Positions 1 through 64,000 of a stretch of DNA of 64,000 nt are shown in pieces. This DNA is from Lunularia cruciata (taxonomy: Eukaryota; Streptophyta; Marchantiopsida; Lunulariales; Lunulariaceae): the NCBI GenBank assembly GCA_948567375.1, contig OX419760.1:8556001-8620000 (forward strand), in the 5' to 3' direction. Numbering within the stretch: position 1 is the stretch's first letter; each line of letters starts with the position of its first letter. A program made the translations under genes and the position numbers. The notes beneath the pieces were generated by a model. It was not told where the DNA came from, searched no databases, and saw only the letters and a list, made by a program, of their open reading frames with translations.

Positions 1-950
1 TGGATTCCAGATGACATAAGTCTAAGAACCACCATCCTAGCAAAAATGTCATAATTCTACCATTGCAGGTCACATTGGAGTGGACAAGACCTTGGATGCG
101 TCAAATGTCATTACTATTGGCCCAAGATGAGCAACGATGTGATGGAATATGTTTGGAGTTGCCTACTTTATCAAAAAAATAAGGCTTCTAATCAAACTCC
201 TCCAACCTCTTCCCACTCCTACATAACATTAGGAATAGGTAAGCATGGATTTAGTTTGTGAATTGCCCAAGACCACCTTTGGATTTGATTCTATTGTAGT
301 CTTTGTAGACCCACTCAACAAAATGATTCAAGTGAATCATACCACCAAGGATGTGACTGCCCCGCAATTAGCACAATTATACTTAGATGCAATCTTTTCC
401 CACCATGGCTTGTCTCAAGTGCTCATCATAGAGAGAAGCACTCAACTCACTAGTTTGTTTTGGAGAACACTCTTTAGGTTCTTCAAAACCAAATTGGCCA
501 TATACATAGCTTACCATACACAAACCAATGGACAAATAGAGAGGGAAAATTGCACTATTGAGGACATGCTTTGAGGTTTTACTTTGGATGAGCAAGAGAG
601 TTGGGACCGCTAACTCCCATTGGTGGAATTTTCTTACAACAATTCAATGATTGCTTGTACATAAGTCACACCATTCTTCCTCATGTATGGAGAGCATCCT
701 TTGACAAGCTTGATGAAGGTCCATCCGATTGCTATCAAGGTTGACACTATCAACACTTTTGTTTCTAGAGTCCAACAGGATGTGGAGAACTCTAAGCATA
801 GGTTGTAGATTGCTCAAAATTGGTAGAAGCAATATGCAAATGCACACCGCTAACACATGGAGTTCAATGTGGGAGATCAAGTTTGGCTATCAACCACCAA
901 CCTCAAGTTATTTGGTTCTCATAAGCTCAGACCTTGTTTCCTTGGACCTT
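1..950 (+). pseudogene. Ty3/gypsy chromovirus integrase remnant
   Basis: This is the 3' part of a decayed Ty3/gypsy pol gene, entering from the left edge. Around 63-170, in shifting frames, the zinc-binding region of integrase is readable (AGHIGVDKT, then HYYWPKMSNDVMEYV). The open stretch 245-574 is the catalytic core. The first acidic residue sits in MDLVCELPKT. The second lies where chromoviruses have SDRD but here reads IERST, so it is lost. The last is in NGQIEREN. After a stop near 574 the frame continues (LPLVEFSYNN, FFLMYGEHPL, FNVGDQVWL) to a GPF-like motif near 945, where an inverted family A fragment breaks it. Several stops and shifts show it is dead. It probably belongs with the chromodomain at 1738-1850. 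Confidence 0.85.
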
Positions 951-1702
951 CTACCTAATGTAGAATTGAATGCGGAACATTATCTTGCACTCTAGAGAGG
1001 TCCCGACAATAAAACAAAAAATGTGGGCCGGCTTGTCTCTCACTCAAGATGAACCTCTAATGGCTATTATGGTAGCACACCGTGGACTAAGAAGGCAAAG
1101 AGCACCAACTCCATCATATTCCTCCAAGGCTAACACTCCAAGACTCAAGACATTGCTCACTAGAGAACTCAATGAGAGAGAGATAGTTGCAAATGAAAGG
1201 ATGATGAGTACCTCATCACCCCTAGTTTATATATTTGTGAAATAATTATGTACCAAAGTTACTAATTACTAGAGTAACTCAAGTTACTAGGCTAAAAGTC
1301 AAATAATGTCAAAAAGCTAAAGGAATATCCATACTCATGGGAATATTCTCCTAAACATATGGTCTTAACTTGACCTAACCATTAAGTCAAAGATTCTTTC
1401 ACATGGGCTATCCTTGGACTATAGAAGAATCCAAAACAAAAAGCTTGTGGGTCCAAGCATTCTTAACTCTTTCTCAGTCAGACACTTAGGAATAATACCA
1501 AGTCAATACACTAGAATTCAAAATAATGATGCTCATCTTTTTTACTTCCTCTAAAGTAAGGTTCCTTCTATCTTAGCTATGACTAACTTTAGATTATCAT
1601 GACTAAGGTAGAACTATCCTTTATTTTTATATAAATAATATCTCTCAAGTACTTGTAATATCAATATCACAATACCACACACATGCGCAAATGGGTGTTA
1701 CA
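951..1702 (-). mobile_element. Family A0: 5' LTR plus leader fragment, inverted
   Basis: On the minus strand this matches the 5' end of family A. The LTR occupies 1022-1702 (minus strand begins TGTAACACCC and ends CCCACA). It is followed by the tRNA-Asp-like primer site and the start of the leader (951-1021), which align with 47340-47408 in copy A3. Only the 5' end of the element is present, so this is a truncated copy and not a solo LTR. It lies between the integrase and chromodomain parts of a chromovirus. No clean target duplication could be read. Confidence 0.85.
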
Positions 1703-1737
1703 AAATGCATTCTCCAAAACACATCCGTGGTACTCAC

Positions 1738-1850
1738 CATTTGCATCTGGAATATTTGGTCCATTGGAAAGGGTACCCACTATATGAGGCAACACGGGAG
1801 CTAACAGCAAACTTGACCAACACACCAATGTTAGGTAATAGGTGTAATTG
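1738..1850 (+). pseudogene. Chromodomain remnant of the chromovirus
   Basis: The frame beginning at 1738 reads LEYLVHWKGYPLYEATRE followed by TANLTNTPML. This is the chromodomain signature (YLVKWKGYP, then a conserved E-x-T-W-E) found at the integrase C-terminus of Ty3/gypsy chromoviruses, where it binds modified histone tails and guides integration. The conserved Trp of the last motif is Arg here. It is on the same strand as the integrase at 1-950 and probably is its continuation. The stretch normally linking core and chromodomain is missing. Confidence 0.7.
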
Positions 1851-1870
1851 TGGTAGGAGTATTAAATGAT

Positions 1871-3130
1871 GCTCTAACTTGGTCACAAACCACACATCTG
1901 GCAACAAACTACTTTACATCAATTTGTATATTGTGCCACCAATAATGACTTTGGAGCAAGCTATATGTATGCTTTACTCCAAAATATCCTAGCTCCTCAT
2001 GAGCATGATAGACCAACTGTGGTCTCTAAGATGGAGGTAATACTACTCGCACTCTATCATCCTCCCATGCATGAAGAAGGTGTTTTCCTTCCAATCTAAA
2101 CTATCTGGTTGAAGAACATGGTATCTCTCCTTGGCTCCAACTATGCCACCCACAACACTAGTGCAAAGATAGTCCATCATTAAGACATCATCATGAATGT
2201 TTTGCTGAATTGTACCACTATCTCCACTCTTGGGATTTATGACCTCAATAACTCCTTTTGTATGCACTAAGAGAGATACCACCAAAGCCTCATAAAATAT
2301 ATAGAGAAAGGTAGATGCATGCCAACCTGGCACCATCTCCTCATCAGTCTTACCATGCCAACGTGATCCGTTCTAATCTTGTTGGCTAAGACATGAGTTT
2401 CTACTCAACCCATTTGCATTATGGTTCACCATTCCAGATCTATGAATAACCGTGAAATCATCCTCCTATAAAATCAAAGCCCATCATGTTAGCTTCCTTG
2501 AAAAATTGTTGGACTTCATCAACCACTTAAGTGGTTGATGATTAGTGAGAGTGAAGGGGTTACCAAATAGGTAACATCAGAAATGTGCTATTGCCCAAAC
2601 TGCTATCAAGCACTCTCTCATTTGAACTATATGTTGCCTCCAATGAATTGTTGAGCAACTAGCATAGGCCACCACAAACTCCTTCCCCTCATCATCATGT
2701 TGGGTGAGCACTACTCTAAGTCCCAACATACTCCAACCAATGTGAACCTAAAATGACCGTCCATACTTGATGCACATCTGCATATCTATGGAGTTGTTAT
2801 GCATATCCTTCTTGGTTTTCATCACTGTAGTTGATGCATACTCTCGATGTGCAATCTCTACCAATCCAACCTCAAAAAGGTCTCTACTCCGGCTTTGAAT
2901 CAATGTTCTCTCCATGCCACTATATCAATAAAGACAACAGAAAACTTGTGTATCACTAATTAGCTCAATCTAAATACTAGGTCCTTTTAGAGCATCCAAA
3001 TCCTTCATAATAAAGGCAAAACAACTTGTGTAGCACATCAAGAACCTCCAAACTCTCCATCTTTCCCCTCTTGTAAGCTTGGGTCCCAAATCTGGCTCCC
3101 AAGTACCCTCTATAACTGATGTAGGAGTCA
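1871..3130 (-). pseudogene. Family E pol: RT N-part, RNase H, integrase zinc finger
   Basis: Read on the minus strand from 3130 downwards. At about 2990-3110 comes the region preceding RT (MKDLDALKGP). At about 2790-2890 comes the first RT block (VEIAHREYASTTVMKTKKDM, then MCIKYG). The frame jumps directly to RNase H at about 2490-2740 (LTQHDDEGKEFVVAYAS, VWAIAHF, NHQPLKWLM). The palm with the catalytic YxDD motif is therefore deleted. After a gap, 2040-1871 gives an HHCC integrase zinc finger (HAHEELGYFGVKHTYSLLQ, FVARCVVCDQVRASF). Such elements copy RNA into DNA and integrate it. This copy cannot. Confidence 0.8.
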
Positions 3131-5985
3131 AAGACATACTAGCTGGCTACTACACTAGGCCCTTAAGAGTAGTAGTGTCATGCTCCCAACCACTAGAGGT
3201 CCCAACCTCAATGCAAAAACTCCCTTCACTCGGGCTGCAAGCTCCATACGTCCTCTAATTGCATCCCAAGTAGACCAAGAGTATAATCCCAATAGACCAT
3301 GCTTACTTGGATGGATTCCAAGTAGACCACTCTCCCTAGTAGCCACTGGTTGTGTCCCAAGATTACCCTATCCACTCAATCCATCACCCCCTGCATGTGC
3401 CTGAATTGTCCTAATAGGCAAAGATCTCACAAGTGTCTTAGTGATGATGCCTATTAGCACATCCTACACTACTCTACCCAGCCAAGGCTCACAATCTTGG
3501 TCAAACAACTTAGGTCCATAGCTTGATGTAACACCTAATGCCTAGATGGCTCTAACACTACTAGAACAACAATAATATTGGTGCAAAACCCCATTGCTTG
3601 CTCTCTCTCATTGGCATTGGGCTCCACCAACTGCTATAATTGTGAGTCCCAAACAAGTCTAGGTCCACCCTCTCAAAAAGCAAGAGAGCCTAAGAAACTC
3701 ATAAGTGTGGGAAGAGCACCTCAAAGTTGTCCAACTAGGTTCACCATTGCCATAGATGACCTATCAGCCACTACCACGGTCTAAGACTAACACCCAACAT
3801 CCAAGATGTCATCAATAGTGAGGTGGTCTAGTCATTGAATCCCATCATAAGAACACTGTACACACTCTTTAGGTAAGAAGTATATCCACCAAAGACAAAG
3901 ATAATGAGCTCATGATCCTACTCTAGTTGCATCCAACAACATGATAGGTCCCATCCAAGAATGGACTTGATGTGTACTTGCCACCACTTGGGTGCAAGAA
4001 TCACCCATCAAAGAGATGTTTTCCAAAATGTAAGTTGGAGAAATGACTAATGAATCTAGAGATGTTGTAGTATCCATAACATCTCTCAAAACACACTAGA
4101 ATGGGGATCTTGAAGACCCAAACCTTGGCCATCATGTATATGTCCCTAACATGGCCATCCAAAGATCACTTAATAAATAGGACCATGTTTCTCCAAATCC
4201 TACGCCCCTATCAAGGAAATATCTACTTATAGGGTCTTTTGGTAACCCTTGACTATTGATATTGGTAATAACTTAGGATATTGATAGGCCAAGTGTGCCA
4301 CATGATGTAAAGAGACTTGCCTAGTAGTCTCATCCTTCTCTACATACAAGTACCTTTGTACTTGTATACTCACCTATAGTACCACAACTAGTCCAATGCT
4401 AATCCCACTAAACAACTCCAATAGACATATTCCCTCTACTACATAGTGCCAAGAAATGAGTGTGGTGTTCAAAGGAGTCAATTTTATCAACTCCGGAGGC
4501 TCATTCTCACATTAGTCTCCTGGTGGTACAAAGGCTCCACTCCAAGCTTGTTGCACAAACTGATCCGCATGCTACTACAATGCCTCCTTTGAGCTCCACC
4601 TTGGAACATCCAAGGTGGATGGAAAAATCCCACTTGTACTCCAAATCTGAGTGATCTCCTTTGGTATTGGAGTATCCTCTTCATGGGCATTCCTTCCAAT
4701 AAGTCACCAGGCCAAGTAATAGAACCACTTAAAGTTGAAACTGATGTTGCCAGGGTCTTAGACTAAAGTGAGCCAAGACTTCCACTACTAAAGCATATTG
4801 GTAGGCAACATAGTTTTTCCTCACCTACCTACCAACCTGGTCTATAGGAGGTTGTCTCCTCCCAATAGTCAATATTGAAACCCATGTGGTATAACATTGC
4901 TCCCCCAACTACTACATCATATGACTCAACTATTGTCGCAATGGCCTGAGCTCTCACCATAGAACTATCAATTGAATGACCAAGTTGATTTTAAACAACA
5001 AGCTCTCCACACGTGATGATTGTGTAGAACCACTCCCTAGAGATGTTTGGATCTAAAATAGACACCTCTCCACATTGGTATTTTATAACTCTCGACTAAC
5101 AACTATAACCTTCCTCACCATAAGAAACTATGCACCAAAGTCTAGTAAGACCCTCTATGGTCTGTAGATTTTCTTTGAAGGTCCCACCAAAAAAAAATCC
5201 TCCTTTGGTTATCCAATATGACAACTCTAGATGTAAATTGAACTTGCTCAAGGCCAGTCTAGTTGGTAACTCCTCCAATTGAGCCATTTCTGCCCACCAT
5301 AAGCCATTGGTCATTGAGTAGATCCTGTGCTTCTCAACCAAGTCAGCTCCACTATCAACCACCTCTACTTTATAAGTAGTAACCACATCATCCCTACTAT
5401 CACAAATTGTGGCAGCCAACCAAAACACTAGGGTTGGGTCAACTCCTAATATAAACATGTCACTGGTTGAGAACAAAGGATAATGCATAATCAATTGATT
5501 GTCTCCAATATCAGGCTAGACTCAATTGGTGTAGTAGCACATGGTTGACTAGTAATTAATCTATCATGCACCCCATCACCACCTATCACACCTACATTAT
5601 GACGGTTAGGAGGCATGGATGTCGTCTGTGGTGCCTTAGAGGGCATAAATGACTAGGGAAGTTTGACCTATCTACCAACCTCTCCTCTTTATGGGTCTAA
5701 TTCCACTAATGCTCCTTTAGGCTTTGGAACATGTATTGCATTCCTAGCCACTACAATAGATGCATCCTCCTGTGCTACTTCACACATGAAGTCCAAGACG
5801 TCTCTATCACCAACATATGAGGTGGAAGCCTTAGCACTAGAATCTGATCTCCTCTAAGCTATAGCCATGCTAGCCAATCTCTACTCCAAATACTCAATCC
5901 AAGTAGCCATGGCTGTATTGGAAGTAAGGGTAGGTACTACACTCCTACCAAGTGTAGATCCTCTACCACTACCTTGTACTCCATG
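3131..5985 (-). other. Family E interior, no recognisable domain
   Basis: By position this should hold the gag-pol linker and protease of the minus-strand family E element. I could not find a convincing aspartic protease motif. The longest minus-strand open stretch is 5096-5494 (132 codons), which resembles nothing I recognise. The plus-strand open stretches here are short and look like chance. Confidence 0.35.
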
Positions 5986-5989
5986 ACTT

Positions 5990-6215
5990 GGAGCTCCTTT
6001 ACCACCTGCCATAGTAGCCCTACCACTCTATAACTCCGGGTGCCATCCAAAGCATTGGTCACTTTTGTAACCAAATCTGTGGCAATGCTCACATTGTCTC
6101 TGTTTTGGCTATGATGCACTAAAGATATCAAGTAAATCACCCTAAGTGCACTCTCTCTGGTGGTGAGGTCCACCACAAGTTCAACAAGCAACATCACCAT
6201 TCACTGGCTACTACT
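5990..6215 (-). pseudogene. Family E gag C-terminus with two zinc knuckles
   Basis: On the minus strand two CCHC-like knuckles follow each other. The first reads TCGGPHHQREC, its leading Cys codon now being a stop. The second reads CEHCHRFGYKSDQC and is followed by GWHPEL. These nucleic-acid-binding knuckles end the Gag protein of LTR retrotransposons and package the RNA. They lie upstream of the pol remains on the same strand, as expected for gag. Upstream, to about 6450, a short readable stretch (VEHIELNMVEERVMTYGFG) may be Gag too. Confidence 0.6.
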
Positions 6216-8159
6216 GACCCAAAAATGAAGGTAAAGGTCTAGCTACAATAAGCCCTCCACTCACTCCATAGGATCTAGGCTCTCCATCCTATCCTCAAAA
6301 ACCAACATGGCGTGGTAGACTCTACTGCACTTTGGAAGGAGTAACAAATGTGGAAGAGATCTCCCTACCAAATCCATATGTCATCACTCTCTCCTCCACC
6401 ATGTTGAGCTCAATATGCTCAACCAAACCAAAGACCACTACCAAAGTAGGCAAAGTAGCTTGTTATAATGTAGCATCATAGACTCTACATTGCAACTCCC
6501 TATCTAGTATCCCACACCAAAATTAGACTGCGTGGGCCTCAATAACTCCTTGAGTAAAACTGATCAGACATCTTATGTGAGTGTATGCCTTGCGTAGGCT
6601 TTCCAACCTTCCATTGTAACTCCTACAAGCTCCTCTACTTATCAATCCACACTTCCTAGTAGTTTTGCCTCAAACACTAGAAGAACTCCACCATGGGATT
6701 AAACCCTGGTACTACACCACCTCTTGTAGTGCTACCTCCACTCGTAGTAGCACCATCTCTAAGAGATCCACCAATGCTATTAGAGCTAGAACTTATGGGT
6801 ACAACCAATCTACCCTTAGAAATTGAGCCTAAAGTGATGGAGACAAAGTTTGGAGACCATTATTGTCTCCATAGCTCAATCTCCTCCAAGTTAGCTCTAC
6901 TGAACTCATGATAGTTGTCCATTGGTGTACCTTCCAAGGGTTGAAACAACTTCTTCCATGCCATGAAGGGTGTGAACAACGTAGGGTTCCACATCTACTA
7001 TAGATTGCACTAACAATCAGATGCCTAGATGAAGTCATCCAACTCAATAGTACCCACTATACTAGAGTAATGCCTAGGGCTTTTGGAGGCCCCATAAACC
7101 TTGTCCATATCCTACAACAATGATGCGGACACACCAAGTGCACTCTCAACTGAATCAGCTCTTGTATCAAACTCCAACTCAAAGTCAATCTCCTCTCTCA
7201 TTGGGACCTGAGATACATACTAATAGCAAATACCACTCCAAGTGAACCCACTATGTATTGCAATGCTATCTCCTCTAGAATCCCCAAAGAAATTAGTTGT
7301 AACAAAGTAACAAGAAATTGCAAACCTTAACTGTAACCACCACAAGTACCACACCAAGTGCAAACACTATCAACTTAACATCATATACTAATGTAGCTCT
7401 AACTATGACAATAAATTAGGCGAAAGGGAAACTTGTAACCTGCCACCACGACATGCACTCTCATCGTTTTCATGTCATCACTTCTTGCCTCATCGGGTAG
7501 AAACACAAGTAGTCTGATTAGTCATCACTCCAACCTCACTACCGTGAATACACTAGAGCACCAATGCTCTAAAGTCAGGGCAACTCACACAAACATGGTG
7601 GACAAACATAAAGTAGATAAAGTAGGAGGAGCTTTTTACATTCCATTCACAAGAAGGCTAAACAAAAACCCTTCATCTCATAAATCAACACCTGCCTGAC
7701 TCTACCATCATTTTTCATTTGACATAATCAAAGTACCTATCTACTTCATAAGCTACAAGGATCATTGAAAATGGGATCAAACTTCCCTCTTGCCAAAATT
7801 TGACGTAAACCTTCCATGAAATTTGACATATTTTCTAACATACAATCTGATGTAAATCCCTAAGATTGAATGACTGCCAAATCCTTTGCTAGATCTCCAT
7901 TTAAGCCAAATTAGAAAGGGATCTTCAAATCTCTAATTCATGAGAATTGGTTCACAACTCCATCTTCAATTTTTTTCCTTCAAGCTCAATTTGCACCAAA
8001 TTGGTCTTGTGTTCACTTCTTGAGCTCAAAATGAACACTACTATTTGAAATTGACTCTCTCTAACTCCAAATTTGGGCAACACTTCTGCACATGATCATT
8101 CTCATGGCAACCTAAACTACAATCAAGGTACCAAGATCCATTGGCCTTGGAGATACCAC
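6216..8159. other. Unassigned, probably family E gag and leader
   Basis: AT-rich sequence with only short open frames on either strand. Given the gag knuckles just below 6216 on the minus strand, this probably held the E gag N-terminus and leader. I see no capsid motif, promoter or LTR end that I would defend. Confidence 0.3.
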
Positions 8160-8565
8160 CAACACCCTCAGTTCTTGCACTCAATTTCCTCCTAACTCTC
8201 ACTTCTCTAATGTATTCAGTTTATTCACAACTCAAATCACACTCAATCTGATCAATACTCGATCTATCACTCAATAATCCACCAACAACTAGGCATTGAT
8301 TATAGTCAAGCCACACCCACTCTAGTTATGAGACTCCAGGTGATGCTCCTTGGCTTTCTATCCACTCTAGCAAGGAACTCAAAGGATTAACATCAGAGAA
8401 GTGAGCTCTTTGCAGCTGCACTTCCAAGGTATACCTTTGATTTTGACCTTGATCTCCAACTCTAATGGTCTCATTGAGGGCACACTCAACGGTGCAAACA
8501 ATACAAGTGACGATGAGCCCTACCATGTAGTCAGTACCCCAAATAGGAAATCTGACCGTCAATAA
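8160..8565 (-). repeat. Family E leader sequence, second copy at 48106
   Basis: The minus strand from about 8360 down to 8190 matches the plus strand at 48106-48290 over about 170 bases, including a shared block around CTAGAGTGGGT. The sequence is therefore an interspersed repeat. It includes a minus-strand open stretch of 78 codons (8326-8562) with no recognisable domain. I take it to be part of family E because E remains flank it on the same strand. Confidence 0.5.
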
Positions 8566-8579
8566 GTAGTTTGTGAGTA

Positions 8580-8965
8580 ATTGCCAAAATACTCTTGACT
8601 ACCAGCACTATTACTCTAGAGTCCAAGCAATCTAGGTGCAATGGTACATATGGTGTGATAAGAGCTCCTAAATTCTTCATGTTGAAGGTAAAAAAAATCT
8701 TTAATTACTTAAGAACCTCCAAAATTTATGTCTCTTCCCTCTTGTCAACTAGGGTCCAATGTTTGGCATCCAAGTATCATATGTACAAGTGGATGATGCA
8801 TTGATTGGTTGCCAAATCAAAACCTTGGGAGTAGTACTAACATTAAACTCCATCTACTCTAACCACAAGCTCTATAGGTCCTCTAGCTACATCCCAAATA
8901 GACCAAGCTCCAAAGTAGACCATTCTCACTAAAAATCATTGGTTATGTACCAACAATACCACATA
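8580..8965 (-). pseudogene. Second family E fragment (region before RT)
   Basis: This stretch aligns with about 2875-3370 on the same strand. Both hold the segment just before reverse transcriptase (here TFNMKNLGALITPYVPLHL, there MKDLDALKGP) and the preceding 300 bases. It is a separate, more damaged copy or an internal duplication of family E. It ends abruptly near 8580, where the leader-like repeat begins. Confidence 0.55.
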
Positions 8966-9399
8966 TAGCAATACAATGTTGACCAAATTATAATATATCA
9001 ATAAGAAATAGATTAATGTAACAAGCATATGTTTAGAATGAAAAAATACAAAGAAAGGTGTCATGAATGTAGTTCTTTACTATCATGTCTTTAAGTTTGT
9101 AGGTAGAAACCACTCCCAAAAGAGGTAATGTCACCACAAAGTCACACCACAGAAAAAATAAAAGAAAAATCACACTCACAAAGGATAAATTTTAGCTAAA
9201 CTTTGAAAGTGATGATTCAACATAATGTGAAGATGATACTTCCATAAAACTAATGGTTCAAAGAACCATATTGTACCTTCCTAGAAGGTATGCGCTCTCC
9301 TAGAAATCTCTGCCCAAGGTATCAACCTTTGCCTTTGCCTTTGCCTTTGATTTTGTTAAATACTACAACATTACATGTCACTTAGTCCAGTCAAGGCAT
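8966..9399. other. No gene seen; short CCTTTG repeat
   Basis: No coding signal. It contains four tandem copies of CCTTTG at 9326-9349. Confidence 0.4.
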
Positions 9400-10080
9400 T
9401 ACTACTAGAAGATTGCACCAAGAATCAAAGATGAAAATATGTTTGATGTATGTGTGAAGATGAAAAGAGAGTGCTCCGTCTCAAGCACAATAAAAAAAAT
9501 CGGACTTTGAGGAGCAATTGAAGGCTCAAGACAAAGAGGTGGACATCTTAAAAGGCAAACTGGAGAAAAACAAAGGTAATTCATATGTACCATAGAGGTC
9601 TAGCACAAAGAGTCCTAAACCATCACAAACATCTAGATCAAGAACCTTTCTACAAACTACAGCAAAAGGAAGAGGAAGAGGAGGTTGATCATGCATAAAT
9701 TTGGGAGGAAGTAATGACCAAACTTTAGGCTATGTGGACAAGCTTAGAGGAGGAGAAAAGGAGAATCCTTGCAAAAATAGAGGTGACAAGGGACCAGCTA
9801 GTTGGCATTGCATATGAGATAGTATGAGCATAGCCACACCATGTCAAGCTATGGGAGTTGAAGACACAAATCCACACCTTGGTAGCCAAGGTCTAATGAG
9901 CAGCTTATCAAACTCTTGGACCAGTTTAAGGAACATATGATGCCAAAATTCCAAGAATCAACCAATTTCTTACTCACAAACTTAGTAGCATATAAGAATA
10001 AGGTAGAATTGTTAATTAAGACCTATAGTGGCAATAGTAGTTCCTTGCAACACGCTCTTAGGAGGAAATGAATACCTGGC
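9400..10080 (+). pseudogene. Decayed coiled-coil coding sequence (family D, plus copy)
   Basis: In shifting plus-strand frames this reads as charged, heptad-like protein: VKMKRECSVSSTIKK, QDKEVDILKGKLEKNKG, SLEEEKRRILAKIEVTRDQL, then LLDQFKEHMMPKFQEST. Stops and shifts interrupt it throughout. The character resembles the coiled-coil tail of the long LTR frame of element B and of the minus-strand remnant at 12500-15892. It is followed by sequence with an inverted copy beyond 11555. No motif identifies a function. Confidence 0.4.
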
Positions 10081-10814
10081 CAAAGATAGATAGCAAAAAA
10101 TTTCTAGGAAACCGTTAGGAAGGAAGATAACCTTTGGTACCAAATATATTTCTTGTACATACCTTTTTCACAAAGAAACCTTTGTTGTGGAAGACACTTT
10201 TGGCTGCAAATGTGCCTTTTTTCTTTTTCTTTTTTGTGTGGAACATCTCCTTAAAAGAAAAATAATTTTGTAACTAAAGACCTTTAGGTTGTAAATTTGA
10301 ATGTAAAGAAGAAGTAAACAACAAATTCAGGATCTGATCTAGCCATGGATGCATAAGAAAATTTTAATTAATTGTATGAGGACTGGTAAGATAAGATAAG
10401 AGAAGGATATAAGATTAGCAATGAGTGATACATGTGTAATTAGATGATTTCTAATGTTGCACTTGGCCGCTAAATCTCTTCTTTGCAAAATAGGCAATGT
10501 ATATGGATTTTTGACCTAGTATAACCTTGTTTACTTTCTCTATAATCAAAGCTTATGTGTAAGGATCTCCATGATCCTTTATGTTAATAACCTACACTTT
10601 GTGTAATTGCTTGTATGTTTGGTTGAGTAGAGGTGAAGAACCTCAGAGTAGAAACACAAGTGCTTGAGTGTAAGGAGACATTCTCACTTTTTTGGGGTAT
10701 TTGATCCTTGGTGTTGTAAAGAATCAAGGTAATTTATGGAAGGATTTTGGGTGATCTGGAGCATTGGAAGTACTAAAGAACTAAAAGGCTATATAAACAA
10801 TCAATTCAAAGATT
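10081..10814. other. No gene seen
   Basis: AT-rich sequence with short frames only. By position it may be the non-coding tail of the family D copy at 9400-10080. Confidence 0.3.
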
Positions 10815-10990
10815 CCTGAAAGAGTTCACCTTTTAGGAAGAGTAATAGATAGTCATCAAAGCTGTAGTTATCAAAGTGATATGGCCTTTAGGGTGGAAGT
10901 GAACTTTGGGGGAACCAACCTTTGGAGTAAATTGATCTTGGGGCAGAAGTGACCTTTGGGGTAAAGTGAACTATCATCTTCAAGAATAAA
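10815..10990 (+). repeat. Inverted repeat arm 1
   Basis: Contains CCTTTTAGGAAG, then a GGGGCAGAAGTGACCTTTGG-like block and GTAAAGTGAAC, ending ATCATCTTC. The same landmarks in the same order occur on the minus strand at 11555-11690. The two arms point toward each other, with about 560 bases between them. Confidence 0.55.
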
Positions 10991-11554
10991 TTTGGATAAT
11001 CTATGGTGTAAATAATTTTAGTTTTCTCTTTTTTCCATAGTGTGATAAGAACAATACTACCCTCCTTTGGGCATAAATTTTACCCAAGTGGTTAAACAAG
11101 AAACAATAAAAAAATTACTATTAATGATATTTCTCTTCAACTTGAGTCATTTCTGACCTGTATCCTCCAAGGAACAACTTGTTATTCACCATTTTGCCAC
11201 ATTTTGACCTATACTAAGTCATTATAGTAGTCCATGACTAAAACTGCAACCTTCTCCAACATAAGGAGATGAGCAGAAAATTATAATAAGACCCTTTGGA
11301 GTCAATAGACCTATAACAACCCAATGTTGACACACTAATAGTATAAGCAATAAGAATGAGTCAATCCTATGAGGATATAGATCATATATGACTAAAAGTG
11401 AATGGAAAGTGTCTCAAGGTGTAGTTTTTTTATTATTTGTTGTTTAGCCTTGGGCAAAAACCACTCTTAGTTCAAGTGTAGAGGCACCCAACATGGCAAA
11501 CTATGGTAAACCAAAAAGATTCTAAATGACTCTCAAAACTAATGTAACCAAAGT
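10991..11554. other. Spacer between inverted arms, no gene seen
   Basis: No open frame of note on either strand and no motif that I recognise. Confidence 0.3.
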
Positions 11555-11690
11555 CACCTAGAAGATGATGGATCACTTTACATCAAAGTTCACTTTGCCC
11601 CAAAGCCTTCAACCTCAATGACATGGACCACCCTTCCTAAAAGGCATGCCACTAAAGGAGTCTTTTTGGCAGTCAAATGTCCATGATATT
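11555..11690 (-). repeat. Inverted repeat arm 2
   Basis: The minus strand carries CCTTTTAGGAAG, then GGGGCAAAGTGAACTTTG and GTAAAGTGATC with ATCATCTTC, matching arm 1 at 10815-10990. It lies downstream of the minus-strand family D coding remnant. The arms may therefore be the shared tails of two family D copies facing each other. Confidence 0.55.
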
Positions 11691-12499
11691 GAATTCCATG
11701 TTACTTGTGGCACTTAGGACTAATAAGATCCATCATTAGGCCCTACACCTTCAAAACTCAATTGCCAACACTCTCCTTGACATTCAAACAACTGAACTCC
11801 TATTATAAGATTTGCACCACTACTTGTGCAAGTGCATTCAAAGCCAAACACTAGGTGAATATGGATTGATTAGACTAGACTTTGGATTATATACAAAGTT
11901 ACATGGAAAAGTGGACTCTCAAATTATTGGGCCAAAGCCTTATGTACAATTTCTTATCATTACTCCACTTTGTACTAAATTATGTTTGACAGTTAAGTGG
12001 GTTCTTTGCCAAACCTAGCTACTTTGCCACCACCAATTACAGTCCTAATTTCTATTTTATCCTATTGTAACTACCTAATGAAAATTTTGACAAGTGGCAA
12101 GGAAGCTATCAGTTCTTCCCCAAAGTATGCACTTGAGGCATAGATTTGCTCCTTATATTACCACACCAAAGTGATGTTTGGCTGGAAATGGGAGGTGCAA
12201 ACCTGAAGGTCATTTGCACTAAAATCCTACAAGGCCAAAGTCCTTGGTTTTGTTTCTATCTTGCAAATTTACAGAGAACTTTTTAGTGGTGTCCAAAGTT
12301 CTTGCAAGTATGGAATTCTATGTGCAATTATCAGATGGCATTGTTGAGATCAAACTAGTCTATCAACATGGTTCCATCTTCTACCAAGTGAAATATCCTT
12401 AGCCATGTGCTTTGTTGTGAGGAGCAACCTTTGCCTTTAAGTCGTCAGAGAACTTCCATGGTTCACTCCTTGTAGTTTGCAATCTTCAATAGACATAAA
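11691..12499. other. No gene seen
   Basis: Short frames only. It may be the downstream non-coding part of the minus-strand family D remnant. Confidence 0.3.
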
Positions 12500-15400
12500 T
12501 TATGGAACTTGGTGTACTTCCTATCTACATGGCCCTTGAGTTGGAGAGCATGTTGGTCCATTCACTCCTCCTTGGAACATTTCTCTTCCAATTTTGTACT
12601 TATAACTTGAATTCATGGATCTTTGTCTTCATTGCCTTCCCTTCAGCTTCTTCTTCTTTGAGCAACTTCACAAACTGGTTTTGGACTTCTTTGGCTTGTT
12701 GGATGTTATCCTTCTTCATCTCTTCCAAGTGCAGCACTATGCATGTAAGTATTCTTGGAATGCCTTATGCATCCACTCTCTTTCTACATCCTTCTTAGCC
12801 CATATCAACTCCTTTGCATAGCCACATATAATACACAATCTCTAGGCACTCCTTATGGTACTAAGGAAGTATGAGTTCTATCAATTGCAAGACCACTCCC
12901 ACCAAATGTATGACAAAGTGTGCCCTTCCAAGATTAAGCTGGTGGTGGTTTGGCTTGCTTTATCTTCTTCTCTCTTCTTTTCTATAGTAAGGAATTTTAC
13001 TTCTTCTCTGATTGGTTCTTGAGCCTAGCTTGCTTTGATGTCTATCTCCTCTTCCTTGGCCCCTTCTTGTTCTTTGGGCCAAATGTCTTCTTGAATTTGG
13101 GCCAGAGTTCTTCCTTTCCTTCTTGATGAATGATCTACTTGCCCAAAGATGCGAATTGAGGAGTGGGGCTAAGGGTTTGAGGGTTTGGGATGTACTTGCA
13201 GTTCCCTCTTGCACACCTTCTTCTTCTACCTTGCCTTCTTTGATCATAGGAAGTTTTGGATGGGGAGTTGATTGAGTATCTTGGTATTGCTCTTCTTCTT
13301 GATCTTCTTCTTCCTCCTCCTTGGTATCTTCCTCCAAAGTTGCATTTTATTTGTTAATGAAGTTACTTCAATAACTAGAGGGTTATTATTTGTGCTCTTC
13401 CTAATTGGAGTAGTGGTGTGATAGCCCAAGGTTGATGTCCGTACAGTACAATCAGTAAGAATAGATTGTTCTACAAGGATACATGTCAGAAATGACTAAG
13501 AATGAATCAAAGTGTTATAATCCATTTATTATTTCCTATTTAACCTCTTTGGCAAGAACACTCCTAGAAGAAGGTAGTGTCATCCACTATGGTGCATTAT
13601 ATCAAAAAGAAAAAAAAAGAATCACTTTCACTCTAAATACTAGCAAAGATTGTTCTTTAAGGTGATGGCTTGCTTCACTATGAGTGCCAATCCATTCTAA
13701 TGTCATTGCAACTACAAGTGTGATCCATTCTTCCTAAAAGGTACAGCTTCTAAGTTTTTTGATTTTGTGGTATTGCCTGTGCGGTGAGGTTTCCAATCCA
13801 CTCCTTGCATAGGTTCACTCCTTGTGTGCACATCCTAATCAAAGGCATGTACTTGCTCAATACTAAGCACTTGAGACCTTCTTGTGAAATTCCTCACCTC
13901 TACTCTTGCTTAGACACATTGATAACAATAAAATGGAAGGATATAGAACCTGCAAAGAATTCAGATTACTTTTTACTTGTAATCAAAGTATGAAAGTAAT
14001 GAACATGAGTGCCTTTGGTCCTCAACGTTAAGTAACTTTTTGGCTTTGAGCGAAAGGGATCAGGACCCCAAGTGGATCTCTTGAAATTCTAATCTACACT
14101 ATACATCACTTGCTTAAGAATTTAAGCCAATCTTATCCTAATTATCAATGGTTTTATTAGGTGCCTAACACATGTTAGGAAAGGTGTTAGTTCTTCCTCC
14201 TTAATCTAGTTTTAAACTATAATGCCAAAGTCCTATACAATATTGAGCGCACTAGATGAAGTATATACCATTTTGAGTGTGGATGCTATTATACAACTTC
14301 AAGTATTTGGATAGATATGGTAGAGTGATCATGTCTACAAAGGGCTTTCCTTTGGAGGAGTGCCTTTGGTCTAGATTGTTGGGAGAAATAGACTATGTTT
14401 GCCCCTAGATACCTAATTAACTTATCTATTTGAGCTTGATATGTTGCTATTTCTAACATATGAGTTTGGCAGGTTTATGTGAATTTTTTTTGTCAATGTG
14501 CTCTATTAAGCACAATGACAATTGGTTCATCTTCTCTACTGCATAGGCCTGATTCTCTAAGCTTTGAACCTTGAAATCTAGCTCATGGTTTGTTGTATAT
14601 AGTGCTCAAAGTTTTCCTTCTTCTTTCAATTTCTCAACAAAGAAATTTCAGGCCTTCTCCATGTGATTAATTCTCTTAAGCCAATCTTCTTCCATTTGTT
14701 TAGTCCAAGTATCTCACTATGCCTTTTGTATTTCCTGCAAATGGGCACTCTCTAATTGCTTGGTCTTTTCTCCTTCCAATCCTTGGTTAGGAAATCTAGT
14801 TGCAATGCCTCATCTGTTTTATACTCTTACAATTGGTATTCTAAGGTGAAAGCTCAATCATAGCATTCCTTGAATTCACTCCTAGTGCTCTCTAACTCTT
14901 GGCACTTGTCATGAGATAGAACCTTGGCTTCCTTCTTGTATTGCTTGTGCACAACTCAGAGTGCAATCAACTCATCTTGCACCCTTCTGGTTTCCTTGGC
15001 TTGGTGGTCATACTTTTTCTCCAAGGTGGCACTCCTTCTCTTGAGCTCTTGGTTTTCCTACAACAAGATACCTACATTTGTCACCTCTTCCTTGCACAAG
15101 TCTTTGGCTTTTGCTACTTCCTCCTTGACCATGTCGTCTTTGGCTTCCTTAGTAAATAATTATTTGTGCATACTTTGGACAAGTGCAGTATAGTCCACAA
15201 TGTCAAGACATTGGGCTTTGTACTAAGGCATCAATACCTCCATTAGTTGTAGCACAACTCCTATTAAATGTATTACAAAATTAGCTCCTTTTCAGATTGG
15301 CACTAGTATCAAAGGTGGTATTCCTTTCTAAAACATTTCTAAGCCCCTAGTATAATATCTGGAACATCATCATCAATGTAAACATACTTCTCTTTGGAAT

Positions 15401-15892
15401 GATTGTTGATTTGGTCTTCCTCTAGTTGTAGGACTTAAGCCTTGTCTAAACTTTAGGCCAAAGTTCTTGGACATTTGAGTACTCAGCTCAATCTTGTTAT
15501 TCTTTGGTGGCTTGCTCTTTGATGGGGCTCAATGGCATGTTTTTTGGCATTTTAGTCTCTCTTCTCAAGTCCTCCTTAAAGTCTCTATGTATGGTCTTGG
15601 CATGTTGATAAAAAAAAAGTATGCCCAATCTTCTGGCTTGCTTGAGAACATATAATCAAAAGCACAATCTGGCTATTAGTCAAGCATGTGGTTTTTTGGG
15701 TTTGAAAAGTTTCATAATTGCCTCTATTATGGCTCTTTGTACAAGATCTTTGTAACTAGCTACCCTCCACCTATTGTTCTTTGACCTCTTATTGTTGAAG
15801 GTGGCTTTAATCTTGGGCATTAACTCCTTGTTAGTGTAGAGTCCAAGGTCATGGTGCTTGAAACTCTTGCATCCACACCAAGAACCATTCAC
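12500..15892 (-). pseudogene. Family D: decayed homologue of the LTR-encoded coiled-coil protein
   Basis: Minus strand, read from 15892 downward. The stretch at 15680-15892 contains KRSKNNRWRVASYKDLVQRA and IMKLFKPKK. It matches the element B LTR frame (KRTKNGYKVESYKDPVRRG, MALLKPE) at the same place in the protein. Just downstream MFSSKPEDWAYFF matches LFAGEPINWARCF. At 14500-15260 a coiled coil follows (ENQELKRRSATLEKKYDHQA), then an acidic run at 13200-13337 and more coiled coil at 12550-12830. The N-terminal 160 or so residues are missing, cut where element C begins near 15950. Stops and frameshifts are frequent. The function of the parent protein is unknown. Confidence 0.65.
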
Positions 15893-15959
15893 TAATTGTC
15901 CTTTATCTATATAATAATATGGAATTTAACAACAAAGTTAGTATGGCTAATGAAGTAGC

Positions 15960-16315
15960 AAATAAGAGAAATAAGCCTAGAATATTCCAAAAGTATCTAG
16001 AAAGCTTCTTAGGAAGCTTCTTGGCTAGCTTAGCTTGCACCCCAAGTAGGTAGCTTCTAAAAGCTTCCAACTAGCTTAGCTTGCATGCCAAGTAAATGGC
16101 TTCTAGAAGAAAGCCTCTTGAGAAGCTTCCATATTAACTTGGCTTGCACTCAAGGAAAGTGGCTCAAGGAAGCTTCTTGAGAAGGTTCTCAAGAGCCTTG
16201 TAGGATCTTTATAAATACAAGAGCCAAAGCTCATGCTAGGCATTTGGAGTTTACCCACATTCAAGTGTCCCAATGTGATCTTCCATTCTCCTATTTCTCT
16301 CCTTGATCTTGGTTT
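15960..16315 (+). repeat. Element C 5' LTR (partial) with internal repeats
   Basis: Sequence immediately before a tRNA-iMet-type primer site. It has three imperfect copies of a unit of about 60 bases built on AAGCTTC and TAGCTTAGCTTGCA (about 15990-16180) and a TATA-like TATAAATA near 16210. This matches an LTR with U3 repeats and a promoter. The LTR start was not resolved; family D sequence ends just before it. Confidence 0.55.
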
Positions 16316-16322
16316 TTTATAT

Positions 16323-16334
16323 TGGTATCAAAAC
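16323..16334 (+). other. Primer binding site of element C (tRNA-iMet type)
   Basis: TGGTATCAAAAC is a slightly altered form of TGGTATCAGAGC, the usual plant site complementary to the 3' end of initiator methionine tRNA, which primes minus-strand DNA synthesis. It lies between the LTR-like sequence and the gag remnant. Confidence 0.65.
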
Positions 16335-16699
16335 ACGAATAGGATGGATGGAATTTATGGACCACCAAATCCACTTCTGCTAAACATTGGGATTTTTGTA
16401 TCCAAGAACTACCCAAGCATTGTTTCACATAATTATCATCTCATGCTTTGGGCAAGATTTTGTTCATATGATCACCTTGTTTAAGGAACCCTTTGATACT
16501 TCCGATTGTACCTTATGGAGAATAGTAGACGTGTTGCATCTTTATGTTAATAAATTAGATAAATTGGGAGTAGTGGGATAGAGTAGTGGCCATTGCGGCA
16601 ATACTAGATGTTATCATTACTATGCAACAACAAATCAAGCATCTTGCTTGATTGTTAGATGAACAAGACCAGCAACAAAAAGAACACATAAAGAGTGCA

Positions 16700-17300
16700 C
16701 CGGTTCAAGATAGAGAAGATCAAATCTGATCTCCAAAACCCAAGGTGTTTGAAGGCAAGAATCTTTTGGGCAAAATGGAGAATTTTGTGTTTGATTGCAA
16801 TTGTTACTTTGAAGCTACCAATCTTGAAGATAAACAAAAATAGATTCTCTTGGCTTCTAGCCAATTGGATGGTGTGGCAAAAATTTGGTGGCGATTCCAA
16901 GTGGAGCAAGCTGAACGACAAATTGTTGTACCAATCTTGACATGGGCAAAATTCAAGGATGCAGTACTTGGTTGATTTCAAACCATAAATGCCACCCAAC
17001 CCGCACGAGATAAATTGGCGGAGTTGAAGCAGATTGGCTCTGTAAGGAGCTACATCATGCAATTTTAGAACATCATTATGCAAATTCCAGATATACAAGA
17101 AGGTGAAGTTTTGGATCAATTTGTGAAGGGCTTGAAGTCACAAACAAAACTAGAGGTGACCATGCAGGAACCAAAAAATGTGAAAGAAGCCATGCAATTG
17201 GCTGAGCACTTTGATTCCTTGGCTGCGACAACTTGGTCTTGACCTCAACCTACACAAAGCCTACTAGTACACTATGCATAGGTGGAGGAACCGGCACCAA
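16700..17300 (+). pseudogene. Element C gag (chromovirus type)
   Basis: A capsid-type Gag is readable with stops: KVFEGKNLLGKMENFVFD, QLDGVAKIWWRFQVEQ, LTWAKFKDAVL, then VLDQFVKGLKSQTKLEVTMQ. This is the retrotransposon Gag pattern seen upstream of protease in plant chromoviruses; the protein forms the particle that encloses the RNA. At least four in-frame stops occur. A long minus-strand open frame over the same stretch (16655-17119) is a shadow. Confidence 0.75.
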
Positions 17301-17539
17301 TGGAGATTGATGCTATCCAATGGAGACCACTTGGTACAGTAGATAGAGAACGATTGCAACAACATGGTGGTTTTTTTTTGCATTGTTGAATGTCCACTTA
17401 GGAATAGACGACCTCAACAATTCCCCAAATGGAGTTTGTGGAGCAAAATGATCAAGGAAACAAGGAATCCCAATAGGAGAATTCAAGCCGCCTAATGGGA
17501 GCTTAATTAGTTCCAATGAGATTGAAGGCTCAACCTATG

Positions 17540-17859
17540 CAAGTTTGCTTCACTTGCAAGGTACGATATCTAATTGGGGTTGTAGGATTTTGGTTGATTT
17601 TGGAAGTTCATAGAATTACATGTCTATACAAGTATCAAAGGAATTGGATATTCCTATCAAGCCAGTAATCGGAAATAGATTGATGATAGTGGATGGTAGA
17701 AAGGGTTTTACATTTGGTACCTTGCATCCTGTTACCTTCAAGATTGGGAAGAAGTATTTGGAATGTATAAGGTTTATAGTGGCACCTCTATACTACAATG
17801 TCATTCTAGGACTACCTTGGCTTGAACATCATATGGTTCAATTTGATTGGACCCGATGA
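17540..17859 (+). pseudogene. Element C aspartic protease
   Basis: Retropepsin-like domain that would cut the Gag-Pol polyprotein. The active-site motif reads VDFGSS, where the family has VDSGST, followed by a stop and NYMSIQVSKEL. The second half shows FIVAPLYYNVILGLPWLEHH, whose ILGxPWL is the usual C-terminal flap and helix. The open part is 17620-17859. It lies in order after gag and before a tandem-repeat linker. Confidence 0.8.
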
Positions 17860-17940
17860 CAAATTCAAGTCCAACACTAAAGTAGGAATTTCCAATTAGG
17901 ATGTCTAGCACCTTTGAGTAAGACACCTAAGAATAATAAA

Positions 17941-18120
17941 TCTCAAGATGGAAAGTTTGTTGAGAAGATAGCCATAGAGCAAGCCTTGAAGGGAGATGGG
18001 TCCCAAGACAAGAAGTTTGCCAAGAAGGTAACCATGCAACAAGCACTGAAGAGAGATGAATCCCTAGATGAGAAGTTTGATAGTGAAGCAGCCATAGAGC
18101 AAGCTTTGGAGAAAGATAAG
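17941..18120 (+). repeat. Three tandem 60-bp units encoding a 20-residue repeat
   Basis: Units 17941-18000, 18001-18060 and 18061-18120 are each exactly 60 bases and in frame. They encode SQDGKFVEKIAIEQALKGDG, then SQDKKFAKKVTMQQALKRDE and SLDEKFDSEAAIEQALEKDK. They lie in an open frame (17914-18204) between protease and where RT should begin. The frame then reads IKPIAQGQFEEGQEP, a typical pre-RT linker, and is cut at about 18262. Confidence 0.9.
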
Positions 18121-18261
18121 TCTATATTTGGGATGTGGATCAAGCCGATTGCACAAGGACAATTTGAAGAGGGCCAAGAGCCTCATCAAGCAATGGTTGA
18201 TTAGATAGTTCAGGAGTTTGTGGACTTTGAGAGTCAAGTGCAAGACTTTGAGAGTCAATGA

Positions 18262-18981
18262 AGTTGGTAGATTTCTTTATGAATGCATTATCACTAGGTT
18301 TGGATGCCCTTTGGAGTTGGTTTTTGATAGAGGAGTAGAGTTTACAAGAAGCATTACTTCAGCCATGCTACAACATTTCTCTATCACACATAGAGTAACT
18401 ACATCCTATAAGACAAATTCCAATGGCTTGGCAGAGAGAACCAATCAGACCTTGTGCATGATGTTGGCCAAAGATGAAAAAATGGAGGGGGCTAAACGTC
18501 ATTGGGACAAGAGGATTCATGCAGTTTTGTGGGAGTATGGGACAACCATGAAGACTTCCACCGTGTATTCTCCATTTCAATTGGTATATGATATTAAGTC
18601 TACCTTACCTACTCACTTTGATCTTCCTACATTCCAAAGCATTCATAGGATATTGAAGAAAGCACAAGGAGGTGATGCAGAGAAGTCAAGGAAGGATCAA
18701 CTCATGGAGTTGGAAGAGGCAAGAGCATTTGTTATGGTTTGAGAGGAGCAAGCCCAAAGAAAACAAAAGGAGAGCTATGACAAGAGACAAGGCAAGAAGA
18801 AGGTGGTGCCTTTCAAAGAAGGTGATTGGGTAATCTTGTTTGATTCCATTTGATTCAAGAGAGTGCAAAAGAATTTTTTGCCTAAGTACTTTGGACCTTT
18901 CATAGTGGAGAAGGTGTGGGGCAATTACACCTATGATCTCAAGGATTTGGGAGGAAGACACTTTGATAGAATTAACCATAA
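18262..18981 (+). pseudogene. Family A1: truncated integrase
   Basis: Starts abruptly inside the integrase core, matching copy A2 from about 31847 on. The core reads GRFLYECIITRFGCPLELVF. The second catalytic Asp is kept (VFDRGVEF; A2 has VSDRGGEF), and the Glu is in NGLAERTNQT. An in-frame TGA follows (18740-18742) at the same place as in A2 and A3, then the C-terminal domain (KEGDWVILFD, KYFGPFIVEKVWGNYTYDL). The coding end is joined directly to the LTR at 18982. About 95 bases present in A2, including the polypurine tract, are absent. Confidence 0.85.
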
Positions 18982-19649
18982 TGTAACACCCATTTGTGCA
19001 TGTGTGTGGTATTGTGATATTTAGCTTGGTATTACAAGTACTTGAGAGATATTGTTTATATAGAGATAAAAGATGGTTCTACATTAGTCATGATTAGCTA
19101 GAGTTAGTCATAGCTAAGATAGAAGGGACCTTACTTTAGAGGAGGTGAAAAAGATGAGCACCACTTTTTTGGATTCTAGTGTGTTGACTTGGTATTATTT
19201 CTAGGTGTTTGGCTTTGAGGAAAGAGTTGAGAACTCTTGGGCCCGCAAGCCTTTTTGTTTTGGATTCTTCTATAGTCCAAGGATAGCCCATGTGAAGGAA
19301 TCCTAGACTTAGTGGTTGGGTCAAGATAGGATCACATGCTAGTGGAATATGCCCATGTGAATGGATATTCCTTTATACTTTTTTACTTTACTTGACTTTT
19401 AGTCTAGTAACTTGAGCTACTACAGTAATTAGTAACTTTGGTACGTAACTATTTCATAAGTATATAAACAAGGGATGAGGAGGTACTCATCATCCTTTCA
19501 TTTGCAACTATCTCTCTCTCATTGAGTTCTCTAGTGAGCAATGTCTTGAGTCTTGGAGTGTTAGCCTGGAGGAGTATGATGGAGTTGGAGTTCCTTGCCT
19601 TCTAAGTCCATGGTGTGCTACCATAATAGCCATCAGAGGTTCACCTGAG
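18982..19649 (+). repeat. Family A1 LTR, 5' portion (interrupted by element B)
   Basis: Begins TGTAACACCC and runs colinearly with the A2 LTRs, including the TATATAAA promoter region near 19460. It ends in CTGAG at 19645-19649, which is the target duplication of element B. The remaining 21 bases of the LTR are at 41195-41215, on the far side of B. Confidence 0.95.
19645..19649 (+). repeat. Target site duplication of element B, left copy
   Basis: CTGAG directly precedes the LTR start and is repeated at 41190-41194 directly after the other LTR. A 5-bp duplication is typical of Ty3/gypsy integration. Confidence 0.95.
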
Positions 19650-20035
19650 TGTGGTGCCCACATTTTTTGTTTTTTTCAAAATAAAGGAGAAGAAGTGTAT
19701 AGAGAAGTCGGATTGTGCCAATATGGCCGAAGAAGACGAAGAAAACTGTCTTTGGGGTGAAACCCGAAGTAAAGTGACTTCGGGTCATAAGGCAAAGTAC
19801 TCTGAAATGCCGTGTCAGCATACAATACGAAGTAAATTGTCTTCGGCTCGGGGGGAGCTCAACCCGAGGCAAAGACAGTCTAACAACCTTTCGTTGGGGC
19901 GAGAAATTCAAGAAGGGGCCGTTTCAAAATTGGCGGCTCATACGCGTGAAGGTGGGGTGACAATGACGGGTGCATGCCGGAGGTGTGATTTCTTGGTAGA
20001 AACTCGAAGCGACGGAAGACGAAGAAGTGCAACTC

Positions 20036-20043
20036 TATAAAAA
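20036..20043 (+). promoter_or_regulatory. TATA-like box upstream of the LTR frame (5' LTR)
   Basis: TATAAAAA lies 20 bases upstream of the ATG at 20063 and is conserved in the other LTR at 37796-37803. It could drive the LTR frame, although the spacing leaves little or no 5' untranslated region. Confidence 0.45.
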
Positions 20044-20062
20044 TTGAAACTGCAACGACAAA

Positions 20063-22634
20063 ATGTCAAGCAATTTTCCTTCGCCGTTGAGGAGTCATCT
20101 TGCAGGTGATCGGGGAAAGGGAAATAGAGTTGGACTCGTGTTAGTGCATAAGGGAGAAGTCGAGGGAGAGAAATCGAGAGACCAAAAGAAAGCAAAAGAG
20201 ATGGGAGGAGGGAAGAAGAACTCCAAATTTGCAGTGAGAAATCATGCAATTTGGAGATTAGATATAGTAGCAAGGATCAAAGTCTTGAGCCGACTTCAGA
20301 TCACTTTTCTGGCATGGAACTGGAACGTAAGTTTTCCAGGATTCATGACAGAAATCATCGAGAGTAAATGTCTCAATGGTCCCGAGGAAGAAGAGAAAAG
20401 AGGAAATCCGGCTCGCTGGACAGAGTCGGATTGGAGACCTGTACTCGGGAAGGAGGCAGGCTCGGAGCAGGGAGCCACGTTCTTGGGGAAAGGAGAGATA
20501 GCCCAAGAAACGCAGGAGGTGAGAGATGCCTTCTCGTCGAAGAGGACGAAGAATGGGTATAAAGTTGAGAGCTATAAGGACCCAGTGAGGAGAGGAATTG
20601 TGAGTGCACTAATAGCCCTCCTGAAGCCGGAGAGAACTACCTATGTGATGAAACACCAAGCGGTGTTCTTTCACAAGTTATTTGCAGGAGAACCGATAAA
20701 TTGGGCAAGGTGCTTTCATGGAAGAACGAGGCAGATGGTGTGGAATCTGTGGGATAAGTCGCCTCCACACTACATCGTACCATTTGCAGCCCATTTTTAC
20801 CTCGGGTTAAATCTACTCAATGTGGCTGAGCGTAATCGAATGGTGTCTCATTTCCATCCTGATTTGAGAAGAGAAGTCAACGCGGAGGAGTAGCAATACA
20901 TTCTCCAAATCCGGAGCACAGATGATTACTACGCGAAGATAGGGAAGAACGTGGAGGTCGTTGAAAGTACCCCGACGAAGAAGAGAACTTGGCAAGCAGG
21001 AGCCGAAGAAAGCAAGAAACCTTGGAAGATGCAGAAAAATAACCTGAGGCGAGGAATGGTGGTGATTGAGTCGGAGGATGAAGAATCAGAAGGCGAAGCC
21101 AAGCTCAAGACGGAGGACTCGGACCGTGAGGAGGAACCTGAGCTGACATTGCAAAGTGGAGATACAAGCAGTGACAGTGAGGAAGGAGGAGAGATGACAT
21201 AGGCACCAGCGGCTGAAGAATACAAAGAAGAAATGCAAGCCGAGGTAGACACCGAAGACAATGCGGCGCTGGTAGACGAAGTACCAGTGTGCGAGGAGAA
21301 GAAGATCGCAGTACAGCGAGGAATTTGCTCGAGACGTAAGGCAAAGTGTGAAGCGGGACCGAGTAGAGTGAAGGAAGAGGTAGAAGGGAGCTCGGGCAGT
21401 GACGCATCGATTCCGATACGAAGACTCCAGAGAAGAAGGCGAGTATCGGGAGAACATGAAGAAGGAAGAGAGACCACTCCGCGGGAGGACAAAGGTATCA
21501 GTAATGGAGTAGATTACCTGCAGATGGTAGTATGCTTGCTGTTGGTGAAGATGGAGAAGAAGAAGAAGGAGATGCAGTCTACTTGTCCAGAGGTAAAAAC
21601 TGTGTTGCAGGTCTTATCAAGATTGGAAGAAGAAAACTCGGAGTTAAAGAAGAGTATAACCCGAGGAGAGGAAGAGAGAGAAGTACTGCGAGCAGAAGTA
21701 GTCAAGAGGAGTCAGGTAATCAAAGACCTGAAGAGAGAAGTGAGTTATCGAGAAGATCTTGCAAGGAAGAGTGACATCGCAAGGGAGAGACAGGTAGCGG
21801 AGCATGAAATCTTGAAGCAGCAGTTTGCTGATTCAAGAGTCAAACTCATCCATGCTATGGCGGGGTAGCATCGAAGGATCAAGAGCTTGATCGAGTGATG
21901 GAGAGTATGGAGGAGAAGAAGCAACTCTGGCAGCGAGAGTTGGCTGCGAGATATAGAGAAGAAGAGAGATTACGAGACTTACTTTGTAATCAGGAAGAGA
22001 AGGTTGCACAGAAGGAGAAAGAGAAGGAAGCGGTGAAGGCTGAATTCGAAGAAGAATTGGCGATGTACAGAGAAGAATGGCTTGCAGATCGGGAACAAGA
22101 AAGGAAGACAAGATTGGAGCCATTGTAGGAGATAGTCCTCAGGGTAAACGCGATGTTAAGTACAGAGGCCAGCGTTCAAATTGAAGAAGCGCGTTTGCAT
22201 GAGTTGAAGTTGTTGGTGCAGGAGACGAGGCGAAGACAAGTGAAAGATACAGATTTGAATGCCTTGTTGATTAAATTGAGAACTCGTGTAGATAGGAAGA
22301 TCTTAGAAGTAGAAGACAATATCGCGATTAGATTAACTTAGTGAGAATAGAGTTAGAAAAGCTTCGGCGGGATGTTAAAGCAAAACCCGAAGTAGATAAC
22401 ATCGGGATCCAAATGTCTTCGGAGTTGCCCTCAGAGACATTAGAGAAGAGTGGGTCAAAGGATGAGGAGTTAGATAGATTACCCACTAGTGCAATTTCAG
22501 ATCAGGAAAGAGAATTGCTAGATCTGGTAGAAGATGTAGGAGTTGTGAAACCCGAGGACAGAATAGTAGGAAGTAAAGTTACTTCGGGTTCGGGTTTGAA
22601 AGCCGAGGAAGAAGTAGACATCGGATCGGATTAG
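20063..22634 (+). pseudogene. LTR-encoded coiled-coil protein, broken copy in the 5' LTR
   Basis: Same frame as 37823-40396 in the 3' LTR, but with more damage. Stops lie at about 20891 (CAG to TAG by comparison), 21200 (TCG to TAG) and 22126 (CAG to TAG). Single-base deletions lie near 21864 and 22336. The N-terminal domain (20063-20893), acidic middle (20951-21202) and coiled coil (21500-22340) are all still readable. As both LTRs are copied from one template at insertion, the 3' LTR shows that every one of these lesions arose after insertion. The frame was therefore essentially open when B landed. Confidence 0.85.
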
Positions 22635-22750
22635 TAACCGATTTGAGATTTGAAGGGGCAGATATGAAAGGTTGCATTGTCATTTTGGATCTGTAGGTTA
22701 GAACAATTGTTGTAGAACGGTATAGTTGTTAGAACTGTCGATTTGATCAC

Positions 22751-22758
22751 TATTTAAG
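22751..22758 (+). promoter_or_regulatory. Second TATA-like box, downstream of the LTR frame (5' LTR)
   Basis: TATTTAAG lies about 120 bases past the end of the LTR frame and is conserved at 40513-40520. If it drives the genomic RNA, then U3 spans about 3.1 kb and the LTR frame is a U3 gene, with R-U5 of about 0.65 kb. Confidence 0.4.
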
Positions 22759-23434
22759 AGTGGCATTCGTAGGAAATTGTTGTTCAGTGCTCATTATTTC
22801 TGAGAATAGATAAAGCGAAGTGTTGTGAAGCAGTGCTCGTCGCTTGAGCTTGATTCCGAGTATCAACTTTGTAATTGTGTTTGTGAGTGTTTGGAGAAAT
22901 TCAAAGTGCAAGTCAGAGTGCTTGTTGGATGTTGGATTCCACAGCCTTGATCTTCATTCTATGTGTTTGATCCTGAGTGAAGTGCAATCGAAGCAATGCC
23001 TTGACAAATCTGAGAGGAACTGTAGTGTTGGTCGTATTCTGCATTTGGGAGTGTAGGGCGAAGTTGATGTGAAGCAATTTCAATCGAGGAAGTTGTGCCT
23101 TCAATGGAAGGGTGGAATACAATTCTGAGGCGAAGTCGTTTTGCAGTGAAGTGCCATTTTCGGGAGAGCCTGAATCATCACAATCAAGATTGTTTGGAAA
23201 GATTTGATGGAGTTGTGATTATGGAGTGTTAATTTGTGACAAGACTGCAAGTCAGTGCTTGTTACTCTCTTCTGGGTGTGGTTTCTACCTGAGAGACTAA
23301 AGAAGGACTCAAGAAGAACTGAAATTGTTACTTTGCTTCGTATTTGGACATTTTTGACTCGTATCTCTACGTGAACAAACTTTACTTACCCGATTACCGC
23401 AAAAGTGATATTTGCCGGGTTGTCACATGATTTT

Positions 23435-23453
23435 TGGCACCGCTGCCGGGGAT
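23435..23453 (+). other. Primer binding site of element B (tRNA-Asp)
   Basis: TGGCACCGCTGCCGGGGAT closely matches the complement of the 3' end of plant tRNA-Asp (TGGCGCCGTTGCCGGGGAT). It starts 7 bases after the LTR end. tRNA-Asp priming is known for several non-chromodomain plant Ty3/gypsy lineages. Confidence 0.85.
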
Positions 23454-23515
23454 ACAAATCTCGGAAGTGGATGAATACAAAGCCAAATTGAACATTGGGT
23501 ATCAAGGCAATATGA

Positions 23516-25503
23516 ATGTCTGGATTGAAAGAACAACGGGAAGAGAGAGCTCGAAGACAAGCACTTCAGCATGAAGAAGACAAACGTCTGAACGTCCCAT
23601 CCATCGTTGACGAAACTGAGCAAGAGGCGTTGGAGTTTCAACTCCTTCATGAAGTGCAAGAAGCCCTGCAAGAACTTGATCACAAGAAACGCGAAGGCGG
23701 TTGGCAAGGCTACTTTGCATCTCCCTCTTCTTCCAAGAAGAAGAAAGAATCGAGTGGGCAAACATATGCATTGCGGCCCAGTACACCAACTTCCCCTAGA
23801 GCTGTAAAGGAAGTTGTTTCCTTGAAGACCTTTGTTCGAGAAAAGACAGCACACACACTTACTGAAGACGAGTGTCAACATCTTCTACGAACGATTCCTC
23901 GGTTGTCCCGAAGGAATTTGGAAGAACCTATTGAAGGTGTTGATCCTGAATCTTCCACTTGGGTTGAAGTCGACCCTCTCAGAGTAGAAATTGTTGAAGA
24001 AGACCTTACGTTGAATTTGACGAATTGGAATCCCTGGGCTGACAACACGGCGTCAATTCCAGCCAATTCTTCCGTTCCGTCAAGTTCTACATTACCTCAG
24101 CCAATCCCAGTGCATCAAACGATGACTTCGCTTCCTGTCACTCGACACGCCTATCAGAAGTATAAGGGGACGGAACAAGACGAAGACCCCGATGAATTCA
24201 TCGAAGAATTTGAAGTCATCTCCTTTGCTAACAAGGAGCATGACTCGGCGGATCGACTAAGAATTTTTCCAAGTCTGCTTCGCAAGAAAGCTCAGAGCTG
24301 GTACACTCATGTGACTCAGAAGGGGTTTGTACCATCGGACTGGGCAAACTTGAGAAACAACTTCCTGGGACGATTCCGGGAGGTTGACTATGATACAAGT
24401 GTCTTTGCGGCACTAAACGATTTGGACCGGGGCAAGAAGGAGAAGTTGAGAGACTACTCTGAGCGGTTCATGGCATTATTGAACCGAGTTTCCAAGCAAT
24501 CGGGGGTGGTGGGATACTCCGATGCCCAAGCCATTACCTGGTTCCTTGGGGGCCTGTCACCAGAGATATGAATCTTTGCCAGGGAGAGGAACGTAACTTC
24601 CCTCGATAAAGTACTCAAACATGTCGCTCGTTATGAAGCGGCACACTCTCACTCTGCTGGTAACCAGAGAAATCGGGAGAAGAAGGGCAAGAAGCCCAAA
24701 AGGAGAGCTTCACGTAGTACCTCCCCTTCTTCGGACGAATCCTCTACGTCTTCAAGCTCTTCTTCGGAATCCGAAGAAGAACCAAAGCCAAGACGAGTCA
24801 GAAGATGTGGAGGCAAGAAACCAGTGACTCCACCAGCCAAGAGTGTACATAAGGCGGATACGAAGCTGGATGCCCTCATCAAGGATTTTTTGGATTTCAA
24901 GATCCAGATGATTGGGGCTAAGGATCGAAGAAAGGCCCCAGCATTTGGACGATCTAATGTGTGGTGCACCGCATGTGGAAAATCCGGCCACTCCAACACA
25001 GAATGCAATACTCGTAATGCATTCTCGGTGCAGCAAATTGATTGGGTTCCGGGATGGAACCAAGATGATGACGAAGAGGCGGTGTATCAAACTCAGGAGG
25101 TACAGCCTCAACCGAGCACATCATATCAAGGTCCGAGGTTTGGACCCAGGGAGTATAACCCCAATGCTCCTGCACAAAGACCACCGATGAGCAACCAAAA
25201 TCACCCTCAGAATGTTGCGCCCGGAGCCTGTTATAATTGTGGCTCGATGGGACATTGGTCTCCAAATTGTCCCGAGCCAAGAAGGCAAATTGGGTACGTT
25301 CCCCTGTGTGGAAATTGTAAAGGATCGGGGCATACGGGCAACCAATGCCCTCACCCGCCGAACCCGAAGCCTCTTGTAAAATATGTACAGACCCCCGCTG
25401 AGCGTGCAGCACTTCAGCCAAAGGGGGATACAAATGTAAATTGTATAACTCTTGAGGAAGAAAGACCTCACGAAGGGAGTCCGGCCTCAGAAGGAGAATG
25501 GCC
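23516..25503 (+). pseudogene. Element B gag with three zinc knuckles
   Basis: Starts at ATG 23516 (MSGLKEQREERARRQ). After an acidic N-terminus the capsid region is at about 24130-24640 (KYKGTEQDEDPDEFIEEF, LRKKAQSWYTHVTQKG, YSERFMALLNRV, ITWFLGGLSPEI). A TGA at 24569-24571 interrupts it where a CGA arginine codon would fit. A Ser-rich acidic linker follows. Three CCHC knuckles then occur at 24965-25006 (CTACGKSGHSNTEC), 25229-25270 (CYNCGSMGHWSPNC) and 25307-25348 (CGNCKGSGHTGNQC). The frame runs into A2 at 25504 and resumes in phase at 33312. Gag and Pol therefore appear to share one frame. Confidence 0.93.
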
Positions 25504-26182
25504 TGTAACACCCATTTGTGCATGTGTGTGGTATTGTGATATTTAGCTTGGTATAGCAAGTACTTAAGAGATATTATTTATATAGAGATAAAAGATGGTT
25601 CTATATTAGTCATGGTTAGCTAAAGTTAGTCATAGCTAAGATAGATGGGACCTTACTTTAGAGGAAGTAGAAAAGATGAGCACCACTATTTTGGATTTTA
25701 GTGTGTTGACTTGGTATTATTCCTAGGTGTTTGACTTTGGGGAAAGAGTTGAGAACTCTTGGGCCCGCAAGCCTTTTTGTTTTGGATTCTTCTTTAGTCC
25801 AAGGATAGCCCATGTGAAGGAATCCTTGCTTTAGTGGTTGGGTCAAGATAAGGGGAATATGCCCATGTGAATGGATATTCCTTTCTACTTTTTGACTTTA
25901 CTTGACTTTTCGTCTAGTAACTTGAGTTACTACGGTAATTAGTAACTTTGGTACGTAACTATTTCACAAGTATATAAACAAGGGGTGAGGAGGTACTCAT
26001 CATCCTTTCATTTGCAACTATCTCTTTCTCATTGAATTCTCTAGTGAGCAATGACTTGAGTCTTGGAGTGTTAGCCTTGGAGGAGTATGATGGAGTTGGG
26101 GTTCCTTGCCTTCTTAGTCCATGGTGCGCTACCATAATAGCCATCAGAGGTTCATCTTGAGTGAGAGAAAGGCCGGCTCACA
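25504..26182 (+). repeat. A2 5' LTR
   Basis: Begins TGTAACACCC and ends GGCTCACA. U3 contains closely spaced GTAAC and GTTAC motifs (25910-25960) just upstream of TATATAAA. Confidence 0.97.
25971..25978 (+). promoter_or_regulatory. TATA box of the family A LTR
   Basis: TATATAAA followed by CAAGG, conserved in the A LTRs at 19460, 33105 and, inverted, 47615. It would place the transcript start near 26005, making R-U5 about 180 bases. Confidence 0.65.
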
Positions 26183-26186
26183 TTTT

Positions 26187-26205
26187 TGGTTCCGTTGCCG
26201 GGACC
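26187..26205 (+). other. Primer binding site of A2 (tRNA-Asp-like)
   Basis: TGGTTCCGTTGCCGGGACC starts 4 bases after the LTR end. It resembles the complement of the tRNA-Asp 3' end with a few mismatches. Copy A3 has the same site, slightly changed, at 47385-47403 on the minus strand. Confidence 0.75.
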
Positions 26206-26271
26206 TCTCTAGAAGGCAAGATAACGTTCCGTTATCTTCGCGTCCAATTCTACATTAGGCAGAAGGAGGCT

Positions 26272-26403
26272 ATGAGAGCTCACTTGGAGAGAACATTAGG
26301 AGAGGAGAGGGCTGAACTTATGTTAGAGAACCAAGATCCATTTGTATACCCTGTAGTTCATTATGATGTCTTTGAGGTGATTTTGTACATCTTGTACACA
26401 TGA
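26272..26403 (+). CDS. Small conserved leader frame of family A
   Basis: A 43-codon frame starting MRAHLERTLGEERAELMLEN and ending FEVILYILYT, directly after the primer site. Copy A3 keeps the same frame on the minus strand (start MRAHLERTLG, end FEVILYILYI) with a small in-frame deletion and substitutions. That suggests the frame was translated or otherwise constrained. The last 23 residues resemble those at 27626-27690 (PFVFPRVDYSQMVLVMYI here, PFVYPVVHYDVFEVILYI there). No known domain is recognised. It could be a regulatory upstream frame or the first exon of a spliced product. Confidence 0.4.
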   Translation: MRAHLERTLGEERAELMLENQDPFVYPVVHYDVFEVILYILYT

Positions 26404-27057
26404 GAGGAATTGGAGAGATTGTGTGAGGTGGATTGCAGATTTTGGGGATTAAGGTGATTTTGGGCAAAATCTCAAGTTTGAGATCTGGACTTGAGATTTC
26501 TACACATGATAGCTTGGGTTATCTTTCAGTTAGCACACTTGAAATTATTGAGAGAGCTTCTATGCGCACTGGGCTAGAATTTTTGAAAGTTGATAGGGTA
26601 AACTGCTCCCGCAACTGCATGCTCTCTGGAAAATTGTACAGAGTCTGCCATTTCTTCCATTTTCGGTGAATTGTCCTGAAAATTTCCAAGAAAATTCAGT
26701 GCATTGTATCCTACCTGCTGCCACAAAAATTAGAGAGAGATCGTTTTTGCGCAGGGCGTTATGAGTTTTTGAAGTGAAGGGGGTGGTTTTCAGACCAAAT
26801 CTGAAATATGGGTGCTGAATAGAAAGGTGTCTAGGCCAAATGGCTCAATGAAAAGATCTGAAATTTTGCAGGGAGGGACGCCCTGGAGTTTTGATCAAAT
26901 GTGGAAAATTTCAGAGGACTGTGACATATTGGTTGGGAGATTTGAGTGACATTGTGAGGAAAGGTCAATTCTGCAGAGTGGAGATCTCATGTATGAGAAG
27001 TTTAAGATCAACAAAAAGCATGTTTGAGTGTTTAGATTCATCTTGGGGAACATGTAG

Positions 27058-27534
27058 GGTCATCAAGAGTGGAAATTGACATTATGCAAGGTTCCCCAAG
27101 GGTTTGAGGTGATTTTAGGGGTGGATTTGAGGAAAAGAGAGTTTACAATAGAATTTGAAGAGAGTGTTGAGAGGATCCAAAAACCTACACCACTACACCA
27201 CAGGGGAGGAAAGAGTGAGTCTAAATGCTTTCTATGTGGAGAGAAGGGACATAAGGCAAGTTCATGTCCATTGACCTTTGAGAGCAAGAGATTGAGGGAA
27301 AGGAGAGGCTTACTTGACTTGGGTTTGCATGTTGGACCTTCTTCACCAAGATTGGGAGGGAGAAGATCTAAGACCAAGGAGTTGTGTGAGGTTTGTGGAG
27401 TTGAAGGACTTCCAAAAGGACATGAGTGTAGTGGAGTAAAAGCACTTTTGGAAACTTTGGTGAAGGATCTTGGAGAGAGTCTTAGTACAGCTACAGAAAT
27501 ACTACCACCTTCATCAGCTAGTTCTCAAGATTAG
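27058..27534 (+). CDS. Extra zinc-knuckle frame upstream of gag (family A)
   Basis: Open from 27058 to the TAG at 27532-27534, about 158 codons. It contains GFEVILGVDLRKREF, a CCHC knuckle CFLCGEKGHKASSC (27226-27267) and a second Cys/His cluster CEVCGVEGLPKGHEC. It ends in a Ser-rich tail. Copy A3 has the same frame on the minus strand (46084-46500) with matching length and start MIIGMDLRRREF; one knuckle Cys is Tyr there. A2 has GTG at both those Met positions, so its start may be lost, or the frame may be reached by splicing. The gag knuckle of this element is separate (28612-28653), so this is an additional nucleic-acid-binding protein. Its role is unknown. Confidence 0.6.
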   Translation, partial: GHQEWKLTLCKVPQGFEVILGVDLRKREFTIEFEESVERIQKPTPLHHRGGKSESKCFLCGEKGHKASSCPLTFESKRLRERRGLLDLGLHVGPSSPRLGGRRSKTKELCEVCGVEGLPKGHECSGVKALLETLVKDLGESLSTATEILPPSSASSQD

Positions 27535-27768
27535 TGATGGAGATAATCTTTCAACTTATGGATAAACTATCCATGAGAGTTAGATTAATATGCACTCTAG
27601 GATTTGATGTTGCTATAGAAATCTTGGAGCAACCTAAACCTTTTGTGTTCCCTAGAGTGGATTATTCTCAGATGGTGTTAGTCATGTATATATCTATTAG
27701 TAACAGAGTGAGAGAAAAGAAAAGAGAAAAAAAAAATTGAGAGAAAAGAAAGATAGTGAGGGGTTAAG

Positions 27769-29385
27769 ATGTGGAAACTTCCGGTTTTCTTTGGCAAGGA
27801 TAGAGAAGATGTGGAGGCCTTTGTGAGAGACTTCAAGAGAGCTTGCATAGGAAACAATGAGAGGAGGAAGAATGAGTGGGCCTCATTATTACCAGATTTC
27901 TTTGAGGATGCAGCACTTACATGGTATGAGTCAGAATACCAAAAGAGAGAGAGGAGAGAGGGGGAAGAGGAGTCTTGGGAGACTTTGACTTCAGCACTCA
28001 TTGAGAACTTTCTTCCTGATGAGCGTTATGAGAGATTGATGAGTGAGGTTACATTTCTCAAGCAAAGAGATGGAGAGAAAGTGAGGGTCTATATGGAAAG
28101 AGTGGAAAAGTTGGAGTCCAGATTTTGCATAGTGTTGAGGAAGGGTGGGGATGATGTGGAGACTACAATGATTGGCATAGGGGCCATGCTCACCAAGAAT
28201 TTTGTGAGAGGATTGAGACCACAAATTAGAAGCAAGGTGAGATATGAGAAACCTTCTTCCAAGGTTGAAGCTATCAAGATCGCAATTCGTATGGAGGAGA
28301 GTTTGGAAGGGGATGAGAGTGATTTGGTGGTGAAGGAGGTTGTGCATCCTCCTCAAGGTTACAAGTATGGTGGAACTTCTGATACTTTGGTGACAAGGGT
28401 TGCACCACAAGTAGTAGTTGCTCTAGTTCTTGCACCTCCACCAAAAGATCCACTCCAAACCATCACAGAATAACTTGCGGATCTCAAGATCAATGTGGTG
28501 CAACTATGGGAGAAGAGAGAGGTGGATCAGAATGTAGGGAGAGGGCCTAGGAGTTATGGAAACTATCCATATAGAGGAGGCCAACCAGCCAACAATTTCA
28601 ATGATAGAAATTGTTTTGGTTGTGGAGGAAGAGGCCATATCCAAAGGAATTGCCCAAATTCCACTTACCATGGAGGAAGGGGTTATGAGGGAGCCAATAG
28701 AGGGAAAGAGGGAGGTAGTGAAACCCAAGTGGCTCCTAATCCCAACAAAGGTAAGGGGATAGCATCCATAGATGTGGTTGAGAGCAAGTATGAGAAGGGA
28801 GAGTGCTCAAACTCCAAGGGTCTTAATTTGGAGCTTTTGGCACAAGAGAAGAAGAGAGCTCGTTTTGCAAAGGATGTTCACTCTTCTCAAGGATTTACTT
28901 CAAGCAAGGATACTCCTATGTCTACTAGGAGCACTCGCACCTCAACACCATCAACAACAAAGACTCCAAGGAAGAAGTTGGGGATGGAGGACTTCTTGAT
29001 CTCAAAGCAACAATGGAACTACAATGTGTTGGAGGATGTTGGTAGTCACAAGGCTAACATCACAGTGGGCCAATTAATTGCTTTGAACCCTACCTTGAGA
29101 AAGGAGCTTAGAGGTGGTTTGAGTTCTACAAGGAGCAAGAAGAAGAAGAAGGCAAAAGTTCCAGTATCAATGGGGGTGGTGGATGCCAAGCCAGCACCAT
29201 GGGAAGCTTGTGAATATGCCTCCAAGATTGGTGTGAGAGTGAATGGTCACAACATCAAGGATGCATTGGTTGATGGAGGATCAGCAGTGAATGCCATGTC
29301 AGAAAGGTTGATGAAGAAGTTGGGTATGATACCCTCAAGACCTTCAACATTTGTGGTGAGCATGGCAAACAAGCAACAAGTTTGA
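27769..29385 (+). pseudogene. A2 gag and protease start
   Basis: ATG at 27769 (MWKLPVFFGKDREDVEAFVR). The capsid region shows DAALTWYESEYQKRER, LIENFLPDERYERLM and KNFVRGLRPQIRSKVRYEKP. A TAA at 28471-28473 replaces the CAA still present in A3. The CCHC knuckle CFGCGGRGHIQRNC is at 28612-28653. A basic linker follows, then the aspartic protease start KDALVDGGSAVNAMSERLM with its catalytic Asp. A TGA at 29383-29385 replaces the CGA still present in A3. Gag, protease and RT appear to be one frame when these stops are ignored. Confidence 0.93.
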
Positions 29386-32300
29386 CCAGTAGGGGTGATG
29401 GATAAGGTGGTAGTTTCAGTTATGGGAGTTCAAAATCTCATGACTTTCCAAGTCTTGAAGGATTCAAGCTATGACTTACTTCTTGGGAGGCCATGGTTGA
29501 GAGCAGCACGCACAACTGATCGATGCCACAAAGGGTACTTGAGGATTGGGCCATCAAACCATAGAGTCACTGTTCCTGTGACTAACACCACCAACACTTC
29601 ACATTCAGATACACCATCTTCTGATTATTGGGAATCAGATTCTGAAGAAGGAGCTTCAGGTGTGGACACAAGCATGGAAGAGGAGACTTCCACGGAGGAG
29701 GATGAATCTGAATCTGAATCAGATGTGTATCCTTTGTGTGCTATGGATTTTGCACCTAAGCCAGAGGTTTTGAAGGACCCAGATAAATCACCATTGACAC
29801 TTGAGGAGGTAGAGAGAAGGTTATCTACCCTCAAGTATGGCCCAAATGTTACCAAGGAGGAGAAGGTGAGATTTGAGGAGATTTTCCGCAAGTTCATCCA
29901 TGTGTTTGCTTTTAGTTACAAGGATTTGAAGGAAGTCACCTTGGAGGAGCACAAGATAGAGGTGGAGTCACATGCAAGACCAATCCGCCAAAAGCAACGT
30001 CGCATTAGCCCACCAATATCTTTGGTTGTGAAGGAGGAGATTGATAAGCTCAAGGAGGTTGGATTTATCTTTGAGGTGGAGAATTCAGAATGGGTGTCTC
30101 CAATTGTCATTGTGAAGAAAAAGAATGGCAAACTTTGGGTATGTGTGGATTACAAGAAGCTCAATGCTGTTACCAAGAAGGACTACTACCCATTGCCATT
30201 TATTGATGAAATCTTGGAGGAAGTTGCAGGTCATGAGAGGTACAGTTTTGGAGATGGTTATAGTGGATATAACCAAATCAAGATTGCACCAGAGCATCAA
30301 CAACTCACCACATTCACCACACCTTGGGGAACTTACGCTTTCAAGGTCATGCCTTTTGGGCTTTGCAATGCTCCAGCCACATTCCAACGGTTCATGAACA
30401 AGGTATTTGAACCTTTCATTGGGAAATTTGTGAGAGATTTCATTGATGACTTTTGTGTCTATGGGAGCAAGGAGGAGCACTTTGAGCACCTAATCAAAGT
30501 CTTGCAATGCTTGGATGAGGCAAATGCATCACTCAACCCAGAGAAGTGCATTTTTGGATGTGAAGAAGGTCTACTTTTGGGGCATATCATTTCCAAGGAT
30601 GGAATAGCAGTTGATCCTGAGAAGGTGAGGAAAATCTCAGACCTTCCATTCCCTTCAAGCTTGACAAAGTTACGCCAATTCTTGGGGATGGTTGGGTACT
30701 ATAGGAGGTTCATCTTCTCATTTTCCAACAAGGCTTATGCATTGACCATCTACATGAAGAAGGGTGTAGATTACATGGTGATTTTGGAAGACAAGGAGGC
30801 TCTCAAAGCTTTTGAGGAGCTCAAGCAATCCCTTGTTGTAGCTCCAATTCTTGCTAAACCTGATTGGAGTAAACCTTTCATCCTCTACACTGATGCTTCT
30901 AATGTAGCTATAGGATGCACTCTTAGTCAATTAGACCAAGATGGGCATGATCATCCAATAGCTTATGCTAGTAGGCAGATAGTTTCAGCAGAGAAGAACT
31001 ACTCTGTCACGGAGAGAGAAGGGTTGGCAGTGATCTTTGGTCTCAAGAAGTTTAGACACTACTTGATTGGAGGGAAAGCCACCATTGTCACGGATCACAA
31101 GGCTTTGAAGTACATCTTCAACAAGCCTAATGTTGAAGGGAGACTAGCAAGGTGGATGATACTCTTGTCTGAGTATGACTACACCATTGAAGATAGGCCA
31201 GGAAAGAAACATGCAAATGCTGATTTATTATCTAGAGCCTATGATTATGATGGAGATGAGCCAGTGGATGATTCCTTCCCGGATGAGGAGCTCATGACAA
31301 TCTCAGTCACTCAAGAGGTTCCAATGGAGTACAAGGAGATTGTGGATTTTGTGACAAAAGGTAACTATCCAAAAGGGATGCATGCTAGGGAGAGGAAGGC
31401 CCTTGCAGCAAGATCTAGACCTTACACAATGGTGGAGGATATTCTTTTTCACCAAGGAGCAGATGGTCTACTTCGAAGAGCAATGGGTAAGGAAGAGTCT
31501 ATCCTACTCATAAAGGAGTTTCATGAAGGTTTAGTATGTGGAGGACACTTTGCAGGAAAGGTGACTGCTTTCAAGATTCTAGATGCAGGTTACCATTGGA
31601 GAGGGATTTTCAAGGATTGTCTTGATTATTGCAAAACTTGTCATGTTTGTCAAGCTTTTGCTAGAAAGTCTACATCCACTCCACCACTTAGATCAATTCC
31701 ATTGCTATGACCTTTTGAGAAGTGGGGAATTGATTTTGTAGGTCCTCTCAATAGAACCCCAAGGAACAATCGGTACATTGTGGTAGTTACTGATTACCTT
31801 ACCAAGTGGGTTGAGGCTAGACCATTGAGGGACAAGAATGAAGATGAAGTGGGTAGATTTCTTTATGAACGCATTATCACTAGGTTTGGATGCCCTTTGG
31901 AGTTGGTTTCTGATAGAGGAGGAGAGTTTACAGGAAGCATTACTACAGCCATGCTACAACATTTCTCTATCACACATAGAGTAACTACATCCTATAAGCC
32001 AAATTCCAATGGCTTGGCAGAGAGAACCAATCAGACCTTGTGCATGATGTTGGCCAAAGATGCAGAAATGGAGGGGGCTAAACATCATTGGGACAAGAGG
32101 ATTCATGCAGTTTTGTGGGAGTATAGGACAACCATGAAAACTTCCACTGGATATTCTCCATTTCAATTGGTGTATGGTATTGAGTCTACCTTACCTATTC
32201 ACTTTGATCTTCCTACCTTCCAAAGCATTCATAGGAGATTGAAGAAAGCACAAGGAGGTGATGCAGAGAAGTCAAGGAAGGATCAACTCATGGAGTTGGA

Positions 32301-32585
32301 AGAGGCAAGAGCAGTTGCTATGGTTTGAGTGGAGCAAGCCCAAAGGAAACAAAAGGAGAGCTATGATAAGAGGCAAGACAAGAAGAAGGTGGAGCCTTTC
32401 AAAGAAGGTGATTGGGTAATGTTGTTCGATTCAAGAGAGTGCAAAAGAAGTTTTTGCCTAAGTACTTTGGACCTTTCATAGTGGAGAAGGTGTGGGGCAA
32501 TTACACCTATGATCTCAAGGAGTTGGGAGGAAGATACTTTGATAGGATTAACCATGATAAGTTGAAGATGTACCATAGAAGGTAG
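29386..32585 (+). pseudogene. A2 pol: protease end, RT, RNase H, integrase
   Basis: The protease ends with LLLGRPWL. The RT palm (about 29980-30640) has WVCVDYKKLNAVTKKDYYPL, MPFGLCNAPATFQRFMNKVF and catalytic FIDDFCVYG. RNase H (30870-31180) has LYTDASNVAIG and VTDHKAL. The integrase zinc finger has the HHCC pattern with CKTCHVC at 31630. A TGA at 31708-31710 sits where an Arg would fit. The core then shows GIDFVGPL, VSDRGGEF and NGLAERTNQT, so all three acidic residues are present. A second TGA at 32326-32328 is shared by A1 and A3. A 10-base deletion near 32430 shifts the C-terminal GPF region. There is no chromodomain. The frame ends at 32585. Confidence 0.93.
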
Positions 32586-32624
32586 AGAGACCTTCACTTT
32601 GAGGACAAAGTGAAAACTTAGTCC

Positions 32625-32633
32625 GGGGGTAAA
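32625..32633 (+). other. Polypurine tract of A2
   Basis: GGGGGTAAA lies directly before the 3' LTR and primes plus-strand DNA synthesis. The inverted equivalent in A3 follows its 3' LTR at 41557. Confidence 0.7.
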
Positions 32634-33311
32634 TGCAACACCCATTTGTGCATGTGTGTGGTATTGTGATATTTAGCTTGGTATAGCAAGTACTTAAGAG
32701 ATATTATTTATATAGAGATAAAAGATGGTTCTATATTAGTCATGGTTAGCTAAAGTTAGTCATAGCTAAGATAGATGGGACCTTACTTTAGAGGAAGTAG
32801 AAAAGATGAGCACCACTATTTTGGATTTTAGTGTGTTGACTTGGTATTATTCCTAGGTGTTTGGCTTTGGGGAAAGAGTTGAGAACTCTTGGGCCCGCAA
32901 GCCTTTTTGTTTTGGATTCTTCTTTAGTCCAAGGATAGCCCATGTGAAGGAATCCTTGCTTTAGTGGTTGGGTCAAGATAAGGGGAATATGCCCATGTGA
33001 ATGGATATTCCTTTCTACTTTTTGACTTTACTTGACTTTTAGTCTAGTAACTTGAGTTACTACGGTAATTAGTAACTTTGGTATGTAACTATTTCACAAG
33101 TATATAAACAAGGGGTGAGGAGGTACTCATCATCCTTTCATTTGCAACTATCTCTCTCTCATTGAATTCTCTAGTGAGCAATGTCTTGAGTCTTGGAGTG
33201 TTAGCCTTGGAGGAGTATGATGGAGTTGGGATTCCTGCCTTCTTAGTCCATGGTGCGCTACCATAATAGCCATCAGAGGTTCATCTTGAGTGAGAGACAG
33301 GCCGGCTCACA
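32634..33311 (+). repeat. A2 3' LTR
   Basis: Begins TGCAACACCC (TGTAACACCC in the 5' copy) and ends GGCTCACA, followed by GGCC, the start of B's resumed frame. Confidence 0.97.
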
Positions 33312-34249
33312 GGCCAGACCTTGAAATTTTGAAAGTTGAGACACGCTCCACCAAGAAGAAGCGTGATCCCAAAGAACTGAGTACGACCTCGTCGTCTTCC
33401 CGAAAGGCAAAGAGACAGCGCCCAAAAGCAATTCTTTCGGCCAAGGAGGAAAAGATCCTTGCAAAAGCTAAAGCTAAAGCCTTGCAGAAAGAATTAATGG
33501 AGGCATTACTCAGGGCTCGGGAACTGAGTTTGGAAGAAGAGACGAAGACGAAGTCTCCAATTTTTCCGGCGGACATCCGATCCGAAGTAAAGGGTCTGAT
33601 TCAAGCCGAGGTAGGCCAACCCGAGGAAGCTCGGGTTAAGGCCATCAGCAAGCCCATCACCATTTTGAAGCGTCCCGAAGTCAAGAGGGAGCATGGAGAG
33701 TCCACGGACTCAAAGCCAAAGACGAAGATGGTCAAATTGGGAGGAGTTCCCCAATATGATATTGTAGCCGACTTGGCCACCACAAATGCCAATGTTACAT
33801 TTAAGCAATTGTGGGAAGATAACAAGCTATACAAGAGACAGCTTAATTCGGCTCTCAAGAAGGTGAGGTCGATGTCAAAGAAGGACCTACCTGCTATCTA
33901 TCGTATTGAACAAGAAGATTTGGGATCTCCCGAGGTAGACGCGGAGATTGCAGGTTGCATGATCACATCGATACCCATTGACTCTGGGTCCGGTATGAAT
34001 GTCATGACTGAAGATATTGCGAATCGACTCGGGTATCATACGTTTGAACCAACACCCCGAGTTTTGAAGTTTGCAGACCAAACTAGGAGACGGCCCTTGG
34101 GCATGTTGTTGAACATTACCACGATCATTGGAGGGGTACCCTTCAAGTTGAATTACATCGTGTTGCGGCCAGTAACAAAAACTGGTTACCCTTTGTTGAT
34201 CGGCAGACCCTGGTTGTATAGTGCCCAAGTTGTAGTGGATTGGCATTAG
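33312..34249 (+). pseudogene. Element B gag-pol continued: linker and protease
   Basis: Resumes B's frame after A2 (DLEILKVETRSTKKKR). A basic, Lys- and Ala-rich linker follows (33430-33530), then GVPQYDIVADLATTNANV and the protease. The catalytic motif IPIDSGSGMNVM lies at about 33975, and LLIGRPWLYSAQVVVDWH ends the domain. The TAG at 34247-34249 fits a CAG glutamine codon. The protease would cut the polyprotein into its working parts. Confidence 0.9.
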
Positions 34250-36244
34250 CAGAAGTTAAGATTCAAGGACATTTCATCCAAGGATCAGAAGCTGGTGACT
34301 GTGAGTTGGACAAAGGTTCCCCATCTCGGGGAAACAAGTTCGTCAAAAGAGGAGGACGAGTCCGAAGATTCATCGTCTTCGTCTTCAGACAAATCCGAAG
34401 AAGAAGTCCAAGTTAATTACTTGGAATGCTACGAGGTAGAGGCTGACGACGAAGATCCATATGACCTCGCCTCAGGTGAACCTGACTTGGAGGGAGGGGG
34501 TTTGATGGCCGCTCGCCTCGGGATAAGCCAAGTAAGCCACGTTGAAGGAGTCATCAACCCTGATGACTGTCAAGAGGTGTTACTCACTGAAGGAAAAATT
34601 TTAAAAATCTCAAAGACAGTTACTTCGAAGGAGTTGGCAGGATACACTGCCCTGTTTATAGAATTCCAGGATGTATTTGCCTGGTCGATTGATCAAATGC
34701 CGGGTATTCCATGAGAATTTGGAAAACACCGGATTGATTTGATTGAAGGTGCAGTTCCGGTTCGGCAGCGACAATACCGCCTGAACCCGAAGTACTCGCT
34801 CTTGGTAAAAGATGAAATCGATAAGTACTTAGGGGCCGGAATCATCTTCCCTATCTTAAGCAGTGAATGGGTCTCCCCCATTATCATTGTCCCAAAGAAG
34901 AAAACAGGGAAGATCCGAGTGTGCCAAGACTTCCGAAAATTGAACGCAGTCACAAGGAAAGATCATCATCCCTTGCCTTTTACCGATACAATCTTAGATC
35001 AGGTAGCTGGGCATCCTTGTTATAGTTTTCTCGATGGATTTTCAGGGTACAATCAAGTATCCATTTGAGAAGAAGACAAGGATAAAACTACATTCACGAC
35101 CAATTGGAGCACTTTCGCTTACAATCAAATGCCCTTTGGGTTGTGTAATGCTCCCGCTACTTTCCAGCGGATGATGAATTCGATCTTCAAAGATTTCTTG
35201 CGCAAATTTGTCGAAGTTTTTATTGATGACTTTTGTGTGTTTGGACAACGGGATGTACATAGAGATTACCTTCGCCAAACGTTTGAAAGGTGTCGTTTTG
35301 CCGGCTTGTCATTACACCCGGAGAAATGCTTCTTTGCAATGAAGGAGGGAATTCTTTTGGGGCATCGGGTGTCAAGCCGAGGTATTGAAGTCGATGTTGA
35401 GAAGGTTAAAATAATCGCAGCTTTGGAATCCCTAAAGAACATCCGGGAGCTGAGAGCCTTCTTGGGACATGTTGGATATTACAGACGCTTTGTGTCAAAC
35501 TATGCAGTGCTTGCTGCACCACTTACAAAGCTTCTGAAGAAATCCGAAGACTATCTGTGGGAAGCACATCAAGAAGAAGCCTTCCAGGTGTTGAAGAAGA
35601 AACTGGTTGAAGCACCAGTCATGAGGGCCCCAAATTGGGACGTCCCTTTTCATGTGTATGTGGACACTTCGTCCATGGCCATCGGGGTTGTCTTAAGTCA
35701 GAAGGACGAGAAGAAGAAAGACTACCCGGTGTATTATGCCAGCCGACAACTTTCAGTTTCTGAAAAGAATTATTCGACGAAAAAAAGAGAAGCACTTGGA
35801 ATGGTGTATGCCTGCAAGAAATTTTGGCATTATTTGTTGGGGTATGAGTTTGTCTTCTATGTTGACCATTATGCATTGCAACATCTGGTCAAGAAGGCAG
35901 ATTTATCGGGACGAATTGCAAGATGGATCTTGTTATTACAAGAGTTCACGTATACTGTACAAGTGAGGAAGGGAGCTTCGCATTCGAATGCGGACTTCCT
36001 GTCCAGGTTAGACACTCAAGACCAGGAGTGGGAAATTGACGATCGGTTCCCTGACGAAGAGTTGTATCACTTATCAGCAATGAGAAGTACGAGGTATGCA
36101 GATGAATATAATTATCTGAATACTCTCCATTGTCCTAAGGGGATGGATCCGGAACAGCGGGCAGTCTTTCTCCAAAAAATGGGGCCGTACCAGCTTAAAC
36201 ACAACATTTTATTTAAGATGGGCGAAGACGAAGTACTTCGGTGA
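34250..36244 (+). pseudogene. Element B reverse transcriptase and RNase H
   Basis: After an acidic Ser-rich linker, RT starts near 34740. It shows SSEWVSPIIIVPKKKTGKIR, VCQDFRKLNAVTRKDHHPLP, MPFGLCNAPATFQRMMNSIF and catalytic FIDDFCVFG at about 35215. RNase H follows (VYVDTSSMAIGVVLSQ, KREAL, YVDHYAL), then the connection ASHSNADFLSRLD. In-frame TGA codons lie at 34712 and 35066, and another ends the section at 36242-36244. Each fits a former CGA. These enzymes copy the genomic RNA into DNA. Confidence 0.93.
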
Positions 36245-36247
36245 TGC

Positions 36248-37398
36248 TTGGAGTCATACGAAGTAGGAGGAGTAATTGAATCTTTACACTCCGAGGCATC
36301 GGGTGGACACTATGCTCTGAAGAATACTGTAAAGAAAATTCTTTCGGCAGGGTATTGGTGGCCTACAATGTACAAAGATGTACATGCTCATATTCAAAGC
36401 TGTGATGCGTGTCAGAGAACGGGGAGGCCGACGGCCACTTCTCAATGGCCTTTGAAACCAATTTTGCCTTTGGCCCCCTTTGAGAAATGGGGGATTGATT
36501 TTGTGGGTCCCATTCAACCAGTGACCCGAGTCACAAGAAAGCACTATATTTTGGTTTGCACTAATTACGCTACCAAGATGGTTGAAGCGGAAGCAACTCG
36601 CAGAGATGATGCTGAAATTGTGGCGGAATTTTTCTTTTGAAACATCATCTCCCAATATGGGTGTCCTCTGGAATTGGTCAGTGACCAAGGAACACATTTT
36701 TTGAACTCTGTAATGGAGGAGTTAACCAAGTATTTTCAGATTAAACATTGGAAGAAGACTTCTTATAACCCAAAAGTGAATGGCTTAACGGAAAAGCGAA
36801 TGGGTTACTTTGTAAAATTTTGAATAAGGTGACTGTCAATTATGCCTATGACTGGGATACAAAATTACCAGCCACGTTATGGGCCTATCGGACGACAGAG
36901 AAGATTACAACCAAAAAAACCCCATACTTCTTGACATATGGCTTGCATCCCATACTGCCAGTTGAATTTGAAGTTCCGACTTATCGAGTCCTGTGCGAAG
37001 AACGAATGTCGGAAGAGGAAAGTCAGGATCTTCGGATTCATCAACTGATGTGGTTAGAAGAGAAAAGAGACGATGCAATGCAAACCACGAAAGAAGTACA
37101 AGCACAGAGGAAAGTCAGGCACGATCAGAGAATCAAGCCTGTGACTGTACGAGAAGGGGATTTGGTTTTGTTATATGATAATCGCCAAATATTTTTTCCA
37201 GGCAAGTTGCATTTGAGATGGATGGGTCCCTATCGAGTTCGTCATCTTTACAAAAATGGATCCATGCAACTCGTCGATTTGGAAGGTAATCCTTTTGCCA
37301 CTCGAGTAAACGGGTGGAGAGTTCGGAGATATTGGACCATAGACTCGGAAGTTCCTAAGACACCCAAGATTTATGTTCGCGGGGACGCTCACATTTGA
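36248..37398 (+). pseudogene. Element B integrase
   Basis: The zinc-binding HHCC domain is at 36285-36430 (HSEASGGHYALKNTVKKIL, CDACQRTG). The core follows with GIDFVGPI, a TGA at 36638-36640, LVSDQGTHF and NGLTEK, so D, D and E are all present. A one-base deletion near 36798 shifts the frame. The C-terminal part (36820-37398) has ATLWAYRTTEKI and LHLRWMGPYRV, the GPY/F motif. There is no chromodomain. The frame ends at 37398 inside the polypurine tract. Confidence 0.93.
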
Positions 37399-37409
37399 GG
37401 GAGGGAGTA
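37397..37409 (+). other. Polypurine tract of element B
   Basis: GAGGGAGGGAGTA abuts the 3' LTR start TGTGG. It is the plus-strand DNA primer and confirms the LTR boundary. Confidence 0.9.
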
Positions 37410-37795
37410 TGTGGTGCCCACATTTTTTGTTTTTTTCAAAATAAAGGAGAAGAACTGTATAGAGAAGTCGGATTGCGCCTGTATGGCCGAAGAAGACGAA
37501 GAAAACTGTCTTCGGGGTGAAACCCGAAGTAAAGTGACTTCAGGTCATAAGGCGAAGTACTCTGAAATGCCGTGTCAGCATACAATACGAAGTAAATTGT
37601 CTTCGGCTCGGGGGGAGCTCAACCCGAGGCAAAGACAGTCTAACAACCTTTCATCGGGGTGAGAAATTCAAGAAGGGGCCGTTTCAAAATTGGCGGCTCA
37701 TATGCACGAAGGTGGGGTGACAATGACAGGTGCATGCCGGAGGTGTGATTTCTCGGTAGAAACTCAAAGCGACGGAAGACGAAGAAGTGCAACTC

Positions 37796-37803
37796 TATAA
37801 AAA
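37796..37803 (+). promoter_or_regulatory. TATA-like box upstream of the LTR frame (3' LTR)
   Basis: TATAAAAA, 20 bases upstream of the ATG at 37823 and identical in the other LTR. Confidence 0.45.
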
Positions 37804-37822
37804 TCAAAACTGCAACGACAAA

Positions 37823-40396
37823 ATGTCGAGCAATTTTCCTTCGCCGTTGAGGAGTCGTCTTGTAGGTGATCGGGGAAAGGGAAATAGAGTTGGACTTGTG
37901 TTAGTGCGTAAGGGAGAAGTCGAGAGAGAGAAATCGAGAGACCAAAAGAAAGCAGAAGAGATGGGAGGAGGGAAGAAGAACTCCGAATTTGCAATGAGAA
38001 ATCATGCAATTCGGAGATTAGATATAGTAGCGAGGATCGAAGTCTTGAGCCGACTTCAGATCACTTTTCTGGCATGGAACTGGAACGTAAGTTTTCCAGG
38101 ATTCATGACAGAAATCATCGGGAGTAAATGTCTCGATGGTCCCGAGGAAGAAGGGAAGAGAGGAAATCCGGCTTGCTGGACAGAGTCGGATTGGAGACTC
38201 GTACTCGAGAAGGAGGCAAGCTCGGAGCAGGAAGCCACGTTCTTGGGGAAAGGAGAGATAGCCCAAGAAACGCAAGAGGTGAGAGATGCCTTCTCGTCGA
38301 AGAGGACGAAGAATGGGTATAAAGTTGAGAGCTATAAGGACCCAGTGAGGAGAGGAATTGTGAGTGCACTAATGGCCCTCCTGAAGCCGGAGAGAACTAC
38401 CTATGTGATGAAACACCAAGCGGTGTTCTTTCACAAGTTATTTGCAGGAGAACCGATAAATTGGGCAAGGTGCTTTCACGGAAGAACGAGGCAGATGGTG
38501 TGGAATCTGCGGGATAAGTTGCCTCCACACTACATCGTACCATTTGTAGCCCATTTTTACCTTGGGTTAAATCTGCTCAATGTGGCTGAGCGTAATCGAA
38601 TGGTGTCTCATTTCCATCCTGATTTGAGAAGAGAAGTCGACGCGGAGGAGCAGCAATACATTCTCCAAATCCGGAGCACAGATGATTACTACGCGAAGAC
38701 AGGGAAGAATGTGGAGGTCGTTGAAAGTACCCCGACGAAGAAGAGAACTCGGCAAGCAGGAGCTAAAGAAAGCAAGAAACCTCGGAAGATGCAGAAAAAT
38801 AACCTGAGGCGAGGAATGGTGGTGATTGAGTCGGAGGATGAAGACTCAGAAGGCGAAGCTAAGCTCAAGATGGAGGACTCGGACCGTGAGGAGGAACCTG
38901 AGCTGACATTGCAAAGTGGAGATTCGAGCAGTGACAGTGAGGAAGGAGGAGAGATGACATCGGTACCAGCGGCTGAAGAATACAAAGAAGAAATGCAAGC
39001 CGAGGTAGACACCGAAGACAATGCGGCGCTGGAAGATGAAGTACCAGTGTGCGAGGAGAAGAAGATTGCAGTACAGCGAGGAATTCGCTCGAGACGTAAG
39101 GCGAAGTGTGAAGCGGGACCGAGTAGAGTGAAGGAAGAGGTAGAAGGGAGCTCGGGCAGTGAGGCATCGATTCCGATACGAAGACTCCAGAGAAGAAGGC
39201 GAGTATTGGGAGAACATGAAGAAGGAAGAGAGACCACTCCGCAGGAGGACAAAGGTATCAGTAATGGAGTAGATTACCTACAGATGGTAGTATGCCCGCT
39301 GTTGGTGAAGATGGAGAAGAAGAAGAAGGAGATGCAGTCTACTTGTCCAGAGGTAAAAACTGTGTTGCAGGTCTTATCAAGATTGGAAGAAGAAAACTCG
39401 GAGTTAAAGAAGAGTATAACCCGAGGAGAGGAAGAGAGAGAAGTACTGCGAGCAGAAGTAGTCAAGAGGAGTCAGGTAATCAAAGACATGAAGAGAGAAG
39501 TGAGTTATCGAGAAGATCTTGCAAGGAAGAGTGACATTGCAAGGGAGAGACAGGTAGCGGAGCATGAAATCTTGAAGCAGCAGTTTGCTGATTCAAGAGT
39601 CAAACTCATCCATGCTATGGCGAGGGTAGCATCGAAGGATCAAGAGCTTGATCGAGTGATGGAGAGTATGGAGGAGAAAAAGCAACTCTGGCAGCGAGAG
39701 TTGGCTGCGAGATATAGAGAAGAAGAGAGATTACGAGACTTACTTCGTAATCAGGAAGAGAAGATTGCACAGAAGGAGAAAGAGAAGGAAGCGGTGAAGG
39801 CTGAATTCGAAGAAGAATTGGCGATGTACAGAGAAGAATGGCTTGCAGATCGGGAACGAGAAAGGAAGACAAGATTGGAGCCATTGCAGGAGATAGTCCT
39901 CAGGGTAAACGCAATGTTAAGTACAGAGGCCAGCGTTCAAATTGAAGAAGCGCGTCTGCATGAGTTGAAGTTGTTGGTGCAGGAGACAAGGCAAAGATAA
40001 GTGAAAGATACAGATTTGAATGCCTTGTTGATTAAATTGAGAACTCATGTAGATAGGAAGATCTTAGAAGTAGAAGACAATATCGCGATTAGATTAGACT
40101 TAGTGAGAATAGAGTTAGAAAAGCTTCGGCGGGATGTTAAAGCAAAACCCAAAGTAGATAACATCGGGATCCAAATGTCTTCGGAGTTGCCCTCAGAGAC
40201 ATTAGAGAAGAGTGGGTCGAAGGATGAGGAGTTAGATAGATTACCCACTAGTGCAATTTCAGATCAGGAAAGAGAATTGCTGGATCTGGTAGAAGATGTA
40301 GGAGTTGTGAAACCCGAGGACAGAATAGTAGGAAGTAAAATTACTTCGGGTTCGGGTTTGAAAGCCAAGGAAGAAGTAGACATCGGATCGGATTAG
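37823..40396 (+). CDS. LTR-encoded coiled-coil protein of element B (about 857 codons, one stop)
   Basis: Chosen start is ATG 37823 (MSSNFPSPLRSRLVG). Upstream in-frame codons open to a GTG at 37787, but the 5' LTR copy is closed there. The only interruption is TAA at 39998-40000, where the 5' LTR has CAA. Residues 1-300 look globular (ITFLAWNWNVSFPGFMTEII, NGYKVESYKDPVRRGIVSAL, HKLFAGEPINWARCF, FVAHFYLGLNLLN). Residues about 300-500 are acidic with basic, NLS-like patches (KKRTRQAGAK, RRLQRRRR). Residues about 500-725 form a long coiled coil (LSRLEEENSELKKSITRGEE). There is no zinc knuckle, protease or polymerase motif and no transmembrane segment. It lies wholly inside the LTR, outside gag-pol. 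It vaguely recalls accessory proteins of plant retroelements, but I do not recognise the family. A decayed homologue is at 12500-15892. Confidence 0.8.
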
Positions 40397-40512
40397 TAAC
40401 CGATTTGAGATTTGAAGGGGCAGATATGAAAGGTTGCATTGTTATTTCAGATCTGTAGGTTAGAACAGTTGTTGTAGAACGGTATAGTTGTTAGAACTGT
40501 CGATTTGATCAC

Positions 40513-40520
40513 TATTTAAG
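40513..40520 (+). promoter_or_regulatory. Second TATA-like box, downstream of the LTR frame (3' LTR)
   Basis: TATTTAAG, matching 22751-22758 in the other LTR. It is a candidate start for the genomic RNA. Confidence 0.4.
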
Positions 40521-41189
40521 AGTGGCATTCGCAGGAAATTGTTATTCAGTGCTCATTATTTCTGAGAATAGATAAAGCGAAGTGCTGTGAAGCAGTGCTC
40601 GTCGCTTGAGCTTGATTCCGAGTATCAACTTTGTAATTGTGTTTGTGAGTGTTTGGAGAAATTCAAAGTGCAAGTCAGAGTGCTTGTTGGATGTTGGATT
40701 CCACAGCCTTGATCTTCATTCTGTGTGTCTGATCCTGAGTGAAGTGCAATGGAAGCAATGCCTTGATAGATCTGAGAGGAATTGTAGTGTTGGTAGTATT
40801 CTGCATTTGGGAGTGCAGGGCTAAGTTGATGTGAAGCAATTTCAATCGAGGAAGTTGTGCCTTCAATGGAAGGGTGGAACACAATTCTGAGGCGAAGTCG
40901 TTTTGTAGTGAAGTGCCATTTTCGGGAGAGCCTGAATCATCACAATCAAGATTGTTTGGAAAGATTTGATGGAGTTGTGATTATGGAGTGTTAATTTGTG
41001 ACAAGACTACGAGTCAGTGCTTGTTACTCTCTTCTGGGTGTGGTTTCTACCTAAGAGACTAAAGAAGGACTCAAGAAGAACTGAAATTGTTACTTTGCTT
41101 CGTATTTGGACATTTCTGACTCGTATCTCTGTGGGAATGAACTTTACTTACCCGATTACCGCAAAAGTGATATTTGCCGGGTTGTCACA

Positions 41190-41194
41190 CTGAG
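41190..41194 (+). repeat. Target site duplication of element B, right copy
   Basis: CTGAG, identical to 19645-19649. Confidence 0.95.
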
Positions 41195-41215
41195 TGAGAG
41201 ACAGGCCGGCTCACA
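41195..41215 (+). repeat. Family A1 LTR, last 21 bases
   Basis: TGAGAGACAGG then CCGGCTCACA completes the A1 LTR that was split by element B. It matches the LTR end at 33291-33311. The next base starts an inverted family A LTR fragment. Confidence 0.93.
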
Positions 41216-41556
41216 GACCCAACTATTAAGTCAAGGATTCCTTCACATGGGCTTTCCTTAGACTAGAAAAGAATCCAAAACAAAAAGGCTTGCGGGCCCA
41301 AGAGTTCTCAACTCTTTCTTCAAAGCCAAACACCTAAGAATAATATCAAGTCAACACACTAGAACCCAAAATAGTGGTGCTCATCTTTTCCACTTCCTCT
41401 AAAGTAAGGTCTCTTCTATCTTAGCTATGACTTACTTTAGCTAATCATGACTAATGTAAAATGGTCCTTTATCTCTATATAAATAATATCTCTCAAGTAC
41501 TTGTAATACCAAGCTAAATATCACAATATCATACATATGCACAAATGGGTGTTACA
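41216..41556 (-). repeat. A3 3' LTR, truncated
   Basis: On the minus strand it begins TGTAACACCC at 41556, just after the polypurine tract, and stays colinear with the A LTRs for 341 bases before stopping at the A1 LTR end. Its U5 and promoter half are missing. Confidence 0.9.
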
Positions 41557-41569
41557 TTTACCCCCGTAC

Positions 41570-44378
41570 TAAGTTTTCACTTTGTCCTCAAAGTGGTTTC
41601 TCTACCTTCTATGATACATCTTCAACTTATCATGGTTAATCCTATCAAAGTGTCTTCCTCCTAGCTCCTTGAGATTGTAGGTGTAATTGCCCCACACCTT
41701 CTCCACTATGAAAGGTCCAAAGTACTTAGAAAAAAACTTCTTTTGCACTCTCTTGAACCAAATAGAATCAAACAACATCACCTAATCACCTTCTTTGAAA
41801 GGCTCCACCTTCTTCTTGCCTTGCCTCTTGTCGTAGCTCTCCGTTTGTTTCCTTTGGGCTTGCTTAACTCAAACCATAGCAACTACTCTTGCCTCTTCCA
41901 ACTCCATGAGTTGTTCCTTCCTTGACTTCTTTGCATCACCTCCTTGTGATTTCTTCAATCTCCTATGAATGCTTTGGAAGGTAGGAAGATCAAAGTGAAT
42001 AAGTAAGGTAGACTCAATACCATATACCAATTGAAATGGAGAATACACAATGGAAGTCTTCATGGTTGTCCTATACTCCCACAAAACTGCATGAATCCTC
42101 TTGTCCTAATGATGTTTAGCCCCCTCCATTTTTGCATCTTTCGCCAACATCATGCACAAGGTCTGATTGGTTCTCTCTGCCAAGCCATTGGAATTTGGCT
42201 TATAGGATGTAGTTACTCTATGTGTGATAGAGAAATGTCGTAGCATGGCTGTAGTAATAATTCCTGTAAACTCTCCTCCTCTATCAAAAACCAACTCCAA
42301 AGGGCATCCAAACCTAGTGATAATGTGTTCATAAAGAAATCTACCAACTTCATCTTCATTCTTGTCCCTCAATGGTCTAGCCTCAACCCACTTGGTAAGA
42401 TAATCAATAACTACCACAATATACCAGGATACTTCATACCATGACAATAGGAGTATCATCCACCTTGCTAGTCTCCCTTCAACATTAGGCTTGTTTAATA
42501 TGTACTTCAAAGCCTTGTGATCCATGACAATGGTGGCTTTCCCTCCACTCAAGTAGTGTCTAAACTTCTTGAGACCAAAGATCACTGCCAACCCTTCTTT
42601 CTCTGTGATAGAGTGTTCTTTTCTGCTGAAACCATCTGCCTACTAGCATAAGCTATTGGATGATCATACCCATCTTGGTCTAATTGACTAAGAGTGCATC
42701 CTATGGCTACATTAGAAGCATCAATGTAGAGTATGAAAGGCTTACTCCAATCAGGTTTAGCAAGAATTGGAGCTACAAGGGATTGCTTGAGCTCCTCAAA
42801 AGCTTTGAAAGCCTCCTTGTCCTCTAAAATCACCATGTAATCTACACTCTTCTTCATGCAGATGGTCAATGCATAAGCCTTGTTGGAAAATGAGAAGATG
42901 AACCTCCTATAGTACCCAACCATCCCCAATAATTAGCATAACTTTGTTGAGCTTGAAGGGAATGGAAGGTCTGAGATTTTCCTCACCTTCTTAGGATCAA
43001 CTACTATTCCATCCTTGGAGATGATGTGCCCTAAAAGTAGACCTTCTTCACATCCAAAAATGCACTTCTTTGGGTTGAGTGATGCATTTGCCTCATCCAA
43101 GCATTGCAAGACCTTGATTAGGTGCTCAAAGTGCTCCTCCTTGCTCCCATAGACACAAAAGTCATCAATCAAGTCTCTAACAAATTTCCTAATGAAAGGT
43201 TCAAATACCTTGTTCATGAACCGTTGGAATGTGGCTAGAGCATTACAAAGCCCAAAAGGCATGACCTTGAAAGTATAAGTTCCCCAAGGTGTGGTGAATG
43301 CGGTGAGTTTTTGATGCTCTGGTGCAATCTTGATTTGGTTATATCCATTATAACCATCTCCAAAACTATACCTCTCATGACCTACAACCTCCTCCAAGAT
43401 CTTATCAATGAATGGCAATGCGTAGTAGTCCTTCTTGGTAATAGCATTGAGTTGCTTGTAATCCACACATACCCAAAGCTTGCCATTCTTTTTCTTCACA
43501 ATGACAATTGGAGATACCCATTCTGAACTCTCCACCTCAAAGATAAATTTGGCCTCCTTGAGCTTGTCAATCTCCTCCTTCACAACCAAAGATATTAGTG
43601 GGCTACTGCAACGTTGCTTTTGGTGGATTGGTCTTGCATGTAACTCTACCTCTATCTTGTGCTCCTCCAAGGTGACTTCTTTCAAATCCTTGTAACTAAA
43701 AGAAAACACATGGATGAACTTGCAAAAAATCTCCTCAAATCTCACCTTCTCCTCCTTGGTAACATTTGGGCCATACTTGAGGGTAGCTAATCTTCTCTCT
43801 ACCTCCTCAAATGTCAATGGTGATTTATCTGGGTCCTTCAAAACCTTTGGCTTAGGTGAAAAATCCATAGCATACAAGGGATACACATCTGAATCCAATT
43901 CAGATTCATTCTCCTCCATGGAAGTCTCCTCCTCCATGCTTGTGTCCACACTTGAAGCTCTTTCTTCAGAATCTGATTCCCAATAATCAAAAGATGGTGT
44001 ATTTGAATGTGAAGTGTTGGTTGTGTTAGTCATAGGAATTGTGACTCTATGGTTTGATGGCCCAATCCTCAAGTAGCCTTTGTGCCATCAATCAGTTGTG
44101 CATGTTGCTCTCAACCATGGCCTCCCAAGAAGTAAGTCATAGCTTGAATCCTTCAAGACTTGGAAAGTCATGAGATTTTGAACTCCTATAATTGAAACTA
44201 CCACCTTGTCCATCACTCCTACTAGTCGAACTTGTTGTTTGTTTGCCATGCTCACCACAAATGTTGAAGGTCTTGTGGGTATCATACCCAACTTCTTCAT
44301 CAACCTTTCTGACATGGCATTCATTGTTGATCCTCCATTAACCAATGCATCCTTGATGTTATGACCATTTACTCTCAC
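41570..44378 (-). pseudogene. A3 pol: protease, RT, RNase H, integrase (internally deleted)
   Basis: Protease start near 44370 (INGHNIKDALVNGGS-like, catalytic Asp to Asn) with LLLGRPWL at 44120. RT at about 43550-42970 has VCVDYKQLNAITKKDYYALP and LIDDFCVYG. RNase H follows (YIDASNVAIGCTLSQLDQDG, VMDHKAL). At about 42440 the frame jumps from RWMILL to YIVVVIDYLTKW. This drops the RNase H tail, integrase zinc finger and first part of the core, and leaves about 25 bases of unrelated filler. The rest of the core has NGLAERTNQT. The in-frame TGA shared with A1 and A2 is present near 41870. The C-terminal GPF domain ends near 41592. Confidence 0.9.
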
Positions 44379-45856
44379 ATCAATCTTGGAGGCATATTCA
44401 CAAGCCTCTCATGGTGTTGGTTTGGCATCCACCACCCCCGTTGATACTGGAGCTTTTGCCTTCTTCTTCCTCTTGCTCCTTGTAGAAATCAAACCACTAT
44501 TAAGCTTCTTTCTCAAAGTAGGATTCAAAGCAATCAATTGCCCCACTGTGATGTTAGCCTTGTGACTACCAACATCCTCCAAGACATTGTAGTTCCATTG
44601 TTGCTTTGAGATCAAGAAGTCCTCCATCCCCAACTTCTTCCTTGGAGTCTTTGTTGTTGATGGTGTTGAAGTGCTTGTGCAAGTGCTCCTAATAGGCATA
44701 GGAGTATCTTGGCTAGGAGTAAATCCTTGAGAAGAGTGCACATCCTCTGCAAACCGAGCTCTCTTCTTCTCTTGTGCCAAAAGCTCCAAATTAAGACTCT
44801 TGGAGTTTGAGCACTCTCCTTTCTCATACTTGCTCTCAACCACATCTATTGATGTTATCTCCTTACCTTTATTTAGATTATGCGCCACTTGGGTTTCACT
44901 ACCTCCCTCTTTCCCTCTATTGGCTCTTTCATAACCCCTTCTTCCATGGTAAGTGGAATTTGGGCAATTCCTTAGGATGCGACCTCTTCCTCCACAACCA
45001 AAACAATTTCTCTCATTAAAATTGTTGGTTAGTTTGCCTCCTCTATATGGATAACTTCCATAACTCCTAGGTCCTCTCCCCACATTCTGATCCACCTCTC
45101 TCTTCTCCCATAGTTGCACCACATTGATCTTGAGATTTGCAAGTTGTTCTATGATGATTTGAAGTGGATCCTTTGGTGGAGGTGCAAGAACTATAGCAAC
45201 TACTACTTGTGGTGCAATCCTTGCACCAAAGTATTAAAAGTTCCACCATACTTGTAACCTTGAGGAGGATGCACAACCTCCTTCACCACCAAATCACTCT
45301 CATCCCCTTCTAAACTCTCCTCCATATGAATTCCAATCTTGATAGCTTCAACCTTGGAAGAAGGTTTCTCATATCTCACCTTGCTTCTAATTTGTGGTCT
45401 CAATCTTCCCATAAAATTCTCGATGAGCATGGCCCCTATGCCAATCATAGTAGTCTCCATATCATCCCCCCCCCTTCCTCAACACTATGCAAAATCTGGA
45501 CTCTTACTTCTCCACTCTTTCCACATAGACTCTCACTTTCTCTCCATCTCCTTGTTTAAGAAAGGTAACCTCACTCATCAATCTCTCCTAACTCTCATCA
45601 CTCTCATCCGGAAGAAAGTTCTCAATGAGTGTTGAAGTCAAACTCTCCTAAGACTTTTCTTCCCCATCTCTCCTCTCTCTCTTTTGGTATTCAGACTCAT
45701 ACCATGTAAGTATTGCATCCTCAAAGAACTTTGGTAATAATTAGGCTCACTCATTCTTCCTCCTCTAATTGTGTCCTATGCAAGATCTCTTGAAGTCTCT
45801 CACAAAGGCCTCCACATCTTCTCCATCCTTGCCAAAGAAAACCGGAAGTTCTCCAT
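44379..45856 (-). pseudogene. A3 gag
   Basis: Minus-strand ATG at 45854-45856 matches the A2 gag start. The capsid region is broken by frameshifts but readable (MGRLRPQIRSKVRYEKP). The second half (44409-45122) is open and carries the knuckle CFGCGGRGRILRNC, whose His is replaced by Arg. It keeps CAA and CGA at the two places where A2 has TAA and TGA, which proves the direction of those A2 changes. Confidence 0.9.
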
Positions 45857-46083
45857 CTTAACTCCTCACTATCTTTCTTTTCTCTCAAATTTTTTTTTCT
45901 TTTCTCTCACTCTATAACTAATAGAGTATACACATGACTAACACCATCTGAGAATTATCTACCTTAGGGAACACAAAAGGTTCAGGTTGCTCTAGAATTT
46001 CTATAGCAACATCAAATCCTAGAGTGCATATTAATGAACTCTCATGGATAGTTTATCAATAAGTTGAAAGATTATCTCTATCA

Positions 46084-46500
46084 CTAATCTTGAGAAATAG
46101 TTGATGAAGGTGATAGTATTTCTATAGTTGTACTAAGACTCTCTCCAAGATCCTTTACCAAAGTCTCCAAAAGTGTTTTTACTCCACTACACTCATGTCC
46201 TTTTGGAAGTCCTTCCACTCCACAAACCTCACACAACTCCTTGGTCTTAGATCTTCTCCCTCCTAATCTTGGTGAAGAAGGTCCAACATGCAAACCCAAG
46301 TCAAGTAAGCCTCTCTTTTCTCTCAATCTCTTGCTCTCAAAATTCAATGGATATGAACTTGCCTTATGTCCCTTCTGTCCACATAAAAAGCACTTATACT
46401 CACTCTTTCTTCCCAATGGTGTAGGTTTTTGGATCCTCTCAACACTCTTTTCAAATTTTATTCTAAACTCTCTTCTCCTCAAATCCATCCCTATAATCAT
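46084..46500 (-). pseudogene. A3 copy of the extra zinc-knuckle frame
   Basis: Minus-strand frame of 138 codons from MIIGMDLRRREF to a stop at the same place as in A2. The first knuckle reads CFLCGQKGHKASSY, so its last Cys is lost. The second cluster CEVCGVEGLPKGHEC is unchanged, and the segment around it (GLLDLGLHVGPSSPRLGG) is identical to A2. Conservation between two otherwise diverged copies supports a real coding frame in the ancestor. Confidence 0.6.
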
Positions 46501-47407
46501 CTCAAACCGTTGGGGAACCTTGTATAGCCTTAATTTCTACTCTTGGTGACCCTCTATGTTCCCAAGATGAGTCTAAACACTCAAACATGTTTTTTGTTGC
46601 TCTCACACTCCTCATGTATGAAATCTAAACTCTGCAAAATTGACCATTCCTCACAATGTCAATCAAATCTTGCAACAAGTATGTTACAATCCTCTGAAAT
46701 TTTTCAAACTTGATCACAACTCTAGGTTATCTCTCCTTGCAAAATTTCAAATCTTTTTGTTGAGCCGTTTGCCCTAGGCACCTTTCTATTCAGCACACAT
46801 ATTTCAGATTTGGTCAAAAAACCACCCCACTCACTTTAAAAACTTATAACTCTCTACTCAAGAATGATCTCTATCTAATCTTTGTCTCAACAGGTAGGAT
46901 ACAATGCACTAAATTTTATTGAAAAGTTTCATTACAATCCCTTGAAAATTGAAGAAATGATAGACTCTATAAAAAATTTCAAAGAGCATGCAGTTGCAGG
47001 AGCAATTTACCCTATCAATTTTCAAAAATTCTAGCCTAGTGTTCATAACAGCTCTCACAATAGTTTCAAGTGTGCTAACTAAAGGATAACCCAAGCTATC
47101 ATGCGTAGAAATTTCAAGTCCAGATCCTAAACTTGAGATTTTGCCCAAAATCACCTTAATCCCCAAAATCTGCACTCCACCTCACACAATCTCTCCAAAT
47201 CCTCTCAAATGTACAAGATGTACAAAATCACCTCAAAGACATCATAATGAAATACATGGTATAAAAATGGGTCCAAATTCTCCGACATAAGTTCAGCTCC
47301 TAAAGTTCTCTCCAAGTGAGCTCTCATAGCCTCCTTCTGTCTAACATAGAATTGTACGTGGAACATTATCTTGCCTTCTAGAGAGGTCTCGGCAACCGAA
47401 CCAAAAA

Positions 47408-48105
47408 TGTGAGCCGGCCTGTCTCTCACTCAAGATGAACCTCTAATGGCTATTATGGTAGCACACCATGGACTAAGAAAGCAAGGAACCCCAACTCCAA
47501 CACACTCCTCCAAGGCTAACACTCCAAGACTCAAGACATAGCTCACTAGAGAACTCAATAAGAGAGATAGTTGCAAATGAAAAGATGATGAGTACTTCCT
47601 CACCCCTTGTTTATATACTTGTGAAATAATTACGCACCAAAGTTACTAATTACTGGAGTAACTCAAGTTACTAGACTAAAAGTCATGTAAAGTCAAAAAG
47701 TAAAAAGGAATATCCATCCACATGGGCATATTCCACTAAGCATGTGATCTTATCTTGACCCAACCACTAAGTCAAGGATTCCTTCACATGGGCTATCCTT
47801 GGACTGTAGAAGAATCCAAAACAAAAAGGCTTGTGGGCCCAAGAGTTCTCAACTCTTTCCTCAAAGCAAAAACCTAAGAATAATATCAAGTCAACACACT
47901 AGAATCCAAAATAGTGGTGCTCATCTTTTCCACTTCCTCTAAAGTAAGGTCTCCTCTATCTTAGCTATGACTAACTTTAGCTAATCATGATTAATGTAGA
48001 ACTATCATTTATCTCTATATAAATAATATCTCTCAAGTACTTGTAATACCAAGTTAAATATCACAATACCACACACATGCACATACCACACAAATGGGTG
48101 TTACA
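47408..48105 (-). repeat. A3 5' LTR (698 bp)
   Basis: Inverted A LTR: in plus orientation it starts TGTGAGCC and ends GGGTGTTACA. It is slightly longer than the A2 LTRs and has a short ACATACCACAC-like duplication near 48082. The primer site lies at 47385-47403. Confidence 0.95.
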
Positions 48106-48290
48106 AGACAAAAAGCCAATGAGTGTCACTTGGAGTCTCTTAGCTAGAGTGGGTATGGCTTGATTGTTATCAATGCCCAATTTTTGGTAGATTGTTGAGT
48201 GAAAGATCAAATATTGATTTGATTTGAGTTGAGTTGATTTGAGTTGATGAAGAACTGATTTATTGTGGCACTTTAGAGTTCATGTATGAC
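48106..48290 (+). repeat. Family E leader-like repeat
   Basis: Aligns with the minus strand of about 8190-8360 (shared landmarks AAAAGCCAA, TGGAGTCTC, CTAGAGTGGGT and ATTGAGTGA/TTGAGTGA). It is the flank into which A3 inserted. Confidence 0.6.
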
Positions 48291-49813
48291 TTATGTGTGA
48301 GTTGTGCTTCTATAGTGTATGATGTTGATAACAATGTATATTGTGTAGTGGTGTATATACGCACAACATCTTAGGTGGAGCAATATCTTCTTTACATCAA
48401 ACATCATATCCTTTCTCTAGAAGTGAGGGAAGAGATAATTTAACTTATTATCTATGGTTTTACAACCCTTTTTCAATTCAATTCAATTCTTTTCTTTGAG
48501 ATCTTCTCATGTGCACTTGTCCTTCCAATCTCAAGTATCCTTGTAGAATTTCATATAACATGCATACTTCTTGTATAATCTATCTCTTGTCATAGATTCT
48601 ACAAACCTTTTCCATGCCATACCAAATATGTAGCCATGTAACTAGAAGCTATGCTCTTTTGAATTGATTTTTTGCAATTGACTCTTATAACTAGTGTGAA
48701 ATTCTCTTGATCTTCTAAATAATCTAAAATCTACCCATAATAATAATACATCATGAAAACCTTTCATCTTCTACTTTCATTTTTCTTTTGGTGGAACGAG
48801 CAAAAGAAAAGGTAACCATTTTCTTGAGTTGATCTTGGAAAGTGCCGTATTTAGGAGATATACAAGACTTGAATTGGGATTGAGACAAGGATCTACATGG
48901 GAACAATGACTTGGATTTGGCGAGTGTGAATGGTTGTCCTCCATGTTTTCTACTAGTGCAATTTTATGAATGCAGAGTACTACAATTCAAGATGGAAATG
49001 GTTCGCGGTGCTTAGTGTTTGCACATCTATTAACTCTCAATGGCGCACACCAAATCTCACTCCCTAAATTTCAATTGATATGTCAACAACAACATGCAAC
49101 GGAATCAATTCAATTATCTCACTTTGGATCTATTCACCAACATGAATTTGGGATTTTGAAAGGGAAATTTTCAAATATCTCAAGTGTGTAGGATGTGCAT
49201 GTAATTGTTCCATGTAGCTCTTCTTATTACTCTAATTTTCCCTTGACCCATTCTCATAACTCTATTTTGTCATTTTATAATATATGTGTTAGTATTTTGA
49301 CCAATATCCTTCTTCTATTCTTTCAGAAAACACCCTATAAACTCTATAAATGAAACCACTCCCAAACTCATACCTAAATTTCATCACCCATACCCAAATT
49401 TCATCATCCGGATAATTTTTTATGGATGGTATTTAGTTATTGGCACTTTCTTTTTGGGTATCCGTAATTTTTTTGAAACGGACGTCCTTACCCATAGCGT
49501 TCTATCATTCTTAACTATAGAAATCCACTAATGAAAGGACAGCAAAAACTTTTGAGCTCCAACCCTAAGAATCGGGTCCAGCTTGCAAGTTTCTAGCAAT
49601 CCTAGAAACATCTTTTATGACATTTTGCAGCAAAACCGGTGTCCATGAGCCGGTAATCAACCGGTGTGCAGTGTGCACTAAAACTATCAAGATTAGAAAC
49701 ATGGGCGGTGCTTGTAGAAACCATTGGGACTAGAAACTTGGGTGTTGCTCGGAGCATTCGGGTTAGAAACCCTAAGGAAATCGGATAGAAATGTCTGTCC
49801 AAACGTTATATAC
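48291..49813. other. No gene recognised
   Basis: AT-rich with short frames only, including a 73-codon plus-strand frame at 48970-49191 with no known motif. No LTR ends or RNA gene seen. Confidence 0.4.
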
Positions 49814-49996
49814 AAGGAAAAATGAAGGATGGGAAGACCCCATCAAGCCAGACAAGGGAGAGACAAAAAAAAGGTAACATGGGGCTAAACTCCAATAGCG
49901 TTTATATAAGAAATATGCCCTACCGGACCTAAGATATCCAAACTATGCAAATCGTATGGTCTCCACACAATTGGAGCATCCGAAGATCCAAAACAA
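49814..49996 (-). mobile_element. 5'-truncated LINE tail
   Basis: Matches the 3' end of the LINE at 55697-55935 on the same strand. The minus strand encodes the same final residues (IVWRPYDLHSLDILGPVGHI) and then the 3' untranslated tail ending at the shared GGAAAAATGAAGGATGG (plus strand). Only about 180 bases of the 3' end are present, as expected for a 5'-truncated insertion. It lacks the 70-base minisatellite of the larger copy. Confidence 0.8.
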
Positions 49997-50542
49997 ACGG
50001 GAAACAGAATCTAGTAAACTAGTCGGACCCCGAAAGTGAAAGATAAATTGTATAATTTTGATCTCAACCCTAAGAACCAGTTTGCATCCAACTTGCGCAT
50101 TGATGTCCTCTCAACCACATTTGTTATGACTGTCTTTGCCACGTGAGGGCAAGAGCAATCCCCAATAACTAAACTAATTCAGGCAACATCATTCAACTAG
50201 GGTTGGGACTCATCGTTCTGACGGAGTGGTGGGTCTTGGAATGTCAAGTACTAGACGAATCAGGGACTGGGTGCACGACACCCGGCGGAAAGTACTGTTA
50301 TAGAAGTAGATGTACATGCGCCTGGCCTTTGTGATAGGACCGGACGGAAAGACACAATTTTCTTATTATATAGTAGATTAATTCAAATAAAGTTTAACAT
50401 CCGTGCTCATGTTGTTGATAAACTCGTGAGAATCTCACCTCTACTTCATAAAATTGAAACTTTGCACTTTAATTTCTCTAGACCCCATCTTCCGTTAATT
50501 ATTAGATTCCAAGAAAACGTCCCATTTTATTGATCTCATCAT
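49997..50542. other. No gene recognised
   Basis: No frame above chance and no motif recognised. Confidence 0.35.
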
Positions 50543-50667
50543 TTATGCTCCTAGGTTAGTCAACGACCCATACTCTGGCCTTCGAAATGCATTCGTACTG
50601 TAGGGGTCCGCGTCCTTCATAAACTTATCCATAAGCAGATTGTCGTTCAAAAAGTCCCCAATTGCAT
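50543..50667 (-). CDS. Possible orphan terminal exon
   Basis: On the minus strand a pyrimidine-rich tract ending TAG precedes 125 open bases (phase 2 start) encoding FLNDNLLMDKFMKDADPYST then NAFRRPEYGSLTNLGA and a TAA. The composition looks like real protein and unlike the retroelements around it. No partner exon was found upstream, and I do not recognise the family. It could be a gene fragment or chance. Confidence 0.2.
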
Positions 50668-52127
50668 CTATGTAAGAGGAACCGAAACATTTGCATTCAT
50701 TTGCTAGTACATAAAACATATCTCACTGATCTTTCATCTTTCATACATATCTCATGGCGTTTGGTCGATACTACTCTTGGAACAGGTGAAACACATATAC
50801 TAAAGTAGAAGTTAGATCATGTTAATGGACTTAGTCCCGTATCTTCCCATTGTCCTAAGATATCGAAATATATAGTTGTATCCCAACATGTTTAACATCT
50901 TTCTCATGTTTGGACGTAATTGAGAAAGATGGAGATGAAATCAAAGAGGAGGATAAATGTTCTCTTTCAATTCAACATCGTTCTCTAAAGATATGAATGT
51001 CAACCTTCGATATACAACAGTATATTTTCATTCCAATTTGAAAATTGCGCGGATGATTCACCAAACACTAACTTTCTTCTTTCATTTTCATCTAATCATC
51101 GATGACGAGAAGTACTGGGAGAGTCCGAGTTAAATATGTTGCAGAAGTTGCACCTTTATCGTGTGCAATTGTCGAGGCAAGGGCAATAACCACAGTCCAA
51201 GTGACCAGAACCGTACGTGAGCAACTGGAAGTGCAACTGGACACGATACCTACGTGTACTCCCCCCACACCACTAAGTACTGCAGTTGTACTGGACTGAG
51301 TACGCAAGTCTCATTCGCTACAGTAGGTTGTATAGCTGGCAATGCCATGCTGACTTGGTTGTGTCTCCAAGTCACCCTGTTGCTTGGGTCCAACACAGTA
51401 CCAAACCACGTAAGGTCTACCCCAGACTGAATGTTCGGGGAGTGCCCACAAACAAGCATTTGTCCGCTCAGATGTTTAGAATGTAGTACAAGTCCATTTC
51501 GTGCAGGAGAAAACAAACTATCCACCAAGTATAATAACTCGCTCTTATATTCATCCTTTAGATACCTAATGAGATTATTATTTCAAGATTTATATTATGA
51601 TGTAAAAATAATAAAAACTACAGAAAAAGATAAAATATCTTGGATACCAAAGGGAAAATAAATGTCATTTCATTACAAATATAGTTAGGTAGTAAAATGC
51701 AAGTTGGTCTACGCTAGTTGGATGCCCATACCATGAATTTATTCAGAATAATATTAATTCAAGTATGATTCCGATATCCTTTCTCTATAAATATATTCAT
51801 ATCATCTGCGATTTATCAAATTCGATATATTCACCAACAATAATCTATTGTATAACTTGGGCTTTCCGATAAACCCCATTTTCAGGTGGTGATGCGGATA
51901 TAGCAAACTAATTCAAAGAGGGCGGAGTGCCAGTGAAATCACCATGTTATCTAATACGAAAACTAACGAAATTTCCATGCGTAGATTTCGGGAATGCTGG
52001 AACCAGGAAAATAGAGGCATAACCCGCAAAAAGATCGAGTGAAATGAAGGTTCCAGCATATTCCTTCGAAACATTGCCACGGTGGTTGCAAAGTAGTTTG
52101 ACCTGGCCATCGGTTGCTCTATTTTAG
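50668..52127. other. No gene recognised
   Basis: Overlapping open frames on both strands at 51092-51528 have no recognisable domain, and their frames shadow each other. No repeat shared with the rest of the window was seen. Confidence 0.35.
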
Positions 52128-52131
52128 TCTA

Positions 52132-52150
52132 TTTAATTTAATTTAATTTT
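52132..52150 (+). repeat. Short TTTAA microsatellite
   Basis: Nearly four copies of TTTAA, followed by an AT-rich palindromic stretch. Confidence 0.8.
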
Positions 52151-52874
52151 AAAATCAAAATTTTAAAACCTAATGTATGCCATAATAGCCAAGACTCCAG
52201 CTCAGACTCTGGACGTCCTAGAGCTATGGCCAGGACGGGATTGCGCGTGTGGAGACCTTCACTCGTCCTTTCGTACACTTGATGCATTTGGATTTCGTTA
52301 GTGCGATGGAATATCCGGTAGTTGGTTTTGCTGAGTCAATCGGATGATAGATCGATCTGGTAGGGGTCGCCTAGGTCCTATTTCATTGTTGATGATATGT
52401 GAGATCTTTGCAACTTTTAAGGTTGCTCAGTAAGAATCACATGTGAATTCCTTCGTCCGGAACCGATCTTCGCCGTCGCCGATCCCAGGTCGGTTTTTAA
52501 GTTGCAAATTTGATTTCCCCTTCTGTTGTCAAGTCAATGTTCCGCTGTTGATCTCGGCTTTTTCTCGTTTTCCCCAGCATTTATGGTTCTTATGTCCTCT
52601 GTGTCATTACCAGCTAATATTCTAATTGTCGGTAATAGGGCTGTGGCTTCTATAATTTGATGCATTCTGTGACAGTGCCTTAATTGTATTGTTTAGATTT
52701 CACTGTGTTGGCCAAGCCCTAGTTTTCTCTCTGGAGAAGTAGTGCATCACAGTTTGGGGTTGAGATTGAGATCAGAACTGTATGCCGCTGGCTCCTCTTC
52801 TTATGCAGGAATTAGGCAAATAACGGGGGCCACTCGTACGCGAATGCGTTAAGGGTACTAGTAGTGTTTTTACT

Positions 52875-54870
52875 ATGGGTCGGTTCAATGGTGGAGATGT
52901 TATATTTCATTTGCTGCTAGTTGGATCTCTATGCCATCTTTCGCTCGCAATTCGAGCTCCTGAAATTCATTTGAAGAAAAGCATTGTCGAGGAGAAGCCG
53001 AGGAAGTTAGCTACGTTTGCTCTGGGAAGCTTTTGGAGGGGGGAAGCGGTGTTTGGATGTCTTCAGGGAGTGGTGAGAACTCGGGTGGGGTACTGTGGAG
53101 GGATCAAGGTCAATCCTGATTACCACAACATCGGCGATCATGCGGAATCCGTTGAGGTGTGTGATGGATTCTTCAATCTTTAGCTTCATCTTTCCACCTT
53201 TGGTATGTTTTATCCACTTTGTAAGTCCTCGATTTTCAATGAGTACCCAGGACCTTACAAATTGAGGACTTCTACTTGTAGCAGAAGCTTCAGTCTAAAT
53301 TGAATCCTCTTTGAACCGTCCTGTTTAGTTTTTTATTGAGTTGCTAAGTCTTGGTTATTCTCGGCATTGAGAGGTTTTGAAGTATCAGGTAGATGCAAGT
53401 GCTTACCTTTCCCCACTAAGGCGTTACTCTTGCTGCACCAGTTCTGAAAGGTCTAATTTTACCTCCATTCGCAGATCGAGTACGACTCCTCAGTCATAAG
53501 ATATGAACAATTACTCGACGTATTCTGGGCGAGTCACGATCCTACGCAAACCTTTGGGCAAGGCCCGGATGTTGGAGAGCAGTACAGGTAGGTGCTGTGA
53601 GATGTCATGGATCTCAGGATTTTTACAATGAGGAACAAGTTTCTGATTTTCAGTAGCTGTCATCCGCAGTGTTTGATGTCAAGGTCCTCTAAGTTGCATC
53701 CTCTGGCTGAATTTATGTATTCAAACCTTCACACTGGATGCTTTTTCTGATTTGATAGGCTTCAATTAGCGGGTTGTGTAGGGCCAGTAGTTCACCTATC
53801 GCATGCATGAAGTACTGCCAGTACCTTCTGTTGCCATATCTCTTTCTGGTCACTATCACTTGTAATGTGCAGTGTTTCCCCTCACCGTTCGTCTGAGTTC
53901 CCTCAATTAGCTGCTCTTTGACCTGAACCCTTAGATATCTTTCTGGCAGATTGTACTGATATGTTACAGCTTGAATTACATACAGATCAATTATTTTCAC
54001 TCAGGACGATGAGGAAGTAAGGCTTGCTAGTCTCAGTAAGCAGAGAGAACAAACAAGACTGACCGAGCAGATGGTCCTCACAAAAATCGTCCCTCTTGTT
54101 ATGTTTTATCCAGCGGAAGCAGAACATCAGGTAAGCTCTCTCAAACCGATGTTCCATCAGCTGACCCGGTCGAAGTAGATAGTGAATCTAAATCTTGACT
54201 AATATCATGTTCTTCTTGAATAGTCGAGGATAAATTTGTAACAGAACTAAAGAATCCTAGTACACAGGAAACCGGTGGTTGCTTATAGGAGTTCAGATGG
54301 TAGTTGGACTTAAGAACTTTTTACCAAAATTAATCTCTGATACTTCGGATCAGTGGGATCACTCAAAGCAGCGAGATTGTAACCTTCGTACAGGTTGCTG
54401 GCTTTCCATGAATCTCGTTCCCCGTGTCTACGATGTAGTGAAACCTGAGAAGCAATACCTCAGCAAGTATTTTTCAGTGATCATGTGAATAATAAAACCT
54501 TCACTCACATTCGTTAGAAAGAGGGGCTTGTCTGCTTGTAGCCTGAGTCATGGACCCTCGTTCAGTGCTCGGAAACTAAGTGCCCTGTCCGGCAATAAGT
54601 AAAACTATCTCCGGGACTTTCTTATCGTACAAGCTATTTGAACTAATTATTATCAAACTTGTGCAGAAATTCGTCCTGAGGAGAAATCCATTGCTGCTTC
54701 AGTTGCTGGGAGAATCGACTGATTTTGAGCTTATCAATTCTACCACTGCAAGCAAAATGAACAGCTACGTGGCTGGCATGTGTCCTCAGCCAGTGTCAAA
54801 GCTGATAGAAGCTAAAATTCGCCCACTCCTGAATAGCAGACCTAAGTTGCTTCGACTATTTGGGGAATAG
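52875..54870 (+). CDS. MSRA5: Methionine sulfoxide reductase A, plant MSRA5 type (4 exons)
   Basis: Exons 52875-53156, 53475-53587, 53986-54130 and 54667-54870 join in phase to 247 codons, and every intron is GT...AG. An N-terminal hydrophobic segment ([18 protein letters not shown]) looks like a signal peptide. The MsrA core reads [38 protein letters not shown], then [17 protein letters not shown] and [12 protein letters not shown]. MsrA reduces methionine-S-sulfoxide in proteins, normally through the Cys of GCFW. Here that residue is Ser52 (GSFW), as I recall for the plant MSRA5 subgroup, so canonical catalysis is doubtful. The C-terminus keeps a Cys (AGMCPQP). A possible 5' UTR intron runs from about 52489 (CAG/GTCGG) to 52809 (TTATGCAG). 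It is the only intact host gene in the window. Confidence 0.9.
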
Positions 54871-55531
54871 CGCATGCAAGGTGATCTTGTATTGCCTTCC
54901 ATCGTGGCCAACTTGATATATGCCCCAAATGTATAGATTTTGAGTTGTAAACCCGCTCAGCGCAATTTTGCAGAGCGGTTAATAGGCAAGCCTTTCAGAC
55001 ATCCACTGTGCTACACTATTTCTGCATATTTTCTACGGCGTAGGGCTCATTGTATACAATGTGTATTAAATGTAATGTACAGAAGGTACTGAAAGGATGG
55101 CAATTCATGGTTGGTTCTGGTTTCCCGTGTAAACCACCTCACCATATGTATGGGTCTTTTAAACGAAAGAGGGTGCTCATGGTGACGCACGTTGTAACAT
55201 CAGCTAGCAAATTTCGGTCCAAATCAGTCCAAAGTACAAGTTCCATAGGCTTTACGTCGGTTGCTAGAGATATTGGTAGCCCTGCTAAGTTGGAAAACAT
55301 GACTGCCACGACTCTTGTGGCAATTGCTCACCGTATGTCTACCCTCCAGTTTAGCTTGATGTAGTAGAATTCGGGGCTAGATTATGAGCCGGAATCAAGT
55401 ATATGAAGAGCAGATCTTAGGTCTCTGAGATGATTAGCTCCCTCGATCTTTATACATGCTGTTAGAAGAGTATAATGCAACATTGTGCTAAGACTACTGT
55501 CCCCGTGACTACTGTTCACATGAGTTACACG
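54871..55531 (+). other. Probable msrA 3' flank
   Basis: No further gene. ATTAAATGTAAT near 55065 could act in polyadenylation. GCTCACCGTATGTCTACC at about 55328 recurs in the minisatellite at 55722-55791. Confidence 0.4.
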
Positions 55532-55657
55532 TTTGACAATGAGTTACACGTTAGCACGTTTAGATTCAAAGGTGTGCTCTAAGAGTATGCTCGTTTTGAC
55601 AATGAGTTACACGTTAGCACGTTTAGATTCAAAGGTGTGCTCTAAGAGTATGCTCGT
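55532..55657 (+). repeat. Perfect 63-bp tandem duplication
   Basis: 55532-55594 and 55595-55657 are identical by eye (each starts TTTGACAATGAG and ends TATGCTCGT). The absence of mismatches points to a recent duplication. Confidence 0.95.
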
Positions 55658-55721
55658 GTACTTATATAATCCCAGTTTTTGCAAAAGGCGATCGTGTAGG
55701 AAAAATGAAGGATGGAAGACC

Positions 55722-55791
55722 CCATCGTATGCTCACCGTATGTCTACCCCACCGTATGTCTACCCCATCGTATGCTCACCGTATGTCTACC
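55722..55791 (+). repeat. Minisatellite in the LINE 3' tail
   Basis: A 27-base unit (55722-55748), a 16-base partial unit (55749-55764) and the 27-base unit again (55765-55791). All are built on CCGTATGTCTACC. The other LINE tail at 49814 lacks this insertion. Confidence 0.9.
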
Positions 55792-56588
55792 CCATCAAGC
55801 CGTACAAGGGAGAGACAAAAAAGGTAACATAGAGCTAAGCCCCAATAGAGTCTATATGAGAAATCTGCCCTACCGCACCTAAGATATCCAAGCTACCCAA
55901 GTCGTACGGTCTACACACAATTGGAGTATCCGAAGAAACATCATCTAATGTGATTGCACCAGCCATTGCCCTCTGTAGAGCAATGGACACACGCTGTCTA
56001 AAATATACTACAAAGTATGAAAGTGAGTGGTACCCCCTAACGCCTAACATGATAAGCTCTCACCCACTCCCTGACAAATGTGTCAAATGCCGTGTCCATT
56101 GTTCCATATAACTCCAAGGCTAGAGGAACAAAGAGGTGACCTCGCTGCATGATCCTATACTTGGAGACCTTGCAACCTGCTATTGCACTCGCCACCCATC
56201 TAGGGGGATTGGTAATCACTCCCTCCGAAATTGTATCACGTGTAGGGTCCGTCACCACGATATCCACTACTATCACCTGATCATCTCGGACCAAGTATAA
56301 GTCTGCCCTGACACGTGTCGTCTACAAAGCATATGAACGCTCCATCCAAGCCAAGTATCCACTCTCTCGTGCCATAGCAAACACTATGTCCCTAATGGCA
56401 TCATGGGTAGCTATCCTCTGTCCTCCAAAAGGACACCGTGTCATGTGGACCGCCGTTGCATCTAGTGTAGAACCACACTCACAAGTGAATAATGAAGATG
56501 CAAACCTAGGCGAAACCTCATCGCTGTAGAGAAAGTAGCTGGTGCGAGTCGGAATGCCCTAATGCTCGGTCGAGCTAGGATCCAAGAG

Positions 56589-57330
56589 TGTAATACCAAG
56601 AGCTAGCCATATGATCTAGATGTGAAATTCGGTTTGGTAACATCTAGAATGATGTTATACATGATGGTCAAAATAGATCAGATAGAAGTATCACCAAAAG
56701 AGTACTTCTACTAATAGAGCAGAACCGAAATAGACTTCAAAACCTTAGATCCAATAGCTAGACATATGATTTAAAGGTGGGAATTGGTTTGGTAACATCT
56801 GGAAAGATGTTACACATTATGTACTAAACAGATCAAAAAGAGGTATCACCAAAAGTGGATTTATATTAATAGAGTAAGAACCAAAATATGCCTGAAATCT
56901 TTGAAGACAATTTTGGAGGCCTAAACGGATGAATTAGGCCTTGAAAATGTGTACATTCTCCCCCCATAATGGAGGAAAGGTTGGCCTTCCCTCCCCTTGG
57001 TTTGTCTCGTCGAGAGTTTTCCAACAGTACCCTTACTCACATGATTCTGAGACTCCTACAGGAAGATTCCCTAAAAGATTCCCTCTGGTTGGTCAAAGCT
57101 TGTTTAACCAACCAGATATGACCTAGACCGATATGTCACCCATCCAAATAAGTAATCCAAGGGTGGAGCTTGCTGACATGTCACCTATCTGTGTGCCTAA
57201 TCCTATGGTAGAGCCTCCTTGGAGTAGATCCTCTTTGTCTATATAATAAAGAGAAGGTGCTCCTTTGGGGCACCGAATGTTGAGTGTATAATTTGTGTTT
57301 TCTCTCTTCTCTTGTCCTCGGAGTATTACA
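56589..57330 (+). repeat. Solo LTR inside the LINE (742 bp)
   Basis: Begins TGTAATACC and ends GGAGTATTACA, so its ends are an 8-base perfect inverted pair (TGTAATAC and GTATTACA). It is flanked by AAGAG at 56584-56588 and 57331-57335. Removing it with one AAGAG rejoins the LINE protein (SGKDASS before, WILARPS after). A TATA-like CTATATAATA lies near 57238. No internal retroelement sequence is present. The orientation is uncertain; plus is assumed from the TATA box. It matches no other LTR in the window. Confidence 0.92.
56595..56885 (+). repeat. Two imperfect 135-bp tandem units in the solo LTR
   Basis: 56595-56730 and 56745-56885 align throughout (both have GGTTTGGTAACATCT and GTATCACCAAAAG). 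This is typical of U3 enhancer duplications. Confidence 0.8.
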
Positions 57331-59823
57331 AAGAGCTTGCATCCTTGCCGGAGCAAGAGCAAAGATGTGCTCTAGTAGCCTGAGGAATGGACGATTCGAC
57401 TAAGAGAGAATGTAATGTATGCTCACACTGTCGCTCCATCAAGGAAGACTATAAACCTCTAGTCCAATCTGACGATAGTGAAGCAAAAAGTGGAAAATCC
57501 TCTCGTGCTCAAGGGGATAGACTATCTCTTGTCTGCCGCAATAACGCATGGAAAGAATAGGATCCTCCCTCCACCTTTGTCACATAAGTCTCCAAAACCG
57601 GCCTATCAACAACCACAAAACGAGAGGAAAGTAGGGGTGCCAAGAGAGCCCAACTACCCAAAAATGCTATAGGTGTCATCTCCTCCATAGAAAGCAAGCC
57701 AATCCCACCACATGAGATCGGCAGAGCCGTCTGTCTACGTGCCAAATCCCCTGTCACACACTCAAAAGTCCCTAGTCCAATAATATCACCAAAGACTCCC
57801 ATAATCCTCCTATCAAATGCTCCCAAACGTGATAGGAAGGATGGTGAGGGGGGCATTGTACGGATGAGGTAGGATGTTCGACGAGCAATATTGGAAGAGG
57901 GTATACCAAATGCCACATGCGGATCTCCTAATAATGGAAGGTCATCTACATGGAGAACATCCTCTGCAAGGGCAACGTCTAGGAAGCATGTGACAAAATC
58001 CTCCGATACTATCGGCACTCCAAGAACACAAAGTCCATCTATAGATGTGATGCACCCCTGTAGAAGCTCAAGGTAGGGAGGGATACCTGGAGGGGACCAT
58101 GCTCTACACTTTGACACCTTGACTCTCAAGCCTACTAGATGTAGCTCGGTAGTCTAGTCAAAGGCCTGCCTAATCTGATCTACAGGGCCTACAATGTGTG
58201 TATCATCTACCAAGGAGTGAAATACACAACCTGGCATGGCCAAAGTAGTAGATAAGAGAGCTCTAAAGTGAGCCATGGCAAATAGGGGCCCCCCCAAAGG
58301 ATCTCCCTAACGTGTACCAACAGTTGACTCTAAGACGATGACTCTCTCTTGTGAACCACCATGTTGGTAGTAAAAAGAAACAAGAGAGCTGTAAAAAGAC
58401 TGCACAAAAGGAATGAGACTTGCCAAGGAACACCAGCCTCCCTAAGCTCTCTAAAGATGGATGCCCATGAGACACTATTAAAAGTGTTCTCAACATCCAC
58501 CTGTAGGACGACCCACTCTGGATGGATATCTAGGAGTGCTCTAATGCCAAGAGAAATAGCCTTACATCCACCAAGTGTAGCTACTCCAAACTGATGTGGA
58601 CTAAGGTGTTGTCGAAAGTGAGAATGATATTGAAGGACAATGGTATGACCAACCAATTGCAAAAAGATCTCTCCAATAGCAATCGGTCTAATACCTCCCA
58701 TGTCCTTCTCCATCGTGAGAAGTCGACTAGCACCTAACACCCGACTAACAGACATAGGAATGTCTCCTCTTGTTACTGCTACAGCCACCTAAAACAACTC
58801 GGTAAAACCACTAGAAGGATCATCTGCCTGGAAGCAATCTCTAAGGTGCTCATAAACCATCCATGATAAGCCTCCCAAGGAAAGGCGAGGGGCAGTGTAC
58901 AATGCTTGTGCAAGTAACGACCTATCAAGACATAAAGGCTGCTCAGGTTGATAATCTAAGACCTCTAGTGGTAGTCCCTCTACTGCTATAGTGAGCATAG
59001 GGAAGAGATAGTCTCATTAGTAGGACTTGCTATAGACAAAGGGTGTAGCGCTTGTGCTACTCTACTAAACTCTCTTGCCTAACCCAATGTCCTTCATCGT
59101 CATAATCAAGTGGACTCTGTGGTATCCTTTGGCAATGCCTATCTCCTAAATTGTGTAGCCCTAACAGACTCCTCCTGAAGGGCTGCCCAATCCCCCGCTC
59201 AAAATCAACTAAATCTAGCAGCCACCTCTTTATGCCTTGCACGTCCCCCTCTAACATAACAAAGACACTATCAAGGGAGTAAGAGAAATATGAACCATGC
59301 TAACTTGTCCAAGGAATCACGTGCCAAACCATCAAGTGGTAGGCAAAAAGCCTGTCTAGCCTCATCATAGAGTGTGTGGGGTAGCCTATAGAATAGACGT
59401 GGACATGGAAAACTAGTCTCAAATAACCCCAAAATGCAACCCGCTAGAGAAGCTAACCACTCCCACGACTCAATCGGTATCCCTGGAACGATCAACAAAT
59501 GAATAGAAGAAGCGTGTGTAATCTCAAATGTCACTACTGTCAATGTAGTAGCTTGTCTCATGTAGGCATCCCAAGTGGTCCAATCATAGTCCTTATGCAT
59601 CCTTCCCACATGGGTCTTTACCCTTTGTGAGGTAAAGCGTTGGTGACACATCGGGCATGGTGTATCCCAACCCGCTCTAAGCAACCCCACATAGGAAGGT
59701 GTAGCCATGGCTAGCACAAGAATAATGATAGTAACACATGTTGCTCTTCTTCATATCTCCCCATATCTGAAAAACCACAACCCCTCACATCCCAACTCAC
59801 ATAAGAAAACAATCTCTCCAAAC

Positions 59824-60080
59824 CCTAAAATTGATAACTCTCATAACTTTCAATTTCTATCTCCAAAGTTTTCAAACTAAATTCCCATGGAACTTAATCA
59901 TAAAAAGCAAGAGATTGGAAATGAAAATTCTCGACCCATCACTCTCAATGTATAATGATCACTCTAATCCCTAAAAAAAAACTAAAAATCCTCATAACTT
60001 TCTACTCCATTCTCCATAGTCTTCAATCTAGGTGCCAATGGAACCAAAATTGAAAAACAAAGAGAATTGACTCTTCACTC
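59824..60080 (-). repeat. Imperfect tandem repeat in the LINE 5' leader
   Basis: Two units of about 115 bases (59824-59950 and 59970-60080) share CTCATAACTTTC, CCATGGAAC/CCAATGGAAC and CACTC. They lie just upstream of the LINE frame and may be its promoter monomers. Confidence 0.6.
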
Positions 60081-60256
60081 AAGTGCTACGTGCTAGAGAA
60101 CCCTTAGAAAATATAGATATTGTCTCCTGTGTCTCCCTCTCTTCTCTTGTCTGCACACTCTCCCGTAGCTTCAGTGATCTCTAAGAGAATATCCAATGCA
60201 GGGATTATCACTAGTTCAACCAATCTATTACGTACTACTCAACTCGTTTTCTCACA

Positions 60257-60268
60257 TGGTATCAGAGC
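60257..60268 (+). other. Primer binding site of the copia element (tRNA-iMet)
   Basis: TGGTATCAGAGC is the exact complement of the initiator methionine tRNA 3' end used by most plant copia elements. Confidence 0.95.
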
Positions 60269-60492
60269 GATAAGTTTCAGAATTCCTTTTAGCTGCTAAT
60301 GGACATTTTAGCACACACACCATTTTTGAAATTCTAAGAGGCCTAAGTTTTACACACTAGTGTATCTGCAAAAATAAGAGCCCCTTGTTCCTACTCTGAA
60401 GAGTGTCTTTTTTCTCTGGGTTTTAGGAGATAATTTTCTCTTATATCCTTTGTTAGTTTGGGTTTTGGGAGAGAAATTCTCCACTATCCTCT

Positions 60493-61480
60493 GTGCATCA
60501 AATCATCATGTCCGCTATTGGTGTTAGTCCTGGTGTTGGTGCTCTTGTTGTTAGTGTTGGTGCTCCTACTAGTGTAATATTTGCTATTCCAGCCATACGA
60601 TTTGACTCAACCTTTGTCAAATTCAATGGCAATTATTTCCAATCTTGGAAACATTGTCTTGCACTCAAACTGAAGGTGGCTTCAATTTTTACAATTGTTG
60701 ATGGTATTGAAATTAAGATCACCTCAGTTGCTACTCTACCTGATTGGGAACATAGGAATCTTGTTGCTCTTAAAGCAATCAATTCAGCATTAGCTCCTGA
60801 GTTTGTTCCCACCATCAGTAGGCACATGTTGGCAAGTGAAGCATGGATGGATTTAACAACCATGTACAAAGGTACCGATGATGTCACAATCATGTACCTA
60901 CTGGACACTTTGATAAATTTGAAGATGCATTAAGGCACTAGTGTAGAAAAGCACATTACCAATTTTTGAGGAGTACTCCTCCAATTAGCTGCAGTGAACA
61001 ACCCAATCAATGACCAGCAGGTTAAGCTCTATTTGATGAGGTCTATGCCTTCTCGTTTCAAGGATGTTTTGCAATCATTGCAAACACAAAAGACACTACA
61101 TCTCTTTGGTATCATTGCTCTTCTTTTTCAAGAAGAGATCAGTATGAAGTATGAAGGTCTTGTAGAGCAAACAACTGCTCTAGCCGTCACACAAGGCTCT
61201 AAATCTTCTTACAGAAACTAAGGTAAAGGCAAGGGGAGCTGGAAGCATGAATCTCCTGGTTTTTCTGGTCAGAACTCTTTCAATAGACCTTTTGGTCAGA
61301 CCTCTTTTAACAGATTTTCTGGTCAGAATCCTTTCAGAAGACCTTCCGGTCAGAATCAGAGTTATTTATCTACATCTTCAGGAAGAAATTCCTTCAGACC
61401 TTCTATCATCTGTCACTAATGCTCAAAGAAGGGACATCACATCAAAGACTATTGCAAGCGCATTGCTGATGCAAGGGAGA
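60493..61480 (+). pseudogene. Copia gag
   Basis: Frame from about 60508 (MSAIGVSPGVGALVV). Gag core: FVKFNGNYFQSWKHCLALKL, SEAWMDLTTMYKGTDDVTIM, then stops, and VKLYLMRSMPSRFKDVLQSL. A Gln- and Phe-rich repeat based on SGQNSFNRP precedes the zinc knuckle at 61411-61455 (CSKKGHHIKDYC, with a stop inside the CxxC). Confidence 0.85.
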
Positions 61481-61569
61481 AAGGAGGCAAGGAACACCAT
61501 CACTCCAATGCTTCTACAACTCACTTCTCTTTGTACGATGTTAATGTTGTTCCTTCAGTCACTCAGGAC

Positions 61570-62050
61570 AAGAGATGGTACATCAACACTGTTGCTTCTT
61601 AGCACATGACCTACCAACAAACTTGTTTCCTAGTCTATAAAGCATACACACCACCTAGATAAGTTTACTTGGCTAATGGTTCCAACATTGCTATTCTAGG
61701 CAATGGGACAGTTTTAGTTAAGCTTGCTTGTCCAGGGAAGTCCTACATGCTAGAAGATGTTCTACATGTTCCTTTGTTGAACAAGAATCTCTATTCAGCA
61801 TTTCAGTTGAGCAAATCACATGGATCATTTCAATTAAAGGAAACCAGCATTTTCCTTTATGATGATCTGCAGAATATGATTGCATCTTGTCCTAAATTGG
61901 ATAATTTTTGGCTTTTGGGAGATTCCATTGAGCAACCTCAAGATGTTGCAGTCTCTACATCAACTCAACTACTAGAGCCATCTCAAGTTGCTGCAATCTC
62001 TATTCCAACCAGGGATGCATCTTCCGCTATTACTTCCCTTTGGCATTGAT
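61570..62050 (+). pseudogene. Copia protease and pre-integrase
   Basis: RWYINTVAS then a stop and HMT corresponds to the protease motif W-x-x-D-S-G-A-S-x-H-M-T, with the catalytic Asp changed to Asn. LANGSNIAILGNGTV and VLHVPLLNKNLYS follow. The GAG-pre-integrase motif LWH, stop, LGHIS closes the section. Confidence 0.8.
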
Positions 62051-63030
62051 GACTTGGGCACATCAGCAAGAATAGACTTCAACTTCTACAAGACAAAGAT
62101 CTGGTTGTTGGGATGGATAGGATCCATCCTCATTTTTTTCCTGTTTGCTCACCTTGTCTTCACAGCAAGCAAGCTCAAATTCCCTTACCTCGGGAAGGAG
62201 CTACTAGAGTCATTGTTCCATTGGCTCTCATCCATTCTGATGTTTGTGGTCCCATCTCTTCTGCTACCTACACTGGTTATAGATACTTTGTGACCATCAT
62301 TGATGATTACACAAGGTATACATTCTTGTATCTACTCAAGTTCAAACATGAAGTTTTTACTTGTTTCCAAGAATACGTGACCTATGCAGAGACTCAACTC
62401 AATCAAAAGGTTTGGGTGCTGCGCTTAGACAATGGTGGTGAATACAACTCTGCAGATTTTCATCTTTTCTGCAAAGGCAAAGGTATCATGCACCAATTCA
62501 ACACTCCACATACTCCTCAGCAAAATGGTGTTGTTGAGATAAAGAACAGAACATTGGTAGAAGCAGTCCGCACTATGTTATTTGAGTCTGAACTCCCCAA
62601 GCCTTACTAGGTAGAGGCACTACACACTGCCAACTTTCTGCAAAATTGAAGTCCTACCAAAGCCATCTCCTCCGAAGTCACACCCTTCCAACTCTGGTTT
62701 GTTATAAACCTAATCTATCCCTACTTTGCAATTTTTGGTTGCATTGCTTATGCACATGTTCCATCTTCTTCCAGATCTAAACTCTATTCTAAGTCTTCCA
62801 AGTGTATCTTCCTTGGTTGTGATCAGGATAGTAAAGCTTATAGAGTACAAAAAATATCTGATAACTCTATTTTTCTGTCAAGGGATGTTCAGTTTCAGGA
62901 ACATACCTACGCTCATGCACATAAACAATGTTCTGACACTCAGGATGTTCAACTGGACAATTTTCATTCCCTCTCTTGCTTCTAGTTCTCAGTCTACCCA
63001 CAGTCTATCCCCACCAACTCCTACTTAGTC
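62050..63030 (+). pseudogene. Copia integrase
   Basis: CSPCLHSKQAQIP is the end of the zinc-binding part. The core has LIHSDVCGPISSATYTGYRY (first Asp), VLRLDNGGEYNS (second Asp) and QQNGVVEIKNRT (Glu). The open part is 62113-62610. Beyond a stop it continues with TPFQLWF and KCIFLGCDQDSKAYRV, the usual integrase C-terminal region of copia. Confidence 0.88.
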
Positions 63031-63239
63031 ACCTCCTCTCCACAATCTTACAGCTCCAATAATTCCTTCTTCACTACAATCCTTACCTTCTAGTTCTGGC
63101 ATTCCACACAGGTCCTCAGGATCCTCTATCATAGTTTCGAGGAGATACTCGATAAGGCCAAAACCTCTACCTTCTCCAGATGCTGCCCAAGCACCTTCTG
63201 TACGTCAAGGCACCAGGGTTCGCACTCCAATTTGAAAAT

Positions 63240-64000
63240 ATGATGCATTGTTGGAGTCTGCTAATGCATTAAGCGTGCATTACTCTGCATCTGATCTTGA
63301 TCCTGACACTTATGAAGTTGCTATCGCTGGACCTGATTCCAGTAAATGGTGTGAGGCTATTCAAGATGAGCTTCAGTCCATGGAGAACAATCAAACATGG
63401 GTCATCATTGAGTTACCACTAGGTCGCAAGGCAGTCACCTCAAAGTGGATTTTTAAGAAGAAATACAATGCACAAGGGTTGATCCAAAGGTACAAGGCTA
63501 GACTTGTTGCTCGTGGTTTCTCTCAAGTTCCAGGTATTGACTACACAGATACCTACTCTCTTGTTGCCAAATTGACAACAATTCGCGTGTTGCTTCCTTA
63601 CTCAGCTCAGAATGATTTGGAAGTGCATGCTCTTGATGTCAAAACAACTTTCTCAATGGCACATTGATTGAGAAAAGCTACATGCACATTCCTCTTGGCT
63701 TGCTGACTCCTGACCAGCACAAGCAGCAACAAGCCACTAAACAAGGGCAATTTGTTTTACAGCTCTACAAGGCTTTGTATGGTCTCAAACAGTCAGCCCG
63801 ACAATGGTATCACAAGTTTGATCAGTTTTTACTAGGTTTGGGATTTCAGCACTCTAGAGCTGATTCTAATCTCTATATCTTCCATTCTCGTTCTCATTTT
63901 GTCATCTTACCTCTTTGTGTAGATGACTGCATCCTTGCCAGCAATAACCTTTCTCTTCTCCTCTCTATCAAAGAGTCTCTTAAACAGAGTTTTGAGATGA
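63240..64000 (+). pseudogene. Copia reverse transcriptase (partial)
   Basis: Begins near 63300 with DPDTYEVAIAGPDSSKWCEA and TSKWIFKKKYNAQG, then RYKARLVARGFSQVPGIDYT and ALDVKTTFSMAH (usually LDVKTAFLNG). A frameshift near 63660 leads to LYKALYGLKQSARQWYHKF and the catalytic CVDDCILAS at about 63918. The domain runs off the window before its thumb and RNase H. Confidence 0.9.

Follow-up and report, generated by a model that had tools for sequence, protein, structure and literature searches.

Evidence for a selected protein gene within the long terminal repeats of a Ty3/gypsy retrotransposon of Lunularia cruciata

RESULTS

Anatomy of the element

The window is the whole 64,000-nucleotide stretch of L. 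cruciata DNA analyzed here (assembly GCA_948567375.1, contig OX419760.1, positions 8,556,001 to 8,620,000, forward strand), and all coordinates refer to it. It contains a Ty3/gypsy long terminal repeat (LTR) retrotransposon at 19650-41189, with the following features.

19645-19649 (left) and 41190-41194 (right), + strand: target-site duplication, CTGAG, perfect
19650-23427, + strand: 5' LTR, 3778 bp, TG..CA ends, preceded by CTGAG and followed by the primer site
23435-23452, + strand: primer-site-like sequence, TGGCACCGCTGCCGGGGA
23516-25501, + strand: gag (capsid, zinc knuckles; PF03732, PF00098), open pieces 23516-24568 and 24572-25501
33314-37395, + strand: pol pieces (protease, reverse transcriptase [RT], RNase H, integrase; Pfam)
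37397-37407, + strand: polypurine tract, GAGGGAGGGAG
37410-41189, + strand: 3' LTR, 3780 bp, directly followed by the CTGAG duplication

The Ty3/gypsy assignment is based on the TG..CA LTRs, the 5-bp duplication, the primer site, the purine tract, and the order of the gag-pol domains. Both LTRs have the ends TGTGGTGCCC...TTGTCACA, and as direct repeats they are 96.8% identical across 3784 aligned positions. A first-pass annotation of this DNA had identified them as LTRs by their ends, primer site, polypurine tract, and perfect CTGAG duplication, all of which are present; the primer site is presumably that of tRNA-Asp. When open pieces were searched with Pfam profiles, gag matched PF03732 (E 3e-11) and PF00098 (E 4e-9), while pol matched PF00078, PF17919/PF17917, and PF17921 above cut-off and PF13650 and PF00665 (protease and integrase core) below the curated cut-off. 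The resulting order, gag followed by protease-RT-RNase H-integrase, is that of Ty3/gypsy elements, although a nested element at 25504-33311 interrupts gag-pol. The 88 bp that separate the 5' LTR from the start of the gag frame (23516) contain no extra gene. An Env-like gene was ruled out, because there is no sense gene between pol and the 3' LTR, where the open pol piece ends at 37395, 14 bp short of the LTR. For Marchantia, the relevant passages of a published account describe Tat clades without additional RNase H (PMC10508981).

A long frame recurs in LTRs across the genome

One long frame occupies each LTR, as previously annotated, and is now broken in both.

37823-40396, + strand: LTR gene in the 3' LTR, 857 codons from codon 1 or 811 from Met47 (37961), with one TAA at 39998-40000
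20063-22634, + strand: matching frame in the 5' LTR, with stops at codons 277, 380, and 689 and two single-base deletions

Each lesion occurs in one of the two LTRs and is absent from its partner, in line with the earlier assignment of the damage to the time after insertion. Among 22 LTR copies, the ATGs at codons 1 and 47 and the final stop (codon 858) were kept in all 22; the frame was fully open in one and carried a stop or frameshift in 21. The frame is not due to chance: across the 2574 bases of a copy that is open by nature, stops number 71 and 45 in the remaining forward frames and 19 to 24 in the reverse ones, and a single-base model gives an expectation of 7e-25 for a run of 857 codons without a stop. 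It recurs at many genomic sites, with at least 62 scored matches in one search and at least 150 in another; among the at least 150 scored matches to the N-terminal domain that were listed, four sit in a stop-free 878-codon frame. The gene also occurs in solo LTRs, which made up 13 of 20 additional LTRs fetched (5-bp duplications in all 13, perfect in 12). Because the frame is found at many sites and in the LTRs of several subfamilies, it is not a capture unique to one copy. Relative to an 89%-identical LTR, just one indel, of a single base, occurs across 2256 bases of the frame; a 24-nt indel lies close to the gene start in two distant copies.

Purifying selection between subfamilies

Between diverged subfamilies, dN/dS was 0.14-0.27 in frame versus 0.51-1.42 out of frame. 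The value was 0.23 (bootstrap 0.19-0.30; 856 codons) against the 89%-identical LTR, which has its own primer site after it, and 0.14-0.27 against four further diverged copies; against subfamily 2 it was 0.17 for the N part and 0.25 for the C part, with off-frame values of 0.74-1.37. For gag and protease, protein-guided comparison between families gave 0.07-0.42 where computable. Within subfamily 2, dN/dS was 0.43-0.83 and overlapped the off-frame range of 0.38-0.75, and within-subfamily tests did not separate the frame from controls. The 413 bases 5' of the frame differ from L015b by 8-10% compared with 18-19% at third codon positions and so provide no neutral yardstick.

On the strength of the in-frame and out-of-frame values between subfamilies, we conclude that the LTR frame is a selected protein gene, neither a chance frame nor a one-copy capture. 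A functionless frame, whether a fossil host-gene capture or a chance open reading frame, would fit the 21 broken copies and the lack of a homolog in the libraries searched, but it is contradicted by the low in-frame dN/dS and by the presence of the frame in the LTRs of several subfamilies, and we regard it as very improbable. The first-pass annotation had set random stops with dN/dS near 1 against its own reading; stops do differ between insertions, as expected from post-insertion decay, but dN/dS between subfamilies is far lower. Its proposal that the LTR encodes a retrotransposon accessory protein not described before thus gains support from dN/dS and from recurrence across subfamilies.

A comparison of shared and private variants among the 22 copies was dropped as evidence. 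Private variants had a replacement/silent ratio of 2.6, compared with 1.2 among those present in at least three insertions (Fisher p 0.0005; p 0.018 with C/T changes alone); 35 stop-making variants, 20 ambiguous columns, three-base columns, and variants present in two insertions (40 and 35) were excluded. Since 141 of the 145 shared variants are C/T transitions, recurrent deamination is likely.

Start codon and protein features

Translation may start at either codon 1 (37823) or Met47 (37961). Of the changes in codons 1-46 relative to L015b, 2 are silent and 14 alter the residue (Fisher p 0.0007 versus codons 47-300), and Met47 had been taken from this as the settled start. That choice was withdrawn because the first 11 codons keep a motif: MSSNFPSPLRS, which is MTSNFPLPLRS in L009c and MSSRYPLPIQS in the subfamily 2 copy L031. 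Of these codons, 5 were changed silently and 2 were replaced against L009c (off-frame control, 2 and 7), and 4 and 5, respectively, against L031 (off-frame control, 1 and 9). Given the motif and these counts, both starts are retained as candidates.

The protein has a conserved N-terminal domain, a linker that is basic and then acidic, and a predicted coiled coil. Its earlier description as a long coiled-coil protein applies to part of it and not to the whole length: a heptad pattern is significant at residues 477-561 (matched by 0 of 2000 shuffles) but not at 561-645 (541 of 2000) or 645-770 (767 of 2000), and residues 536-775 are nearly free of proline and glycine. A single-sequence AlphaFold model of residues 50-320 was discarded (pLDDT 37.6).

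No relative was found among 5.8 billion proteins with query P0001 (7,993 candidates scored, E 1e-3) or with residues 56-300 of P0002 (569 candidates, E 0.1). That collection includes Marchantia, Riccia, and Calypogeia proteins, and element proteins are perhaps masked in it, so this result does not imply absence from liverworts. Searches of PDB, PHROGs, and IMG/VR likewise returned no relative; all Pfam matches were below cut-off (E 0.017 or worse), and NCBIfam gave one chance-like match (E 0.066). The profile PF20167 (plant transposon protein) had no match, and control genomes were equally without one.

Two promoter-like boxes and a candidate U3/R boundary

The gene is flanked by two TATA-like boxes, the second of which is followed by a putative R-U5 region.

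37796-37803, + strand: TATA1-like box, TATAAAAA, 27 nt 5' of codon 1 and 165 nt 5' of Met47
40513-40519, + strand: TATA2-like box, TATTTAA, 3' of the gene
40548-41189, + strand: putative R-U5, beginning 35 nt after TATA2, placed by a rise in identity and a loss of tree structure

TATA1 was kept in 21 of the 22 copies, and two copies of a diverged subfamily have TATAAAA 34 nt upstream of the matching first ATG. The TATA boxes and their spacing to the transcription start are read from consensus rules; by that spacing, a transcript driven by TATA1 would start at or beside codon 1, an unusual position for a start codon. TATA2 was intact in 19 of the 22 copies and in all six LTR ends aligned across subfamilies.

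Near LTR position 3135, identity rises and subfamily tree structure is lost. Bootstrap support for the clade {W3, L015b, L009r} was 99/100 in the open reading frame (ORF), 79 in 2961-3134, and 4 in 3135-3780; for {L013, L030, L031} it was 100, 71, and 10. Within 3135-3780, W3 differs by 10-12% from L013, L030, and L031 and by 16% from L009r, the opposite of the ORF tree. No alternative clade was strongly supported there; L009r and L015b showed no rise at the boundary, and in the others part of the rise was already present from 2961. For these three reasons, conserved function may explain part of the boundary signal.

The fuller alternative is that the likeness of R-U5 between subfamilies reflects constraint (packaging, strong-stop synthesis) rather than exchange by strand transfer, in which case the U3/R boundary is not located. 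This we consider somewhat doubtful. R-U5 is indeed short-branched and weakly resolved, without a step in two copies, but the reversed affinity of W3 argues against constraint, as does the collapse of {L013, L030, L031} in a region where divergence remains at 8-21% of sites across 28 compared pairs.

From the position of TATA2 and the loss of tree structure just past it, we infer that the gene lies in U3 with an apparent promoter of its own. Alternatively, genomic RNA could start at TATA1, with the frame as the 5'-proximal gene of full-length RNA (a very long R) and TATA2 incidental. TATA1 is nearer the TATA consensus and is kept in more copies, yet gag would then lie >3 kb behind a long gene, tree structure changes after TATA2 and not after TATA1, and TATA2 persists across subfamilies; a TATA1 start of genomic RNA is accordingly judged quite unlikely.

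DISCUSSION

This Ty3/gypsy retrotransposon probably carries an independent gene inside its LTR, most likely within U3. TATA1 would drive a short mRNA for a protein of 811 to 857 residues from LTRs, solo ones included, and TATA2 would start genomic RNA, so that the gene would be carried near the 3' end of genomic RNA and doubled at reverse transcription. Tentatively, and from its composition and position only, our preferred reading is that the protein may form oligomers and work in the nucleus as a trans-acting regulator of the element's LTRs, in transcription or anti-silencing. For a structural or ribonucleoprotein role instead, as an assembly partner or chaperone packaged with genomic RNA, the heptad stretch and charged linker would be suited to assembly or RNA binding, but the element already has a normal gag, complete with capsid and zinc knuckles, and an own-promoter gene in solo LTRs would be an odd location for a structural protein; we think this role unlikely. 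The LTR as a whole could possibly be a self-contained two-promoter cassette, in which LTRs, perhaps thousands of them solo, supply the trans-acting protein, a second promoter serves genomic RNA, and strand transfer swaps R-U5 between subfamilies with the U3 gene intact.

The sag gene of mouse mammary tumour virus (MMTV) lies in U3 of the LTR. The present gene resembles sag as a protein gene in an LTR, and hence in both LTRs, its U3 placement here being the likely one; it differs in belonging to a plant Ty3/gypsy element with unrelated biology. Homology to Sag is not indicated by any significant Pfam match, and the parallel is one of position, as first drawn. Foamy virus Tas, an accessory regulator made from an internal promoter separately from genomic RNA, parallels the arrangement proposed here but differs in both promoter and gene position.

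In plant LTR retrotransposons, the additional ORFs described in the pertinent part of a review (Vicient and Casacuberta 2020, PMC7264820) are internal to the element. Like the LTR gene, they are conserved genes that accompany gag-pol; neither "in the LTR" nor any of five other phrases searched for occurs anywhere in that review. In the sections of PMC3485330 that treat them, grass ORF0 elements (Retrosat2, RIRE3, RIRE8) have LTRs of ~3 kb or longer and an extra gene diverging faster than gag-pol, as here, but their ORF0 is upstream of gag-pol and was a query separate from the LTR, whereas the present gene is inside the LTR and not between the 5' LTR and gag. In BARE, another plant element, the LTR likewise carries a pair of TATA boxes; in the present LTR a gene lies between the two, and the sections on BARE mention none (PMC3485330). 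The Retand ORFs, as outlined in part of PMC11963269, are antisense, lie between pol and the 3' LTR, and contain a TRP28 domain; they too are conserved extra genes considered possibly regulatory. Among the papers listed in searches of open-licence PMC full text, none was recognized as reporting a gene within the LTR of a plant element, a limited negative.

With a selected gene inside it, a solo LTR may still express an element product, and under the two-promoter arrangement, any solo LTR whose frame is open would count as a functional copy of the gene and not as debris. The usual view takes plant LTRs for regulatory DNA and solo LTRs for scars. A selected gene in the LTR changes this reading of LTR function, suggests a testable explanation for LTRs of great length, and may be relevant to the bursts of gypsy elements that reportedly enlarged the Lunularia genome.

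A gene within the LTR

Two repeats, 96.8% alike, start with TGTGGTGCCC and finish with TTGTCACA, and CTGAG borders the pair on both sides. A primer-site-like sequence lies 3' of the first LTR and a purine tract 5' of the second. Between them are gag (PF03732; zinc knuckle) and pol (protease, reverse transcriptase [RT], RNase H, and integrase).

19650-23427, 5' LTR, carrying the LTR gene at 20063-22634
25504-33311, nested gypsy element, separate from the host element, splitting gag from pol (679-bp ends, 98.7% alike)
37410-41189, 3' LTR, carrying the LTR gene at 37823-40396 (857 codons)

The LTR protein gave no tblastn match to the LTRs of the nested element. Minus that element the internal part is ∼6.17 kb, which predicts a spacing of 9.95 kb between the two LTR genes of a full element; at least eight same-strand pairs among the 150 matches listed are spaced 9.88 to 10.15 kb. 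Among named matches to the RT piece, the highest-placed were the liverworts Calypogeia fissa, Riccia fluitans, and Marchantia polymorpha. The assembly containing the window is 566 Mb. PMC9985172 gives a 580-Mb assembly, taken here as Lunularia's, and describes the L. cruciata genome as almost twice those of the other liverworts studied, via Ty3/Gypsy bursts. The host is accordingly probably Lunularia or a near relative of it.

All 22 copies compared (20 fetched LTRs and the window's two) retain both ATGs, at codons 1 and 47, and have the stop as codon 858; the chance of an open frame this long is 7e-25 by single-base expectation, and the remaining forward frames carry 71 and 45 stops. One copy is without stops and indels, and eight carry frameshifting indels. 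Every lesion in the window pair is confined to one LTR, in agreement with the first-pass annotation, which had assigned the lesions as post-insertion. At least four N-terminal-domain matches (150 scored, from 23,516 candidates) lie within an 878-codon frame without stops. Variants common to at least three insertions among the 22 copies are nearly all C/T or G/A transitions, and stops recur at the same codons, as expected from methylation-driven decay.

Purifying selection on the LTR gene

We computed dN/dS by codon comparison on DNA alignments, with the +1 and +2 frames as controls. Between W3, a reference LTR from the window, and L015b, an LTR with its own primer site 3' of it, dN/dS was 0.23 (0.19 to 0.30) over 856 codons; four further diverged copies gave 0.15, 0.14, 0.24, and 0.18. 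Over both references (W3 and L012), diverged copies gave 0.14 to 0.27, versus 0.51 to 1.42 off frame. The proteins of subfamily 2, a diverged LTR group (L030 and its kin L013 and L031), are about half alike to that of the window; dN/dS was 0.17 for the N part and 0.25 for the C part, compared with 0.74 to 1.37 off frame; exact values in distant pairs are soft because JC-corrected dS nears saturation there. For L015b (dS 0.34) and L028r (dS 0.58), dS is not saturated. The earlier reading of a retrotransposon accessory protein in the LTR, for which dN/dS between insertions had been proposed as a check, is therefore kept on the diverged copies and subfamilies; LTR-frame tests within a subfamily were uninformative.

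A protein-guided estimate, biased by its alignment, concurs for the diverged copies. By that method gag and protease gave 0.07 to 0.42 between families where dS was computable, and gag-pol pieces 0.39 to 1.41 within the family; a 36-codon gag piece adjoining L015b gave 0.92. Decay thus dominates recent copies for gag-pol too. By region, the values against L015b and against L009r, another LTR copy, were 0.12 to 0.15 and 0.08 to 0.09 (codons 47 to 300), 0.35 to 0.37 and 0.16 to 0.20 (301 to 480), 0.17 to 0.18 and 0.13 to 0.14 (481 to 770), and 0.20 to 0.36 and 0.33 to 0.39 (771 to 857), so constraint is strongest on the N-terminal domain.

MMTV sag is likewise an LTR gene, a parallel by position. 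The extra ORFs of plant elements are internal in the portion of PMC7264820 consulted, as are the antisense Retand ORFs in that of PMC11963269, and grass ORF0 lies upstream of gag-pol in that of PMC3485330, whereas the present gene is inside the LTR. The frame is an LTR-resident accessory gene, and as far as the literature searched shows, apparently the first such gene from a plant retrotransposon.

Putative promoters, candidate translation starts, and the probable U3/R boundary

A TATA1-like box, TATAAAAA, lies 27 nt 5' of codon 1 and 165 nt 5' of Met47 (37961) in 21/22 copies; this first box is altered in copy L009c. Two subfamily 2 copies have TATAAAA 34 nt 5' of the matching first ATG and 162 to 163 nt 5' of the Met47 match. 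Both ATGs are candidate starts. Transcription driven by TATA1 would begin adjoining codon 1, which favors Met47, as do the aligned ATG retained in subfamily 2 and the changes relative to L015b (2 silent and 14 replacement in codons 1 to 46, versus 42 and 28 in codons 47 to 300). Codon 1 is favored by dN/dS of 0.37 to 0.47 over codons 1 to 46 in two distant copies and by a motif in the first 11 codons retained into subfamily 2, with silent change exceeding the off-frame control. Within subfamily 2, the first ATG of L031 opens in the gene's frame, but the 12th codon from it is a stop; the first ATG of L030 is out of frame.

A second box, TATTTAA (TATA2), 3' of the stop, is intact in 19/22 copies and present in all six aligned LTR ends. 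Identity between W3 and L013/L030/L031 in 60-base steps is 0.42 to 0.73 over LTR positions 2301 to 2960, 0.72 to 0.83 to 3140, and then 0.77 to 0.97; no such step was seen between W3 and L009r or L015b. Bootstraps (of 100) over the ORF, 2961 to 3134, and 3135 to 3780 were 99, 79, and 4 for the clade of W3, L015b, and L009r; 100, 71, and 10 for that of L013, L030, and L031; and 0, 2, and 8 for W3 and L015b with those three. Over 3135 to 3780, W3 differs by 10 to 12% from L013/L030/L031 and by 16% from L009r, the reverse of the ORF. The last ∼645 bases of the three are only 10 to 12% off the window's LTR, even though their gene products share only about half of their protein sequence with the window's.

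These patterns suggest that the LTRs of L013, L030, and L031 are mosaic. Minus-strand strong-stop transfer is a known retroviral step, at which copackaged RNAs would repeatedly exchange R-U5; such exchange is the simplest reading of the loss of subfamily trees past the boundary. The rival explanation is that R-U5 likeness between subfamilies reflects functional constraint on R-U5. Under repeated exchange, R would start ∼35 nt 3' of TATA2, placing the gene in U3.

Possible function

A homolog and a usable fold were sought for the LTR protein and neither was found, so its function must be inferred. The heptad pattern is strong at residues 477 to 561 (0/2,000 shuffles) and not significant on its own beyond them, which narrows the long coiled-coil protein originally described. 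A basic-rich stretch at ∼301 to 345 may act as a nuclear signal. The gene's probable promoter within the LTR, the conserved N-terminal domain, the basic and acidic stretches, and the coiled coil weakly favor a trans-acting nuclear regulator, a tentative assignment, over a structural protein, which we consider somewhat less likely.

Copies and surroundings

The 21-base LTR 3' end occurs exactly 3,633 times and the 24-base LTR/primer-site junction 490 times (reversed controls, 0); as the two patterns are neither equally long nor equally conserved, and subfamilies have the 3' end in common, these are counts of LTR ends, not intact frames, and any surplus of single LTRs read from them is a rough figure. 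In the nonrandom fetched sample (the 20 best-scoring of 41 matches, after the window's own), 13 LTRs are solo with 5-bp duplications (12 perfect, one 4/5), six lie within longer elements, and one is cut short. L030 is also solo, with CTTTG at both flanks. At locus L010, positions 2130 to 2394 hold a distant relative (36% over 63 residues) between LTR copies.

The left flank of the studied element (18980-19651) matches the LTR of the nested element's family, and a 26-bp match resumes on the right (41191-41216); the element appears to have inserted near the end of such an LTR. In reverse orientation, 42434-48083 carries a copy with 91% likeness to 25517-31178. The short minus-strand fragment at 15692-15814, 44% alike to LTR protein residues 152 to 191, is a remote degraded relative.
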